A stretch of DNA of 64,000 bases from positions 4,183,001 through 4,247,000 of the forward strand of contig NC_089864.1 of assembly GCF_036373705.1 (NCBI RefSeq), in the 5' to 3' direction. Numbering within the stretch: the first letter of the stretch is position 1; the number at the start of each line of letters is the position of its first letter. Shown one piece after another: positions 1 to 64,000 of the stretch. The DNA comes from Amia ocellicauda (taxonomy: Eukaryota; Chordata; Actinopteri; Amiiformes; Amiidae). The position numbers and the translations under genes were made by a program. The notes beneath the pieces were generated by a model. It saw only the letters and a program-made list of their open reading frames with translations, ran no database searches and was not told the DNA's origin.

Positions 1-1640
1 TTATACATTTAAAATCAGACACCCAGATAAGAACTTCATAGAATTTATACAGAATATCATTTAGAGATGTTACTGAATTGCGTTCCTCAGACAGGGTAGA
101 AGTGCCTGACTGCTGGATGTGTACAGCTTTTCTGGTGATAAATTCTCAGTCGTTAGGGGGGCTAGTTTTGTGTTGTTGATGAACCGTGCCGCTCCTGCAA
201 ACCCCCACCGCGGTGCTGAGAGCAGGACGTGCTGCTTGTGAAGCCCCTCCACTGCAGTGTGATCCTGTCAGGGCATCAGTGGGATGACTGTGTGAACTGT
301 TTCGGTGAAGCAAATTCTTAATAAAACGTTCAAATATTCAACTGTGTCGGTTTGGTCTTTATAACTCACCCTGTTATTATGGTTATTTATTTATTTATGT
401 ATGTATTTTCTATTTATTTTTTATCGGTTTTCTCTATTTCTAGCCCATCTCTCTTTTTCTGTGCCTGATTGTTTTGTGTTAACCCTATCTCACTACAGAC
501 TTGCTGGATTCACGCATGATCCGGTGTGACTCTAGTGTGACTGTGTCTCCCTGCGCTTGTCTTTCGCTGTCGTCTCTAAGGTTGCTGCTCCCTCTGGCCT
601 CTGTCTGTATTGTGTTTATGTGCTGCTAGGTAGGTCTCATTACTTGAGATGCTGAGACTGGAGATTATTTTTCTAGAACAAGTATAAATCTACTTAATGA
701 ATACACATACCTAATGAATACACATACTTAATGAATGATACATATTTAATATGTCTAAAGTTACTTTAGTATTTTTTAATTTATGTTTTTCTTAACATCA
801 TGGGGTGCATTCTTTATTTCTGTAAGAAAGTTACTACTATAAGGCCTCTGTTTGACCTTGGAGAGTTATCTAACTAGCAAAGAGAGCTGTGCTCAGTTAA
901 ATGTCAGTTATTTACTGTATTTCTTAAGTTAAATAAGTGTGGTTTAGTTTCATTTACTTACTGTCATTATTAAAATTGTGTTTTCGTTCTTTATGTCTGT
1001 ACATAAGTTACTAGTGTGTTGTACTGAAGTCTGTTCAAATGTCTTACTGTCAATACAACCAAGACCATTAAGGTCTTCAGACTGCACCCCCAAGCTATTG
1101 TAATGTGTAAATTATATAAATATACATACACACATAGGTTTTTGCTTAAATCATATTGTGTATTTACTTTTTGCATGGATTACATTAGATATTTATTTAA
1201 AATAATTTGATGTTTTGTTACTAATATTATTACAAATGCTGATTTTATTGAGTTGTATTGAAATTTCCCAGTTTCTACATATATAGTCTATGCTTCTTTT
1301 ATAACATATATATTCTATAATTCTTCTTTATTTAAGGATTTCTTAACTTAACTTAGTAACGTTACATTTCATTTACATTGCACGCTGTTGTGAATACACA
1401 CACACACCTTTAAAACTTAATAATTGTATTTATTCAATCTTTACATTGTATCTGTTCTTTAAATAATACATTTGATATATTCTGAAATGCAAGAAAATAT
1501 TGGTCTTGGGTTGGTGTAGTATTTACTGAGATTATGCTGATTACTGAAAGTTTTAATTTACATTTTCTGTATTACATTTCTTTTCATTTTGCTCATATTC
1601 AGGATTTTCTAAAGTTCAGTCCATCTTGTGTCTCTCAAGC
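1..1640. other. AT-rich spacer, no gene recognised
   Basis: No open frame with recognisable protein features is visible on either strand. Short AT runs and a few CA dinucleotide runs are present. The first 350 bases are less AT-rich and may be the end of a transcript that begins outside the window (see the possible polyadenylation signal at 320-325). Confidence 0.5.
320..325 (+). terminator. possible polyadenylation signal of an upstream gene
   Basis: AATAAA followed within about 20-30 bases by a GT-rich stretch (TGTGTCGGTTTGGTC). The sequence before it is less AT-rich than what follows. This is compatible with the 3' end of a plus-strand gene outside the window, but no coding sequence supports it. 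Confidence 0.3.
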
Positions 1641-2240
1641 TGTCCACAGCCCCCACCGCTTCTACAGATCGCTATCTCTCAACACTATCCGGGGCCCGGG
1701 GGGCCCATCGCCTCAAATGTAAACAGAGCCGCTTCTGAAATTGAAAACAGACCCCAGCTGTCATCAGTGCCCTGTCAACTCCGCCCCCAAATATACAAAT
1801 TCTTCACCGATCCGAGGTTACTAAAGACGTAGACATCTCCTCGCCACCCCCACTAGCTCAAAAAGCTCCAGACTGACATAACCCTTGTCCATTTGAAAGA
1901 GGTAACTGCTTTGGCCCTGTTGAAGAGACAGCCTCGCGGATCTCGCTTAAGTAGAAGTATCTGTGTTACTAAAGAATCGGGAGGGCTTTAATAGAACTCT
2001 TTTGGAGCTTCACTCGCGTAGGGAAAAATATCTATGTTTTCTAAAGAATCTGAAGGGTATACATAGCGCTCTTTTGGAGCTTCACACGTATAGAGAAAAA
2101 TAGCTATTTTACTAAAGAATCAGTCTGGCTTAAAGACAAATCTTTTGGAGGGTTTGAAAAACAGTTGAAGACCCCCACCACCCTGCACATTCCTTCGGTG
2201 CCCTGTCAACTCCACCCATCAATATGGTAATTATTATGTG
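1640..2240. repeat. tandem ~72-bp repeat with flanking direct repeats
   Basis: Three imperfect copies of a 71-72 bp unit start near 1958, 2029 and 2101. Each contains CTAAAGAATC and CTTTTGGAG. On both sides lies a block with GTGCCCTGTCAACTCC (about 1769 and 2199), preceded by C-rich CCCCCACC. This looks like the remains of an unclassified repeat. No coding potential was seen. Confidence 0.5.
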
Positions 2241-3977
2241 ACGCGGTACAAGCACCCCCACCCCCCTAGGAAGACACCCCCCCCCCCCGAGTTCAACTCA
2301 AGCTTAGGTCAAAGGTCAAATCCCCCGCATCCCCCCCACTCCGAAAAAGTGCCCTATATTACTACTGAGGCGCAGCTACACCTAGCAGACACTGAGCATA
2401 AGGCAGGTTGTTGCCACAGCTAACTGGAAGGTAAGTTTCTGTACTTCTTTTGGAGAAATACCAAAATAAAGATCAGACACCTTAGATATGTATTCCACCA
2501 GCTGCCTCTCCTTCTCAAAAGGAAAGATCTGTCTTTTCTTAATGTATCCAAATGATGCTGTTCTTCTCTTTATGTCCTCTACACTGATCTTTTTGCAATA
2601 TCGACATGTGACAACCAGCCCCAAATTTCATGTGACAACTTGCCTCAATCAGACTGTTATGCTAACTTCATGCTGACTACCTGACATGATGTAGCACAGC
2701 CTTCCAGACAAAGAATCAAAACATAACTGAGTCCTTCCTTTATTCCAGTTCTATTTTTTGAAAACCCCAATGTCACAGAGTTTTATTACTAACGTAGTGG
2801 GACACCTTTCCTTTCTTGGTGGTAAAACATGAAAGTTGTGCTCACCTCAATGTTTTGTGACTTTCAGTTGTAATAACACAGTCATTGACCTCAGATGAAG
2901 GAGACACACTTTTTGATGTTACATTTTTGTGTCAGAGCCCTCTAGACTGGTAGATCAACTTAACCATATGACAGCCAGCTCTGTTCTCCCGGTTATTGTT
3001 TGTAACCGTTGATGTAGGTGGTTGCTGGCACACCTGTGCTGAAGATAAAGCCAACACATGCTGTTTCCTGTCTGGTTTGCACTAAAGGAAAATGGCTACT
3101 GAGTGAGAATACTACTGAGACATACTGAGAGGATATTTGGGTTGGTGAGTTGGGACACGGCTTGATCAGCAATCGCTGTGTGTCTTATTCTTGTGTTTGG
3201 TCATCCTCCCACCTCAGACTTTCTTCTGTGATTTACGTTGGTGTGTTTTATTGCTGTGCATCACACATGCACTGCTCACTTTTAATTTACTTTAGCTCCG
3301 CAGTGTTTAAAAATAGGATTGCGTACCCCTGCCTAGTATTTTAAATGACCTTCGTTGTCCAAATTGTCTATCTGGTTTTATTCTATTACTGTTCAGAGTA
3401 TGTGAAAATTGAGTATCTGCAGTAATTGTGCCTTAGGCTTTTCAGTGACATGTATCTATTTATTGATTTACTTACTGAGATCTGTGTACAAGATTATCAA
3501 TTTATATTGCTGTTTTGGCTTCAAACCTACTCACATCTCCTTATGAGATTATAGATGTGTGTGTATTTATAAATATGTTGTTTATTCACATTATTTAATA
3601 TTCATTCTATGATACTGAATTATTTGTGGCTCTCTGGTATTACCCTGTTATTTCAGACTCTTGAATCAGTAAATCTGTTTTGCTAATGTAAAGTATTGGA
3701 TCTTTTAGGACACTGTAAGGACAATATATTAATGGTGTGTGTATAATAAATAAGTTATTTGCCATAATTGTTGGCTTGTTGTCCTGCATACAACCCTGCA
3801 GTCACTCTTGTCTCACCCAGTTTGAGATCTAGGAGGTCATGAGAGGTCACTCACCTTTTTTAAGGTGGCATAGTCATTTGCATATTCTAAATCATTTGAA
3901 TATATAAAGAGTAGCATGCTTCACTACACTTACAACTTCTGCTTGTAAAACATTCTTACTCTGATTCGTTGTCTGGC
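2240..3977. other. spacer, nothing recognised
   Basis: Contains a C-rich patch near 2260-2340 and otherwise AT-rich sequence. The short open frames here have no recognisable domain and no convincing splice context. Confidence 0.4.
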
Positions 3978-4098
3978 TGATAGAGGGGTGTGGACTGGCG
4001 TACTATCATTTGCCATTATCTATGCTTTCCGGGATCGGCTCCAGTGATCCACATGGATAAGCGGTTTCGACGATGGATGGATGGATGGATGGATGTAA
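3978..4098 (+). mobile_element. LINE 3' tail ending in (ATGG)n
   Basis: The sequence carries the phrases GGACTGGCGT, GGGATCGGCTCCAG and GATAAGCGGTTTCGA followed by a run of GGAT/ATGG units. This combination is the usual 3' end of fish LINE (L2/CR1-type) copies. Only the tail is present; no reverse transcriptase remains. The assignment to a clade is by memory of the tail pattern and is tentative. Confidence 0.55.
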
Positions 4099-4119
4099 CA
4101 GACCTTAAAAACAGATGGA

Positions 4120-4647
4120 ATTATGAATCCTTGATTCATGCTGGGACACAGACAGGTTCATATTCAACAGCTTGTCCTGCTGGGTCTTTTAATAATAAAC
4201 CTAATACACATTTAAGGAAAAGCCCTGCAAAGTTGCAAATTCAGTTATATTTTACCTGTGACTGTGGAAAATAAATGAGAATCCACAAAAACTATTAGTT
4301 TCCCCACACAGACTTAAACCTATTTCATAGTACTCTATTCAATACAGTCGTTTTAGGATTGCATAGGATTATTGTATAATGAACCCTCGTATAAATCCCC
4401 TCTTCCTCTCCCACTAGCCATCTTTCTCTCTCAATTACCTGTGACTCCACCACCCTCTATCCTCCTCCTTCACCACCACAAACTTAGATCTGCCTCGATC
4501 CCAATCTTTCATATTCGATATATATCTTTCCTTGCATGTGTCTGCCATTTCATTCTGATCAGTGGTTACAGGACCCATTTTCTCCGGACTGTGTGACTAA
4601 ACAATAATATTCAAAGTAATAATAGTCTTCTCAACAGGTGTCTCAGC
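4120..4647 (+). promoter_or_regulatory. 5' flank of G1, duplicated upstream of G4
   Basis: The segment matches the 5' flank of G4 in two blocks (23630-23720 and about 24290-24440), for example CCTGCTGGGTCTTTTAATAA and CCTCTCCCACTAGCCATCTT. In G4 the blocks are separated by a LINE reverse-transcriptase fragment. Just before the start codon is a splice-acceptor-like tract ending TTCTCAACAG, so the ATG may lie in a second exon and this flank may hold an untranslated first exon or an intron. Confidence 0.45.
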
Positions 4648-7057
4648 ATGAGGATCTGCTGGATTGTTCTGGCTGTGACTGTCACTGCAGGTAGGAGATC
4701 AGGATTCTCTGTCTTACTCTATCTTTTCCATTAATAAGCACATGACCAGTGGTGCTGCTGTGTCTCAGTCTGTCTCTGCACTGTGTCTCTCTGTCTCCTC
4801 AGATCCTGTCACAGTGTCAGTGAGAGTCGGGGACTCTGTCACTCTGCCCTGTGTTGGATTAGCCTGCAGAGGGACTCCTATAGAGCAGCTCTACATTAAG
4901 TGGCAGACAGTGGATCAGGATGTCTATGTGTTCAGGAGAGGCACAGTCTACCCCGGTCCTGGGTTTGAGAACAGGACTGAGGTTCCCCTGGAGAGGATCA
5001 GACAGGGGGACTTCTCTCTGACCCTCCAGCACACACTGCTCTCTGATGGAGAGATATACGAGTGTTTCTGTGAGGGACAGAGAAAACAGGATGCTTTTCT
5101 CGGAGATGTCAGTCTCACCATCACAGGTAAGAGTGTGAACGTCTCAATTTTCCTGTCCTAACCTGTCAAAACTCACAACCTAGTTCATATTAATTATAAG
5201 GAACTCCCAATCACATTTAATGTTTCAGTATTAAATAATACAAAGTGTATTTTATGTTAATACAATAACATAAGTCAAGGGAGTCATGTCAGTCTCTAGC
5301 GCTCATAGTGTTGTTTTCTGTCCTTGTTTTTAAAACGAAATGCAACACTATCCCACAATCGCTCTGCCTCTTCCCACAACAAGGATGGGTTTTATAAAAT
5401 TAAATAAAAATTATAAAATAATATAATGACTTAAGAGAAGTTTTGATATGTTCCACATTGTCCTGTCCTCTCTCTGCAGCTCGTGAGGAGAGCAGCTCTG
5501 TCTCCTATGGGCAGCCCCTGAGCCTCCGTCTGTACAGCAGGGCAGCTGTGACAGTGTGGTTTAACCCTGCGGGCGCTGGAGCCTCTCTCCCAGTGTGTGC
5601 TGTAGAGGGCGGCACCGTGACCCCTGACCCTGCCTATGGGCCCCGAGTCTCAGGGCAGGAGCAGGAGGTCACACTGTCTGCACTGACCTTCACTGACCAG
5701 GGCTCCTACACAGTGCTGGACTCCCAGAGCAGGACCATCAGCACTGTGAACGTCACTGTGACAGGTAGGACAGGGGCCGGGCTCTACTGGAGATCAGGGC
5801 TGTGATGAGAGACAGGACTCGGGCTGATGTTCTCCTGTTTCATCCTCTCAGCTCACAGAGACGCCCTCACCCTGCCGTCTGGAGCCTCGCTGTCTCTCCC
5901 GCTCTACTCTCCTGGGCCGGTGGAGGTGCTGTTTGCTGTTGCAGGAGAGGGAGCCTGTGTCTCAGTGTGCCCTGTGGAGAGGGACACAGTGTTCAGTCCT
6001 GGCCCCGGGTACGAGCAGAGAGTGTCTGTGCAGAGCGGCTCTCTGACCCTGCGATCACTCACAGCAGCTGACCAGGGAAACTACACAGTGAGGGAGTCCA
6101 GCACAGACCACACCATCAGCAACGTCTCTGTGTCTGTCACTGCAGAGGGTACGTGTCCCTATAATAACACTGTTATACACTGTATAGGGTGTGTCTCAGC
6201 TCTGGTGCTTGGGGCGCACTGACCTGATTTTATTTAATTAAACTTAATTGAACTCACAATAATCATAAGCAGACATTTTACATTATCTGAAACAGTTGAA
6301 CATTAGAAGTTAGATATAAAATGATAAGGCACTTGTATTCAATAACATTTTGTAAGATTAACAAATTAAGAAGTCAAATTATGCAAATTATGAAATTAAG
6401 TATCTGAATACTAGAGCCAGCAAGTCCTTGGGGCTTGGGTTCATTAATGTACCTGTTCAATGGTACCCACAGTACAAAGCAACGTACACTTTTATAGGGC
6501 TACACTATATCATGGCAAATGTTCTTTATTAAAGCAATGTATTAGTGTAATTGGGTCATTTGAGAGCTTAGGTGGAACAAACAGCAGACAGTGAGCCCCA
6601 GACCCGGTCTGAGAAGAACTGCACTGTGTGACCAAACAACACTGGGACTGGAGTCCAGACTGAGGGCCCTGACATCAGTGCAGAAATGTGCTGAATGGAC
6701 CTCTGTGCTGCTGTCCCACTGAGAGACCTCTACTGCAATACTCAGTGACCAAAGTCATTTTACTGCTTTGTTGTTTCTCTTCTAGAATCGGTGTTCCCGG
6801 TTGGCCTGATCACAGGGATCTTAGTGCTGATCTCAGTGCTGGGACTCGCTCTGCTCTGCTGGCACAGATGGTGTCGCAATAAAGAGCGTGTGAGGATCAC
6901 CGAGCCCCAGGTGCCCAGTGTGCAGCTCACAACCCAGGACTGCAGCTCAGAGCAGGAGGGCCCAGAGATCTCCACCCTGATGAGGAACAGACACACCCCG
7001 GCCAAAGCCAATGGGAACGGGAGTGTGATGAATCAGGTGGTAAATTCAGTCCTTTAG
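4648..7057 (+). CDS. G1: three-Ig-domain transmembrane receptor
   Basis: Five exons: 4648-4690, 4803-5126, 5480-5764, 5852-6148, 6786-7057. All junctions are GT-AG and phase 1, giving 406 residues. Residues 1-14 are a short leader (MRICWIVLAVTVTA). Residues 15-122 are a V-type domain with the TLPC and YECFC cysteines and the B7/butyrophilin-like phrase FENRTEVPLERI. Residues 123-217 and 218-316 are two Ig-like domains with DQGxYT but without the canonical cysteine pair; each has one Cys in a PVCAV/SVCPV phrase. A transmembrane helix spans about 319-341, followed by a roughly 65-residue tail without tyrosine. The stop is a readable TAG; CAG-GTGGTA just before it could be an alternative donor. 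The family name is unknown. A B7/butyrophilin-like role in leukocyte recognition is an inference from the first domain. The leader, first two Ig exons and the intron between them closely match G3, while the third domain matches G4. Confidence 0.8.
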
Positions 7058-7521
7058 AAACTATTGGAGCAATTATCTCAAAATCTACGGCCTCCTGAGG
7101 GAAGAATTCCCTTCTCTGACTTGCTTAATTGATTAAACGCTCCCATGTGTTCCCAGTATTTAGAAACTGGTGATTTAGGGTGACCCACAAGATTAAGTGG
7201 ATTGGGGCTCTCCAGGACTAGGGTTGGACACCCCTGGTGTAGATTGTGTTTGTGTGTGTATTTCTTCCTGTTTCTAGAGGTCTTATCAGATTGGAAGAGT
7301 AATAATGTTCTTGTATTTTGCAAGATCAATGTGGCACCTATGGTTATATTTGGATATATTATAACATATAACATAACCAGTTTCTCCAGGGCTGAGATGC
7401 TGGTGGCTTCAGCTCCTGAGACCCACTGCAAGACTGTGGGCATGTAAATATGTTCACTTTGTCACAGTTGTGTTTTTAATTATTGTTTGGTATTGAACCT
7501 GATTTTCCTAACCCTGTTATA
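7058..7521 (+). other. 3' flank of G1
   Basis: The part from about 7300 (TTTTGCAAGATCAATGTG) matches the 3' flanks of G3 and G5, so it is probably 3' untranslated sequence. In between, about 7080-7235, lies an inserted repeat-like block ending in GGACTAGGGTTGGACACCCC, which is absent from G3 and G5. Confidence 0.45.
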
Positions 7522-8984
7522 CAGTGAGGGAAAAAAGTATTTGATCCCCTGCTGATTTTGTACGTTTGCCCACTGACAAAGAAATGATCAGTCTATAATT
7601 TTAATGGTAGGTGTGTTTTTACAGTGAAAGACAGAATAACAACAACAAAATCCAGAAAAACGCATTTCAAAAAAGTTATAAATTGATTTGCATGTTAATG
7701 AGTGAAATAAGTATTTCACCCCTTCGACTTAGTACTTGGTGGCAAAACCCTTGTTGGCAATCACAGAGGTCAGATGGCCACCAGGTTTGCACACATCTCA
7801 GGAGGGATTTTGTCCCACTCCTCTTTGCAGATCCTCTCCAAGTCATTAAGGTTTCGAGGCTGAGGTTTGGCAACTCGAACCTTCAGCTCCCTCCACAGAT
7901 TGTCTATGGGATTAAGGTCTGGAGACTGGCTAGGCCACTCCAGGACCTTAATGTGCTTCTTCTTGAGCCACTCCTTTGTTGCCTTGGCTGTGTGTTTTGG
8001 GTCATTGTCATGCTGGAATACCCATCCACGACCCATTTTCAATGCCCTGGCTGAGGGAAGGAGGTTCTCACCCAAGATTTGACGGTACATGGCCCCGTCC
8101 ATCGTCCCTTGGATGCGGTGCAGTTGTCCTGTCCCCTTAGCAGAAAAACACCCCCAAAGCATAATGTTTCCACCTCCATGTTTGACGGTGGGGATGGTGT
8201 TCTTGGGGTCATTCCTCCTCCTCCAAACACAGCAAGTTGAGATGATGCCAAAGAGCTCGATTTTGGTCTCATCTGACCACAACACTTTCACCCAGTTCTC
8301 CTCTGAATCATTGTTACCAATTGTTTCTTTGGTGACTATGGTCCCAGCTGCCTTGAGATCATTAACAAGATCCTCCCGTGTAGTTCTGGGCTGATTCCTC
8401 ACCATTCTCATGATCATTGAAACTCCACGAGGTGAGATCTTGCATGGAGCCCCAGACCGAGGGAGACTGACAGTTATTTTGTGTTTCTTCCATTTGCGAA
8501 TAATCGCACCAACTGTTGTCACCTTCTCACCAAGCTACTTGGTGATGGTCTTGTAGCCCATTCCAGCCTTGTGTAGGTCTACAATCTTGTCCCTGACATC
8601 CTTGGACAGCTCTTTGGTCTTGGCCATGGTGGATAGTTTGGAATCTGATTGATTGATTGCTTCTGTGGACAGGTGTCTTTTATACAGGTAACGAGCTGAG
8701 ATTAGGAGCACTCCCTTTAAGAGAGTCTCAGCTCGTTACCTGTATAAAAGACACCTGGGAGCCAGAAATCTTGCTGATTGATAGGGGATATACTTATTTC
8801 CCTCATTAACATGCAAATCAATTGATAACTTTTTTGAAATGCGTTTTTCTGGATTTTTTTGCTGTTATTCTGTCTCTCACTGTTAAAATACACCTACCAT
8901 TAAAATTATAGACTGATCATTTCTTTGTCAGTGGGCAAACGTACAAAATCAGCAGGGGATCAAATACTTTTTTTCTCCTCACTG
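7522..8984 (-). mobile_element. Tc1/mariner transposon with a dead transposase
   Basis: The ends are inverted repeats beginning CAGTGAGGGAAAAAAGTATT and flanked by TA duplications (7520-7521, 8985-8986). The minus strand codes a Tc1 transposase from an ATG near 8627 to about 7740. It is broken: a TAG replaces Gln in the ITK-LGEKV region (about 8533-8541), and about 40 residues before NDSEENW are missing. The DDE triad is visible in WSDETK, HDNDPKH and NPIDNLW; the last acidic residue is Asp where the family has Glu. Near 8669-8758 an internal hairpin repeats the ACAGGTAACGAGCTGAG arm. Inactive copy, downstream of G1. Confidence 0.85.
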
Positions 8985-9337
8985 TAATCTGGCCCTTATT
9001 CTGCATGTTTTCACACTCTGCCTTGCGTGTTGTACTGGGATTTCCCATTGCAGTCCTCAAATTGTATATTATTTGATTTCCATATAAAATACTGCATTAT
9101 TCTAATACTTATACCACTTCTAATAATTATAATAATACTACAGTAAATATATGTACATGGGGCTTTAATAGATTATTTGTATTATTATTCAGTCGTCACA
9201 ACTCTGTGCTACGAATCCTGGTAAAAAAATACCCTACATACCTAATTTCATTACCTATAATATAGCATATTGTCTATGATTTGATCATGCTTTAAAGTAT
9301 TTAACCATGTGGTTTCCCTTTTTAATACTGTACTATA

Positions 9338-10558
9338 CACTCACCTAAAGGATTATTAGGAACACCATACTAATACTGTGTTTGACCCCCTTTCGCCTTC
9401 AGAACTGCCTTAATTCTACGTGGCATTGATTCAACAAGGTGCTGAAAGCATTCTTTAGAAATCTTGGCCCATATTGATAGGATAGCATCTTGCAGTTGAT
9501 GGAGATTTGTGGGATGCACATCCAGGGCACGAAGCTCCCGTTCCACCACATCCCAAAGATGCTCTATTGGCTTGAGATCTGGTGACTGTGGGGGCCAGTT
9601 TAGTACAGTGAACTCATTGTCATGTTCAAGAAACCAATTTGAAATGATTCGACCTTTGTGACATGGTGCATTATCCTGCTGGAAGTAGCCATCAGAGGAT
9701 GGGTACATGGTGGTCCTAAAGGGATGGACATGGTCAGAAACAATGCTCAGGTAGGCCGTGGCATTTAAACGATGCCCAATTGGCACTAAGGGGCCTAAAG
9801 TGTGCCAAGAAAACATCCCCCACACCATTACACCACCACCACCAGCCTGCACAGTGGTAACAAGGCATGATGGATCCATGTTCTCATTCTGTTTACGCCA
9901 AATTCTGACTCTACCATCTGAATGTCTCAACAGAAATCGAGACTCATCAGACCAGGCAACATTTTTCCAGTCTTCAACTGTCCAATTTTGGTGAGCTTGT
10001 GCAAATTGTAGCCTCTTTTTCCTATTTGTAGTGGAGATGAGTGGTACCCGGTGGGGTCTTCTGCTGTTGTAGCCCATCCGCCTCAAGGTTGTACGTGTTG
10101 TGGCTTCACAAATGCTTTGCTGCATACCTCGGTTGTAACGATTGGTTATTTCAGTCAAAGTTGCTCTTCTATCAGCTTGAATCAGTCGGCCCATTCTCCT
10201 CTGACCTCTAGCATCAACAAGGCATTTTCGCCCACAGGACTGCCGCATACTGGATGTTTTTCCCTTTTCACACCATTCTTTGTAAACCCTAGAAATGGTT
10301 GTGCATGAAAATCCCAGTAACTGAGCAGATTGTGAAATACTCAGACCGGCCCGTCTGGCACTAACAACCATGCCACGCTCAAAATTGCTTAAATCACCTT
10401 TCTTTCCCATTCAGACATTCAGTTTGGAGTTCAGGAGATTGTCTTGACCAGGACCACACCCCTAAATGCATTGAAGCAACTGCCATGTGATTGGTTGGTT
10501 AGATAATTGCATTAATGAGAAATTGAACAGGTGTTCCTAATAATCCTTTAGGTGAGTG
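9338..10558 (-). mobile_element. complete Tc1-like transposon, intact ends
   Basis: A 1221-bp element bounded by 29-bp inverted repeats that are identical by eye, beginning CACTCACCTAAAGGATTATT, with TA on both sides. It carries one open transposase gene on the minus strand (9370-10410). Intact frame plus identical ends indicate a young insertion. Confidence 0.9.
9370..10410 (-). CDS. intact Tc1-family transposase
   Basis: 346-residue uninterrupted frame from MGKKGDLSNFERG. It is expected to cut and paste its own element at TA sites in the nucleus. The N-terminal third has two helix-turn-helix-like segments (LSISQSAQLLGFS around residue 23; a second paired-like part around 65-120). The catalytic domain shows all three acidic positions: Asp in AWSDESRF, Asp in QQDNAPCHKG and Glu in SPDLKPIEHLWD. 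Length is normal for Tc1 transposases (about 340). No stop or frameshift was seen, in contrast with the neighbouring Tc1 copy. Whether it is active cannot be told from sequence alone. Confidence 0.88.
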   Translation of the reverse strand: MGKKGDLSNFERGMVVSARRAGLSISQSAQLLGFSCTTISRVYKEWCEKGKTSSMRQSCGRKCLVDARGQRRMGRLIQADRRATLTEITNRYNRGMQQSICEATTRTTLRRMGYNSRRPHRVPLISTTNRKKRLQFAQAHQNWTVEDWKNVAWSDESRFLLRHSDGRVRIWRKQNENMDPSCLVTTVQAGGGGVMVWGMFSWHTLGPLVPIGHRLNATAYLSIVSDHVHPFRTTMYPSSDGYFQQDNAPCHKGRIISNWFLEHDNEFTVLNWPPQSPDLKPIEHLWDVVERELRALDVHPTNLHQLQDAILSIWAKISKECFQHLVESMPRRIKAVLKAKGGQTQY

Positions 10559-11650
10559 TATACTAATACTTATTGCACTTCTAATATATACTATCAAGGT
10601 CTCACCTACTATTCCTTCAGCTCACCACCAGAGGTCTCTCTCTCCCGAGTATTAATCCCGGTGCTTCTTTCTCTCAGTTCCCGCATCACTCAGTCACATT
10701 ACATTCCTTCTATTCACGTGCACTTGTTCTGTCTTTCCCTCTCCCCATTGGTCTTTCACCCTTTACCCAGTCATCCCTTTGTCCCTTAGCATAATCGCTA
10801 AGTCTTGTCTTCTCTCCTGAAACATTTCTGAGCATTATTCCTTGTTTAGACTCCTGTCTTCCTGTCCTTGACCACCTCTTTTGGATCCCCTGAACTGTTC
10901 CTGTTTTCCCTTCTCTATTTCCCCTCTTGGATTGTTTGCCTTTCTGCTTTGCTACTAAAGAGCCTGCACTTGGATCTATACACCTTGCCTTTGAGAAACG
11001 TTACATATATATTACATTAATCTTGTTTAATACCGTTTTATATTCTAATATGCATTCTACTTCTACAAATAATTTATACTACATTAAATTAATTGAATAC
11101 TGTATTATAAACTTACTTATTTAACATCTAATACTAATAGAAATACATTATTTTTGTTTAATTTTGTTTAATACAGTTTTACATACTAATACATATTAGT
11201 ACTTCTACTAGGCTACTAGTAATAATGATACTACATTACATTTAGCTTTGATACAGATTCATATTATTCACTACTCATACCTACATCTCAATTAATTCCC
11301 TGTACATTATACTGTATATACATTTTATTATACCATAATATACTATAATACACATTTATACCATATTACACATTTATACCATATTACACTTTTATACTAT
11401 AGCATACTATAGTATATTGTACTTACTACACTACTACATGTACATACTGCTTACTATACTCACATATACTTTCACATGCAGACAAAGTTTCTTAAGGAAC
11501 TTCAGCATTCTAGTTTAGTATAGTAAACTTAAAATACCTACTTTTATAGAACCTCATACTATTTTCAGACACTAAAACAATAATGCCAACAAGTCAGACT
11601 ATGTATGTTGGGCTTGGTTTTAAATGTGATGCAGCTTCATCTGCCCCCCA
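10559..11650. other. spacer, pyrimidine-rich then AT-rich
   Basis: 10600-10950 is pyrimidine-rich on the plus strand; 11000-11500 is very AT-rich with repeated ATACTA/TATACT words. No gene or element was recognised. Confidence 0.4.
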
Positions 11651-12120
11651 CACAAACACTAGAACAGTTGTGAAGTCACAGTTCATATTCAACCTTTATT
11701 TCACATTGCGCCCTTCGGGAACCAATTGACAGGGTGCTATTCAGGATTCATGTAGACATGATGTACATAGTGGTGAACCATTAGGCACGGAGGAGAGAAA
11801 AACAAAAACTCCTGGCGGAGAAAATAAATCTCTGGGGGTCCAAGGCCTAACGGTTTTGCCTCCCCTCTAGGCAGAGTCACAGATTGTGTAGGTGTGGTAT
11901 GCGTGTTGCGGTGAAGTGTCTGAGCCGGCCGTCCAGTACAGCGTTTAAACCGCAACAAGGTGAAATCCATTGTCCAGGCGTTCAGGAACATGGATCCAGT
12001 CTTTGGGGTCACTCTGTCACAGGTCCACGGCCGCAGTAACCATCTCTGATCCGCCAGTACAATCGGAGCAGGTTGCTCAGTGGGACAGGGCATGCAGGCG
12101 AGAGAAAAATAAGTGTAAAT
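11650..12120. repeat. GC-richer block, probable unclassified repeat
   Basis: The block stands out in base composition from its AT-rich surroundings. It includes GGCACGGAGGAGAGAAAAAC and CTCTGGGGGTCCAAGGCC, phrases that look like a dispersed fish repeat. The 141-residue minus-strand frame through it has no recognisable domain. I cannot assign it to a class. Confidence 0.3.
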
Positions 12121-13226
12121 TAAAGCAGTTAACACTCTGCTCTCACAATTTAAATAACTCAAATTCCTACATTCCTCTATCCATTTGCTGACCTATTCCC
12201 TTGAGAATCTAAACTTTGCAAGTAATTTTGTTAATAAATACATAAATAAATAAAATAAAAAACATGCAGACACACACATAATAAACTCACCCACTCTCTG
12301 GTACAGTGCCCCTAAATTAAGGATATTTGGGAAAACATTAACAAGGCAATAACAAACTGCAAAATGACTATATACATACCTTTATTTGCTCCTGCTCACT
12401 TTGGTTTTGTGTTTTGGTAAAATAATGCATTAAAATGTATTATGAGGTAGTATAAACAAAATTGCACATTCAATTTACCCATTTGATATCAGTTATTTCT
12501 ATATAGAAAAGACAAGTTTTTTTAGTGTTAGAGTTAAGTTATATTTACCAGTTTACAAGTAGTAAATTGGGTTTTTGTTGTTTTCATGCCCAGAACATTA
12601 CTTGGGAAGCAGACTTGGTAAGATCCTGATTACAGCGTACCAAACTGGACATGAGATTGGAGGCAATATAAGGCACCACTGTCAATCAGACAGGTTATGG
12701 GGGGTACCAACTAAAAAGTATTCATATTCATATTCTGCCGTTGCCGTCAATGTCACGAAGACTTGTTTTCCTTAGAGCCACTTTGTACATTTTCCTATGC
12801 AGTTCAAAATTATTGTAAAATGGTGGCCATCTATGGTGTAGCTATTTTCTTTAGACTGAGAGCAAGACTTCTTAACCAAGTTGTAGATTAATCCACATTA
12901 TCAGTATTATTTTTCCACCTGTTCAGACCAAGTTTGAGGTACAGCGCAGTCTGGACTCGGCTGATTTTTAGTCCAATTAAGGTGCACTAAGTCACCAGTA
13001 CACTACAATCAACTTGTTTGTGGCAACTCATTACACATACAGTAATTAACTTTACTACTTGGCTAATATGTGTATCAGACATGAGCATGGCACAACAGAA
13101 AAATATCTGAAATGCAGAAATGGATCACCAATGGCCCTCACATATAGGGGGTGTATTCGTCACTACAATAAGGAAAAAAACACAGAACAATGTAAATGAT
13201 CAAAGACAGGGGCATTCAATCTAAGC
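12121..13226. other. spacer, nothing recognised
   Basis: AT-rich sequence without coding signal, splice structure or recognisable repeat. Confidence 0.4.
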
Positions 13227-13554
13227 CAGTGGTTCCCAAACCAGTCCTGGGGGACCCTCTACCCTGTTGGTTTTTGTTCTAACCGAGCTCTCAATTACTT
13301 AATTGAACCTTATTTGAAGTAACAATCTGCTTAGATTAATATTTTAAATTGTGTAAGAAAATAGTTGTTTCTTCATGACATTTTTTAATATAATTATATA
13401 CTTAACTTAAAACCCTTACGGTTTAAAATAATTAAAAGTCTCTAATTTAGGGAATTATTAGTTCAATTAAGGTTTAAATTAAGTAATTAAGAGCTCGGTT
13501 GGAACAAAAACCAGCAGGGTAGGGGGTCCCCCAGGACTGGTTTAGGAACCACTG
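13227..13554. mobile_element. hAT-type MITE, 328 bp
   Basis: Long imperfect inverted-repeat arms begin CAGTGGTTCCCAAACCAGTC and CAGTGGTTCCTAAACCAGTC. The flanking 8-mers ATCTAAGC and CTCTAAGC match at 7 of 8 positions, as expected for a hAT target-site duplication. The centre is AT-rich and non-coding. Confidence 0.75.
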
Positions 13555-14843
13555 CTCTAAGCCTTTACCACTGGAATGAGACCTACACAATTGATCAGTT
13601 ACACTCATAGGTGGATATATCTATGTTTGCACTATATGGTGTCATTATTGCATACGAGGTTTGTTTAGAGCGAGGCTTCATAGTTTAGCCGTTGACAAAC
13701 TGCTTTGGACATTTTTTGATGCGGTCACCAATTTGAATGCAAGTTCATGTTTCCACTGCTTAGTAAATAAACAATCTAAATAGGATCAGCAGATGTATTT
13801 AATAGCTGAATTGACATATTTGAATAGTCTTAATGAGAGAGTTTATTGGATTCTGACTTCTGCTGCTTAGACACACATTACACAGAAATATTTACATGTT
13901 CAGGGGAGAAAAAAAGTCTCAGGGTCAATAGTCAAGTTCAGCAGTACACTTATAAAGGAGTATGGACAGACTGAACAGTAGTGGGGAAAAAGGTCACGTT
14001 AGAGCACAGATAGGTGAAGCATTTTCATCCCTTAGGGGTTTGATTAATCAAAAGGCAGAGGCAGAGAGATTGAGTCTTCACAGGAACATGGGATCTGGGG
14101 TGGAGAGAGAGAGAGACACACATGACTCTAACAAAAGGCTCAGGGCTACAATGCAGAAAACCAAACAAACACATGGACTTCTTTTGAAGCTGGAATTTTA
14201 AGCAATTTGAAATCCATTTCCGTAGGGATGATACTGGTTGGTTTTAAATTGGTTTTCCTAAAACATTTGAGACAAAGATAGCATTTGCACGAATAACACT
14301 TTTTCCAAATTATAATGGTTTCAGGGATGATATCCGTGAAAGTTGGAGTGGACTGCAAAAATAGTTTTTAAATACAAGGGTTTCAATTTTAGGAGAGAAT
14401 ATAGATTGGGCTCCATCTTGGATCGTGCAGGAACAATTCACACATTGTATGAACACCATAATCGGTCACGTTTTGTTTTCCCAAGAGAAGCAATTTGAGT
14501 GATTTTTTTTTTTCCCCATTATTCGGTTGTCCCTGGGAGCTGGTTGGTTGGCAGTGAATACCCCTCCACCCCCAAAGCTATGTCACACACAAGTGTTTTA
14601 AAAGGAATCAGCCGAAGTCCTACAGGTACAGTGTGGGGACTACCATTTTTACTAATACCCCCCCACACACACTGCTTATTTATGTGTAAATAATACACAG
14701 AATTAGTATTGCCATTATGGATTTTGCCACTCATTGTAGTGCTTTGTTCCCTTTTCTCTGGCTTTGCAATACAGTTCTGTAGGACACGGTCATTCAGGGC
14801 TCACTACTTTAACGGCCTGCATCAGTCATGTGCTTATTGGGCA
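13555..14843. other. 3' flank of G2, partly duplicated at 54.2-54.6 kb
   Basis: No gene was recognised before the last G2 exon. About 14560-14830 is repeated in inverse orientation near 54320-54560 (for example AAAGGAATCAGCCGAAGTCC corresponds to the reverse complement near 54490). This flank moved with a G2-like gene copy. Confidence 0.5.
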
Positions 14844-16718
14844 TCAGACCTGTTGAGATTCTATCCATCTCTCTCTCACTCTTCCCCTGAAACACAGTCT
14901 GTGCCCAATGATCACTGCAATCCCAGTGACAAGCAGCAGCACTGCCACCACTGCCACCACTGCCACCACTGCACCCACCCTGGACCTCCTGAGAACCCCC
15001 GACCCTGCAAGACAAGGGTAGGTAAATTCAAGGGGGGTAAATACAATCAGCTTCAACAAGGGAGATAAAAAGCCTCAGGGGTCAGTGAGCAGCAGCCACG
15101 GCTGTGCTTCAGCTCTTCAGTGATCTGTGGACTCTAGTGGGACTCACTATCACATAACAGGCTCTTACCTCTCACAGTGTCACACACAGACACAGAGACG
15201 TTGCTGACAGTGCGGTTGTTCCCTGACTCCCTCAGTGTGTAGTTTCCCTGGTCAGCTGCTGTGAGTGAGCGCAGGGTCAGAGAACCGTTCTGCACTGACA
15301 CTCTGTGCTCGTACCCGGGGCCAGGGCGACTTGCTGCGTCCCTCTCCACAGCGCACACTGAGACACAGGCTCCCTCTCCTGCAGCAGCAAACAGCACCTC
15401 CACCGGCCCAGGAGAGTAGAGCGGGAGAGACAGCGAGGCTCCAGATGGCAGGGTGAGGGCGTCTCTGTGAGCTGAGAGGATGAAACAGGAGAACATCAGC
15501 CTGAGTCCAGTCTCTCATCACAGCCCTGATCTCCAGAAGTGCCCGGCCCCTGTCCTACCTGTCACAGTGACGTTCACAGTGCTGATGGTCTCTCTGCTCT
15601 GGGAGTCCAGCACTGTGTAGGAGCCCTGGTCAGTGAAGGTCAGTGCAGACAGTGTGACCTCCTGCTCCTGCCCTGAGACTCGAGGCACATAGGCAGGGTC
15701 AGGGGTCACGGTGCCGCCCTCTACAGCACACACTGGGAGAGAGGCTCCAGCGCCCGCAGGGTTAAACCACACTGTCACAGCTGCCCTGCTGTACAGACGG
15801 AGGCTCAGGGGCTGCCCATAGGAGACAGAGCTGCTCTCCTCACGGCCTGTGGAGAGAACATGTTGTACATAAGAAACCAGGTGTTTGTGTGTGTTGGGGT
15901 AGGGATGGGAGGACATGCGAATCAAGACATTCCGATTCTTACCTGTGATGGTGAGACTGACATCTCCGAGAAAAGCATCCTGTTTTCTCTGTCCCTCACA
16001 GAAACACTCGTATATCTCTCCATCAGAGAGCAGTGTGTGCTGGAGGGTCAGAGAGAAGTCCCCCTGTCTGATCCTCTCCAGGGGAACCTCAGTCCTGTTC
16101 TCAAACCCAGGACCGGGGTAGACTGTGCCTCTCCTGAACACATAGACATCCTGATTCACTGTCTGCCACTTAATGTAGAGCTGCTCTACAGGAGTCCCTC
16201 TGTAGGCTGATCCATCACAGGGCAGAGTGACGGAGTCCCCGACTCTCACTGACACTGAGACAGGAGCTGAGGAGACTGGAGAATGGAGAAAAGTTGACAT
16301 CATACTGCAAAGAGGAGACCTAGAGAATATTGTCTTAGAATAAGGAAAACTGCAAAAAATAAACAAAACATGATTCAAAAAACCTTGTCTGAAAGTATTC
16401 ATATTCTTCAAATGTACACAATCGTATTGACATATACAGCTCTGGAAAAAATTATGAGACCACTCCAAGTTCAGAAACCAATGTTAAGTGGTCTCTTAAT
16501 TTCTTCCAGAGCTGTAGATTACTAATTAAACCATACATATTCAACAACTATATTTTTCATAGTTTGTTAAATACTTGTTCAGTTTAGAGAAAACAATCTT
16601 AACTAAAATATCTAAGACAGGATTTTGTCACTATACTGAAATAATCAAATGAAAATAAAGAAAAATAACCTTCCTTGCCTCCAGTCATAACTCCAGCCAG
16701 GACAATCCACTGAAGCAT
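14844..16718 (-). CDS. G2: three-Ig-domain transmembrane receptor, reverse strand
   Basis: Five exons on the minus strand: 16718-16679, 16266-15943, 15846-15559, 15471-15169, 15004-14844; 371 residues. Leader MLQWIVLAGVMTG, V-type domain (14-121), two Ig-like domains without the canonical disulfide (122-217, 218-318), transmembrane helix about 327-351, and a short basic tail without tyrosine. Odd points: exon 1 is followed by GC (G|GCAAGG), so a GC-AG intron is needed; the second Cys of the V domain (SACRG in G1, G3, G4) is Tyr here; the helix is written by a 9-nt repeat giving VVAVVAVVAV. The tail differs entirely from G1 and G3. A CAG-GTCTGA at the end leaves room for a further exon. Phases fit throughout. 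It is the only cluster member on this strand. Confidence 0.75.
14930..14985 (-). repeat. 9-nt tandem repeat coding the G2 membrane helix
   Basis: CACCACTGC is repeated on the plus strand (14941 onward), so the minus strand reads GTGGTGGCA repeatedly, that is VVA. The repeat lies within the last G2 exon and supplies the first half of the transmembrane helix. Confidence 0.8.
16438..16515. mobile_element. short palindromic MITE with TA flanks
   Basis: About 80 bp with inverted ends CAGCTCTGGAAAAAATTATG and CAGCTCTGGAAGAAATTAAG, both bordered by TA. The structure is that of a non-autonomous Tc1/mariner-type element. It lies in the first intron of G2. Confidence 0.6.
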
Positions 16719-18934
16719 GATTCCCAGGGAAAATCTGATCCTGGGAAGTCAAATATATCATTATTAAATAAGGCTTACATTTTCATTATAAAACACAGGG
16801 TTGCAGAGTGTTGGGTAAGAGCCATGGTTAAGCTCATGTCTTCTGGTTATTGTTCCAGATAAGTGCTTGGGTACATAATCAAACCCTTTAACTTTAATTT
16901 AATACACCTATAAACAGCTGACAGCAATTAAAAAAGGTCAACTGATATGTTAATCACTCTTCTACTTGTGTTATTTAGCTCTCATCTGGAACAAACCCCT
17001 GCAGACATGGGGGTAGGGCTGGGCTGAATACCACTGTTGTAACATTTATGCATACATGAGTGGGAAAGGCAGATGAACAGTGGCGTACCACGAGTCTCTG
17101 GTGCTTGGAGATCGATGCCTTGATCCTCAGCCGAGGATTCGTCCTGGGTCTTCAGATGGATCCCACGCTAGGGGGATGATTAATGTACACTTTTCTTACT
17201 GCATTTTGTCTCCAGCTTTACAGGACCTGGGTTTGGTGTGCAGAAGAGCCTCTTCCAGTTGTGTAGGGCATCATTGGGACAGACTGTTGTGGGGAGAGAA
17301 GTGATGTTGTGATTCCTTGTTGTATTGTTATTTATGAGGAGACCTCATCGTATAAGGAAGGTGATAATCATTGCTTTGGGCTAGGCTTCCCATATACTTC
17401 AGTTTAATAGAAGACCTGCAACAATATTTAAATTTAGTCGAAACAGAAACCCTACTTTGTATTACATTCGTGTTTATTACCTGAAGTGTTGAGCAGAGAA
17501 TGTGTTCGTTTACTCTTTAAATAAACTAATAATCTGCACTGACACAAAGGGGTAGATGTACTAACAAAGTCACTACTCAAACATATCCTCATTGCTTTTC
17601 TGGTGTGAAGTCTCAAAATAATATAGCGTTTTTATGTTAAAGACCACAGCAAATGGTGATTTAAAGATAAGTAGCATCATTGTGAGGAGCATTGCATGAG
17701 CTTTGCAATATTTTAATACATTAGCTTAGCAACGCTAGCACACAATACCATTTAAATGAAAACGTGCACCTTATTATAGGTCCTGTCCCGGCAGAAGCCA
17801 TTCATCCACCTGATATCAATTAAACTAGTTTAGCAGCGCCGGGACAGAAGCAAGAAACCGGGCTTAAATTCAGATCAAACTGGGGGTGGGGGGTATAGAT
17901 CAGAAGCGGTGAACGAGAGCCTGTGTTTTACAGTTTGATTGGTTTTTATTGAACATGCATTTGGTTTTATGAATTCAGAGTTCTTCAAATTTGTTTTACC
18001 ATTCAGGTCTACTCTATGTATGTTCCCGTACTGCGCATGTCTACCAAGTCTCCACAGCCAATTTCAAATTGAATGAAAACAATGACAAGCTGCTGCAGAT
18101 TCAGTAATTTGACTTAATTTACCCAAGTTCAGTTACAAACACAACTGTATTCCGTCGTTGCTGTGTTTTAAAGCACATGCATGATGCCTTACTTTCGGTT
18201 TTGTATCCGGTCAATGAATAGGCGATTCGTAAGAGCCACACATATACCGTGAACCTGACATTTAAAATGGATTTCACGATCAATAAATCAGACTGTTGAA
18301 TATGTACGCGCGATTTCATTATTCTTATACTTAAATTACAACTTTGAATACTTCTGGCAATGCAGATCAGATTCATGTTGATTCATGTTGTCTTCTGTTT
18401 AACTTTTTATTCAATTGTATAACCATTTAATATTTATGCATTTCTTTTCTCTGCGTTTCACAATAAAATTGTTGACTTTATATTTCAATACTCACGGACT
18501 TGTGCAACAAGGTGCATTTCTACAGACACAAACAGTATCCTTTACATGATGACAGGCCGTTTGTGTGCTAGTGCTTTATTATTGACTGGATTTGAAGGAG
18601 CATCATTGGCTGATACTGATCCAATGGGCTGCGTCCAAAATGTAACTCTTCCGTTATTTACATATGAAGTAGCCAATACAGGGCAGCGCTCATCCCATTG
18701 GATCAAATTGTAAGCAGCAGTCAATGACACTAATTTCAAATCCATTTAAACTTTTAATCGCCACTTACTACTTGTTCTCGTGTAAAGGGTCGTGTTTGTG
18801 TCTGAAGAAATACACCCTGTTACACAAATCCGTGAGTAGAAATGTAAAGTCTATATAAGTACTGTTGTGAAGTAATAATTAAGAGAAAAATACTTTTGTT
18901 CATTTTGAATTTTGAGTGCACATGCAAACTAGAC
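16719..18934. other. 5' flank of G2 and spacer
   Basis: No second gene was recognised. An ISRE-like GAAACAGAAAC lies at 17440-17450, about 720 bp upstream of the G2 start. A 10-bp perfect inverted repeat CTGTCCCGGC / GCCGGGACAG at about 17786-17841 could form a hairpin. Short frames near 17080, 18119 and 18542 show no domain. Confidence 0.4.
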
Positions 18935-19122
18935 CAGGGGTTTTCAAACCAGGAGAACCCCCTGCCCTGCTGTGTTTTGTTCCAGCTTAGGTCTTAATTA
19001 CTTAATTGAATGGTTTGTTGCTTTGTTAGGTCAATTAAGGATTCAATTAAGCAATTAAGTACTCGGTTGGAACAAAAACCAGCAGGGCAGGGGATACTCC
19101 TGGACCAGTTTGAAAACCACTG
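18935..19122. mobile_element. hAT-type MITE, 188 bp
   Basis: Begins CAGGGGTTTTCAAACCAG and ends with the inverse CAGTGGTTTTCAAACTGG. The flanking 8-mers AACTAGAC and ATCTAGAC differ at one base, fitting a hAT target duplication. Same family as the copy at 13227, with a shorter centre. Confidence 0.75.
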
Positions 19123-19384
19123 ATCTAGACAATAATAGATAGATCATTAATCGGTACAGTTTTCAATATTAAGTTAACTTCTTCTTAAAGTATTCTATTC
19201 ACTATCAAACTATTTATCCCACAGCAATGAACACATCAAATCAAATAAAACTGTTTTCTTTCCATGCAATAAATGTCTTACTAATTTCCAGCAAATCAAC
19301 ACATTCGTGTTCGCTGTGTTTTAACCACACCTACCGTTCTTGCCGTTCAATGTATGATTTTTTTTAAAGATTTTTTATTTGAGC

Positions 19385-19474
19385 ATTCAATTAAGTAATT
19401 ACGAGCTCAGCTCTTAGCAAAAATACACCAGGGCAGGCGGTCCCAGGACCAGGATTGAGAACCAATGGTCTACA
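19385..19474. mobile_element. half of a hAT-type MITE
   Basis: Only the right half of the same family remains (AATTAAGTAATTACGAGCTC through GAGAACCAATGG). The left arm is missing. It ends about 90 bp before the G3 start codon. Confidence 0.5.
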
Positions 19475-19563
19475 TAACCTATTTCCAACTGCTTTAAAAA
19501 ATAATAGTAAAATCAAGTGATGATAATGCAAATAATAATAGTCTTCACTGCAGGACTGTCAGC

Positions 19564-22264
19564 ATGAGGATCTGCTGGATTGTTCTGGCTGTGACTGTCA
19601 CTGCAGGTAGGAGATCAGGATTCTCTGATTGTTTCTTTCTTTTGCATTAATAAGCACATGACCAGTGGTGCTGCTGTGTCTCAGTCTGTCTCTGCACTGT
19701 GTCTCTCAGTCTCCTCAGATCCTGTCTCAGTGTCAGTGAGAGTCGGGGACTCTGTCACTCTGCCCTGTGATGGATCAGCCTGCAGAGGGACTCCTATAGA
19801 GCAGCTCTACATTAAGTGGCAGACAGTGGATCAGGATGTCTATGTGTTCAGGAGAGGCACAGTCCACCCCGGTCCTGGGTTTGAGAACAGGACTGAGGTT
19901 CCCCTGGAGAGGATCAGACAGGGGGACTTCTCTCTGACCCTCCAGCACACACTGCTCTCTGATGGAGAGATATACGAGTGTTTCTGTGAGGGAGAGAGAA
20001 AACAGGATGTTTTTCTTGGAGATGTCAGTCTCACCATCACAGGTAAGAGTGTGAACGTCTCAATTTTCCTGTCCTAACCTGTCAAAACTCACAACCTAGT
20101 TCATATTAATTATAAGGAACTCCCAATCACATTTAATGTTTCAGTATTAAATAATACAAAGTGTATTTTATGTTAATACAATAACATAAGTCAAGGGAGT
20201 CATGTCAGTCTCTATCGCTCATAGTGTTGTTTTCTGTCCTTGTTTTTAAAACGAAATGCAACACTATCCCACAATCGCTCTGCCTCTTCCCACAACAAGG
20301 ATGGGTTTTATAAAATTAAATAAAAATGATAAAATAATATAATGACTTAAGAGAAGTTTTGATATGTTCCACATTGTCCTGTCCTCTCTCTGCAGCTCGT
20401 GAGGAGAGCAGCTCTGTCTCCTATGGGCAGCCCCTGAGCCTCCGTCTGTACAGCAGGGCATCTGTGACAGTGTGGTTTAACCCTGCGGGCGCTGGAGCCT
20501 CTCTCCCAGTGTGTGCTGTAGAGGGCGGCACCGTGACCCCTGACCCTGCCTATGAGCCCCGAGTCTCAGGGCAGGAGCAGGAGGTCACACTGTCTGCACT
20601 GACCTTCACTGACCAGGGCTCCTACACAGTGCTGGACTCCCAGAGCAGGACCATCAGCACTGTGGCCGTCACTGTGACAGGTAGGACAGGGGCTACACTA
20701 GATTTCTCAGCTCCAGGTGTTCATTGTCATTAACCATGTTCATTTTCTGTAAAATACATATATACATTATGACTTAAATGGAAGTCAGTCCTGATCTAAA
20801 ATTAATTTATTCTCATTAAATCCCAAATCAGATTTGTTCGAATTGCTGTTTCCAGCCGTATTGATGGCCTCCTGTCTCCTAATGTCTCTCAGCTCACAGT
20901 GACGCCCTCACCCTGCCGTCTGGCACAGACCTGTGCGTCTCTCTGCTCACTGCAGAGCCGGTGGAGGTGCTGTTTGCTCCTGTGGGAGACCGAACCTCTG
21001 TCCCAGTGTGCGCTGTGGAGAGGGACACTGTGTTCAGACCCGGCCCCGGGTACCAGCCCAGAGTGTCAGTGCAGAACGGCTCTCTGACCCTGCGCTCACT
21101 CACAGCAGCTGACCAGGGAAACTACACACTGAGGGAGTTAGACAGCAGCAACACCATCAACACCGTCTCTGTGTCTGTCACTGCAGAGGGTAAGTGTCCC
21201 TTTAATAACACTGTTATACACTGTATAGGGTGTGTCTCAGATCTGGTCCTTGGGGAACATTGACCTGATTTTAATTCCAACCAAACTCTCATTAATTGAA
21301 CTCACAATAATCCTAATCACACCTTTTTAATGATTACAGCTGGGCTTTTGAAGTTCAATATAAAATAACACACTTGAATTCTATGGAGTGAGTTCACTGA
21401 CAAAATAAGCGAGCACAGAAATACAACTTGTACGTGCAAAACTATACTTATGTTTTTTATTTTAGGCTTACAATTAAATTCTGTGCTCGTTCAATATTGT
21501 TTACACATTTGCAGGTTCGTTTACATATTTGCAGTTCTCGCTGCGTGCTCACGCTTCTTGCTGCGCATGTGCAGTTCTCTCTACACGCTCGCAGTTCTTT
21601 TTGACAGTGTTTTCACACTGACTAGTAACAACGCATAGATCAGGCATCCTAGATGATCATCAATCTCCATTTTCATCACACATGGCTGACCACATGGCAG
21701 CAGATGCAGAGTCTAAAAAAACCTTAACATGGTTTAATGACAAGACTGACACTTTCCAAACTGTTACACAAAGGATTGGATGTTAAAGTGCCGTGTTAAG
21801 CCCTAGACAGACGTAATTGTGCTTAATGTTGAACTCAAATGGTTTACTGTACTTTCAGATGTAACCATTTATATTCAAACTTTATAATTAACAAGACTGG
21901 CACCACCCAGGCTGATAGACACAATATGTAATGTTCAAATTGATATTAAAAGCAAAAGTAAAGTTAAGTCTTGTTGTAGCCAAGTGCAGAAATGTGCTGA
22001 ATGGACCTCTGTGCTGCTGTCCCACTGAGAGACCTCTACTGCAATACTCACAAGTGACCAAATTCATTTTACTGCTTTGTTGTTTTTCTTCTAGAATCGG
22101 GGTTCCTGGTTGGCCTGGTCACAGTGATCTTAGTTTCGATCTTAGTGCTGATCTCAGTGCTGGGACTCGCTCTGCTCTGCTGGCACAGACGGCGTCGTCA
22201 CAAAGACTGTGTGAGGATCACCGAGCCCCAGCTCGCAACCCAGCACTGCAGCTCGGACCAGTAG
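19564..22264 (+). CDS. G3: three-Ig-domain transmembrane receptor with shortened tail
   Basis: Exons 19564-19606, 19719-20042, 20396-20680, 20893-21189, 22095-22264; all phase 1, 372 residues. Leader identical to G1 (MRICWIVLAVTVTA), V-type domain (15-122), two Ig-like domains without the canonical pair (123-217, 218-316), helix about 319-347, tail ending SSDQ. Exons 1-3 and the intron 20043-20395 are almost identical to G1; the third Ig exon is distinct (SGTDLCVSLLTAEPVEVLF) and has its own longer upstream intron. The stop TAG at 22262 stands where G1 has GAG, so the tail is about 38 residues shorter than in G1; a nonsense change is likely. A polyadenylation signal follows at 22633. Confidence 0.8.
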
Positions 22265-22632
22265 GGCACAGAGAGCTCCACCCTGATCAAGAACGGACAC
22301 CCGGCCAAAGCCAATGGGAACGGGAGTGTGATGGGGAGGGAAATCACTGTGTAGATTGTGTCTGTGCCGTGTGTGTATTTCTCCCTGCTGCTAATGGTCC
22401 TGATTGGAAGTCATTATTTTATTGTATTTTGCAAGATCAATGTGACACCTTGGTTATAGTTGTATATCTTGAATCATCTGTACTTGTACAAAACTTCATT
22501 TTTCTTTTTTAAACCCCTACAATTGTACATATTGTACAACTATAACCACAGTTCCTGCTGGCTTCAGGACTGTGGGGATGTAAATATGTTCATTTTGTCA
22601 ACTAAATTAATTTCTGCTAAATGTTTTTGTAT

Positions 22633-22638
22633 AATAAA
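22633..22638 (+). terminator. polyadenylation signal of G3
   Basis: AATAAA about 370 bases after the G3 stop codon, followed by GT/T-rich sequence (GTAATTTGTTTTAT). Confidence 0.5.
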
Positions 22639-24127
22639 ATGTAATTTGTTTTATATGAATTATAGTTTTGCAACCTCATTGCACACACGTGTTAATTCCC
22701 CGATTGCTCATTATGAGGTTCACATATGTGCGCTGCACCAGGAGAAGCATTTGATTGAAATTCGGGTTTAAGGTGGACCAGCAGATAAAGGGCTCTCGTA
22801 TTTTCTGACACGTTTCTTGCTCGATCATGTTTGTTAATTCATAACTTTTACTCGCATATTTCGGTGGTTTCATGTGCGTTCAGAGTACAAGAGAAGCAGA
22901 GCTTTTCATTAACATGCGTCTGTTGCAGCACTTTGGGGCGTTGTGCTGGATGTACACGGACACTGTGGCTGGGAGATCGCAGCTCTTGCTTGTGTAGAGG
23001 GGCTGGGGCTCACAGGACACTTCACACAGGGACATTTCTGGACAGAACCGAGTCATTGGATGGCTGGCAGAGCAGTGTGGACAGGACCCTCGGAGCACTG
23101 CAGATCCCCCCACACACACCTGTTGTAGTGAAGCCGGTAAAGCCGTGCTGTGGCTTTTAAGATCTAAACCAGGGTCTGTCTATTCAGCTACTTATACTGC
23201 TTTTTATCTGACCGCCTTGTTTTCCTGCCACTGTTTCATCTGTCCCTTTAGACCCTGAATGCTTTTACGACTGTTGCCCAAGTTAATTCCTGTCATTGTT
23301 ATAATGTATTGCTAATTGTCAATTAATTACCTGAATGCTTGTTCTGGTTACTGCCATTATACATTCTATTGACCAACATCTGGATCTGTGATTATGTTTA
23401 AAAATCCAACAAAACCAAATTGCTGGTCTATTATTGCTATTGGGATTGGTTTCTCCTCATAGCGCCCTGGCTTTATGGATATAGTTGCAATGGTTTGCTA
23501 CGGTGTCCTAGTGACCGTTTAGAAATAAAAATGGTCAATTGTGGTATTTGCCTTTTACCCCAGAAAACCATTACAATGTAATATACCAAGTTTCAGGAAG
23601 TTGGCGGGGGCGCAATCTTAAAAATATGAATGATGAATCCTTGATTTGTGGCGGCACACAGACAGGTTCACATTCTGAGTAACACCTTGTCCTGCTGGGT
23701 CTTTTAATAAACCGGTTTCCCACGGGTCATGGCAATCCTGCAAAAGTTATGGAATTTGAAATGAAATGTTTTGAAATATCATAAACTATCCATAAAGTTT
23801 GGGAAAAGTAACGGCAATTTTAAATGGACCTGAAATGATCATGATCATTTTTTTTTCATAAGCTTATCATTCATGTAAATGTTCATCTAAATTAACCCTT
23901 TTAGGTGGCGAGTCTCAAAACAGCCAGCTGTGCCCACTCTGATTTACTGATTTACACATTTATCCACCAACTCCCACACACATCTGAAGTCTACATTATA
24001 GTGGTTTTGACTGCCTCGTTTAAATGCACAAAATGTATACTCATGGAAATTGTAGTAAGAAGTTATGGAAAAGTTTTCAAATTTCAATGGTAGAAATGAG
24101 TGGGAACCCTGAAAAGACCTAATAACA
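22639..24127. other. spacer between G3 and G4
   Basis: Nothing coding was recognised. 22830-23160 is GC-richer without identifiable domain. 23630-23720 matches the flank of G1 (CAGACAGGTTCA, CCTGCTGGGTCTTTTAATAA), marking the start of the duplicated 5' flank of G4. Confidence 0.4.
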
Positions 24128-24290
24128 AACCTTACCTGCATCACTTGTAAAATGTTGGAAAAAATGATTAGACAGAAAATAGAGGAGCATCTTAATGAAA
24201 ACCATATTCTTGGAGATTGTAAATATGGGTTTAGAGGAGGCAGATCATGTCTTACTAATTTATTTGAATTTTTTGAACATGCAACTGTGG
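24128..24290 (+). pseudogene. LINE reverse-transcriptase fragment
   Basis: One frame reads ITCKMLEKMIRQKIEEHL, then GFRGGRSCLTNLFEFFE. This is the segment around the GFR-GRSCLTNL motif of CR1/L2/Rex-type reverse transcriptases. About 54 residues remain, with no start and no YxDD box. It interrupts the duplicated 5' flank of G4 relative to G1. Confidence 0.65.
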
Positions 24291-25058
24291 CAAAAAAATG
24301 AGAACCAACATAAACTGTTTGTTTTCCACACAGACTAAAACCTATTTCATAGAACTATCTTCCAGTAGTGATTATTGGATAATGAACCCTCATATACATC
24401 CTTTCTTCCTCTCCCACTAGCCATCTTTCTGTCTCAATTACCCGTGAGTCTGTGCTGGTGAGCAAGGTGGGGAGGGCAGCAGACTGAGCTCTGTCTCGAT
24501 CCCGGTCTTTCATACTCGATATATACCATGTAAACGCCCCAAGAACAAGCAGGAACTAAAGACACTGCGGTGCAGGCCTGGCAGAGCATCACCAGGGAAG
24601 AAGCCCAGCATCTGCTGATGTCTATGGGCTCCAGACTTCAGGCAGTCATTGACTGCAAAGGATTTGCAACCAAGTATTGAAACTCACAATTTAATTCATG
24701 ATTATGTTAGTTTGTCCAATTACTTTTGAGCCCCTAAAATTGGGGGACCACATATAAAAATGGATGTAATTCCTACACCGTTCACTCAATTGGGATGTAA
24801 CTACCCTAAAATTAAAGATGAATGTCTAAACTTAAAGCACATCTTGATGGTTTCCTTTCAAATTAATTGTGGTGGCTTACAGAGCCAAAAGGATGACAGT
24901 TGTGTCATTGTCCATATATTTATGGACCTAACTGTATTTCCTTGCATGTGTCCACCATTTCTCTCTGAGCACATGTCTACAAAACCAATTTTCTCCTGAC
25001 TGTAAGACTAAACAAAAGTATTTGAAGTAATAATTGTTTTCTTCACAGGTGTCTCATC

Positions 25059-26441
25059 ATGCAGATCTGCTGGATTATTCTGGCTGTGACTGTCACTGCA
25101 GGTAGGTGATCAGGATTCTTGGTTTCTTTCTTTTGCATTAATAAGCACATGACCAGTGGTGCTGCTGTGTCTCAGTCTGTCTCTGCACTGTGTCTCTCTG
25201 TCTCCTCAGATCCTGTCTCAGTGTCAGTGAGAGTCGGGGACTCTGTCACTCTGCCCTGTGATGGATCAGCCTGCAGAGGGACTCCTATAGAGCAGCTCTA
25301 CATTGAGTGGCAGACAGTGGATCAGGATGTCTATGTGTTCAGGAGAGGCACAGTCTACCCCGGTCCTGGGTTTGAGAACAGAGCTGAGGTTCCCCTGGAG
25401 AGGATCAGACAGGGGGACTTCTCTCTGACCCTCCAGCACACACTGCTCTCTGATGGAGAGATGTATGAGTGTTTCTGTGAGGGAGAGAGAAAACAGGATG
25501 TTTTTCTTGGAAATGTTCGTCTTAACATCACAGGTAAGAGTGTGAATGTCTTTGATTGAATGTCTGCTCTGTTTTCTGTGTGGCTGTTTACCTGATATTG
25601 TTCTGCACAAATAATGGCAATTTCAGGTTGTTTCTGTTTTAATGACCCAAGTCTCAAACTCTTCCCCATACAAGAATCCTTCTGTCCTCTCTCTGCAGCT
25701 CGTGAGGAGAGCAGCTCTGTCTCCTATGGGCAGCCCCATAGCCTCTGTCTGTACAGCAGGGCAGCTGTGACAGTGCGGTTTAACCCTGCGGGCGCTGGAG
25801 CCTCTCTCCCAGTGTGTGCTGTAGAGGGCGGCACCGTGACCCCTGACCCTGCCTATGGGCCCCGAGTCTCAGGGCAGGAGCAGGAGGTCACACTGTCTGC
25901 ACTGACCTTCACTGACCAGGGCTCCTACACAGTGCTGGACTCCCAGAGCAGAGAGACCATCAGCACTGTGAACGTCACTGTGACAGGTAGGACAGGGGCC
26001 GGGCTCTACTGGAGATCAGGGCTGTGGTGAGAGACAGGACTCGGGCTGATGTTCTCCTGTTTCATCCTCTCAGCTCACAGAGACGCCCTCACCCTGCCGT
26101 CTGGAGCCTCGCTGTCTCTCCCGCTCTACTCTCCTGGGCCGGTGGAGGTGCTGTTCGCTGATGCAGGAGAGGGAGCCTCTGTCTCAGTGTGCGCTGTGGA
26201 GAGGGACACAGCGAACCACCCTGGCCCCGGGTACGAACACAGAGTGTCAGTGCAGAGCGTCTCTCTGACCCTGCGCTCACTCACAGCAGCTGACCAGGGA
26301 AACTACACAGTGAGGGACTGCAGCACCGGCCGCACTGTCAGCACCGTCTCTGTGTCTGTCACTGCAGAGGGTAAGTGTCCCTTTAATAACACTGTTATAC
26401 ACTGTATAGGTGTCTCAGCTCTGGTGCTTGGGGCACACTGA
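25059..26441 (+). CDS. G4: three-Ig-domain receptor without membrane exon
   Basis: Exons 25059-25101, 25210-25533, 25699-25986, 26074-26370, all phase 1. Leader MQICWIILAVTVTA; V-type domain with TLPC, SAC and YECFC; two disulfide-less Ig-like domains, the third with an extra Cys (VRDCSTG). G1 and G3 have the membrane exon 640-900 bases after the third Ig exon; here that stretch is A/T-rich and then an L1-Tx1 LINE begins. No helix-coding exon was found up to V1. If the last donor is not used, translation continues 24 residues to a TGA at about 26439, giving a secreted product of about 340 residues. So this is either a decayed gene or a secreted form. Confidence 0.65.
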
Positions 26442-27060
26442 CCTGATTTTAGTTCCAAATAATTGAGCTCTTAATTATCCTAGTCAGACCTTTTTAATAA
26501 TTAGAGCTGGCCTTTTCAAGTTCAATATGAAATAACATGTTTGAATTCTCCAACATTTTATAAGTAAAATACTGTTTTATTGGTGTAAGTATTTTACATT
26601 TCAATAATAAAAAAAATCAAAACAAATTTTAATACTTGTGATAAAAATTTTAAAAAAATCAATTCGTAAAATCACTTAAAAAATTTAAAATCTTAGTGAT
26701 TAACGCAAACAAAATATTGAACTTCAAATAAACAAGTGCATAAAACAATAAAACAAACTAGTGATTAAAGCAAAAGCTGCAAACCAACAAAAAAGGTCAA
26801 ATACATTGAAATTAACTGAAAATGCACCGGACAAATCAAAAAACAAATAAAATGATAAAAATAAAAAACAAACCAAAACAGTCAGATGCATTTAAAATCA
26901 AAATCCTAACGGCCAATGTATTTGACAAACGAAAAAAACAGAACAAAACTAACCAAAAAACCTAAACAACAAGTGCTTTTAAAAACAACTAAATCTTTAA
27001 AAACAGTTAAAATTCGATTTTTAAAATTCATTTTAAAAGGCAATCATTCATAAAAGGATT
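26442..27060. other. A-rich low-complexity stretch
   Basis: Long A and AAAT/AACA runs with no gene. It lies at the 3' side of the minus-strand LINE (T-rich on that strand), so part of it may be LINE 3' untranslated sequence or its tail. The G1/G3-type membrane exon expected here is absent. Confidence 0.45.
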
Positions 27061-27330
27061 AAAAGATCTTGGACTCGGGCTCCAGCAGGGGGGGATGACC
27101 GTCCCCGGAGGTGGGTCCCATCATGGGATCCTGAGCTCCCCCAGATCTTGTATCTGCCAGTTCTTAAAGGCTTCCTCCTTGCCCCTCTGATGGACCTCCA
27201 GATTGACATAATCCCTCACAAGTACCATGCCCCTCCGTGCGATGACAATTGGGTACAGCTCCTGCTTGTTAAACAGACAGATGTTCCGTCCCTCCCACAG
27301 GGCCTGTTTCACTGCGCAGACGACACGCTA

Positions 27331-29514
27331 CTAGCACCTCAGGGTAGAAGATGTCAATCCCCTGGCTGGACCATATAGGATCTGCTGGGCAGTCGCCCGC
27401 ACAGGAACGGCAAACCTGTGGAGGAACGGAGAAAACAGGAGCCAGACCCTGTAGGCGGAGGGGCAATCCCTAAAGATATGAGCCTCCGTGTCCTTCCCCA
27501 GGCAACCCTTGTAGGGGCAGATGTCATAAGGGGCTAGGCCCCTTCTGTGCATGAACACTCGGGTGGGGAGACACCGACTCACAGCCATCCAGGAGACATC
27601 TTTCTGCGTATTTGTGAGGCAAACGTGCATAGCGTTAGCCCAGATAAACCGGCAGGTTTCGGGAGGGAAATCTTCTATCCGGCTGGTCTCCTGGGTAGAT
27701 CTCATCTGGCTACAGATGGTCTTATAATCCCAGGAGGCCAGCACGACTTTATGGAGGCCTACTTCTAGCGCAAAGGCTCGGAGCACCCTGTAGAACGGCG
27801 GGGGATCCCACGAGTGCGGCCTGGTGTTATCCATGGCGCAGAGGCCGAATGGTCTCAGGCTGCTGGCAAAATAAAAGCGGTTCATAATACTCACAGCAGC
27901 CTGGATGTTCTTGACCACGTAGGCCAGCCCCTGCGCCTTTATCAGCCGCACAACGTCCGGGACCCCCCTGCCTCCATCCAGGGTACCCTTCACCATCTGC
28001 ACTCTTTTCAGCCTCTCCATTTTGCTCCCCCAGACAAACCGAAATATGATCCTGGTCACTAGTTTTGCGACGACCTTGTCTGGGGGGAAGATCATTCCTA
28101 CGTAGAGGAGTATCGGGAAGAGGATGGCCTTTACGACCAGCACCTTACCGGCCATCGTCAAGGTCCTTGTGCTCCAGCCGTGGATCTTTCTTTGGACTTT
28201 AGATAAAGCCTCCTCCCAACTCCGGGTGCCCGTGTTGGTCCCGTCGATCGTGATCCCCAGAACCTTGATGGACGGCTTCACAGGGAACACGGTCGGCGGG
28301 CCCCGGCCGACAGGCCATGCTCTGTAGAGGTAGACCTCGCTCTTGGCCCTATTGACAGCGGCCCCCGTCGCCCTGCAGAAGCCGCCCAGCAAGTTCCTCA
28401 ACCCTGGCCATGGACGGCGCGTCCGTGCAGACCACAGCCACGTCATCCATATAGGCCATGGCTTTCAGTTGCTCTCCGCCGGAACCCGGGAGATGGAAAC
28501 CTGTCACCCGGACGTCCCGGTGGATCGCCTGCATGAACGGCTCCAGACAGAGGACGTATAGCAGGGCCGACAGGGGACAACCCTGTCGGACCCCCGACCT
28601 GACCGGAAATGGTTCGGTCAGGTGGCGGTTCACAAGGACCCTGCTGCTTAGGCCGCTGTAGATGATCTTAACCCACTTCCTCAGGCCAAGAGCGAGACCC
28701 ATCCTCTCCATGACGAGCTGCAGGTATTCGTGGCCCACTCTGTCGAAGGCTTTCTCCTGGTCCAGGCTGATTAGGACCAGGGGAAGCCCTCTCTCGTTCG
28801 AGTAGGCCACGACATCCCTGAGCAGCATGGCGTTGTCGGCCGCCGATCTCCCCCGGGCACCGCAGACCTGGTTGGGACCCACGACTTGAGGGAGTGGCCG
28901 CTGCAGACGGAGCGTCAGTGCTTTGGCCAGTATCTTGTAGTCGGTGCACAGGAGGCTGACCGGCCGCCAGTTCCACAGATCCTTTGGATCTCCCTTCTTA
29001 TGATGAAGAGAGAGGATACTCCTCTTCATAGAAGGGGCCAGTTTACTCTCTCTGTACATCGACCCCAAGACCTGAGCCAGATCTTCCTTAAGCACCTCCC
29101 AAAAGATCTTATTGAATTCAGCAGGGATCTCATCGGGACCCGGTGTCCTTCCAGAGTTAAGACTATCACCTGGGAGAGTTCAGTGGTGGTGATCTCTGGA
29201 TCCTCCTCCGCCTCCTCGTCCCCCTCGTTGCGGGACTCCAACAGGGACAGAAAGTGATGGATCAGATTTTGATCCACCACCTTCTGATCGTACAACTCCC
29301 TGTAGAAGTCCCACACTACTGTCTCAACAGCCTCTCTGCCCTCCACCTCCTGCCCCGAGGAGTCGATCATGGAGGACATTGCAGGCCGCCTCTCCTTCGT
29401 TTTCTTGCGGCTGCACTTCTCGTCGTCCTCCATGATGCGGACCCTGGAAAGGACCTTGATCTTCTCTTGCTCCTCCCGATAGAGGGCGGAGAGACTCAGT
29501 TTGACCCGAGCCAC
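27331..29514 (-). pseudogene. LINE ORF2: reverse transcriptase and C-terminal region
   Basis: Read on the minus strand in at least three frames. The reverse-transcriptase core shows WRPVSLL, LDQEKAFDRV, GVRQGCPLS and AYMDDV (28442-28453). A frameshift near 28350-28450 separates it from the rest: AVNRAKSE, LGITIDG, then a distal CPYKGC...H...C motif followed by SAYRVW. It would copy the LINE RNA at a nicked target. The breaks make it inactive. Confidence 0.75.
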
Positions 29515-29553
29515 CTCCTCAGCCAGGTCGACTCAGGCGCTGGAGGCGGGTGT

Positions 29554-30262
29554 TTAGATGGGAATATCACGAGCTTTCCTTTTCCCTAGCTGAATGAAGT
29601 AGCCCTTGGTCCTTTTCTTCACCATCTCCCACCACTCTATGGGAGAATCAAAAAGGTCCTTCAGGGTCCTCCACTCCTCGAGGCGTCTGCTAAAGGTCTT
29701 AATAACATGAGGGTCATCAAGCAGGGAGGTGTTGAGCTTCCAGACCCCAGGGCCCGACTCCCGTGTGCTCGGGATGAGCACCTCTGTCGTCAGGAGCCTG
29801 TGGTCTGAAAAGAAGACCGCCTCCGAAGACATGGCGGTCCTCTCCAGTGGCTTACTGAGGAGGACGAGATCTATCCTGGAGAAGGATTTATTTATTTTAA
29901 TGTATTTATTTTACTTGTATTTAAGGTCGAGGCTGGCCAACCTGCCCGCCTCTATCACCCTACATTTTTTAACTTCTATGAATAGGTTCTTCAGGAATAC
30001 GGCAATCCCGTCCGCTTGGGACACGTTGGACCCCGACCAGAAGGATTCACCTAGGGTCCAAGTGTCCCGGAGATCTTTATATTATTTTTGGAACGGGATG
30101 CCGCACTCCTGTAAACAGATAATATCTGCTTTCATACCAGCCAGAGAGTTTAAAACATCGGCCCTCTTTTTCACCTCAGCAATGCTCCTCACGTTTATAG
30201 ATATAATAGTTAAAGCCATAATGGCAGTGAGGACAATTACCCGCTCCGTAACAATCATGTAA
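29554..30262 (-). pseudogene. LINE ORF2: endonuclease domain remnant
   Basis: The minus strand begins with an APE-like N-terminus (ISINVRSI, ADIICLQECG near 30120-30220) and resumes with FFSDHRLLTTE near 29800, which is the SDH end of the endonuclease. The middle is deleted or scrambled, with a stop near 29890. Confidence 0.6.
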
Positions 30263-31640
30263 AGAAACCCTCCTCTTCCCCACTTCTCTCTTCTCCCTCA
30301 CCTAGCTTAGCGCTCGCACCCATCATTTCAACCATTTGCCTCACCGCTTGATCCTCTAGGAAGACTATGTGGGGGGCTCGGCTCCCGCCACCCGGTAAGG
30401 CTGGCGAAACTCCACTGGGCTCAGGGCCCGCGGTGCTGGAGGTTCTCGCTGGTTCCCTTGTAGCCGAGGCCCGAAGAGCAGATGGCAGGGCAGAGGCTTT
30501 GTGTGCGACTGAGGAGAGGACTGGATAGACCCCGCTAGTCGTTCTTTTAACTAATGGTGGGGGAGGGGGTGGTCTCTCCCTTCCCGGCTGTCTGCTGCCG
30601 CAGGCCTCCTCCCTCAGCACCAGTGACTCCGCCATTGCGGCCCTGAGGTCTTCTTGGCAGAAGACACTGGCGCTGACTCTCCTCTCCTGAGGACCTGCGG
30701 CTCTCCCACTACTGCCGGGAGGGCATACCTCCCCTGAGAGAGTCTCGGTCGTGGGGCTGGAGGGATGTTACTATTATGGGGCCTGTCCTCCACCAGACTG
30801 CCCACTGGGGGGAGTGGAGAAGGCCCACAACTCTCCGCTCCGGACTCGGAGTGGGGCGTATAAAACTGAGAGGGAGAGGTCTCAGCGGGGGGGGTAGCTG
30901 GCAGGGGGGGGAGAGCCAGCAGAATTAAACCTCTTGCTCTTCGCACCCCCCACACCCATACTCCTCTTCTCTGTCCTTCGCCTCTTCCCCGCCACAACTG
31001 TCCACTCCCCCTCTGCCTCCACTTCCGACCCAGAGTCGGAGAGGGAGCTTATGAGACTCCTGAGGACTGTTTCCTCTCTACCTCTATCTAGGGAAATCTC
31101 CGTTGGAGGAGCCTCCACTTGATTTTCTGTCTCTCCACTACACCCGAGGGCCCGCGCCCTATTTGCATAGGAGGAGGGACAATTCCTGAAAAGGTGCCCT
31201 CCCCCACCGCACAGGTTGCAGGCCCTCTCCTGCTTGCAGGCCCTGGTCAGGTGTTCCCCGCCGCAAACCTTGCACTTAACAACAGTGCAGGCTGCGGCTA
31301 AATGACCCAGGGCCCCGCAGTTCCTACACAATTTGGGCATGCCATGGTAAAAGACAAGCCCCCTATTTGCACCTAAAACTACGGTGCTCGGCAGGTGGCG
31401 TACCTGCCACCGTCGAGCACCGGTCCAAACCCCATCCTCGTCATTGACTCTCTTGCTTTCAGACAGGATCTCACAGTGTCTCCTCAGCCATACCTCTACA
31501 TCATACTCTGCCACTGCTTCGTTATAAAACTGGATGGTAACAATTTTTATTTCTCTATCGGTCAGGGCGTCGACCACAAAGTCACTCAGGGGCAAACATT
31601 CCTTTTTTTCTCTATAAATGTTCCAAAAACACTCCAGCAC
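30255..31640 (-). pseudogene. LINE ORF1 with three zinc knuckles
   Basis: The 252-residue frame 31640-30882 contains CRNCGALGHLAAAC, CKVCGGEHLTRAC and CNLCGGGGHLFRNC, three CCHC-type knuckles (the second has CX2CX3HX4C spacing). A basic stretch GKRRRTEKR follows. The rest continues in other frames to 30255 and is rich in Pro and Ser. It is an RNA-binding, Gag-like protein of a LINE, now frameshifted. Confidence 0.7.
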
Positions 31641-32277
31641 TTGTACTGGAGTAAGTACTTATTAAGTAACTTAATTTAACCATGTTGATACAAATTATAA
31701 TAATAATAAAAACTTAAATATAACGCTGTTCATACTTACCTCAGAAATATGAAGCTCTTCACTCACTGGCAGACAGCTCTTGTCCATCCGCAGCGAAGCC
31801 CATCTGGACCAATGAGAGCAGGGCCGCTGCCGCAGTCTATATAGCGCCTCTCACAGCCAGTGCTTCTATACATACGGGCAAAGCAGCCTTCGGTGCCATA
31901 TACAACCCCAAAGAACAATTTTGCACACTGAGACAGCTCGTCTGAACAAGGAAGTCAGAACAACATAGGCCACAATGCGGGGCTGCAGTAACAGTACAAT
32001 GCAATGCGCGCAGCCGAGGGATAACTAGACAGCAACTCGGTGCAATTAAGTGTACAACCACAATCAGCTATTTATAGATTTGTACGTTACAATTAATTTG
32101 TCTTCCTCGGAGTACCATATGTGTGTGATCTGTGTCAGGGGTGACAAAAAAACAAACTATCAAGGTAAGGACCCTCCAGAACTCTTCCCCTCTAGGTGGG
32201 TGTGCAGCCCCCCAGTGCGGAAGCTGCTCATCCGCCCTAGAGCCCCAGTCTCTCCAGTGCAGTCAGTGTCTGCTGAG
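31641..32277 (+). promoter_or_regulatory. candidate promoter region of V1
   Basis: CCAAT at 31809-31813 and TATATA at 31838-31843 lie about 440 bases before the V1 start codon. The surroundings are GC-richer than the flanks. GACCAATGA also occurs at 60231-60239 before V2. The region could instead belong to the LINE's 5' side; orientation is not proven. Confidence 0.35.
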
Positions 32278-32394
32278 ATGGACGGGCTGGACAGCAGGGC
32301 GGCTCTGCTCCTCTTCCTCTGTGAGTACTGCGACTGCCGGATAACTTTATAAGATTTTAGTCAAAGGAAGTGAATGACACTAAATACAATTATG

Positions 32395-32445
<51 letters not shown>

Positions 32446-35400
32446 TCCATCACTGTTTCCGATTACAAAGTCTGAACTGATCCGGGTATTCATCAATTGA
32501 AACGATCACACAGTACGGGACACCCAGGACTGTCGTACAGGACAGGCAACCAACTCGGCCTCTAATACAACACAAACTTCCCATCAAAGAACAGGGCTTT
32601 GAAGAAACAATTCATGGCTATTTTGCAAATTGCACATATTTCGACGAAATGCGTGTTACGGTAAAAGCTCAATAGTTCAGTAATCACGACTATTTATTGA
32701 ATAATGACATTTATTAATGTATGTATTTATTTATTAATTAATTTCTTTGCAGACGATTGTTTTAAATACGAAATACCATTTAAAGCAAGCATACAATCTC
32801 GTTGGGTTTCAGTGTTTGGAAGAGTTTATATTTGTGGATAGACTTGTACATAAATAACACTATAATAACATACATACAATGTAATAACGATATATCGTTA
32901 ACTACTTTACAGATAATACAATTACATTATAGACAAAGCACAACAGTTTTCAAAGCATTTCAAGTTTTACATTTTGAGAGAACAGCAAGAAACAGAAAGA
33001 TAACTAATTGATTTAAGAAAAATACGAATTATAATTTAATTTAATTTTTATGGGGGTTGATTAATACTTTCATTGTAATTTAAAAATCGAAATGCAATCG
33101 TAAGATTTGGATAATTTATATAAACGAACAATTACGCACTGTGTGAAAATAGCATTCCGGTCATGTTTTACATAAGGAATCCTATACCAACGTGTGCATG
33201 TAATAATAATATAAATAGCCTAATGATAATTTATGAAGCGCATTTCAATATTGACGCAAGGTCGTACAAAAAAGGTAAAACATTTAAAATGTAATAAAAC
33301 CAGCTTGCAAATAATACAAGCAAATAATTTCATGATGATAATAATGTGGCCTAATTGAGTTTAAAACAAGACATTAATTTCATTTAATACAATAATCGGA
33401 ATCTAATCGAATATTTTGTGCAATAACAATTTAGATTGCATATACTTATATGTATTTAATATGTCAACGTTTCGGCGACAAACGTTCTGAAGCGTAGCAT
33501 AATTAAAGGCGATTTATATGATTAGGCTTTTTATAATAATCTTTTAAATACTATTTATACTATACTATTGTAGTGGTGTCTGTCCTGAGCCGCTCCTCTG
33601 TGTCCCGCTGCTGTAGTGGTGTCTGTCCTGAGCCGCTCCTCTGTGTCCCGCTGCTGTAGTGGTGTCTGTCCTGAGCCGCTCCTCTGTGTCCCGCTGCTGT
33701 AGTGGTGTCTGTCCTGAGCCGCTCCTCTGTGTCCCGCTGCTGTAGTGGTGTCTGTCCTGAGCCGCTCCTCTGTGTCCCGCTGCTGTAGTGGTGTCTGTCC
33801 TGAGCCGCTCCTCTGTGTCCCGCTGCTGTAGTGGTGTCTGTCCTGAGCCGCTCCTCTGTGTCCCGCTGCTGTAGTTCTGGTCCAGCGGGAGAGTCTGTGT
33901 GAAGCGGCCGAGCGGCGGACTGTCAGAGCCGGGGACACCGTCACCCTGGACTGCGGTGTCAAACACGAGCGGGAAACCGTGTGGTTTGGACAGCGAGGCG
34001 AGGAGGCTCCGGTTGTGGTGGTCGCAGTCAGTACACCACTGCCCGGAGAAGATGCTGGTTTCCAGAAGCGGACTGCAGCCTCTGCTCGCTTGTCTGCGCA
34101 GTGGAACTCCTCGTCCAGCACCTTCAGTCTGCGCATCCACAACATCAGCGACTCAGACCTGGCGCTGTACTACTGCGGGGGGAGGGCTAATGGAAGTTGG
34201 CGATTTGGAAATACAATCAGAATCGTCTTTACCGGTAGGAAAGCTGAACAAATCTTCGAAAATGTTCGTTAAGTAATTAAACTATTATTTCGTTAAAATA
34301 ATAAACTCCGCTCGATTATGTAGTTTCACAGATAGTCTCTGACCAACCATAGAAAAAACACTGCAAGGAATTGAACTGGGTGAAGAACTCTCTCTCTCTT
34401 TTTGTTTGGTTTGGCTTCAGTAGAAGAGCCCAGTGACCCTCCCGTCTCTCCCCCTGCCCCCTGTGTGCTGAGCTGGGCGCTGCTGGGCTGTGTGTCTGCA
34501 GGCTGCCTCCTGCTCTCCGGCTGTCTCTGCTGTCTCTGGAGCAGGAGAGGTGAGACACTGAGTTGTGGTGCAATTTTGCAGTCTGATGCACTAGTGATGG
34601 TTGGATACATAAACATTTTGATTTATCTATTAAACATACAAACTGAAAACTGAAAAACACTTGCATTTTCCTTGTTGTTTGTTAAAAATGCATAAAACAG
34701 TAATTGAGGCAACTGCAACACTTACAGCAATAGTTGAATACATTGTGCTCCCCTAACTCTCTGTCTGTGTCTCTGTGTCCAGGTGGTGTTCAGTGTGTCG
34801 GGGCGCAGAGGAGTCCAGGGCAGAGCAGGAGTGAAGGAGCAGCGCAGGTATTGTGTACAGTCCTGATGGACACACTGTAGAGAGAGGAGCACACAGGGGA
34901 GCCGCTCGACACACTGTAGAGAGAGGAGCACACAGGGGAACCACTCGACACGCTGTACAGAGAGACGCACTTATTATCAATTGAAAAATTGGACACCCTT
35001 TGGCAAGTGGGCAATATCATACACATGGGGTACAACATAAAACAATTCAGCAATACGATCAATAGAGTGACTTAGAAAAATGCAGATGTTGATGTATTAG
35101 TAGTGCTGGACAATACACCAATGCAAGTCGATTGTAGTGACCTGTGAAGAGCTACAGCTGTTAGACACCAGAGTTATTACACACTTACCACCTGCTTCCT
35201 AGGATATTACATTAATACATAACATGTTTAAAAATGTTGCAATTTAGCTCAGTGCTGCTAATATCAATTGTCTCCAGGGCAGTGCTGTGGGATACAACTT
35301 TCAAATTAAATTCTTCTTCCACTTTATACTGATGTCTCGCAGGGGGAAGACAATGATGTGAGTTACACCCCTCTGGAGATCCGTACAGAATCCCGATGCC

Positions 35401-35471
35401 AAAGCACACATCCTCAAGAGAAGACAAATATTTGCACTTTCTCTGAAATTCTTTATGTTAGAAAATACTAA
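32278..35471 (+). CDS. V1: single-V-domain inhibitory-type receptor
   Basis: Exons 32278-32320, 33875-34234, 34421-34549, 34783-34847, 35343-35471; junction phases 1,1,1,0 fit and give 241 residues. Leader of 14 residues (MDGLDSRAALLLFL); V domain 15-134 with TLDC, ETVWFGQ, SDLALYYC and a degenerate J-like RFGNTIRIVF; transmembrane helix about 150-173, rich in Cys and without charge; tail with the ITIM-type VSYTPL (Tyr about 207). It should sit on the surface of leukocytes and recruit SH2 phosphatases; this role is inferred. The J-like end and ITIM recall novel immune-type receptors, but WFGQR with a GN-TR end also resembles other unnamed fish V-domain receptors. The V exon is directly preceded by a 43-bp minisatellite repeating its splice acceptor. 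Confidence 0.8.
32397..32445. repeat. (AAT)n microsatellite in V1 intron 1
   Basis: About 16 uninterrupted AAT units, 80 bases after the V1 leader exon donor. Confidence 0.9.
33571..33871. repeat. 43-bp minisatellite, 7 units, abutting the V1 V exon
   Basis: TAG occurs at 33571 and every 43 bases to 33829, then at 33872 as the real acceptor of the V exon (starts 33875). Each unit contains CTGAGCCGCTCCTCTGTGTC and CCGCTGCTGTAG, that is a branch-point-like CTGAG, a pyrimidine-rich tract and an acceptor. The units appear identical by eye. The long antisense open frames over it are artefacts of a repeat whose length is not a multiple of three. Confidence 0.95.
34870..34965. repeat. 39-bp tandem repeat in a V1 intron
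   Basis: ACACACTGTAGAGAGAGGAG starts at 34870 and again at 34909, with a degenerate third copy at 34948. V2 has the same repeat with about one and a half copies at 63451. Confidence 0.8.
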
Positions 35472-37960
35472 ATGCAATGGTATCTTCATAAATTATAATT
35501 ATTTAAATGCAGTTGGCATTCTTGAAAACTGCCTTGCAATTCTGGGCGAACAGCAGTGTCCAAGTGAAAGAGCTGAGATTGCCTTTGACACAAAGCTTGC
35601 TCTGTGTGCGAGTAATTTACAGCGGATATTGAAACCGTGCACTCTCTCTGTAAAATAATCTGATTTTGTATCACTGTTAACTGCGATGTGAACTTTTAAC
35701 AAACTATCGAATTAAAATGGGGATTCACTGCCCCAGATCTTTAGATTCCTCCCGCAGTGCTTCACTCACTATAATTAAAACAGTTCAGTGGATCCCACCA
35801 GGACAGCCACAGCTCCATGAATGAGTGTAATGGAGACCTGGACAGTGAACTCCATCTGTATTGGAAAATGTAAACACATAAATAAATAAATGAATAAATA
35901 AATAAATAATAAACAACTGAATGAACAGCATTTTTTTAATCCAGGTTTCACAGTTTTCAGTTTAAATTGTTAACTCCTCGGCAACCATAAGAATGTTAGC
36001 AACCAATTTTGTCACGATGTACTGTGGTTTACTTTTGTTATTTGAAATCTTTGCAACCGTAGCTAGTGTGCTAACTTTGAACCCCTGTAATTTGTGGAAT
36101 AGATCTGAGTAAAATCCTTGTGAACCAAATGAAGCGAGAGAATTAAGATAACCACCAGTATAAAGCCTACAGATGCTGACTTGCAGACAGTCCGCCGGAG
36201 TCTATTTGGCTGAGCTGCTGAATACATACAACACACTAAACAGGTTTTATACTAATAATCAAATCACATTATTATAACTCAATGTGATTTCATATAATGT
36301 ACACCTGTGGACAAAGTCAGTTAGTCTCTGATTTTGATGCATTAATATCCTGTTTTAAGAAGGCTTAAGAACTGCTTTCTTACAGTGCACCAAAAGTCTG
36401 AATCAAAATCATAAACCTCCCGCGAAGGGGTGCCCAGAAAGCAGACCGTTTTGAACACAATCTTTTGTATTGATGTGTGATGTTTGAGGTGCAGTGTAGA
36501 GCCTCCCACAGACATCTGAGGCTATAGGTGAGAGATGCTTTCCTCTGAGTGTGTAGGTATTCAGTGTTTGTGAGAACTGCACAACACCTGGTCTAGTCCT
36601 GCGCTCTTATACACCGCAATCAAAAGCCCCCCACTCAGTGTGACAGATACTGGCGGCTGTGGTGTTCACTCACACTTGTGCACACACACACATGCAAAAA
36701 ACATTTCCATTAGCTCTGAGCTGATCTACCAAAAATGAAACCAAGAAAACAAACCAACAAAGAAATTGGTTGTGCGTGCTAATCCGAGTATGTTATCGAT
36801 GTACATGCCTGTGTGTGTCAGTTGGTGATCATCTGCAGCTCTTGGTTTGATCAGTAGACTGTCTGGTTCCAGAATATGTCATAATTGTGAATATTTTCTG
36901 AGATTTTGTATTCCTACTCAGACCAAGTATCCCCCCACCCCCCCATTTCAGAATGCGGAGGGGGGGGTGGGCATAAATACGGGGGGGGGATAAAAACCAC
37001 ATTTTACCAGAGGGGTTTATCAGTTTAAGGGGTTAAATTTTGTGTAACTAAAATGATTCCATGATTTCTTTTTTATCTCCAATTGTTTATTTGTTCTATG
37101 CTTTAATTTCAGAGTACACCGAGACATTAAACTGCGTACATTTAAATAAAAACTGGAAAAATGTAGGTGTTCTAAAACTTTTGGCCGGTTGTGTACCTGC
37201 ACATCGCAAATGACAAACTTGTGCCTAGTCACGTTTTGTTATGTATAGAGTAGTAGGAAGTGGCCCCTGACAACAAAATGAACCCTGACCAGGTGTCTGT
37301 CTGGTAGCTCAAGCTTTTTATGTGGTGTAGGCCTCAATGAACGGTTTCAGATGCGGGATGTCTTTTGAATACAGCCGTGTGAAACATTGTGACAACCAGC
37401 ATGAGAGTCTGCTAACTCGCCCATGGCTTCCCCTCCTCTCTCAACAAGTGGACGGCCACAGGAAACTCTGATGCTGGGGAGTCAAAATGGACACTGCTAG
37501 TGTGTTAATCCACAGGGCAAGCCTGAGTACAACAAGCAAACAAACACCTCTACAAATAAACACATGCACAAATTGTTTATAGCCATGTATATGTTTAATC
37601 ACTAACCTCTTAAGACCAAGGTCTTGTTTATAAGAATTGTACCAGAACAGTTCTCAGTTTTATAGCTGGTTTAAAAACCACCTTCCTAACCAGTCAAATG
37701 GGGGGTCGTTAAAGGATTAAATCCAGCAGTCAGTAAGAGGGTCTGAACAGAGGAGGACACAGATAAGGGCATTTGCCAATAAATAAATAATAATAATATA
37801 GACACTGTACAGCCTTTCAAAGCAAATATAAGCAACAGCCATGACATAACATCAGTATGAGGTATTCTGCACTGGGGGCTTTACTCAAAAAACTGGATCC
37901 GTTAACACTTGACTTTCCTAATGCGAGATTTTTTTTTTATGTCACACCTTTCAGCCTTGA
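35472..37960. other. 3' flank of V1, duplicated near 57-58 kb
   Basis: No further gene. 36370-36850 matches 57400-57860 (for example GATGTTTGAGGTGCAGTGTA versus GATGTTTGAAGTGCGGCGTA), so this flank and the last V exon were duplicated together. A G/C-run inverted repeat lies at about 36929-36991. An AAAT-type run lies at about 35876-35910. Confidence 0.45.
36929..36991. repeat. C-run/G-run inverted repeat
   Basis: TATCCCCCCACCCCCCCAT is followed within 40 bases by GGGGGGGGTGGGCATA and a second run of nine G before GATA. It could fold as a hairpin or a G-quadruplex. Confidence 0.6.
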
Positions 37961-37969
37961 CCAATCAGA

Positions 37970-39170
37970 TGTCTGAATTCATGGTTTTCATGCACAAACA
38001 TATTGTCTTTCAGTGCATCCTTCTTGCACATGCTTTGCAGGGTCAGCTCTTGGGCCTCCATGTGTCTGAACCCTGCCTTCCTCCCCAAAGTCCTGTCTTT
38101 TCCTTTTATAAACAGGCCAGTGGAGCTGATGGCTTTCCATCCTACCCCTTTTCCTCTGCTGAAGAGGAGAGACTGCACCTGCTTTGCTGTCTGGACTTTG
38201 CATTCCTATATGAACAGGACTTGGGCCATCATACAAAATGACTGGGTCAATGCTATTGCTTTGGTGTATGAGTCCACTGGCCTTCCTGTGCTGGAAAGCT
38301 TGGTTGCATATTCTACGCAGGGATGTAGCTTCTTTGAGGGCCCTCATTATGGGGTGCCCTTGAGTCAATTTTGTGCAGTGGAAGATGGACTCCCCTACAC
38401 ACCTTTATTAGATTTTACAGGTTAGACAGTCTGAGCTCAGCTCAGTCTCTTGTGCCGCCTGTTTTGGGTCCTTCTGAGCAGGTTTGAGTTTCCCTTCACC
38501 TCATTACTTTATTCTTCATTTTTCTCTACGCTCGACCTGGTCCTTTGGACAAGGTGCTCCTCTGTTCCATTACATTTTTCTTGCGAGTTTTTTGCTGTTT
38601 GTCCTCCCCCACAATTGTTTTGGCACATAGTAAAGATTCCAAAATGAACCAGAGAAAGAGATGCAGGGTCAATAAAAGGAATTTATTAGGAGCAGCAGCA
38701 ATGAAGACCATTCATGGGGCCGTCCAACATACAGTCCTAATGAAGTAAGAAGTACAAGCATTTTTATGCTGGCAGAAAAAGAGATAACAAGAATCACATG
38801 CTGTCCTGTGTAAGTCTGCCTGGTAACTCCGTCAGAGTACCCATATGGTCAAGTACATGGAAACTTAAGACATATGTAATGTTTTATATTAGGAGGGCTC
38901 ATGTGATGTATTATCCCAGAACTGCTAACTTCTTATCAGACCCTGTTCTTCTGGGTCTCAATGTTGAACTATGGCACAGTACAGAAGCACAGCAAGGCAG
39001 TGACCAAGTTCACAGACACACGGGGAAAGCATGCAGTTCTTCACAAAAATCCCATAATCTCTTTTTGGGATCTAATTTCAAATCGAAAGATAACGCTACA
39101 GGTTGTGGATAACCTCTGGTTATCTGAAAGAGAAAATAGTTCCCACGTTTGCGAGGTTACTCTATAGTAC
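37970..39170 (+). mobile_element. DIRS-type retrotransposon fragment
   Basis: The frame 38003-38425 contains NRPVELMAFHPTPF and ALVYESTGLPVLESLVAYST. These match NRSTELMAFHPPPF and MAYESTGTPVPEQLVAHLT of the minus-strand element at 48.4-48.9 kb, which resemble the tyrosine-recombinase domain of fish DIRS elements. It ends with a GGTTATCTGAAAGAG phrase (about 39117) that resembles GGTTATCTGAAAAAG at 46881, a likely terminal repeat. Truncated and frameshifted. Confidence 0.5.
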
Positions 39171-40846
39171 TGTGTAGGGCTCTGGTATGAGAGGAGTTAT
39201 GCTGTGGCAGGAGAGGATCCAGCACATCACAGCATGTGTCGGCAGCTTTGATACAAGACTTCAGTGCTTCCAGTGCAAGTTGTTTTATCATATCACACTT
39301 TATACCACTAATTCATAAAGACAGTGGAAATATAGAAATCTGGTCTGTTATGCAGTCAGATGATTTGGTAGAATTATTCAAATCTCAAAGGACCAGAGCT
39401 CCCCTCACTGAGCACAGAGACTGAACTGGTGGCAATTTTCGAAGCTGCATTGACATGGCACTTCTGTCTTTCATTTTTCTTCCTTTGCTTGTTTAGCAAT
39501 TATTACTTGTTGAAAGTCACCTTTTATGTGACCTTTGAATTATCAATAGGACAACATATAATTATAGATTTTAGAAATAAATGGATTTTAAGTATTTAAT
39601 AATTATTATTATTTTATTTTGAATAATTGTCCTGTATTGTAGACTGTCAGACATGTATTTACATCCATTACACAGGGGGTCAGGTTTCTATGGAGGGTGA
39701 TCAGTGCCAAAATTAAGATGAACTTGATTATGAACATGAAGATGATTATGAAGATGAACATGAAGATGATTATTAACATGATTATGAAGACGAACATGAA
39801 GATGATTATGAGCACTGGATAGGACAATACGCGCACTGGTCCCGCCCACCAGCTCTGATTGACAGAGTTCAATGTTTTGTCACATCGAAAAAAAAAGAAA
39901 CACAAGAGACGTTATGAAATGTAGAAGCGCACTGAGACAAACGGGAAATAAATAAATATATACATGTTGAAACTAATGAATGTATAAATACATGTTGCAA
40001 CGCTGGGCTTCTCTCTGCAGTGTCTCACTGTTATAACACAAACCCGCACATCTGTATCAAATCCCTTCAGTTGTGAATTTCACGTTGTTTTTAAAAATAC
40101 TTCCTAACACACCAAAGTCGCGTTCTTTTATCTCAGATTTCAGCATTTGCGCAGATTTCCAGCGCTCCGATTGGTGGAGTCGCGCATACCCGCAGACGTC
40201 TGCGCTACTGGAACAGCCGCTAACCACGTAATGCGCATGCCTGGAGCAGAGCCACTTCGTGTGCTGGCAACTGTCTCTTCCTCATTGTAACTGCTGTTCA
40301 GAAGCAACGAGTAGAGAATGTCTCACAGGAAAACACTGACCCGAAAACCTTATTCAACGTGAAGAATTTAAATCCGTTTATTTTTCCGTGAGTACTGAGC
40401 ACGTTTATTTATAAAAAAAAATCTGCAATGTTATATATTAATTTGTGATTAAATAATATTAATATTTCAACGCTATTAGTAATGAATATCCATTGTTCAG
40501 ACAGAAGTGGCTTAATTTTAAATATAGTATAGTCATACGTGCTGTGACGTTGGTTCGTTATAGTGCTGTTCATCCTAAAAGCTATTTTTATTGTAATGTA
40601 AAAATAAAATAAAATCCATCCAGTCGTTCTAATGTACCGCGCGCGGTAAAGTCTGGTTTCCTCCGCCGCGTCAGAGGGGCGTGGCCAACTCGGATATTTA
40701 TTTTATATAAAAGTCCCATTACTGTCTCTGCCTTCCTAAAGTGATTGAGATTATTCAATTAAAGTCACGTCGGTTTCTGTGGGATCCAGATGTTGTTTAA
40801 AGCGATTAGCTTAATTATAAAACTTTAATAATAATAATGAAAATAC

Positions 40847-40899
<53 letters not shown>

Positions 40900-41006
40900 A
40901 TATTATTTATTTATATAGGTATTGTTTATATTAAATGTAAATGTCCCATCGGTTTCCTTGGGTTCCTGACGTTGTTTTAAGTGATTCATCATAAAACATA
41001 GCCTAC

Positions 41007-41049
<43 letters not shown>

Positions 41050-42000
41050 GTATTCTTCTTCTTATTATTATTATGGATATATATATATATTATACCATTT
41101 AATTACATAGGTATTGTTTATATTCATTTTTTTTAATAAGTTATGTGAACATGTGAATCCTAAGAATCATTTGTGAAAAACCGCATCATCCCTCAAAATT
41201 GAACAGTGACGGGCTGATGGCTTGATATCTCTAATCACAGACGCCAAATTAAAACAAATCATACAATAAAAACAGGTGTCACGTGGTTCGTTTTGTTTAG
41301 CCTCGTCAGCCCACACATAAGTAGTTATTGAAACCCATTCTCATATTAGAGAAATAAATAAGACTGTGAAATTATTATTATTATGAGTTATCCGTACAAG
41401 GATTCACATATAAAACTGTGAAACAATTCACATTATAGGTCATCTTTAATGTAGAGTTGTTGTGAGAACGCTATCTGTTGTGTTTTGGAATAACATACTT
41501 TTACTACAGTACATATCGTTTCATTTTTTTGTTTTTGTTTTTTACAAAATATTCTTATGATTCACATGTAAAACAGAGACTGTGAAACAATTCACAATTT
41601 GTATTCTTAGCATTGGTTTGAACGTTGGTTTTAGTCTAGGTGCTGTGGTTGGGGAGATAAAGCAATTTAACGCATGTTAAAGTGTGTATGTGGTATGTTA
41701 TTGTTTTTCACAAATTATTCACAGTTACAACAGAGGCAGTGAAACAATCGTCAATTGGTCTTTACATTGAAAACGCTAGAGGTTGGGGAGATACAGCTGT
41801 TTTAATTCACGTCGGGAGTCGAATATTAAGCGAATATGGAAAGTCAAGCTAACTTCACCACGGTATTTAACCGGATTTCTTTGGTCTTTCTTCTGTAAGA
41901 GTTACAGTGAACAGTTTTGGACAGATTGTGTCGCCTTCACGTAGAGTCGGATTATTGATGTAGTGTTGTGGTGATATTTAATACGAGTTATGGGTTTGTA
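39171..42000. other. spacer with microsatellites
   Basis: Contains an imperfect GATGAACATGAA-type repeat (39715-39815), (ATT)n at 40848-40897 and (AAT)n at 41008-41049. 40135-40390 is CpG-richer (described separately). No gene was recognised. Confidence 0.45.
40135..40388 (+). promoter_or_regulatory. CpG-rich block, possible promoter and first exon
   Basis: Within AT-rich DNA this block has many CpGs (GTCGCGCATACCCGCAGACG), an inverted CCAAT box (GATTGGTGG, about 40169) and about 220 bases later a strong donor-like CC|GTGAGTACTG at 40388. This is the layout of a promoter with an untranslated first exon. No downstream coding exon could be tied to it. Confidence 0.25.
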
Positions 42001-43591
42001 TATATGCATTGAGTATGCTGGATGAAGATGGATGCACACATGCATAAAAATACGTAAATTAAAAGGTATTCCAAACATTAACCATTTTCAGTGTGTGCAA
42101 CTAAAAGTGAAAAGTGTGCAAAGAAGTTTTAATTAAACAAAAAAACTGTTCATGCATTCTCTTGTCTTTACCACATAATTTGAATACTGCCCTCCACCCA
42201 TTATTTTCATAGTACACCTAATCCCTGCACAGCAGTACAAACGGATTAAGAAAATATCACAAATAGCCTAAAAAGCAAGCGTCCTTGAAAATGTTACTGA
42301 ATCAGTGTCAATCAAAAAAAACTCATCAACATCATAAACAATTAGGTAAATAGGAGCTATTCAATATGATGATTTCCCCCGTGATACTAATACAGTAAAA
42401 AACTGAATATGAGAGTCCAGTACAACTAGCATACATTAAATTATTATTTTTTCTTTGTTTACTTTGACATTGGAAGTGTGGTTACATTTAACATATAAAC
42501 ACGAAAGGTACGCATGTGGGAAAGCATATTTGCAAAAATAATTGAACCTACTGTTATAATTTAGAACTCGCTTAAAATATGTGGATATTGTGTATAGAGC
42601 TGGTAGAAATATACCGTAAAACGTGTATTATTCGCCGGGCTCTAATAAACGTCGGGTTACGCGTTTTCATTGCATTACTGTTAATAGTGATTGTAGTTAA
42701 CTGCCATTGCGACTGAAACCTGAGATTGGTGTGTGAGTTGTGTAGCAGCGTTTTGTCTTTTAGTTTTAGCGAGACTTCACAGTGTCAATCCGGTGTATAG
42801 CCTACAATTCATTGAATGTTGTTTTGCTTTCATTCGATTAAAATGAAACTAAAAGCCTGTGCCTACTGCTGCAATGAAGCAAACTATTCCATCGCCTTGT
42901 TTTTCATTTTCGTCATACATCTGTTTAATAAAGTAGCAGCACATTATGCCGATGCGGAGATGCGATTGTATGTATACGAAATATCGGCAGTTCTAGTGTT
43001 AAATAGCTTGTTCTAAATCTACTGTGTAGGCATACCTGACGTAACGAAAAAGTGGTTCAAGACAGTTAATTAATGTACAAGGACACTTGATTTTATTTTC
43101 AAAAGTTAATATGCCGTGGGGAAACACAAAGCAATGTTTCCATCCAAGCATTTTCATGAAATCGTGAGCATTATCTAATTAGAATAGCTGGATGGTAACA
43201 AAACAATTCGACAAAACTATCTCTTTAAATTTGTGGATAAAGCGTTTATGCGACCATAGGCGATGGAAACGCGTCTGCCTAATCAATAATAATGTGGCGA
43301 ATAGTACATGATATTACATGTCTGTAAATCTGCAGCATAACTTTCCCCAGAGCTGGCGACGCGCGTTGTATATTCAGTGAGTCCAGGCGTTGTGTGTGAA
43401 GATGCCGCAGACACGAGTTGCTTGTTTGTGTTATTAGCCACACATGTAACTTAATGGCTACAGGACAGAAGGGAACTTTCACATAACTATTTAAAAAGAG
43501 CCCAATACTGACAATTCAAAATTCAGTTATAACAATGAATACGGCTTATTGAATGTCTTTACCGTTGTTTTTTGTTCATCTGTTTACAGAA
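42001..43591. other. spacer, nothing recognised
   Basis: AT-rich, no recognisable domain or splice structure on either strand. Confidence 0.4.
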
Positions 43592-43737
43592 CAGCGGCGT
43601 CGCCAGACATTTTTGCTGTGGCTGCGGCCCCGAACATTTTCAGTGGAGCCCACAATATAATTTGACCGTTAGCCCCCCGTCTTACTGGAGGAAACAACTT
43701 CAGCCCCCCTAAAACCAGCAGTCTAGCGACGCCCCTG
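43592..43737. mobile_element. short inverted-repeat element
   Basis: The ends CAGCGGCGTCGCCAGAC and CAGGGGCGTCGCTAGAC are inverted relative to each other and enclose about 110 non-coding bases. This is a typical MITE layout. No clear target duplication was seen. Confidence 0.5.
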
Positions 43738-44392
43738 ATCTGAATTGAGACAGTCGTGTCCAGATGATTCAGGAACTCAAGCACCGAGAAGCAAGATCAG
43801 ACGTTTGTCGTTTATTCTTTTAAATGTTTCATTTACTATTTGTGAATAAAATGTGTGCATATTATTCCTTAATAATGCCTCTGCTGAGTGATTTGAATAC
43901 GATCTTACTGTTGTGTTTTGATCTGGCGAACTGTAGTTCTCCAAGTGGCTAATGCACATTTAGTTATTTAATATTAAATGCGTTATTTCATTAGGCTTGG
44001 TTCTGTTGAGTATATGTATAAGATGCCAGCTTTTTAAATAACTGTGTGTATTGGATAATACACATTTTAGAAATACTCTTAAGCTTCCCGCATTCGTACC
44101 TCTCAGGGAGAGAGAAATGAAGCAGCATTGACAGTGTGACTGTATATCTGCTCTTCTGCAATATATTTCTACAAGATCAAGACCGAGCTCTGAAAACACC
44201 GAGGGTTACAGGACGATACAGGATACATTGGGGGACATTGAACATTTGCAGGTCAAAACACGGCTGGACATCGTCAGGGAATCCCTTGCATAGGAAATGT
44301 AACATTTGCACTTCGTGAAGGATATAAGACCTGTTTTAACACTGTATGATCTGTGATTAGCACAGTGAAATGAGGTATTGTTTAATTTAACC

Positions 44393-44640
44393 CTCATCCA
44401 GAGCGATTTACAATTATACAGCTGGGTATTTCACTGAAGAAATCTCAAGGGTACAACCGCACTGCCCCACTACTCCACAGTGCTGTATTAGTAGTGCTGA
44501 ACAACACAAACGCCTTATGAGTTCACCAACAACCTGCATTAACACACCAGTGCAAGTCAATTGTATTGACCTGGGAAGAGCTACAGCAGTAAGACACCAG
44601 AGAGAATCCACCCAGGATTTGAACCCACAACCTTTGAGTT
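44393..44640 (+). repeat. dispersed fish repeat (CATCCAGAGCGATTTACA type)
   Basis: Contains CCAGAGCGATTTACA, CAGCTGGGTATTTCACTGA, CAAGGGTACAACCGCACTGC and a distal CCAGGATTTGAACCC. Related copies lie at 56353-56730 and, in part, at 35080-35180. The word order is that of a very common fish repeat; SINE-like origin is likely but not proven. Confidence 0.6.
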
Positions 44641-45058
44641 ACAATTCAATACTGAATATACTGGTGTAGCGGTGCTCAGTCCACTTTTTCCTTTGTACTA
44701 AGCGCCTTACTTGGTTTAAAAAAAAAAAAAGTTCTAAAAATAAAGAACATTTACCTTATGTTACCTCTTACCTTATGGCTGACGGTGTTTTATCCGATAA
44801 TCCGGTAATTGAGATTAAACATTTTTTGTTTGCTTATTTTTGTTAGCGTGTGCTTTATGATCTGTTCTGAACTGGACCACCTGCCAGATCAAACAAATCT
44901 CCCCGCTGAGCGGAGATTATAGAGTTTAGTAAGATATAAACTCCGGTGGGTGTGGAGAACGGAGATAATTATATTAATTATAGGCTAAATGGATCAACTT
45001 CCTTTCCTAATATGAAGGAGACATTGGATTCAAAACCCATAGGCAACTTTGAAAACCA

Positions 45059-45103
<45 letters not shown>

Positions 45104-45875
45104 AAATACTTAATACATCTGTGCCATACTGTACAATATCATCACTATAACTGGACTGCCATTGGTCGAGAGCCGCGCATCACTCAAACGTCGCGTCACA
45201 AATTGCTGTGGGAGAAATCTTGACGCGACGCGCCGGTGTGTCGCGGGCTTTGGAAACGACAACATGGAGATATTATGATTCCCTGAATTGTCAGGGTTCA
45301 CAGTTAGTCAGGGTTCACATTTCTACATCTACCTTGGCGACCTGGGCCATTTAATATATCAATTTCACATTAGATGTCTGGACATTTAATGTGAAAGTGA
45401 TATTACTTTTGAAATACGGAAGATTGAGCGTAAGGGATAATATCATATTAATAATAAACTTAATAAAATACATTTAATGAAAGATCCCTGTCAGTTTAAC
45501 TGCAATGTGGTAAATAAATTAAAATGCACACAAACTAAAACGTTTCCCACACAAACACACACAATTACGTCTAACTACATTTACTTGTGTTGAATTACAG
45601 TATATTAAGAGTGTATGACAATTAGATAATGACACCACATAGACATTCCTTCTTCCTCACCTCTACTGAGTTTTCTATCTCCAGTCCCCTTGGCTCTGCC
45701 CCCTCCAGTGAAAACCCTGATCCGTCTCTTCAAAATTTATCTCCTGGCACGCTCTTGCCATTTATTTTATTAACTAATAGCTCCAATAATAAATATATCA
45801 TAATATACATAATAATGATGATGAACATAATAATCATACTACTACTAATAATGTCTTCTTTGTAGGTCTCTCGGC
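44641..45875. other. spacer and 5' flank of G5
   Basis: (ATT)n at 45060-45102. A CpG-rich block with an ATTGGTCGAG (inverted CCAAT) lies at 45155-45260. 45600-45870 resembles the 5' flanks of G1 and G4 (TTCCTTCTTCCTCACCTCTA) and ends in an acceptor-like TTCTTTGTAG eleven bases before the G5 start. Confidence 0.4.
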
Positions 45876-48800
45876 ATGTGGATCTGGTGGATTGTTCTGG
45901 TTGTGACTATCACTGCAGGTAGGAGATTTTCTGTTTCTTACTCTTTTTATGTTATTTTATGTTAACAAGAGCATGACTAGTGATGTTGCTGTGTCTCAGT
46001 CTGTCTCCCTCTCTATCTCTCAGTCTCCTCAGCTTCTGTCTCAGTGTCAGTGAGAGTCGGGGACTCTGTCACTCTGCCCTGTGATGGATCAGCCTGCAGA
46101 GGGACTCCTGTAGAGAAGATCTACATTAAATGGGAGACAATAACACATCCCGTCTATGAGTTTGTCTATGGAAAGTCCTATCCCAGCTCTGGGTTTGAGA
46201 ACAGGACTGAGGTTCCCCTGGAGAGGATCAGACAGGGGGACTTCTCTCTGAACCTCCAGCACACACTGTTCACTGATGGAGAGATATACAAGTGTTTCTG
46301 TGAGGGAGATGGAAACCGGGACATTCTTCTTGGAAATGTTAGTCTCACTGTCACAGGTAAGAGAGTGAATGTTTATTTTTCCCTCAGCAGAATGTGGTTC
46401 TTCCTTTATATCCTTTGTCAAGGCTACTCATTTTAATATTGCAGGTGCCTCCACTTGTGCCCTGTTTCCACTGGTGTCTGTGGCCAGTTTTTCTGCCTCT
46501 CTTTACTCTCTGCTAACCTAGCAGAAGCAGACAGCCCACCAACAAAGGAAATATGCATACACACACACACTTACATACTTGTCTGCATTTCACTTTTCAC
46601 ACTTTCAATGGCCATTTATATTGGTAATACCAGAAACTTTCTATGCAGGAACCTATTCTTTCAACCTATTCTTAATTGATCTACTCATTCAAATTAATGA
46701 GACTGTGAGCCTGAATCAATGTATTTACAGAAGATACAATAACACCCTCTTTCCATTTCATATGATTTTACCATTTATTTAAAATATATATTGCTACTGT
46801 TATAAAAATGTGTAGTTCTGCAGTTGCCGACTTTTTAAAACCGACAAAGTATAGACGGTTGGTTTTCAAATGCAACCCTGGTTATCTGAAAAAGGAAGCA
46901 ATGCTCAAGGGGGAGGGGTTTCTGCACACTTCCGTTTGAACCCGATCAAAACGTCACTCTATCAAAGCTGCCATTGGCCCCAGCACACGTTACTCAAACA
47001 TCTCCATTCCAGTTTCTGTTTGTATAAAAGGTGATGTCTGCACAGGTTCATCCTCTTTTGCCGGGTGCTAGGACTCCCGCATGACCTTGCAACCCTTGGG
47101 CAGTGCTTCCTTTTTCAGATAACCGCAACCTTTTTTGCAACCTATCATTTTGGTTGGAAGCACTGGCCAAGGGGGAGGGATTACTGTATAACAAAACCGT
47201 CGCAAGGGAGGAGGCAGCGAGCTGATAAGGGAGCCTGCCCCGAGGCATACCAGTAGGGGGCCTTGGCAACATAACTCAAGACAGTAATTCCAGGGCCCCA
47301 TAGGGCCACACCCGAGCCGCCCAGGTGCGAGGACCGCAGTCATACTCTTACCAGGAACTGTCTGCAATCAGCATATAGAAAGCAGGGCTACAGAGGTTAA
47401 ATCTTATGGCCTCCGCTTACAATAGCAAGGCCGGCTGCTCTACCAGTGCAGCTAGGAGCAAGGCCATATATCTACTTGCACAATATGTGGCACAAGGCTA
47501 TCAGGCACAGGATTTTTTTTGTGCACTATGTACTATATAAGTCACGGTGTGCAGGAACCGTCTCATGGGCTGTTGGAGCCTTCCAAATAGCATAGCTAAT
47601 GCAAGGCAACTACAGCTCTTACCGTGTCAATAAATGAACTATATACACAGTGGGGCACTGGAGAAGCTCAAAGTGCCCTCAGCTGGACAACAATAGCAGC
47701 GGTCCCCTGCTCCATGGCGTTTACACAGCAAGAGCGGGCCACAGACCTGCTGACCAAGGAACTATATACACAGCGAAGCAGCAAGAACAGCTTGAGTGCC
47801 ATCAGCTGGGAACAGCGGCAGTGATGCTCCTGTCTACTATATCAAGGACAGAGCCACAGACCTGCTGTTTACACAATATCTGTACATAGCGGGGTACAGG
47901 CCAGACACTGTCACAGTTCAAAACACATCCCCAGTTCTCCACTAAATGTCGCCATTAACTTTCTTTTCCAGTCACTTCTCCCAGCTCCAATCATTCAGTC
48001 AACATTCCTGAAACCCATGTGAACTTTTGCAATCACCCTCTTCTTCGCCCTGCACCTCCTAACTTGGTTTTCTGTTCCACTTATAAACCCTTCACTAACT
48101 CCCAGCCTTTGCAAAGTTTTGTCAACTCTATCTACAATTCCTAGCTTTCTCCCCGTGCCTTGTTTAGCCTTGTTGTTGCCTTGTATCTTGACCTCCCGCT
48201 TGACTTCCCAACCATGACCTTGATCGTCCCGATTGCTTATTTGCCTGATCGCCAGACCCTTGCCTGTGACCACGACCACGTCTTCGCCTTGTCCTGATTT
48301 GCCCTGTTCTGCCGTTATCCGACCCATGCCTGTCTGACCACCTCTACTATGCACCGCAACTGGGTCCCCTGTTCCTGTGCCCCACGGTACGTTACAGACG
48401 CATGCGCCATCGCATGGGTGCTCGACTGGAAAGCATAGTTTGGTGGAAGGGAAAGACTTGGTTCAAATAGATCCATCCAGGATATTCTAACAGGTGCAGG
48501 TGCAGATGACAAATCCCGCAGGCTACTGGGGCTCGACTGCAGACAACACTGGGTTCCCAATGGAAGGGACTGGTCCCGTCACATCCAACCTGTAGAACCG
48601 GACAAATGTTAGCGGCGAGGCCAAAGCTGCAGCTGCACAAATGTCTGCCAAGGGGGCACCATGGAAAAGGGCCCACGATGTGGCAACGCCTCAAGTCAAG
48701 TGGGCCACCAGCTGTTCAGGCACCGGGGTCCCGGTGGACTCATAGGCCATGGTAATGGTGTCCACAATCCAATGCGAGAGGCGCTGCTTTGAAAGCACCT

Positions 48801-51800
48801 GGCCCTGTGTGTGACTCAACTGCACCGAAGAGAAGGGAGGAGGATGGAAAGCCATCAACTCAGTAGACCTGTTGACATGGAATGGAGACTGCATTTTCGG
48901 GGGAACGCAGCGTTAGGTCGTTGTGTGCAGGGTCATCTCCCATCTCTCGCAAAACAGACACACGATGGGTGTATGGACAGGGCGTGTAACTCGCTCAAGT
49001 GTTTTGCAGAGGTGATTGCCAGAAAAAATGCAGTCTTAAGTGACACCAGCTTCAGCTCAGCCGAGTTCAATGGCTCAAATGGTGCTTGGAAAAGTGCGTC
49101 CAGGAGACTTACCCTGGTCCAAAAGCTCCTGTAGAAATTGTAATAGGACTGGGTCATGACCCCTGTCTTGGCACCAGGTCCTAAACGTTTGCCAGCACTA
49201 GGAGAACTGCAACCTCATAGAGCAGAGGTAGTCAATTACTTTGTGTCAGGGTCCAAATTTCTTGGTCAAGGTATAGTTTAATATAGGTATAGTATATAGT
49301 TTAATATAGGTATAGGTTAATATATATATTAACCAACATTGTGCAGGCAAACTAGACACTAGGTTTCTGGTGCTTGTCAATCACATATCTGTGTTGGTGG
49401 GTCTCTGTAATTGAAACTTGTGAGGATGCACAACTCTCGATGTATGTGCTGCTAGAAATATGCATCTTCATTGGAAATCTGCTTTTTCCACCTCTGATGT
49501 AGGAGCTTCTAGGTGAATACAAACTATGACACTGTTCATTAAAATTATTCTCCCAGTCCAGTCAAAAGTGTCTGGCGGTCCGGATTTGGCCCACAGTCCG
49601 CCTATTGACTACCCCTGTCCAAGAGCTCTCGCCGACTGCATAGAGGCTACTACCGCATCTGACAGACCCCAGGCCATCAAGCGATCCCGCTCAGAATCCA
49701 GGCCCAAAGCTGGAGTAGGCCTGGGTTGGGGTGCCAGAGCATGCCCTGCACCTGGGACAACAATTCCACTCGTAGTGGGATCTGCCAGGGCTCTCTGTTC
49801 AGGATGGAGGTCAACTCTGTGAACCAGAATCTGGTTCAAACATGGCAATGGAATCGAGTGCCTGCTGAGTTGGCGTCAGGTGGCTCCTCTCTAGATTGAC
49901 CCGGAGGCCCAATTCGGAAAGAGACGGACGAGATGCAGGTTCGTGTGGCTCTGATCCTGCTCCCTGGAGTGAGAACAGACCAGCCAGTCCTCTAGATAAT
50001 TGAAGACGTGGGCCCCCTGGGAACAGAAAGGGGCTAACACGATGTCCATGCACTTGGAAAAAGTGCGTGAGTCTAGTGACGGGGAGAACAACAAACTGAA
50101 ATGCTCAGCCTTTGAAGGCGAAGCGGAGAAACTTCCTGTGTGCCTGCGCAATGTGGATGTGAAAGTACACCTTTCAGATCCACCGTGGATCGCCCCACAG
50201 TTTGGGAACTACAGAGTTAAGGTATTATTAGGAACATGGAGTAATGTCAACACAGAATGATAATAGTAATTGAAAGAATGATAATAGGTTCTCAAAGAAC
50301 CTTGTTTCGGACGTGCTGCATTTAAAAGGCACTCTACATGGTTAGCTTTTATGGAAGCTTTCTAGTGCCAAAATACAAACAAATACATATGTTGTAATAT
50401 AAAAGTTATCAGGGTATTGCATTATGGGATGCTGTGAAATTGTGAATCATAGTATTTTAATGCCACACATAAATGTAATACTAATGCTTTACATTGCTTA
50501 AAGCACTGCGATGGTAGTGACTGAATTAAATGTAATACACACATTGCATTGCAGTGCGTCAGTGTTTTATGCGATGGCTCTGCGTGAAGAGTGCCCAAAT
50601 CAGATACAATGTAGGGGCGGAGACTGGATCCGATTAAAATCCTGGGGCAGGATTATACAAGAATACAGATATACAAAAACATAATTTAGTGACGAAACAA
50701 AGATACGTCTGAAAACATATGCTTTATTCCAATTTAAGTCAGCAGGTAGTCTTCGAACTTCAGACTTCTCAGAACAAACTTGCCACAGTTTTACTTAAGT
50801 TTCTGCCAGCACATATTTGAATACTGATAATTTCAGAGATCTTGGGTGGTTAACTGTGGAGGACAGAGTTACTATGTTTAAGGTAATTGTAGTGCACATT
50901 ATTGTTTCAGTGCTGGTCCAAGTTACGTTGATGGATATTTTACAGGAGTTAGTGATTCTCATAACCATAGAACAAGAGCCAGTGAGACAGACAGGTTAAG
51001 GTTTAGCTTCTGTCCTAATGTCTCTCAGCTCACAGAGACGCCCTCACCCTGCCGTCTGGAGCCTCGCTGTCTCTCCCGCTCTACTCTCCTGGGCCGGTGG
51101 AGGTGCTGTTCGCTGCTGCAGGAGAGGGAGCCTCTGTCTCAGTGTGCACTGTGGAGTGGGGTGCAGCGAGCCGCCCTGGCCCCGGGTACGAGCAGAGAGT
51201 GTCAGTGCAGAGCGGCTCTCTGACCCTGCGCTCACTCACAGCAGCTGACCAGGGCCAGTACACAGTGAGGGACTCCAGCACCGGCCGCACCGTCAGCACC
51301 GTCTCTGTCTCTGTCACTGGAGAAAGTAAGTCTCCCTGTCCCCAGTCAACCCACTGTTCTACTAATTTTTTTCAAACCGAGCTCTCAGCCGCGACTGGGG
51401 AGGAGTTCGCTGAACTCAGTCTTCCTACCCGATACTACACACCCGAGCCATGCCAGGCCAGGCTCACTAAAACCTAAATCTAACTAAAACACTACGTGCA
51501 CCGTGTCGTCTGATCCACCTGGGGGAAGTGTAGAACTACAGTCAACTAACTACGGTTTATTATACGGTAGTATACGGTTTATTATAAAAAAGGGTTTATT
51601 TTTTAGAAGAACTGCACTGTGTAACCAAACAACACTGGGACTAGTGTCCATACTGAGGGTCCTGACATCAGTACAGAAATGTGCTGAATGGACGGACCTC
51701 TGTGCTGCTGTCCCTTCTGAGTGACCTCTACTGCAATACTCATAAGTGACCAAATTCATTTTACGGCTTTGTTTTCCTTCTAGAATCGGTGTTCCTGGTT

Positions 51801-51914
51801 GTCCTGATCACAGTCATCACAGTGCTGATCTTAGTGCTGGGACTCTCTCTGCTCTGTTGGCACAGACGGTATCATCACTGCCCCATGTGCCCAATGTGCA
51901 GCTGGCAACCCTGA
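45876..51914 (+). CDS. G5: two-Ig-domain receptor lacking the second domain
   Basis: Exons 45876-45918, 46033-46356, 51029-51325, 51784-51914, all phase 1, giving 264 residues. Leader MWIWWIVLVVTITA; V-type domain with the most divergent ligand-facing part in the family (WETITHPVYEFVYGKSYPSS); one disulfide-less Ig-like domain equivalent to the third domain of G1; helix VFLVVLITVITVLILVLGLS. The second-domain exon is absent: 46357-51028 holds a DIRS fragment with a nested hAT instead. Because all exons are phase 1 the frame is kept. Relative to G1 a deletion after HRRYHHC shifts the tail frame and stops it at 51912, leaving about 18 residues. Could be functional or an early pseudogene. Confidence 0.65.
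46850..50225 (-). mobile_element. DIRS-type retrotransposon fragment inside the G5 intron
   Basis: The minus strand shows reverse-transcriptase text (VFNYLEDWLV and LRVNLERSHLTPTQQ, 50040-49870) and then recombinase text (HWIVDTITMAYESTGTPVP, 48800-48690). The catalytic YxDD appears as YLEDW, so one Asp is Glu. The coding parts are fragmented. A TATAAAAGG box lies at about 47024-47032. A nested hAT element interrupts it at 49223-49617. The element occupies most of the gap where the second Ig exon is expected. Confidence 0.65.
49223..49617. mobile_element. nested hAT-type element
   Basis: The ends CAGAGGTAGTCAATTA and CAGGGGTAGTCAATAG are inverted. The flanking 8-mers TCATAGAG and TCCAAGAG match at 6 of 8. 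The interior (395 bp in all) is non-coding and contains a TATAGTTTAATATAGG tandem. It sits within the DIRS fragment. Confidence 0.6.
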
Positions 51915-53244
51915 AGGGCACAGAAAGCTCCGCCCTCATGATGAACGGACACACCCCAGCCATAGCCAAGGGGAACGGGAGTGTGATGGGGAGGGAACTC
52001 ACGAAGCTTGCTGTAGATTTGCTTGCGTTGTTTATTTCTCTCTGCTGCTAATGTCTGTTGTCAGATTGGAAGAATTTTTTTTTCTTGTATTTTCCAAGAT
52101 CATTGTGATCTTGTAACCTTTAGGTATCTTGTACGATCTGTACACTTGGAATACATTTTTATGTTTTTCAAATCACTAAAATTGTAGACATTTCATATTT
52201 AATATTCAGAGTACAACTAAACACTGTTTTGTGTATCTTGTAATCTCAAATCAGTCTTCAATGTGTAACCGATGGGGCTATTTTAGTTAATGAGCCTTCA
52301 TTATTACACCATATGTAAGTTTGTAGAACCCACTTGTAAAGCTGTAGGCTATACCTTTAAAACAAATCCTTTAAAACTAGTGTCAATAGTTAACACCAGC
52401 TGCTTATTAAGGTTTGAATTGCCTTTTCTTTTGTGAGGTATGTGTTTTTAAGAGGAGAGAATCACTATGCAGGGTGTTTCCCAGAGTGTGGAGGGAGTGA
52501 AAGATGCTAATAGTGGATCGGGCTGTTGTAAGTGTTGGAAAATTGGCTTCTGTGTAACTACATTGAAACACTATCTCGGTTTATGCTGGCAGTACTATTT
52601 GGGACTCAGTGATCCAGTTGAAGTAATTGAGATAAGCATCCCGTTTAGATGCTCTTAAATAACTTTGCCATCCATGCTCCGTGTCAGTGCAATGTGTGTC
52701 TGTATTGTGCTTTCTGTGTAGAGTAAATAGCTAATTTTAAGGTTGTTTTCAACAAGAACATTATTTTAAACCTAATGCATCACAAAGGTTGTTTGTGTAT
52801 GGAGTCTTGTATAGCTGAAAGAGGAAACTGATCTGGTAGTTTTAAACACCACTCACTTAGGACTGAATTAATTTTTGCTATTGGTGCACCATAGGCTTTG
52901 GATTTGTGAAGTTTCTTTTCTGAAAGTGAATTTGTTTTTCATGATTGGGATGTTCAATTTGGTGTTTATTTTGGTTTGAGGTTTTGTTGTACACTGTTGC
53001 TACTAAGGGCAGGTGTTATGATGAATCCGGCACCCTCTCGATATCGTGCATCCTCTAGCAATCACTTTGATTTCGCACATGCGCAGAGATTGAGGGCGCT
53101 CCAGGGCATGCCAAATATTACGGCAGGGATGCTAAAATATTTGGCACCCCATGTTGTCTAAAGGCAGATGCCAAATATTTCCATGTGGTCGTGATAATGC
53201 ATTTATTGTGGATTGAAGGAAGACATCGGGATGCAAAACTGACA
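51915..53244. other. 3' flank of G5 and spacer
   Basis: 51960-52160 matches the 3' flank of G3 (GGGAACGGGAGTGTGATGGG; TTTTCCAAGATCATTGTG), so it is the untranslated end of G5. From 52200 nothing was recognised. Confidence 0.45.
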
Positions 53245-54310
53245 ACCAAGTTCATGTTAATCATAACCAACTCCCCAGTCGCGTTTAATGTCTCAGTAGT
53301 AAATAATACAACGTGTATTTTGTTAATAAGTCTAAAGCTACTGTGGACCTGTGGACATCAGACCTGTGAATGGGTGCCAGATTCATCATAACACCAATTC
53401 TGTCTTGTGTAACCAAACCTTAGTGTCTTTAAAACCGTTGCTGCTAAATTAAAACGAACAACATTGCTGCTTTTTTTAAATGAACAACAGTGCTGCTAAA
53501 TTGAAATGAACAACAGTGCTGCTAAATTGAAACAAACAACATTGCTGCTATATTAATCCTAATGTGTTTTTAACCATTAGTATTGATATTCATGTATTTG
53601 TACTGTTGACTTTGCTGCTATAATTATGCATGCATTTTAATCAGTTGCTGTATTGATGTATTGCTCCATTTCATTATTGAACTTGACATTGAAGTAATTG
53701 TTATTAATCACTAATGCACTTTTCCTTGCTGCTGTTACCTTGTAACAATTACTGTCAAATTAAATTACTTTCTATAAATAACACTTTGAACTTTTATGTG
53801 GTCTTTTGGTCATGTGTTTGGGAGTGATGCTGCTATAATTCATTGCTTAATTAAAGAACCTTAATACATACATTAAATATTAAGTGATAGGTTAAAAACC
53901 TGGTTACAGAATTGAACTCATTAAAACCAAAATTGGATCTATTTTTCAAATTGCTGTTTGCAGCTGTATTGATCGCCTCCTGTCTTAATGTGTCTCAGGT
54001 CACAGATGCCCTCACCCTGCAATCTGACACAGACCCTGTGCGTCTCACTGTTCACTGCAGAGTCAGTGGAGGTGCTGTTTGCTGCTGCAGGAGAGGGAGC
54101 CTGTCTCAGTGTGCGCTGTGGAGAGGGGCGCAGTGAGCCGCCCTGGCCCCGGGTACGAGCACAGAGTGTCAGTGCAGAGCGGCTCTCTGATGCTGCGTGA
54201 AGGACATCCAGGTTTAGTGACAGTGCTGCTTGTCTCTGGGGTGTCCCGGGTGAAGAGTGGTTTGAGAAACAAAGCGAGAGGAGTGAATGGATCTCCACAG
54301 GTCTGATGTC
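53245..54310 (+). pseudogene. broken G-family gene (intron remnant, third Ig exon, tail)
   Basis: 53245-53335 matches the intron between Ig exons 1 and 2 of G1 and G3 (CAGTAGTAAATAATACAACG). 53925-54200 matches the third Ig exon of G3 with its upstream intron (AATTGCTGTTTGCAGC). The exon has a one-base insertion near ACAGACCCTGTG and a two-base deletion near GAGCCTGTCTCAG. It then runs directly into 54210-54310, which resembles the last exon of G2. No leader and no first or second Ig exon. A dead copy formed by deletion. Confidence 0.7.
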
Positions 54311-55395
54311 CAATATCCAGACAGTTTATGAAGTAAGCCCTGAATGACTGTGTCCTATAGAACTGTATTGCAAAGCAGGACAAGCCAGAGAAAAGTGAAT
54401 AAAACACTGGAAAGAGTTGCAAATCCACCAGTTCTTATCTAGAAATACTAATCTTGTGTATTTGTACATACCCCAACCTGTACCTTTAGGACTTCGGCTG
54501 ATGCCTCTTAAAACACTTGGGCCTATAGTGTGTGGTTTAACTTGGGGTGGGAGGGTCAACTGCCACTGATCCAAAGAATGCAGCCCAGTTGGATACATTT
54601 TGTTTTGGCCTTCCTCTGTGTGAGAGCCTGAGTGAGAGTCTGACTCGCTTGTTGTTCTCCTTCCATGTCTGATAATCACACACACCCCATTAAAGAATCT
54701 CAATCCCTGCTGTCCCACTCACCACAATGCTGCTTCTGCTACTGATGCAGTCAATAGTGCGAATAGTGCGTCCTGCGCGTCACAGCGCTGATTGGCTGAG
54801 CAGGAGACTCTGAGAGCCGCCGCCGCAGAGAAGCCATGTGTGACATAAGAAGGTGTTTAAAATGCATCTCCTCATCCACAAAACGCATTTGTCCACATAA
54901 CTAGTATTTTGTCGCTCGAACTGCACATTTCGTGAACATAATTCACATTTTATCCCACGAAATGCCCATGTATTTCGTGCTTGGCAATTTTGGACAAAAG
55001 GTAAAATGTACTTTGCTTTCCGTGGACGGAATGAACAATCAGCATCATGATCAAACAGCGATGATCAAGACATTGATCCAGAGACCCGGGTTTACAACAT
55101 GATCAGGATTGAATTCCAAAGGAAAGTTGCTGAGCCGACCAGACGAGCGCTATATCAAGTGCAAATCTAATGCTACGTATTATAGCTCATTTATTTTGAG
55201 GAGTTTAACAGCAGAAACGCCATATATGTATCTAATTCAAATATATAGTAACATATAAGAATGGATATGCAGGAGAAATTCACACACGCAGAGACTATGT
55301 ATGTGCTAGTGTGAAGTCTCTAGCCAACTATAGCAAGACAATAGAGATCTGCACATACAGGATGCAATTTGTATGTGTGTGTGCGTGTAGTTTCT

Positions 55396-55400
<5 letters not shown>
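54311..55400. other. spacer with inverted copy of the G2 3' flank
   Basis: 54311-54600 is the inverse of about 14540-14830. 54760-54840 is GC-rich with CGCTGATTGGCTGAG, an NF-Y (inverted CCAAT) site at about 54790. (AAT)n at 55397-55430. No gene was recognised. Confidence 0.45.
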
Positions 55401-55431
<31 letters not shown>

Positions 55432-55899
55432 TAACGTCATTAACAGTAGGTGTTAATTTACATCCACACAATCCTAGGTGCACATAGATACCGAGTGTTG
55501 TGTCTGTATATTGATGTTAATGCGACACTGTCCCCTATGCACGCGTCTCTTACGTGCACTATGTTGGCAGACACCGCGCATGTGCGCAGAGACGCAGTGT
55601 AAACCAGCCTAAAGAGGGATGGACTGAGCTCTTTGAGGAGAACAGGGGAGAGATTATCTGGGCTGGTTGGCTTTTGATATGGAGGTTCTAATTGTAAGAT
55701 CCATGACCCTTCCTCCCAGAACTAATGCAATAAGGTTTTAACCTAAGCTCTGTGTATATTTGAAAGGGTGTCTGACAAGGTTTTTCAGACTGTGATTTAT
55801 TCAGTTTGAGCTCCGTGGGTGACTGCTGTCTGTAATCACTTCAATGCTGTGGGCCAGTGTGCGTACACTGAAACGCATGGTTAGGCTTCCTGGGCCAAC

Positions 55900-56340
55900 C
55901 AGAATCTAACTAAAAAGATAGATGTACCGTGTCGTTTGATCCACCTGGGGGAAGGGGCTATATATAATGTATTTATACACGTCTATTGAGCAGTTGCGAA
56001 CATTTTAACCTGCACCTGGAGGACTTTCTGAATGTACTTGGTTCATTGCAATGGTGTCGCTTTTGGGTAATTTCAATTGACATTAAGGGTGCAATATTGA
56101 GTGTAATAAGACTTGCTAACAGCGACCAGCAGGTGGCAGTGTCAATCTGTTCTCACAGCCCTGTCTGCGTCCTCTACGACAAACCGCAGCCACCCTGTGT
56201 CAGGCTTGTCTGTGTCATTTCATGTCATTTTCATTTCGGTGTCATTTCCTGCTCGGTGTTGTGTTGCAAATGTATTCCCTTTCCACAGTAAGACGACAGG
56301 GCTGAGTGTGTGTATATGTAGGCCTCTTGTATGTATGTGC
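55900..56340 (+). repeat. duplicated copy of the V2 upstream region
   Basis: TCTATTGAGCAGTTG, CTGGAGGACTTTCTGAATG and CAGGTGGCAGTGTCAATCTG also occur at 58585-58670 and 59795-59820, upstream of V2. The copy here lacks the roughly 1-kb insert found between those two parts. Confidence 0.7.
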
Positions 56341-56352
56341 AGCTGTTGATGT

Positions 56353-56730
56353 ATTACATTACATTATTTGTCATTTAGCTGACGCTCTTATCCAGGGCTA
56401 CTTTCATTTTTATTATGATGATTATTTTTATTTCTTGGCAGACGGCCTTATCCAGGGCGACTTACAGCATAAGTGCAAAATAGTGAAGTACAAGCCATCA
56501 ATCATTACAAATTCAATTTAGCTAAAACCGCAATTCAGAATAATACATTTTACAAATTCCAATTTACACAAGTACAGTAAGTGACTTCCTACATCCTGGA
56601 CGGTGAAAGCTAATTTATACAGCTGGGCATTTTACTGGTGCAACCTAATTGAAGTACCTTGCTCAAGGGTACAACCGCATTGCCCCACTACTCCACAGTG
56701 CTGTATTAGTAGTGCTGAACAACACAAACG
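56353..56730 (+). repeat. dispersed fish repeat (TTATCCAGGGCGACTTACA type)
   Basis: Two successive heads (CTCTTATCCAGGGCTACTTT and CCTTATCCAGGGCGACTTAC), followed by CAGCTGGGCATTTTACTGG and CTTGCTCAAGGGTACAACCG. Same family as 44393-44640. Confidence 0.6.
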
Positions 56731-56965
56731 CCTTACGAAGCCAACATACCTGTAACAGAGTTCACCAACAACCTGCATTAATCTGTGACCTGTGAAGAGC
56801 TACAGCTGTAAGACACCAGAGAGAAAATAAAGTTATTACTGTTACCACTCTAGGCTGCTTCCTAGGCTATTACATCAATGCACAACATGTTTAAAAAAAT
56901 TGCAATTTAGCTCAGTGCTGGTAATGGCAAAAATTATTCTTTTACTTCGTATCGATGTCTCTCAG

Positions 56966-57094
56966 GCTGAAGACAGTGATGTGAGTTACACCTCTCTGGA
57001 GATCCGTACAGACGTCCGGTACCAAAGAACACAACCTCAAGAGAGGAAAAACATGTGCACTTACTCTGAGATTTTTTATCATAGAAAAGACTAA
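56966..57094 (+). pseudogene. orphan last exon of a V-type receptor
   Basis: It begins after the acceptor ATGTCTCTCAG, stays open for 42 codons to TAA and has exactly the length of the last V1 exon. It keeps the ITIM-type VSYTSL and adds CTYSEIF. No leader, V or membrane exon was found in the preceding 20 kb apart from those of G5 and the broken G copy. The flanks match those of V1 on both sides, so this is the remnant of a third V gene. Its frame is intact. Confidence 0.7.
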
Positions 57095-58677
57095 ATGCAA
57101 TAGCATCTTTATAAATTATTTAAATGCGACTGGCATGCTTTAACATTGAAAACTGTCAGGACCTCACCAGTACAGCCACAGCTCCACGAATGAGTGTGTT
57201 GGAGACCTGGACAATGAACTCCGTCTCTACTGGAAAATATAAGTAAATAAACAAATACATTAAGCCCTGGTTTGAGCATTTTTTGAATCCTAGTGTCACA
57301 GTTTCACCCTGTTTTCCTTGCAGTTTGTTATTCACTCCTGAACCACCATAAGATTTGTAGCAACCGGGTTTCTCATGGTTTGCTGTGCTTTTAACCCAGC
57401 TTAAGAACCGTTTTCTTATACAGCGCACCAAAAAGAGGCTGTTAATCAGAAGGAAGCAGGCTGTTTTGAAAGCAGCCTTTTGTTTCGATGTGTGCATGAT
57501 GTTTGAAGTGCGGCGTACAGACTCCCACGGGTATCTGAGGCCATAGGTGAGCGGTGGGCCCCTCTGAGCGAGTAGGTGTTGAGAGTCTGCTCTAGTGCTC
57601 TTGCGGTGAAAAGCCCCCAGCTCCGGGTGACCAACGAGGGCGGGGGGGCGGCTGTGGTGTTCACTCACACTCGCCCACACAGGTGCAACACACATTTCCA
57701 TTTACGCTGAGCCGAGGCTGATCGACAAACCATTAAACAATCAAATAAAGAAAATGGTTATGCGTGCCTCCATGTAGTAGGAGTTCAACGCCTCCACGTT
57801 CCCCTTGTGCCTGTGTGTCAGTTATCGATCACTGGCAGCTCATCTCTCGGACGAGACTTAATTAATAGTACACCCTGCAGTATGTAGAGGACATTTCTCA
57901 AAACATCACATATAAGAGTATGCAAGTTACACTGCAGTTACAATAGTGTGCAGCGGGTCAGAGCAGGTGTGTCGCTGAGTGATTGAACGCTGCAGCTCGT
58001 CGTTGCCCTGTGTTAGTCTGAAGCAGCACGGTGGGGTTTGCTCTGCACGGCACTGTAACTGCCCCTGTCCTGGTCATTTCACCTGCTCTGACCACACTGC
58101 ACGCACTGTTGTAACTATTGGGACTTGTGTGTAAACTGCATGTAGTATGTGATTGTGGTGTCCCGTGTCGCTGTCACACACACCGCAATTGAATATACAT
58201 TCCGTGCTTTTGCTTCGTTTGCCTTCATTAAGGCTGTATACAAATAACAATAAATTGTCGCTTAAATATATCCATCCAACTCTGTCTTTTCACTGTACCG
58301 TCAATCATTTGATCGTTCAGCCGGAGCCGTATTGCATTTGTCTTTTATGACAAACATAGGAAAAGTATTTTACTTTGTTCCCACTGAGCTTGTCCTAAAT
58401 GTTAAAGCTGTAGATCGTGTGGTGTCTATTTAAATTAATTATAAACATTAAATCACACAAGACAACTTTTAAAGCTAACTAATGTATTTCGGTTTTGGGG
58501 AGGGGCGTAATGACGTCATTTAGCCTGTGCGCGGCGTCATGGGACTATGGATAATGTGTTATGTATTTATATAGGTTTGTTTATACACATCTATTGAGCA
58601 GTTGTAGTTCAGATTATTTTTAACCTGCAACTGGAGGACTTTCTTTATGTTATTGGTTCCTTGCAATGGTGGAGGTA
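57095..58677. other. duplicated V1-type 3' flank and spacer
   Basis: 57400-57860 matches 36370-36850. A palindromic CRE-like TGACGTCA lies at 58511-58518 in a CpG-containing stretch. No gene was recognised; the 181-residue minus-strand frame lies in the duplicated flank and shows no domain. Confidence 0.4.
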
Positions 58678-59724
58678 GTGTCACACCCTAGTGGGTGCTT
58701 AGGGGCGACCACGCCACCTCCTTTGTTATACAATATTTGTCTACCCACTCCAATGCTCTCCCCGGCCGGCTCGACGGGACCGCAACACTCACACAGGCAG
58801 GTAAAATAGAACAATATTTAACCACCTCCAGACAGGGCATGAAGACTGTCCTGGATAAAACGTACAGAATTATACAAGTATATTTAAAACCTAACTAAAA
58901 CCGCCTTTAATTAGAAGGGCAATAAAATGCTACAAACACTATCCAAAAATAAGAAAGTAAACTAACAAAATCTTATACGTCATGTACAAAAGACACCAAT
59001 AACTTCTTCCTCTCGCAGATATGATCAACACTCCAATCACACAGTCAGTCAGTTCTTCTCTTCTCTACATAGAACTGAACATGGCGAATACCAATAAAGC
59101 CGAGTTCAACAGTGCTGATCCGTATGGCTCTTAATTTCCATGTTCACAGCCGCTTCACTCGTACTCTCACCAATTACTACTCTGTTACACATACAGCCAA
59201 CAAAAACCCATCGGTCACTGCTCTGCTGCCGGTCCTTAATACATCTCATCGCCGCCTCAGGGTTCAGAGTCTCCGTTGTACTATTGTAATCCACTGTAAG
59301 CCCCGCAAAAGTCTCCTCTGCTCCCCTGTCCAGCACTGGCTTGGTTTCCGCATCCGCTGTTCACCACCTCGCAAGCCGCCTCTTTCTGTGAACCTGTGCG
59401 TCTCTGAGTGAACGATCCCTCTCAGCTTATATACCACAGCAGAGACCCAGGGTGCAGGGGAAGGTGATTGGGAGAGATTATGCAGGTCCAGGTGAGAATG
59501 TCTCTGGCGGCGTGTACTGGGCCGGACAAACAATAAAACAATTAAAAACCCAATTAAACACAGGAAATGATACAACCAAAATAAGGAAGTAAAAGAACCT
59601 ACTTCATAAATGAAAATAAAGGTAATCAATTTAAAGTGCACACACCAATATAACAGTGAAAGAAACAAATACAATAATGAATTGCCCGTCACGCACCGCC
59701 CGTGACACTTTACGCACTAGATCA
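58678..59724. mobile_element. ~1-kb insert, unclassified non-autonomous element
   Basis: Compared with 56055-56065, the sequence between GCAATGGTG and CTTTTGG is expanded by about 1 kb. The insert begins near AGTGTCACACCCTAGTGG and ends near GGGCGGTGCGTGAC (inverse strand, again preceded by AGTGTCAC). So short inverted ends AGTGTCAC are present. No transposase was recognised. Boundaries are good to about 15 bases. Confidence 0.55.
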
Positions 59725-60089
59725 GCTTTTGGTTCGTTTTAATTGACATCAAAGGGTGTGAAATTGAGTGTAATAAGACTTGCTAACAGTACCAGCAGGT
59801 GGCAGTGTCAATCTGTTCTCACAGCCCTGTCTGCGTCCTCTACGACAAACCGCAGCCACCCTGTCTGCACGTCTGTGTCAGGCCCTGCAGCTGCTCGGGC
59901 TTGTTGTATGCGCTTCATTTCCTGCTCGGTGTTGTGCATGTACAGGTATAGGCCTATGTGTCTATCCGCACTTTTGTGTTCGTCTGTGTGAGAGCGTCTC
60001 TGTCTGTGTCTGTGTATTTGCATTTGTGAATGTGTGTGAGTGTGAATATATCTGCAGCTGTGTGTCAACGAGCCTGTGTGTGACTGAAA

Positions 60090-60325
60090 CAGCACAACAC
60101 AGAGCTGCCGTGTGCGATGCTCTGAGGGTCTACAACACCCCCTCATTTCCTCTCGGTGAGGATGACAATACAGACCTGTGGGCTACATTGCTCTCTTTTT
60201 GGTAAACAGAAACCAATCACCTGGTTTCCTGACCAATGAATGAGCCCCCTCATACCTCCCTAAGAGGAGAAAGTGTTTTTTCCTGCAGCCGTGGCCGCTC
60301 GGGTTCCCAGCTGCTGGACAGCGCT
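60090..60325 (+). promoter_or_regulatory. candidate promoter of V2
   Basis: Two CCAAT boxes (60213-60217, 60233-60237) lie 90-115 bases upstream of the start codon. GGTAAACAGAAACC just before the first box resembles an interferon-response element. No TATA box was seen. The GACCAATGA around the second box is shared with the region upstream of V1. Confidence 0.4.
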
Positions 60326-63300
60326 ATGGCCGGGCAGTGCGGAGCGCCGCTGCTGCTCTCCCTCCTCCGTGAGTACCGCCACTTACTCCACTGCTGCTCT
60401 CTCTGTCTCTCACCTTGTCTCTGTCTCGCCCACTTTTCCAATGCACTTTACATTACTCAATTTACTAGGGTAACTCTAGTAAACCATGTCTGTTTTTCAC
60501 TAATATGTACACTGTTTTTGCATTGATGTGACTTTACAAGTTTCAGTTTAATACATTAGATACATCAATAAGATCAGGTGATGCACTGACTTGCACTTAC
60601 TGTAATTTTTCAGAAACGTATTTGGTGTGACTACTGTAAGTCGACTTGGGGATGGGCATCAAAGAATAAACACATTGAACTAAATGTCTGTTTAGGGGCA
60701 TTTCATGTAAACGCGCACAGTACTGTAATAGTGTAATCGGTGAAAACCAGAGTAAAACTTTATTGAATGTATTAAGCTCAATATAATATTTCGGTCACAA
60801 TTTACAAAAAGGTACCGTGATTCCTAATGAATAAATATATGGATATCACAGGATAAAAACATGAATATGTTATGCACTTATGTCAGGGGTCCTTAATTGA
60901 CCTAACAAATCAATATACCAATTAAGTAATTAAGACCTAGGTTGGAACAAAAAATAGCAGGGCAGGGGGTACTCCAGGGCCGGTTTGAAAACCACTGGGT
61001 TAGGGTACTTGCGGGTTCATGTGCTCAACATCAGAACTCAGATTATGTGCATTATGTATTTGTTTGAATTGTATGGTATTCATATATTCATTTATGAGGA
61101 ATCACGGTACTTTATTGTAAAGTGTTAGCAACATTTATGTCGGATGAGAAGAATCTGCAGATTTTATAACTTGGATTGTTTTGCAAGATAAAATTATCCC
61201 TGCAGTTTCGTGCATGACGGGAGAGATATAAATCACCTGATGCACTCACTGTGTGCCGTTTTCAGAGTGCTTTAGTTTGAGATATATTACATTTATTAAT
61301 TTACATTGTAGTCTAATCGTGTCCCTGTGAGAATTTTAAGAAAACTTTAATATTCATGCATTATTCATTGATTAAGGTAAGTCAATGACTAAATAAATGT
61401 TTCTGTGAGACCATTGTACATATTCTTTAAAGATATTTTGTATTTTGGAATTGTATTTAAAATAGTTAATCAAAAGTCATTTGTATTTGGTAATTTGATT
61501 TGATTTTGTAATGAAACACATTTACAGAGTATTTGCCCAAGCCCAAGTTGGTGTGTGATACAAAATGTACACAAAATACCTATTCAATTACATGACTGTC
61601 GGGTGAACTGAACCGTGTTTAACAGACGGCAAGAGAGCGCAGCAGATGCAGGAGCTCGGCTGTGGCTCCAGGCTGTAGAATACTCTGAGTTATCAGTCAA
61701 TCAATCAATCAATCAATCAACTCCAAACTCAATGATGCTAACCATGGTACATTTTTATTTTAGATTATCATAGTAAGGATTAAAAATAATAATTGCTCCG
61801 CTGCTGTAGTGGTGTCTGTCCTGAGCCGCTCCTCTGTGTCCCGCTGCTGTAGTGGTGTCTGTCCTGAGCCGCTCCTCTGTGTCCCGCTGCTGTAGTGGTG
61901 TCTGTCCTGAGCCGCTCCTCTGTGTCCCGCTGCTGTAGTGGTGTCTGTCCTGAGCCGCTCCTCTGTGTCCCGCTGCTGTAGTGGTGTCTGTCCTGAGCCG
62001 CTCCTCTGTGTCCCGCTGCTGTAGTGGTGTCTGTCCTGAGCCGCTCCTCTGTGTCCCGCTGCTGTAGTGGTGTCTGTCCTGAGCCGCTCCTCTGTGTCCC
62101 GCTGCTGTAGTGGTGTCTGTCCTGAGCCGCTCCTCTGTGTCCCGCTGCTGTAGTGGTGTCTGTCCTGAGCCGCTCCTCTGTGTCCCGCTGCTGTAGTGGT
62201 GTCTGTCCTGAGCCGCTCCTCTGTGTCCCGCTGCTGTAGTGGTGTCTGTCCTGAGCCGCTCCTCTGTGTCCCGCTGCTGTAGTGGTGTCTGTCCTGAGCC
62301 GCTCCTCTGTGTCCCGCTGCTGTAGTGGTGTCTGTCCTGAGCCGCTCCTCTGTGTCCCGCTGCTGTAGTGGTGTCTGTCCTGAGCCGCTCCTCTGTATCC
62401 CGCTGCTGTAGTTCTGGTCCAGCGGGAGAGTCTGTGTGAAGCGGCCGAGCGGCGGACTGTCAGAGCCGGGGACACCGTCACCCTGGACTGCGACATCGGA
62501 TTTAAGCAAGAGACTCTGTGGTTTGGGCAGCGCGACGCGGAGACGCCATTCCTGAGCATTTTAGCAACAAAAAAAACGGCAGTAGACGAACTCTTCTCAC
62601 GGTTCTCCAGAGGCGACGACCCCCGCTTCACTGTGGTGTGGGAGTCGGATAAAGACCCCCGCGGCTCCGCCAGTCTGCGCATCCAGAGCATCACCGAGGC
62701 GGACCTGGCGCTGTACTACTGCGTGGAGAGAGGAGAGGGAGGGCTTGTGTTGGGGAATGGGACCCGGCTCGTCTACGGTGAGAGAGGACTCCTGTATTCA
62801 GCCTTTCTGTCTTTCGTTACTGATGTGATCAATTGATATGATTGACATTGTGTTTCTAATTATAACGTTCACAACAAAGCGTTACAGTGGGGGACAGAAC
62901 CGGGCTCTGGTGATAGTTGCCTACTGATTTGTTCGGCTTTTATTCGAACTTTCTTATGATATTAAACTGTGATCTGGATCGATGCTGACTGTGCTTTAGG
63001 TGTCGGTTATAATTTTGATTATAATGGTCAGGATGATTGTGTTTACAGAAACCAGTAACCAGCACCCAGCCCCCTGTGTGCTGAGCTGGGCGCTGCTGGG
63101 CTGTGTGTCTGCAGGCTGCCTCCTGCTCTCCGGCTGTCTCTGCTGTCTCTGGAGAAGGAGAGGTGAGACACAGCTATGCGGACTAGATGCACTTGTGATG
63201 GTTGGATTCATTGTTACATTCAAATCAAATTTGAAGGGTTTTAGTTACAGTTGTAATCAACACTAATGGTTTATTTGGAGGCAACTGTATATCTACTTAA

Positions 63301-63730
63301 AATTTTAGTGATTGTTACATGTATTGTGCTCCCCTAACTCTCTGTCTGTGTCTCTGTGTCCAGGTGGTGTTCAGTGTGTCGGGGCGCAGAGGAGTCCAGG
63401 GCAGAGCACGAGTGAAGGAGCAGCGCAGGTATTGTGTACAGTCCTGATGGACACACTGTAGAGAGAGGAGCACACAGGGGAGCCGCTCGACACACTGTAG
63501 AGAGAGGGCCCAGATCGCAGCCAGTACTACAGTATAGTCAACAGATTTGAGCCTCTTACTATTTAAACTTTAAACTTTGAATGGCTGTTTATGGCATGTG
63601 TGTTTTTGTTGTTTATCTCTTACAGGGGGAAGATGCAGAGTCAGATTACGCCACTGTAGAAGTTCACACAGACTACAACTATGCCAATTCAGAGCAGGCT
63701 GTGTATATTCTCCAGGGTAGACCGCAGTAG
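60326..63730 (+). CDS. V2: single-V-domain inhibitory-type receptor
   Basis: Exons 60326-60368, 62412-62777, 63049-63162, 63364-63428, 63626-63730; phases 1,1,1,0; 230 residues. Leader MAGQCGAPLLLSLL; V domain 15-136 with TLDC, ETLWFGQ, ADLALYYC and a J-like LGNGTRLVYG; Cys-rich uncharged helix about 147-170; tail with the ITIM-type SDYATV (Tyr about 204) and YAN, a Grb2-type YxN (Tyr about 215). The first 81 bases of the V exon and most of the membrane and first tail exons are identical to V1, while the rest of the V domain and the last exon differ strongly. A 43-bp minisatellite with 14 units precedes the V exon. Expected inhibitory surface receptor; family name uncertain (novel immune-type-receptor-like). 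Confidence 0.8.
60369..61796. other. first intron of V2
   Basis: AT-rich, with the right half of a hAT-type MITE at about 60890-60998 (AATTAAGTAATTAAGACCTA through TTTGAAAACCACTG) and a (CAAT)n run at 61697-61720. No exon was recognised. Confidence 0.5.
61807..62408. repeat. 43-bp minisatellite, 14 units, abutting the V2 V exon
   Basis: TAG recurs every 43 bases from 61807 to 62366, then at 62409 as the true acceptor. The unit is the same as in V1; the last unit has TGTATCC instead of TGTGTCC. Each unit repeats CTGAG, the pyrimidine tract and CTGCTGTAG. Confidence 0.95.
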
Positions 63731-64000
63731 AGGGATGGGTGAGAAAGGAGTTGTTTAAGCTCAGGAAGATGAGCATCATGCTTCCCTTGAACAGAGTTGC
63801 ATAGCTCATTGTACATAGCTTGTGCAGTGTGTGTCGGGTAGAGACTATATCCCAGCACAGCCCACAGTGAAAATGTGTCTTGGGGTTCACAACTGTAGTG
63901 TCTCTCTACAGAAGGTGAATGCTGTATTCCACGTGTTTGTTTAGGGGCCACGGCGCTGTGCAATGCCCTGAAAGGAACATCAAACCAGAGGAGCTTTTCC
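63731..64000. other. 3' flank of V2
   Basis: Untranslated or intergenic; no polyadenylation signal AATAAA and no further exon were seen before the window ends. Confidence 0.4.

Follow-up and report, generated by a model that had tools for sequence, protein, structure and literature searches.

Minisatellites of predicted acceptor modules in front of the V exon of nine clustered NITR-like receptor genes of Amia ocellicauda

The window analysed here is the whole 64,000-nt stretch of DNA (C21:4183001-4247000), and the genome that was searched in addition comprises 988 Mb. In the window, we found two receptor genes of the same layout, which are called gene B and gene C (Table 1). The joined exons of both genes include a leader exon, a V exon, a transmembrane (TM) exon, and two cytoplasmic exons. 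The V exons encode a V-set domain (Pfam PF07686; E values in Table 1), the TM segment of both genes has no charged residue by eye, and ITIM-type motifs were found near the predicted ends (VSYTPL in B and SDYATV in C).

These genes are similar to the novel immune-type receptor family named NITR. According to PMC2442602, some NITRs lack the intermediate (I) domain, and their J or J-like motif is FGXGTXLXV. The likeness includes clustered genes, the leader-V-TM-C1-C2 exon order, a V-set domain with a partly J-like end, and an uncharged TM segment with an ITIM, as in the inhibitory type. However, no intermediate Ig domain (six cysteines in NITR) was found in the predicted models of B and C, in which V is followed directly by TM, and the J-like V exon ends (FGNTIRIVF, FGNATRLVY, and LGNGTRLVY) are only partial matches to the motif. 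Because the motif is only partial and the placement is by exon layout and domains, we call the genes NITR-like rather than NITR. In addition, the word "repeat" is absent from the main text of the NITR paper (PMC2442602).

Other elements were also found in the window. A second type of receptor, which has several Ig-like exons, occurs in repeated copies between the array genes (4679-6222, 15134-16483 on the minus strand, 19595-21263, 25110-26441, 45984-46436, and 51019-51477); two stretches of this type were tested in Pfam, and both were V-set. Minus-strand frames at 7770-8534, 9370-10410, 27331-29179, and 30882-31658 comprise two of Tc1-type transposase, one of LINE-type reverse transcriptase, and one ZCCHC3-like/zinc-knuckle frame, which is probably the first ORF of a LINE. 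A 39-bp tandem repeat (34869-34964; 2.5 copies, 92%) starts about 20 nt past the cytoplasmic exon 1 donor in gene B, and a similar stretch follows cytoplasmic exon 1 of gene C (around 63449-63508).

Table 1. Positions of the exons and arrays of genes B and C in the window
Feature	Gene	Position	Strand	Basis
Leader exon, MDGLDSRAALLLFL; codon split after first base	B (V1)	32278..32320	+	Donor CTCT/GTGAGT
Partial unit TGTAG (5 nt), left edge of array	B	33569..33573	+	Sequence, TRF
Array of 7 identical units (predicted acceptor modules); final AG is the V exon acceptor	B	33574..33874	+	TRF, pattern match
V-set exon V1; first 80 nt (33875-33954) in homogenised block of nine genes	B	33875..34234	+	Pfam V-set, E 1.7e-10
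Transmembrane exon; core is the second homogenised island	B	34421..34549	+	Sequence comparison
Cytoplasmic exon 1 (predicted)	B	34783..34847	+	Joined-exon model
Cytoplasmic exon 2 (predicted), ITIM-type VSYTPL and stop codon	B	35343..35471	+	Joined-exon model
Leader exon	C (V2)	60326..60368	+	Exon model
Second array, 14 full units; 13 equal to the consensus, last with one G>A	C	61810..62411	+	TRF, pattern match
V-set exon	C	62412..62777	+	Pfam V-set, E 6.7e-07
Transmembrane exon	C	63049..63162	+	Joined-exon model
Cytoplasmic exon 1 (predicted)	C	63364..63428	+	Joined-exon model
Cytoplasmic exon 2 (predicted), SDYATV motif and stop codon	C	63626..63730	+	Joined-exon model

The first-pass annotation had described seven identical 43-bp units before the V exon of gene B, each with a CTGAG word and a pyrimidine-rich tract, in an array ending exactly at the real acceptor. 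This description was borne out. TRF called the array at 33569-33875 with a period of 43, 7.1 copies, and 100% matches; the seven full units stand in the register TGG...TAG, and the V exon starts at 33875, directly after the last of them. Furthermore, the array of gene C, which the annotation did not contain, stops in the same way, at the acceptor of the V exon that comes next in this gene type. A 40-nt unit pattern (≤3 mismatches) matched 21 times in the window, 7 times in the array of gene B and 14 times in the second array, while 0.00 matches were expected from 100 shuffles. In addition, none of the three antisense (minus-strand) frames is interrupted by a stop in either array (33555-34169 and 61755-62715), with no sign of a gene.

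In the unit, T and C occur 14 times each, G 13 times, and A twice. One A lies in CTGAG (position 15) and the other in the terminal AG (position 42), and the 25-nt stretch that separates the two AGs contains 19 pyrimidines (76%). Since the unit has only these two A's and one belongs to the terminal AG, there is a single possible branch adenosine per unit, located 27 nt before the A of the unit's own AG. This adenosine would serve as the branch point. Each unit is thus a putative self-contained acceptor module with a candidate branch A, a pyrimidine tract, and TAG. The earlier proposal of repeated 3' splice sites is supported at the level of sequence. Most predicted decoy acceptors share their intronic side with the real one, because 118 of the 130 units that we counted in all arrays are identical; decoy and real acceptors differ only 3' of the AG (TGG in the decoys and TTC at the exon).

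The genome was also searched with the unit pattern (≤3 mismatches, 988 Mb). We found 96 forward and 25 reverse matches (121 in total), and the reversed control pattern gave none genome-wide. All of the 100 match places listed lie on C21, and a DNA search of the genome gave at least 48 matches among its best candidates, also all on C21. The matches come from nine arrays within 4.094-4.394 Mb of C21, that is, from one 300-kb cluster of leader-V-TM-ITIM receptor genes (the ITIM ends were read in the B and C models). The numbers of full units per array are 9, 7, 14, 19, 6, 21, 13, 32, and 9, or 130 in total; it should be noted that these counts are from one assembly, in which long identical arrays may be mis-sized. 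Adding up (units − 1) over the arrays gives 96 for the forward strand and 25 for the reverse strand. These sums agree exactly with the genome counts, and thus the nine arrays explain every match.

All nine arrays stop exactly at the V exon start TTCTGGTCCAGCGG..., and the V frame is open in all nine genes. A leader exon was identified in eight of them; that of gene I was not found within 2752 nt upstream. Twelve of the 130 units depart from the consensus, and the terminal AG is changed in none of these. In gene H, five units share a G>C at position 19 and are spaced 6, 2, 6, and 7 units apart, which looks like block duplication within the array. A tenth gene of the cluster, called J0 (exon start 4361894, minus strand), has a leader exon and only one acceptor, with no array. 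In addition, short sequences surrounding more distant matches were compared with the unit at 13 loci (L030-L042; 2.0-2.9 Mb of C21). On neither strand did any 43-mer come within 10 mismatches of it; ten of these loci were treated as V exons.

The array-less J0 gave a clue to the origin of the unit. Its acceptor matches the last 16 nt of the unit at 15 of 16 positions, and none of 500 shuffles was as good. The unit resembles the first 60 nt of the exon no more than expected by chance (94/500 shuffles as good), as many as 284/500 shuffles equalled the match to the whole V exon, and 51/500 equalled the match to the J0 upstream sequence without its last 16 nt. The 3' end of the unit fits the single acceptor of J0, and thus it was the intron edge that was duplicated. 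The annotation had named a by-product of exon-edge duplication as one possibility. This is half right: the duplicated edge stands on the intron side, and an origin of the unit from the exon edge was rejected. The phase of the left edge was also rejected as a clue: homology starts at unit positions 39, 32, 40, 23, 39, and 28 in six arrays and at about 2-4 in the other three, an arc that by hand is not unusual enough. We propose that the leader intron's final ~43 nt, which comprise the branch A, the pyrimidine tract, and TAG, were tandemly duplicated into a minisatellite. The duplication would have taken place in an ancestral V-domain receptor gene, of which nine paralogues in one cluster now carry the array.

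What would happen if an upstream AG were used? In all eight array genes with a leader, upstream AGs give a premature stop, and the last AG gives an open frame. As the annotation had proposed, one extra unit leads to a stop inside the V exon (residue 23), two or more extra units lead to a TAG at a unit junction (residue 28), and only the last AG yields protein; each of these holds in 8/8 genes. One correction is needed: the leader provides the T (or C) of the split codon, so that V begins with TTT or CTT. Thus, the last AG is predicted to be the only productive one, with the other AGs as decoys.

However, such stops are easily obtained. We placed six upstream copies of random units before the exon of gene B. 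When these units were 43 bp long and ended in TAG, every upstream AG gave a premature stop in 2000 of 2000 cases. The outcome was the same for random TAG units of 41 and 44 bp, while the stop fraction was 0.06-0.08 for TAG units of 42 or 45 bp and 0.07-0.13 for units ending in CAG. The stops occur at all upstream AGs because 43 equals 1 modulo 3 and the unit ends in TAG. Thus, the stop codons were rejected as an argument for regulation, and the stop pattern does not show selection for one productive AG.

The first AG after a branch point is generally favoured. Vertebrate exons between long introns are recognised as units together with their downstream donor, and such recognition favours the last unit of an array. 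The last AG would normally be chosen through exon definition of the 360-nt V exon with its own donor, and the predicted folding of the RNA at the decoy junctions, considered below, might help this choice.

The array is about 99% identical across the nine genes, and most introns to its left have diverged. When the nine genes are compared pairwise (36 pairs), V exon identity is 99.4% at nt 1-40 and 98.5% at nt 41-80, and the windows after nt 80 fall to 72, 66, and 45%. To count fourfold sites, six representative genes were used and the near-duplicates B, F, and G were left out: the sites were identical in 223/235 comparisons for codons 1-26 versus 203/291 in the rest. Against J0, the corresponding values were 64/78 and 70/103. 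The core of the TM exon is a second island, with 0-3 mismatches in 83 positions among the nine genes and 27/83 in J0, and it is equally homogenised without any array.

Furthermore, the near-identical tract begins at the array in all three of the closest pairs (A/B, C/G, and E/F). The 600 bp left of the arrays are clearly alignable in only 2 of the 36 pairs (A/B and C/G); four more pairs score above all 20 of their shuffles. Of these, A/F and E/F owe the excess to a short match, and in A/C and E/H it amounts to one point. For C/G, the sequence to the right of the array is mismatched at 2 of 758 nt and the aligned sequence to its left at 12 of 119 (Fisher P = 2e-9); for A/B, the counts are 6 of 377 nt and 75 of about 407 (P = 4e-17, computed with 396 instead of 407); these P values are only descriptive, since the near-identical pairs were picked for high V identity. 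The V exons of E and F are identical at 355/355 positions. Left of their arrays, no BLAST match of ≥50 nt was found in about 1 kb, and a short shared stretch (46/52 nt) scored above 20 shuffles; the leader regions nevertheless match at 92% over 542 bp. In C/G and E/F, high identity extends slightly beyond the core of the TM exon (758 and 990/917 nt) before it falls off. The unit numbers within the closest pairs are 9/7 (A/B), 14/13 (C/G), and 6/21 (E/F). They differ even where the exons are nearly identical, and thus unit number changes faster than exon bases.

Two arrangements in the cluster may also be mentioned. Genes E and F (C21:4305031-4309865; L024 and L025) are divergently arranged (head to head), about 0.36 kb separates their start codons, and the sequence left of their arrays is largely unrelated despite the identical V exons. 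J0 (L029, C21:4361301-4362500) is a mosaic: its leader region is 94-97% identical to those of A, E, and F, its V exon shows 65-71% identity, and it shares neither the array nor the TM core.

From these tracts, we infer that paralogues have received copies of each other's V or V-TM cassettes, one edge of the copied segment lying in the array. In the mechanism that we propose, the V exon, the intron, and sometimes the TM exon would be copied as cassettes, and such exchange would keep both the array and nt 1-80 of the V exon uniform. A working acceptor would survive exchange in any register, because nearly every unit is a full predicted acceptor and the last one touches the exon. Similar edges were also seen in array-less relatives. 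L031 and L037 are 97% identical over 406 bp; this match starts about 30 nt upstream of the acceptor, and nothing 5' of it matches. L033, L034, and L035 are 94-96% identical to L036 over 516 bp from about 130 nt upstream. Since these relatives and the TM island show similar edges or homogenisation, the array coincides with the exchange edges and is not needed for them.

Several known minisatellites can be compared with these arrays. According to PMC5954066, the donor of exon 18 in human ABCA7 is part of a 25-bp VNTR of intron 18. One unit can be retained in the transcript, which causes a frameshift and exposes the product to NMD; a longer VNTR goes with more skipping of exon 19, but not with a change in unit retention. 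In IFI6 (6-16, G1P3), minisatellite units serve as multiple splice donor sites (Turri et al. 1995, as cited in a passage of PMC4526556). The arrays resemble ABCA7 in that the minisatellite lies directly at an exon edge, each ABCA7 unit begins with a splice-site dinucleotide, and use of the next site keeps one unit with a frameshift and a stop; they resemble IFI6 in that repeat units form alternative splice sites of an immune gene. However, both known cases concern donors, ABCA7 being one gene with a measured effect and IFI6 having downstream units reported as used in mRNA, whereas the present units are predicted acceptors in nine genes. In all nine arrays, the units abut the exon and each carries the splice-site sequence, here that of an acceptor.

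In addition, PMC2812944, on human segmental-duplication paralogues, describes variable-number minisatellites at exon-intron edges, which is similar to the present case in being found among recent paralogues. The difference is that the human paralogues have new introns or longer exons, and here a homogenised, predicted acceptor module is found in a receptor cluster. No acceptor-site minisatellite of this kind was found among the literature titles and starts of abstracts listed, which is a weak result since the prime sign of "3' splice site" cannot be searched. By analogy, the arrays are the acceptor-side, multi-gene counterpart of the donor-site arrays in IFI6 and ABCA7.

Several explanations of the arrays were compared. 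We lean towards the reading that an acceptor-module minisatellite arose from the intron end, was homogenised and shuffled together with V cassettes, leaves only the last AG productive, and is a by-product tolerated by splicing. The array would then persist mainly for this tolerance and as a convenient homology tract of exchange. It is unlikely, though not negligible, that the array is instead a selected recombination joint, kept since it promotes the exchange of V cassettes among paralogues with splicing intact; the chain of modules would then be a splice-safe joint, at which V (and V-TM) cassettes are swapped in any register with an acceptor always left at the exon. The array-bounded tracts of A/B, C/G, and E/F, the nine open V frames, and the ends of the C/G and E/F tracts near the TM exon, the other shared island, all agree with such a joint. 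However, array-less relatives have similar edges, J0 shares the leader region of the array genes and has no array, and one genome gives no rate comparison. We regard it as rather improbable that the upstream AGs are poison acceptors, with array length setting the share of premature stops and so tuning the receptor level of each gene (regulated unproductive splicing). The stops in the eight genes with a leader, the near-identical units of the nine genes, and the ABCA7 unit that can be retained, with frameshift, stop, and NMD (PMC5954066), are in line with it. However, the stops are automatic for a 43-bp TAG unit, and the coding islands are equally uniform, so homogenisation can explain the uniformity of the units. 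Furthermore, array length ranges from 6 to 32 units, and is 6 versus 21 before identical V exons, so no set value is seen; and in ABCA7 it was exon 19 skipping that changed with VNTR length, while the unit-retention isoform stayed constant (PMC5954066).

Another explanation starts from RNA structure: the unit junctions (CCGCUGCUGUAGUGG, self-complementary with wobble) would pair among themselves or with neighbours, so that the decoys are masked and the last AG is left open. With arrays above eight units cut to the last eight, the predicted mean unpaired probability was 0.003-0.007 for decoy AGs and 0.86-0.88 for the last AG in the nine genes at pair spans of 60 and 100. However, single decoy AGs reached 0.71 at a span of 150, and shuffled repeated units gave much of the same difference (means 0.44-0.76 in three controls of 400 shuffles each); 0.037-0.117 of the shuffles had a difference as large, and 0.037-0.048 had decoys as hidden. 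Furthermore, the lone acceptor of J0 is predicted to be paired (0.001-0.003 unpaired), so openness is a poor predictor. The folded array region had z = -7.1, but its shuffles destroy the tandem repetition, and one, two, and three units alone gave z of 1.3, -1.2, and -3.8. Thus, masking by structure seems a slim prospect. Least credible of all is that the unit number is an artefact of assembly or of a single haplotype. Identical units are hard to assemble, and there is a single assembly; nevertheless, the nine arrays differ in length and left edge, and some have private variants, such as the G>C of gene H. The existence of the arrays is beyond doubt, and only their exact length may be affected.

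An intronic repeat that coincides with the edges of exchanged receptor segments, as seen here, is a possible route to immune-receptor diversity without broken splicing. If the splice-safe joint is true, it would spread diversity through the cluster while the reading frame survives. Furthermore, the nine sister genes form a graded series, with 6 to 32 near-identical predicted acceptors before one exon and J0 as the array-less control. This series makes the choice of an acceptor among identical sites (first AG versus exon definition) testable in vivo.
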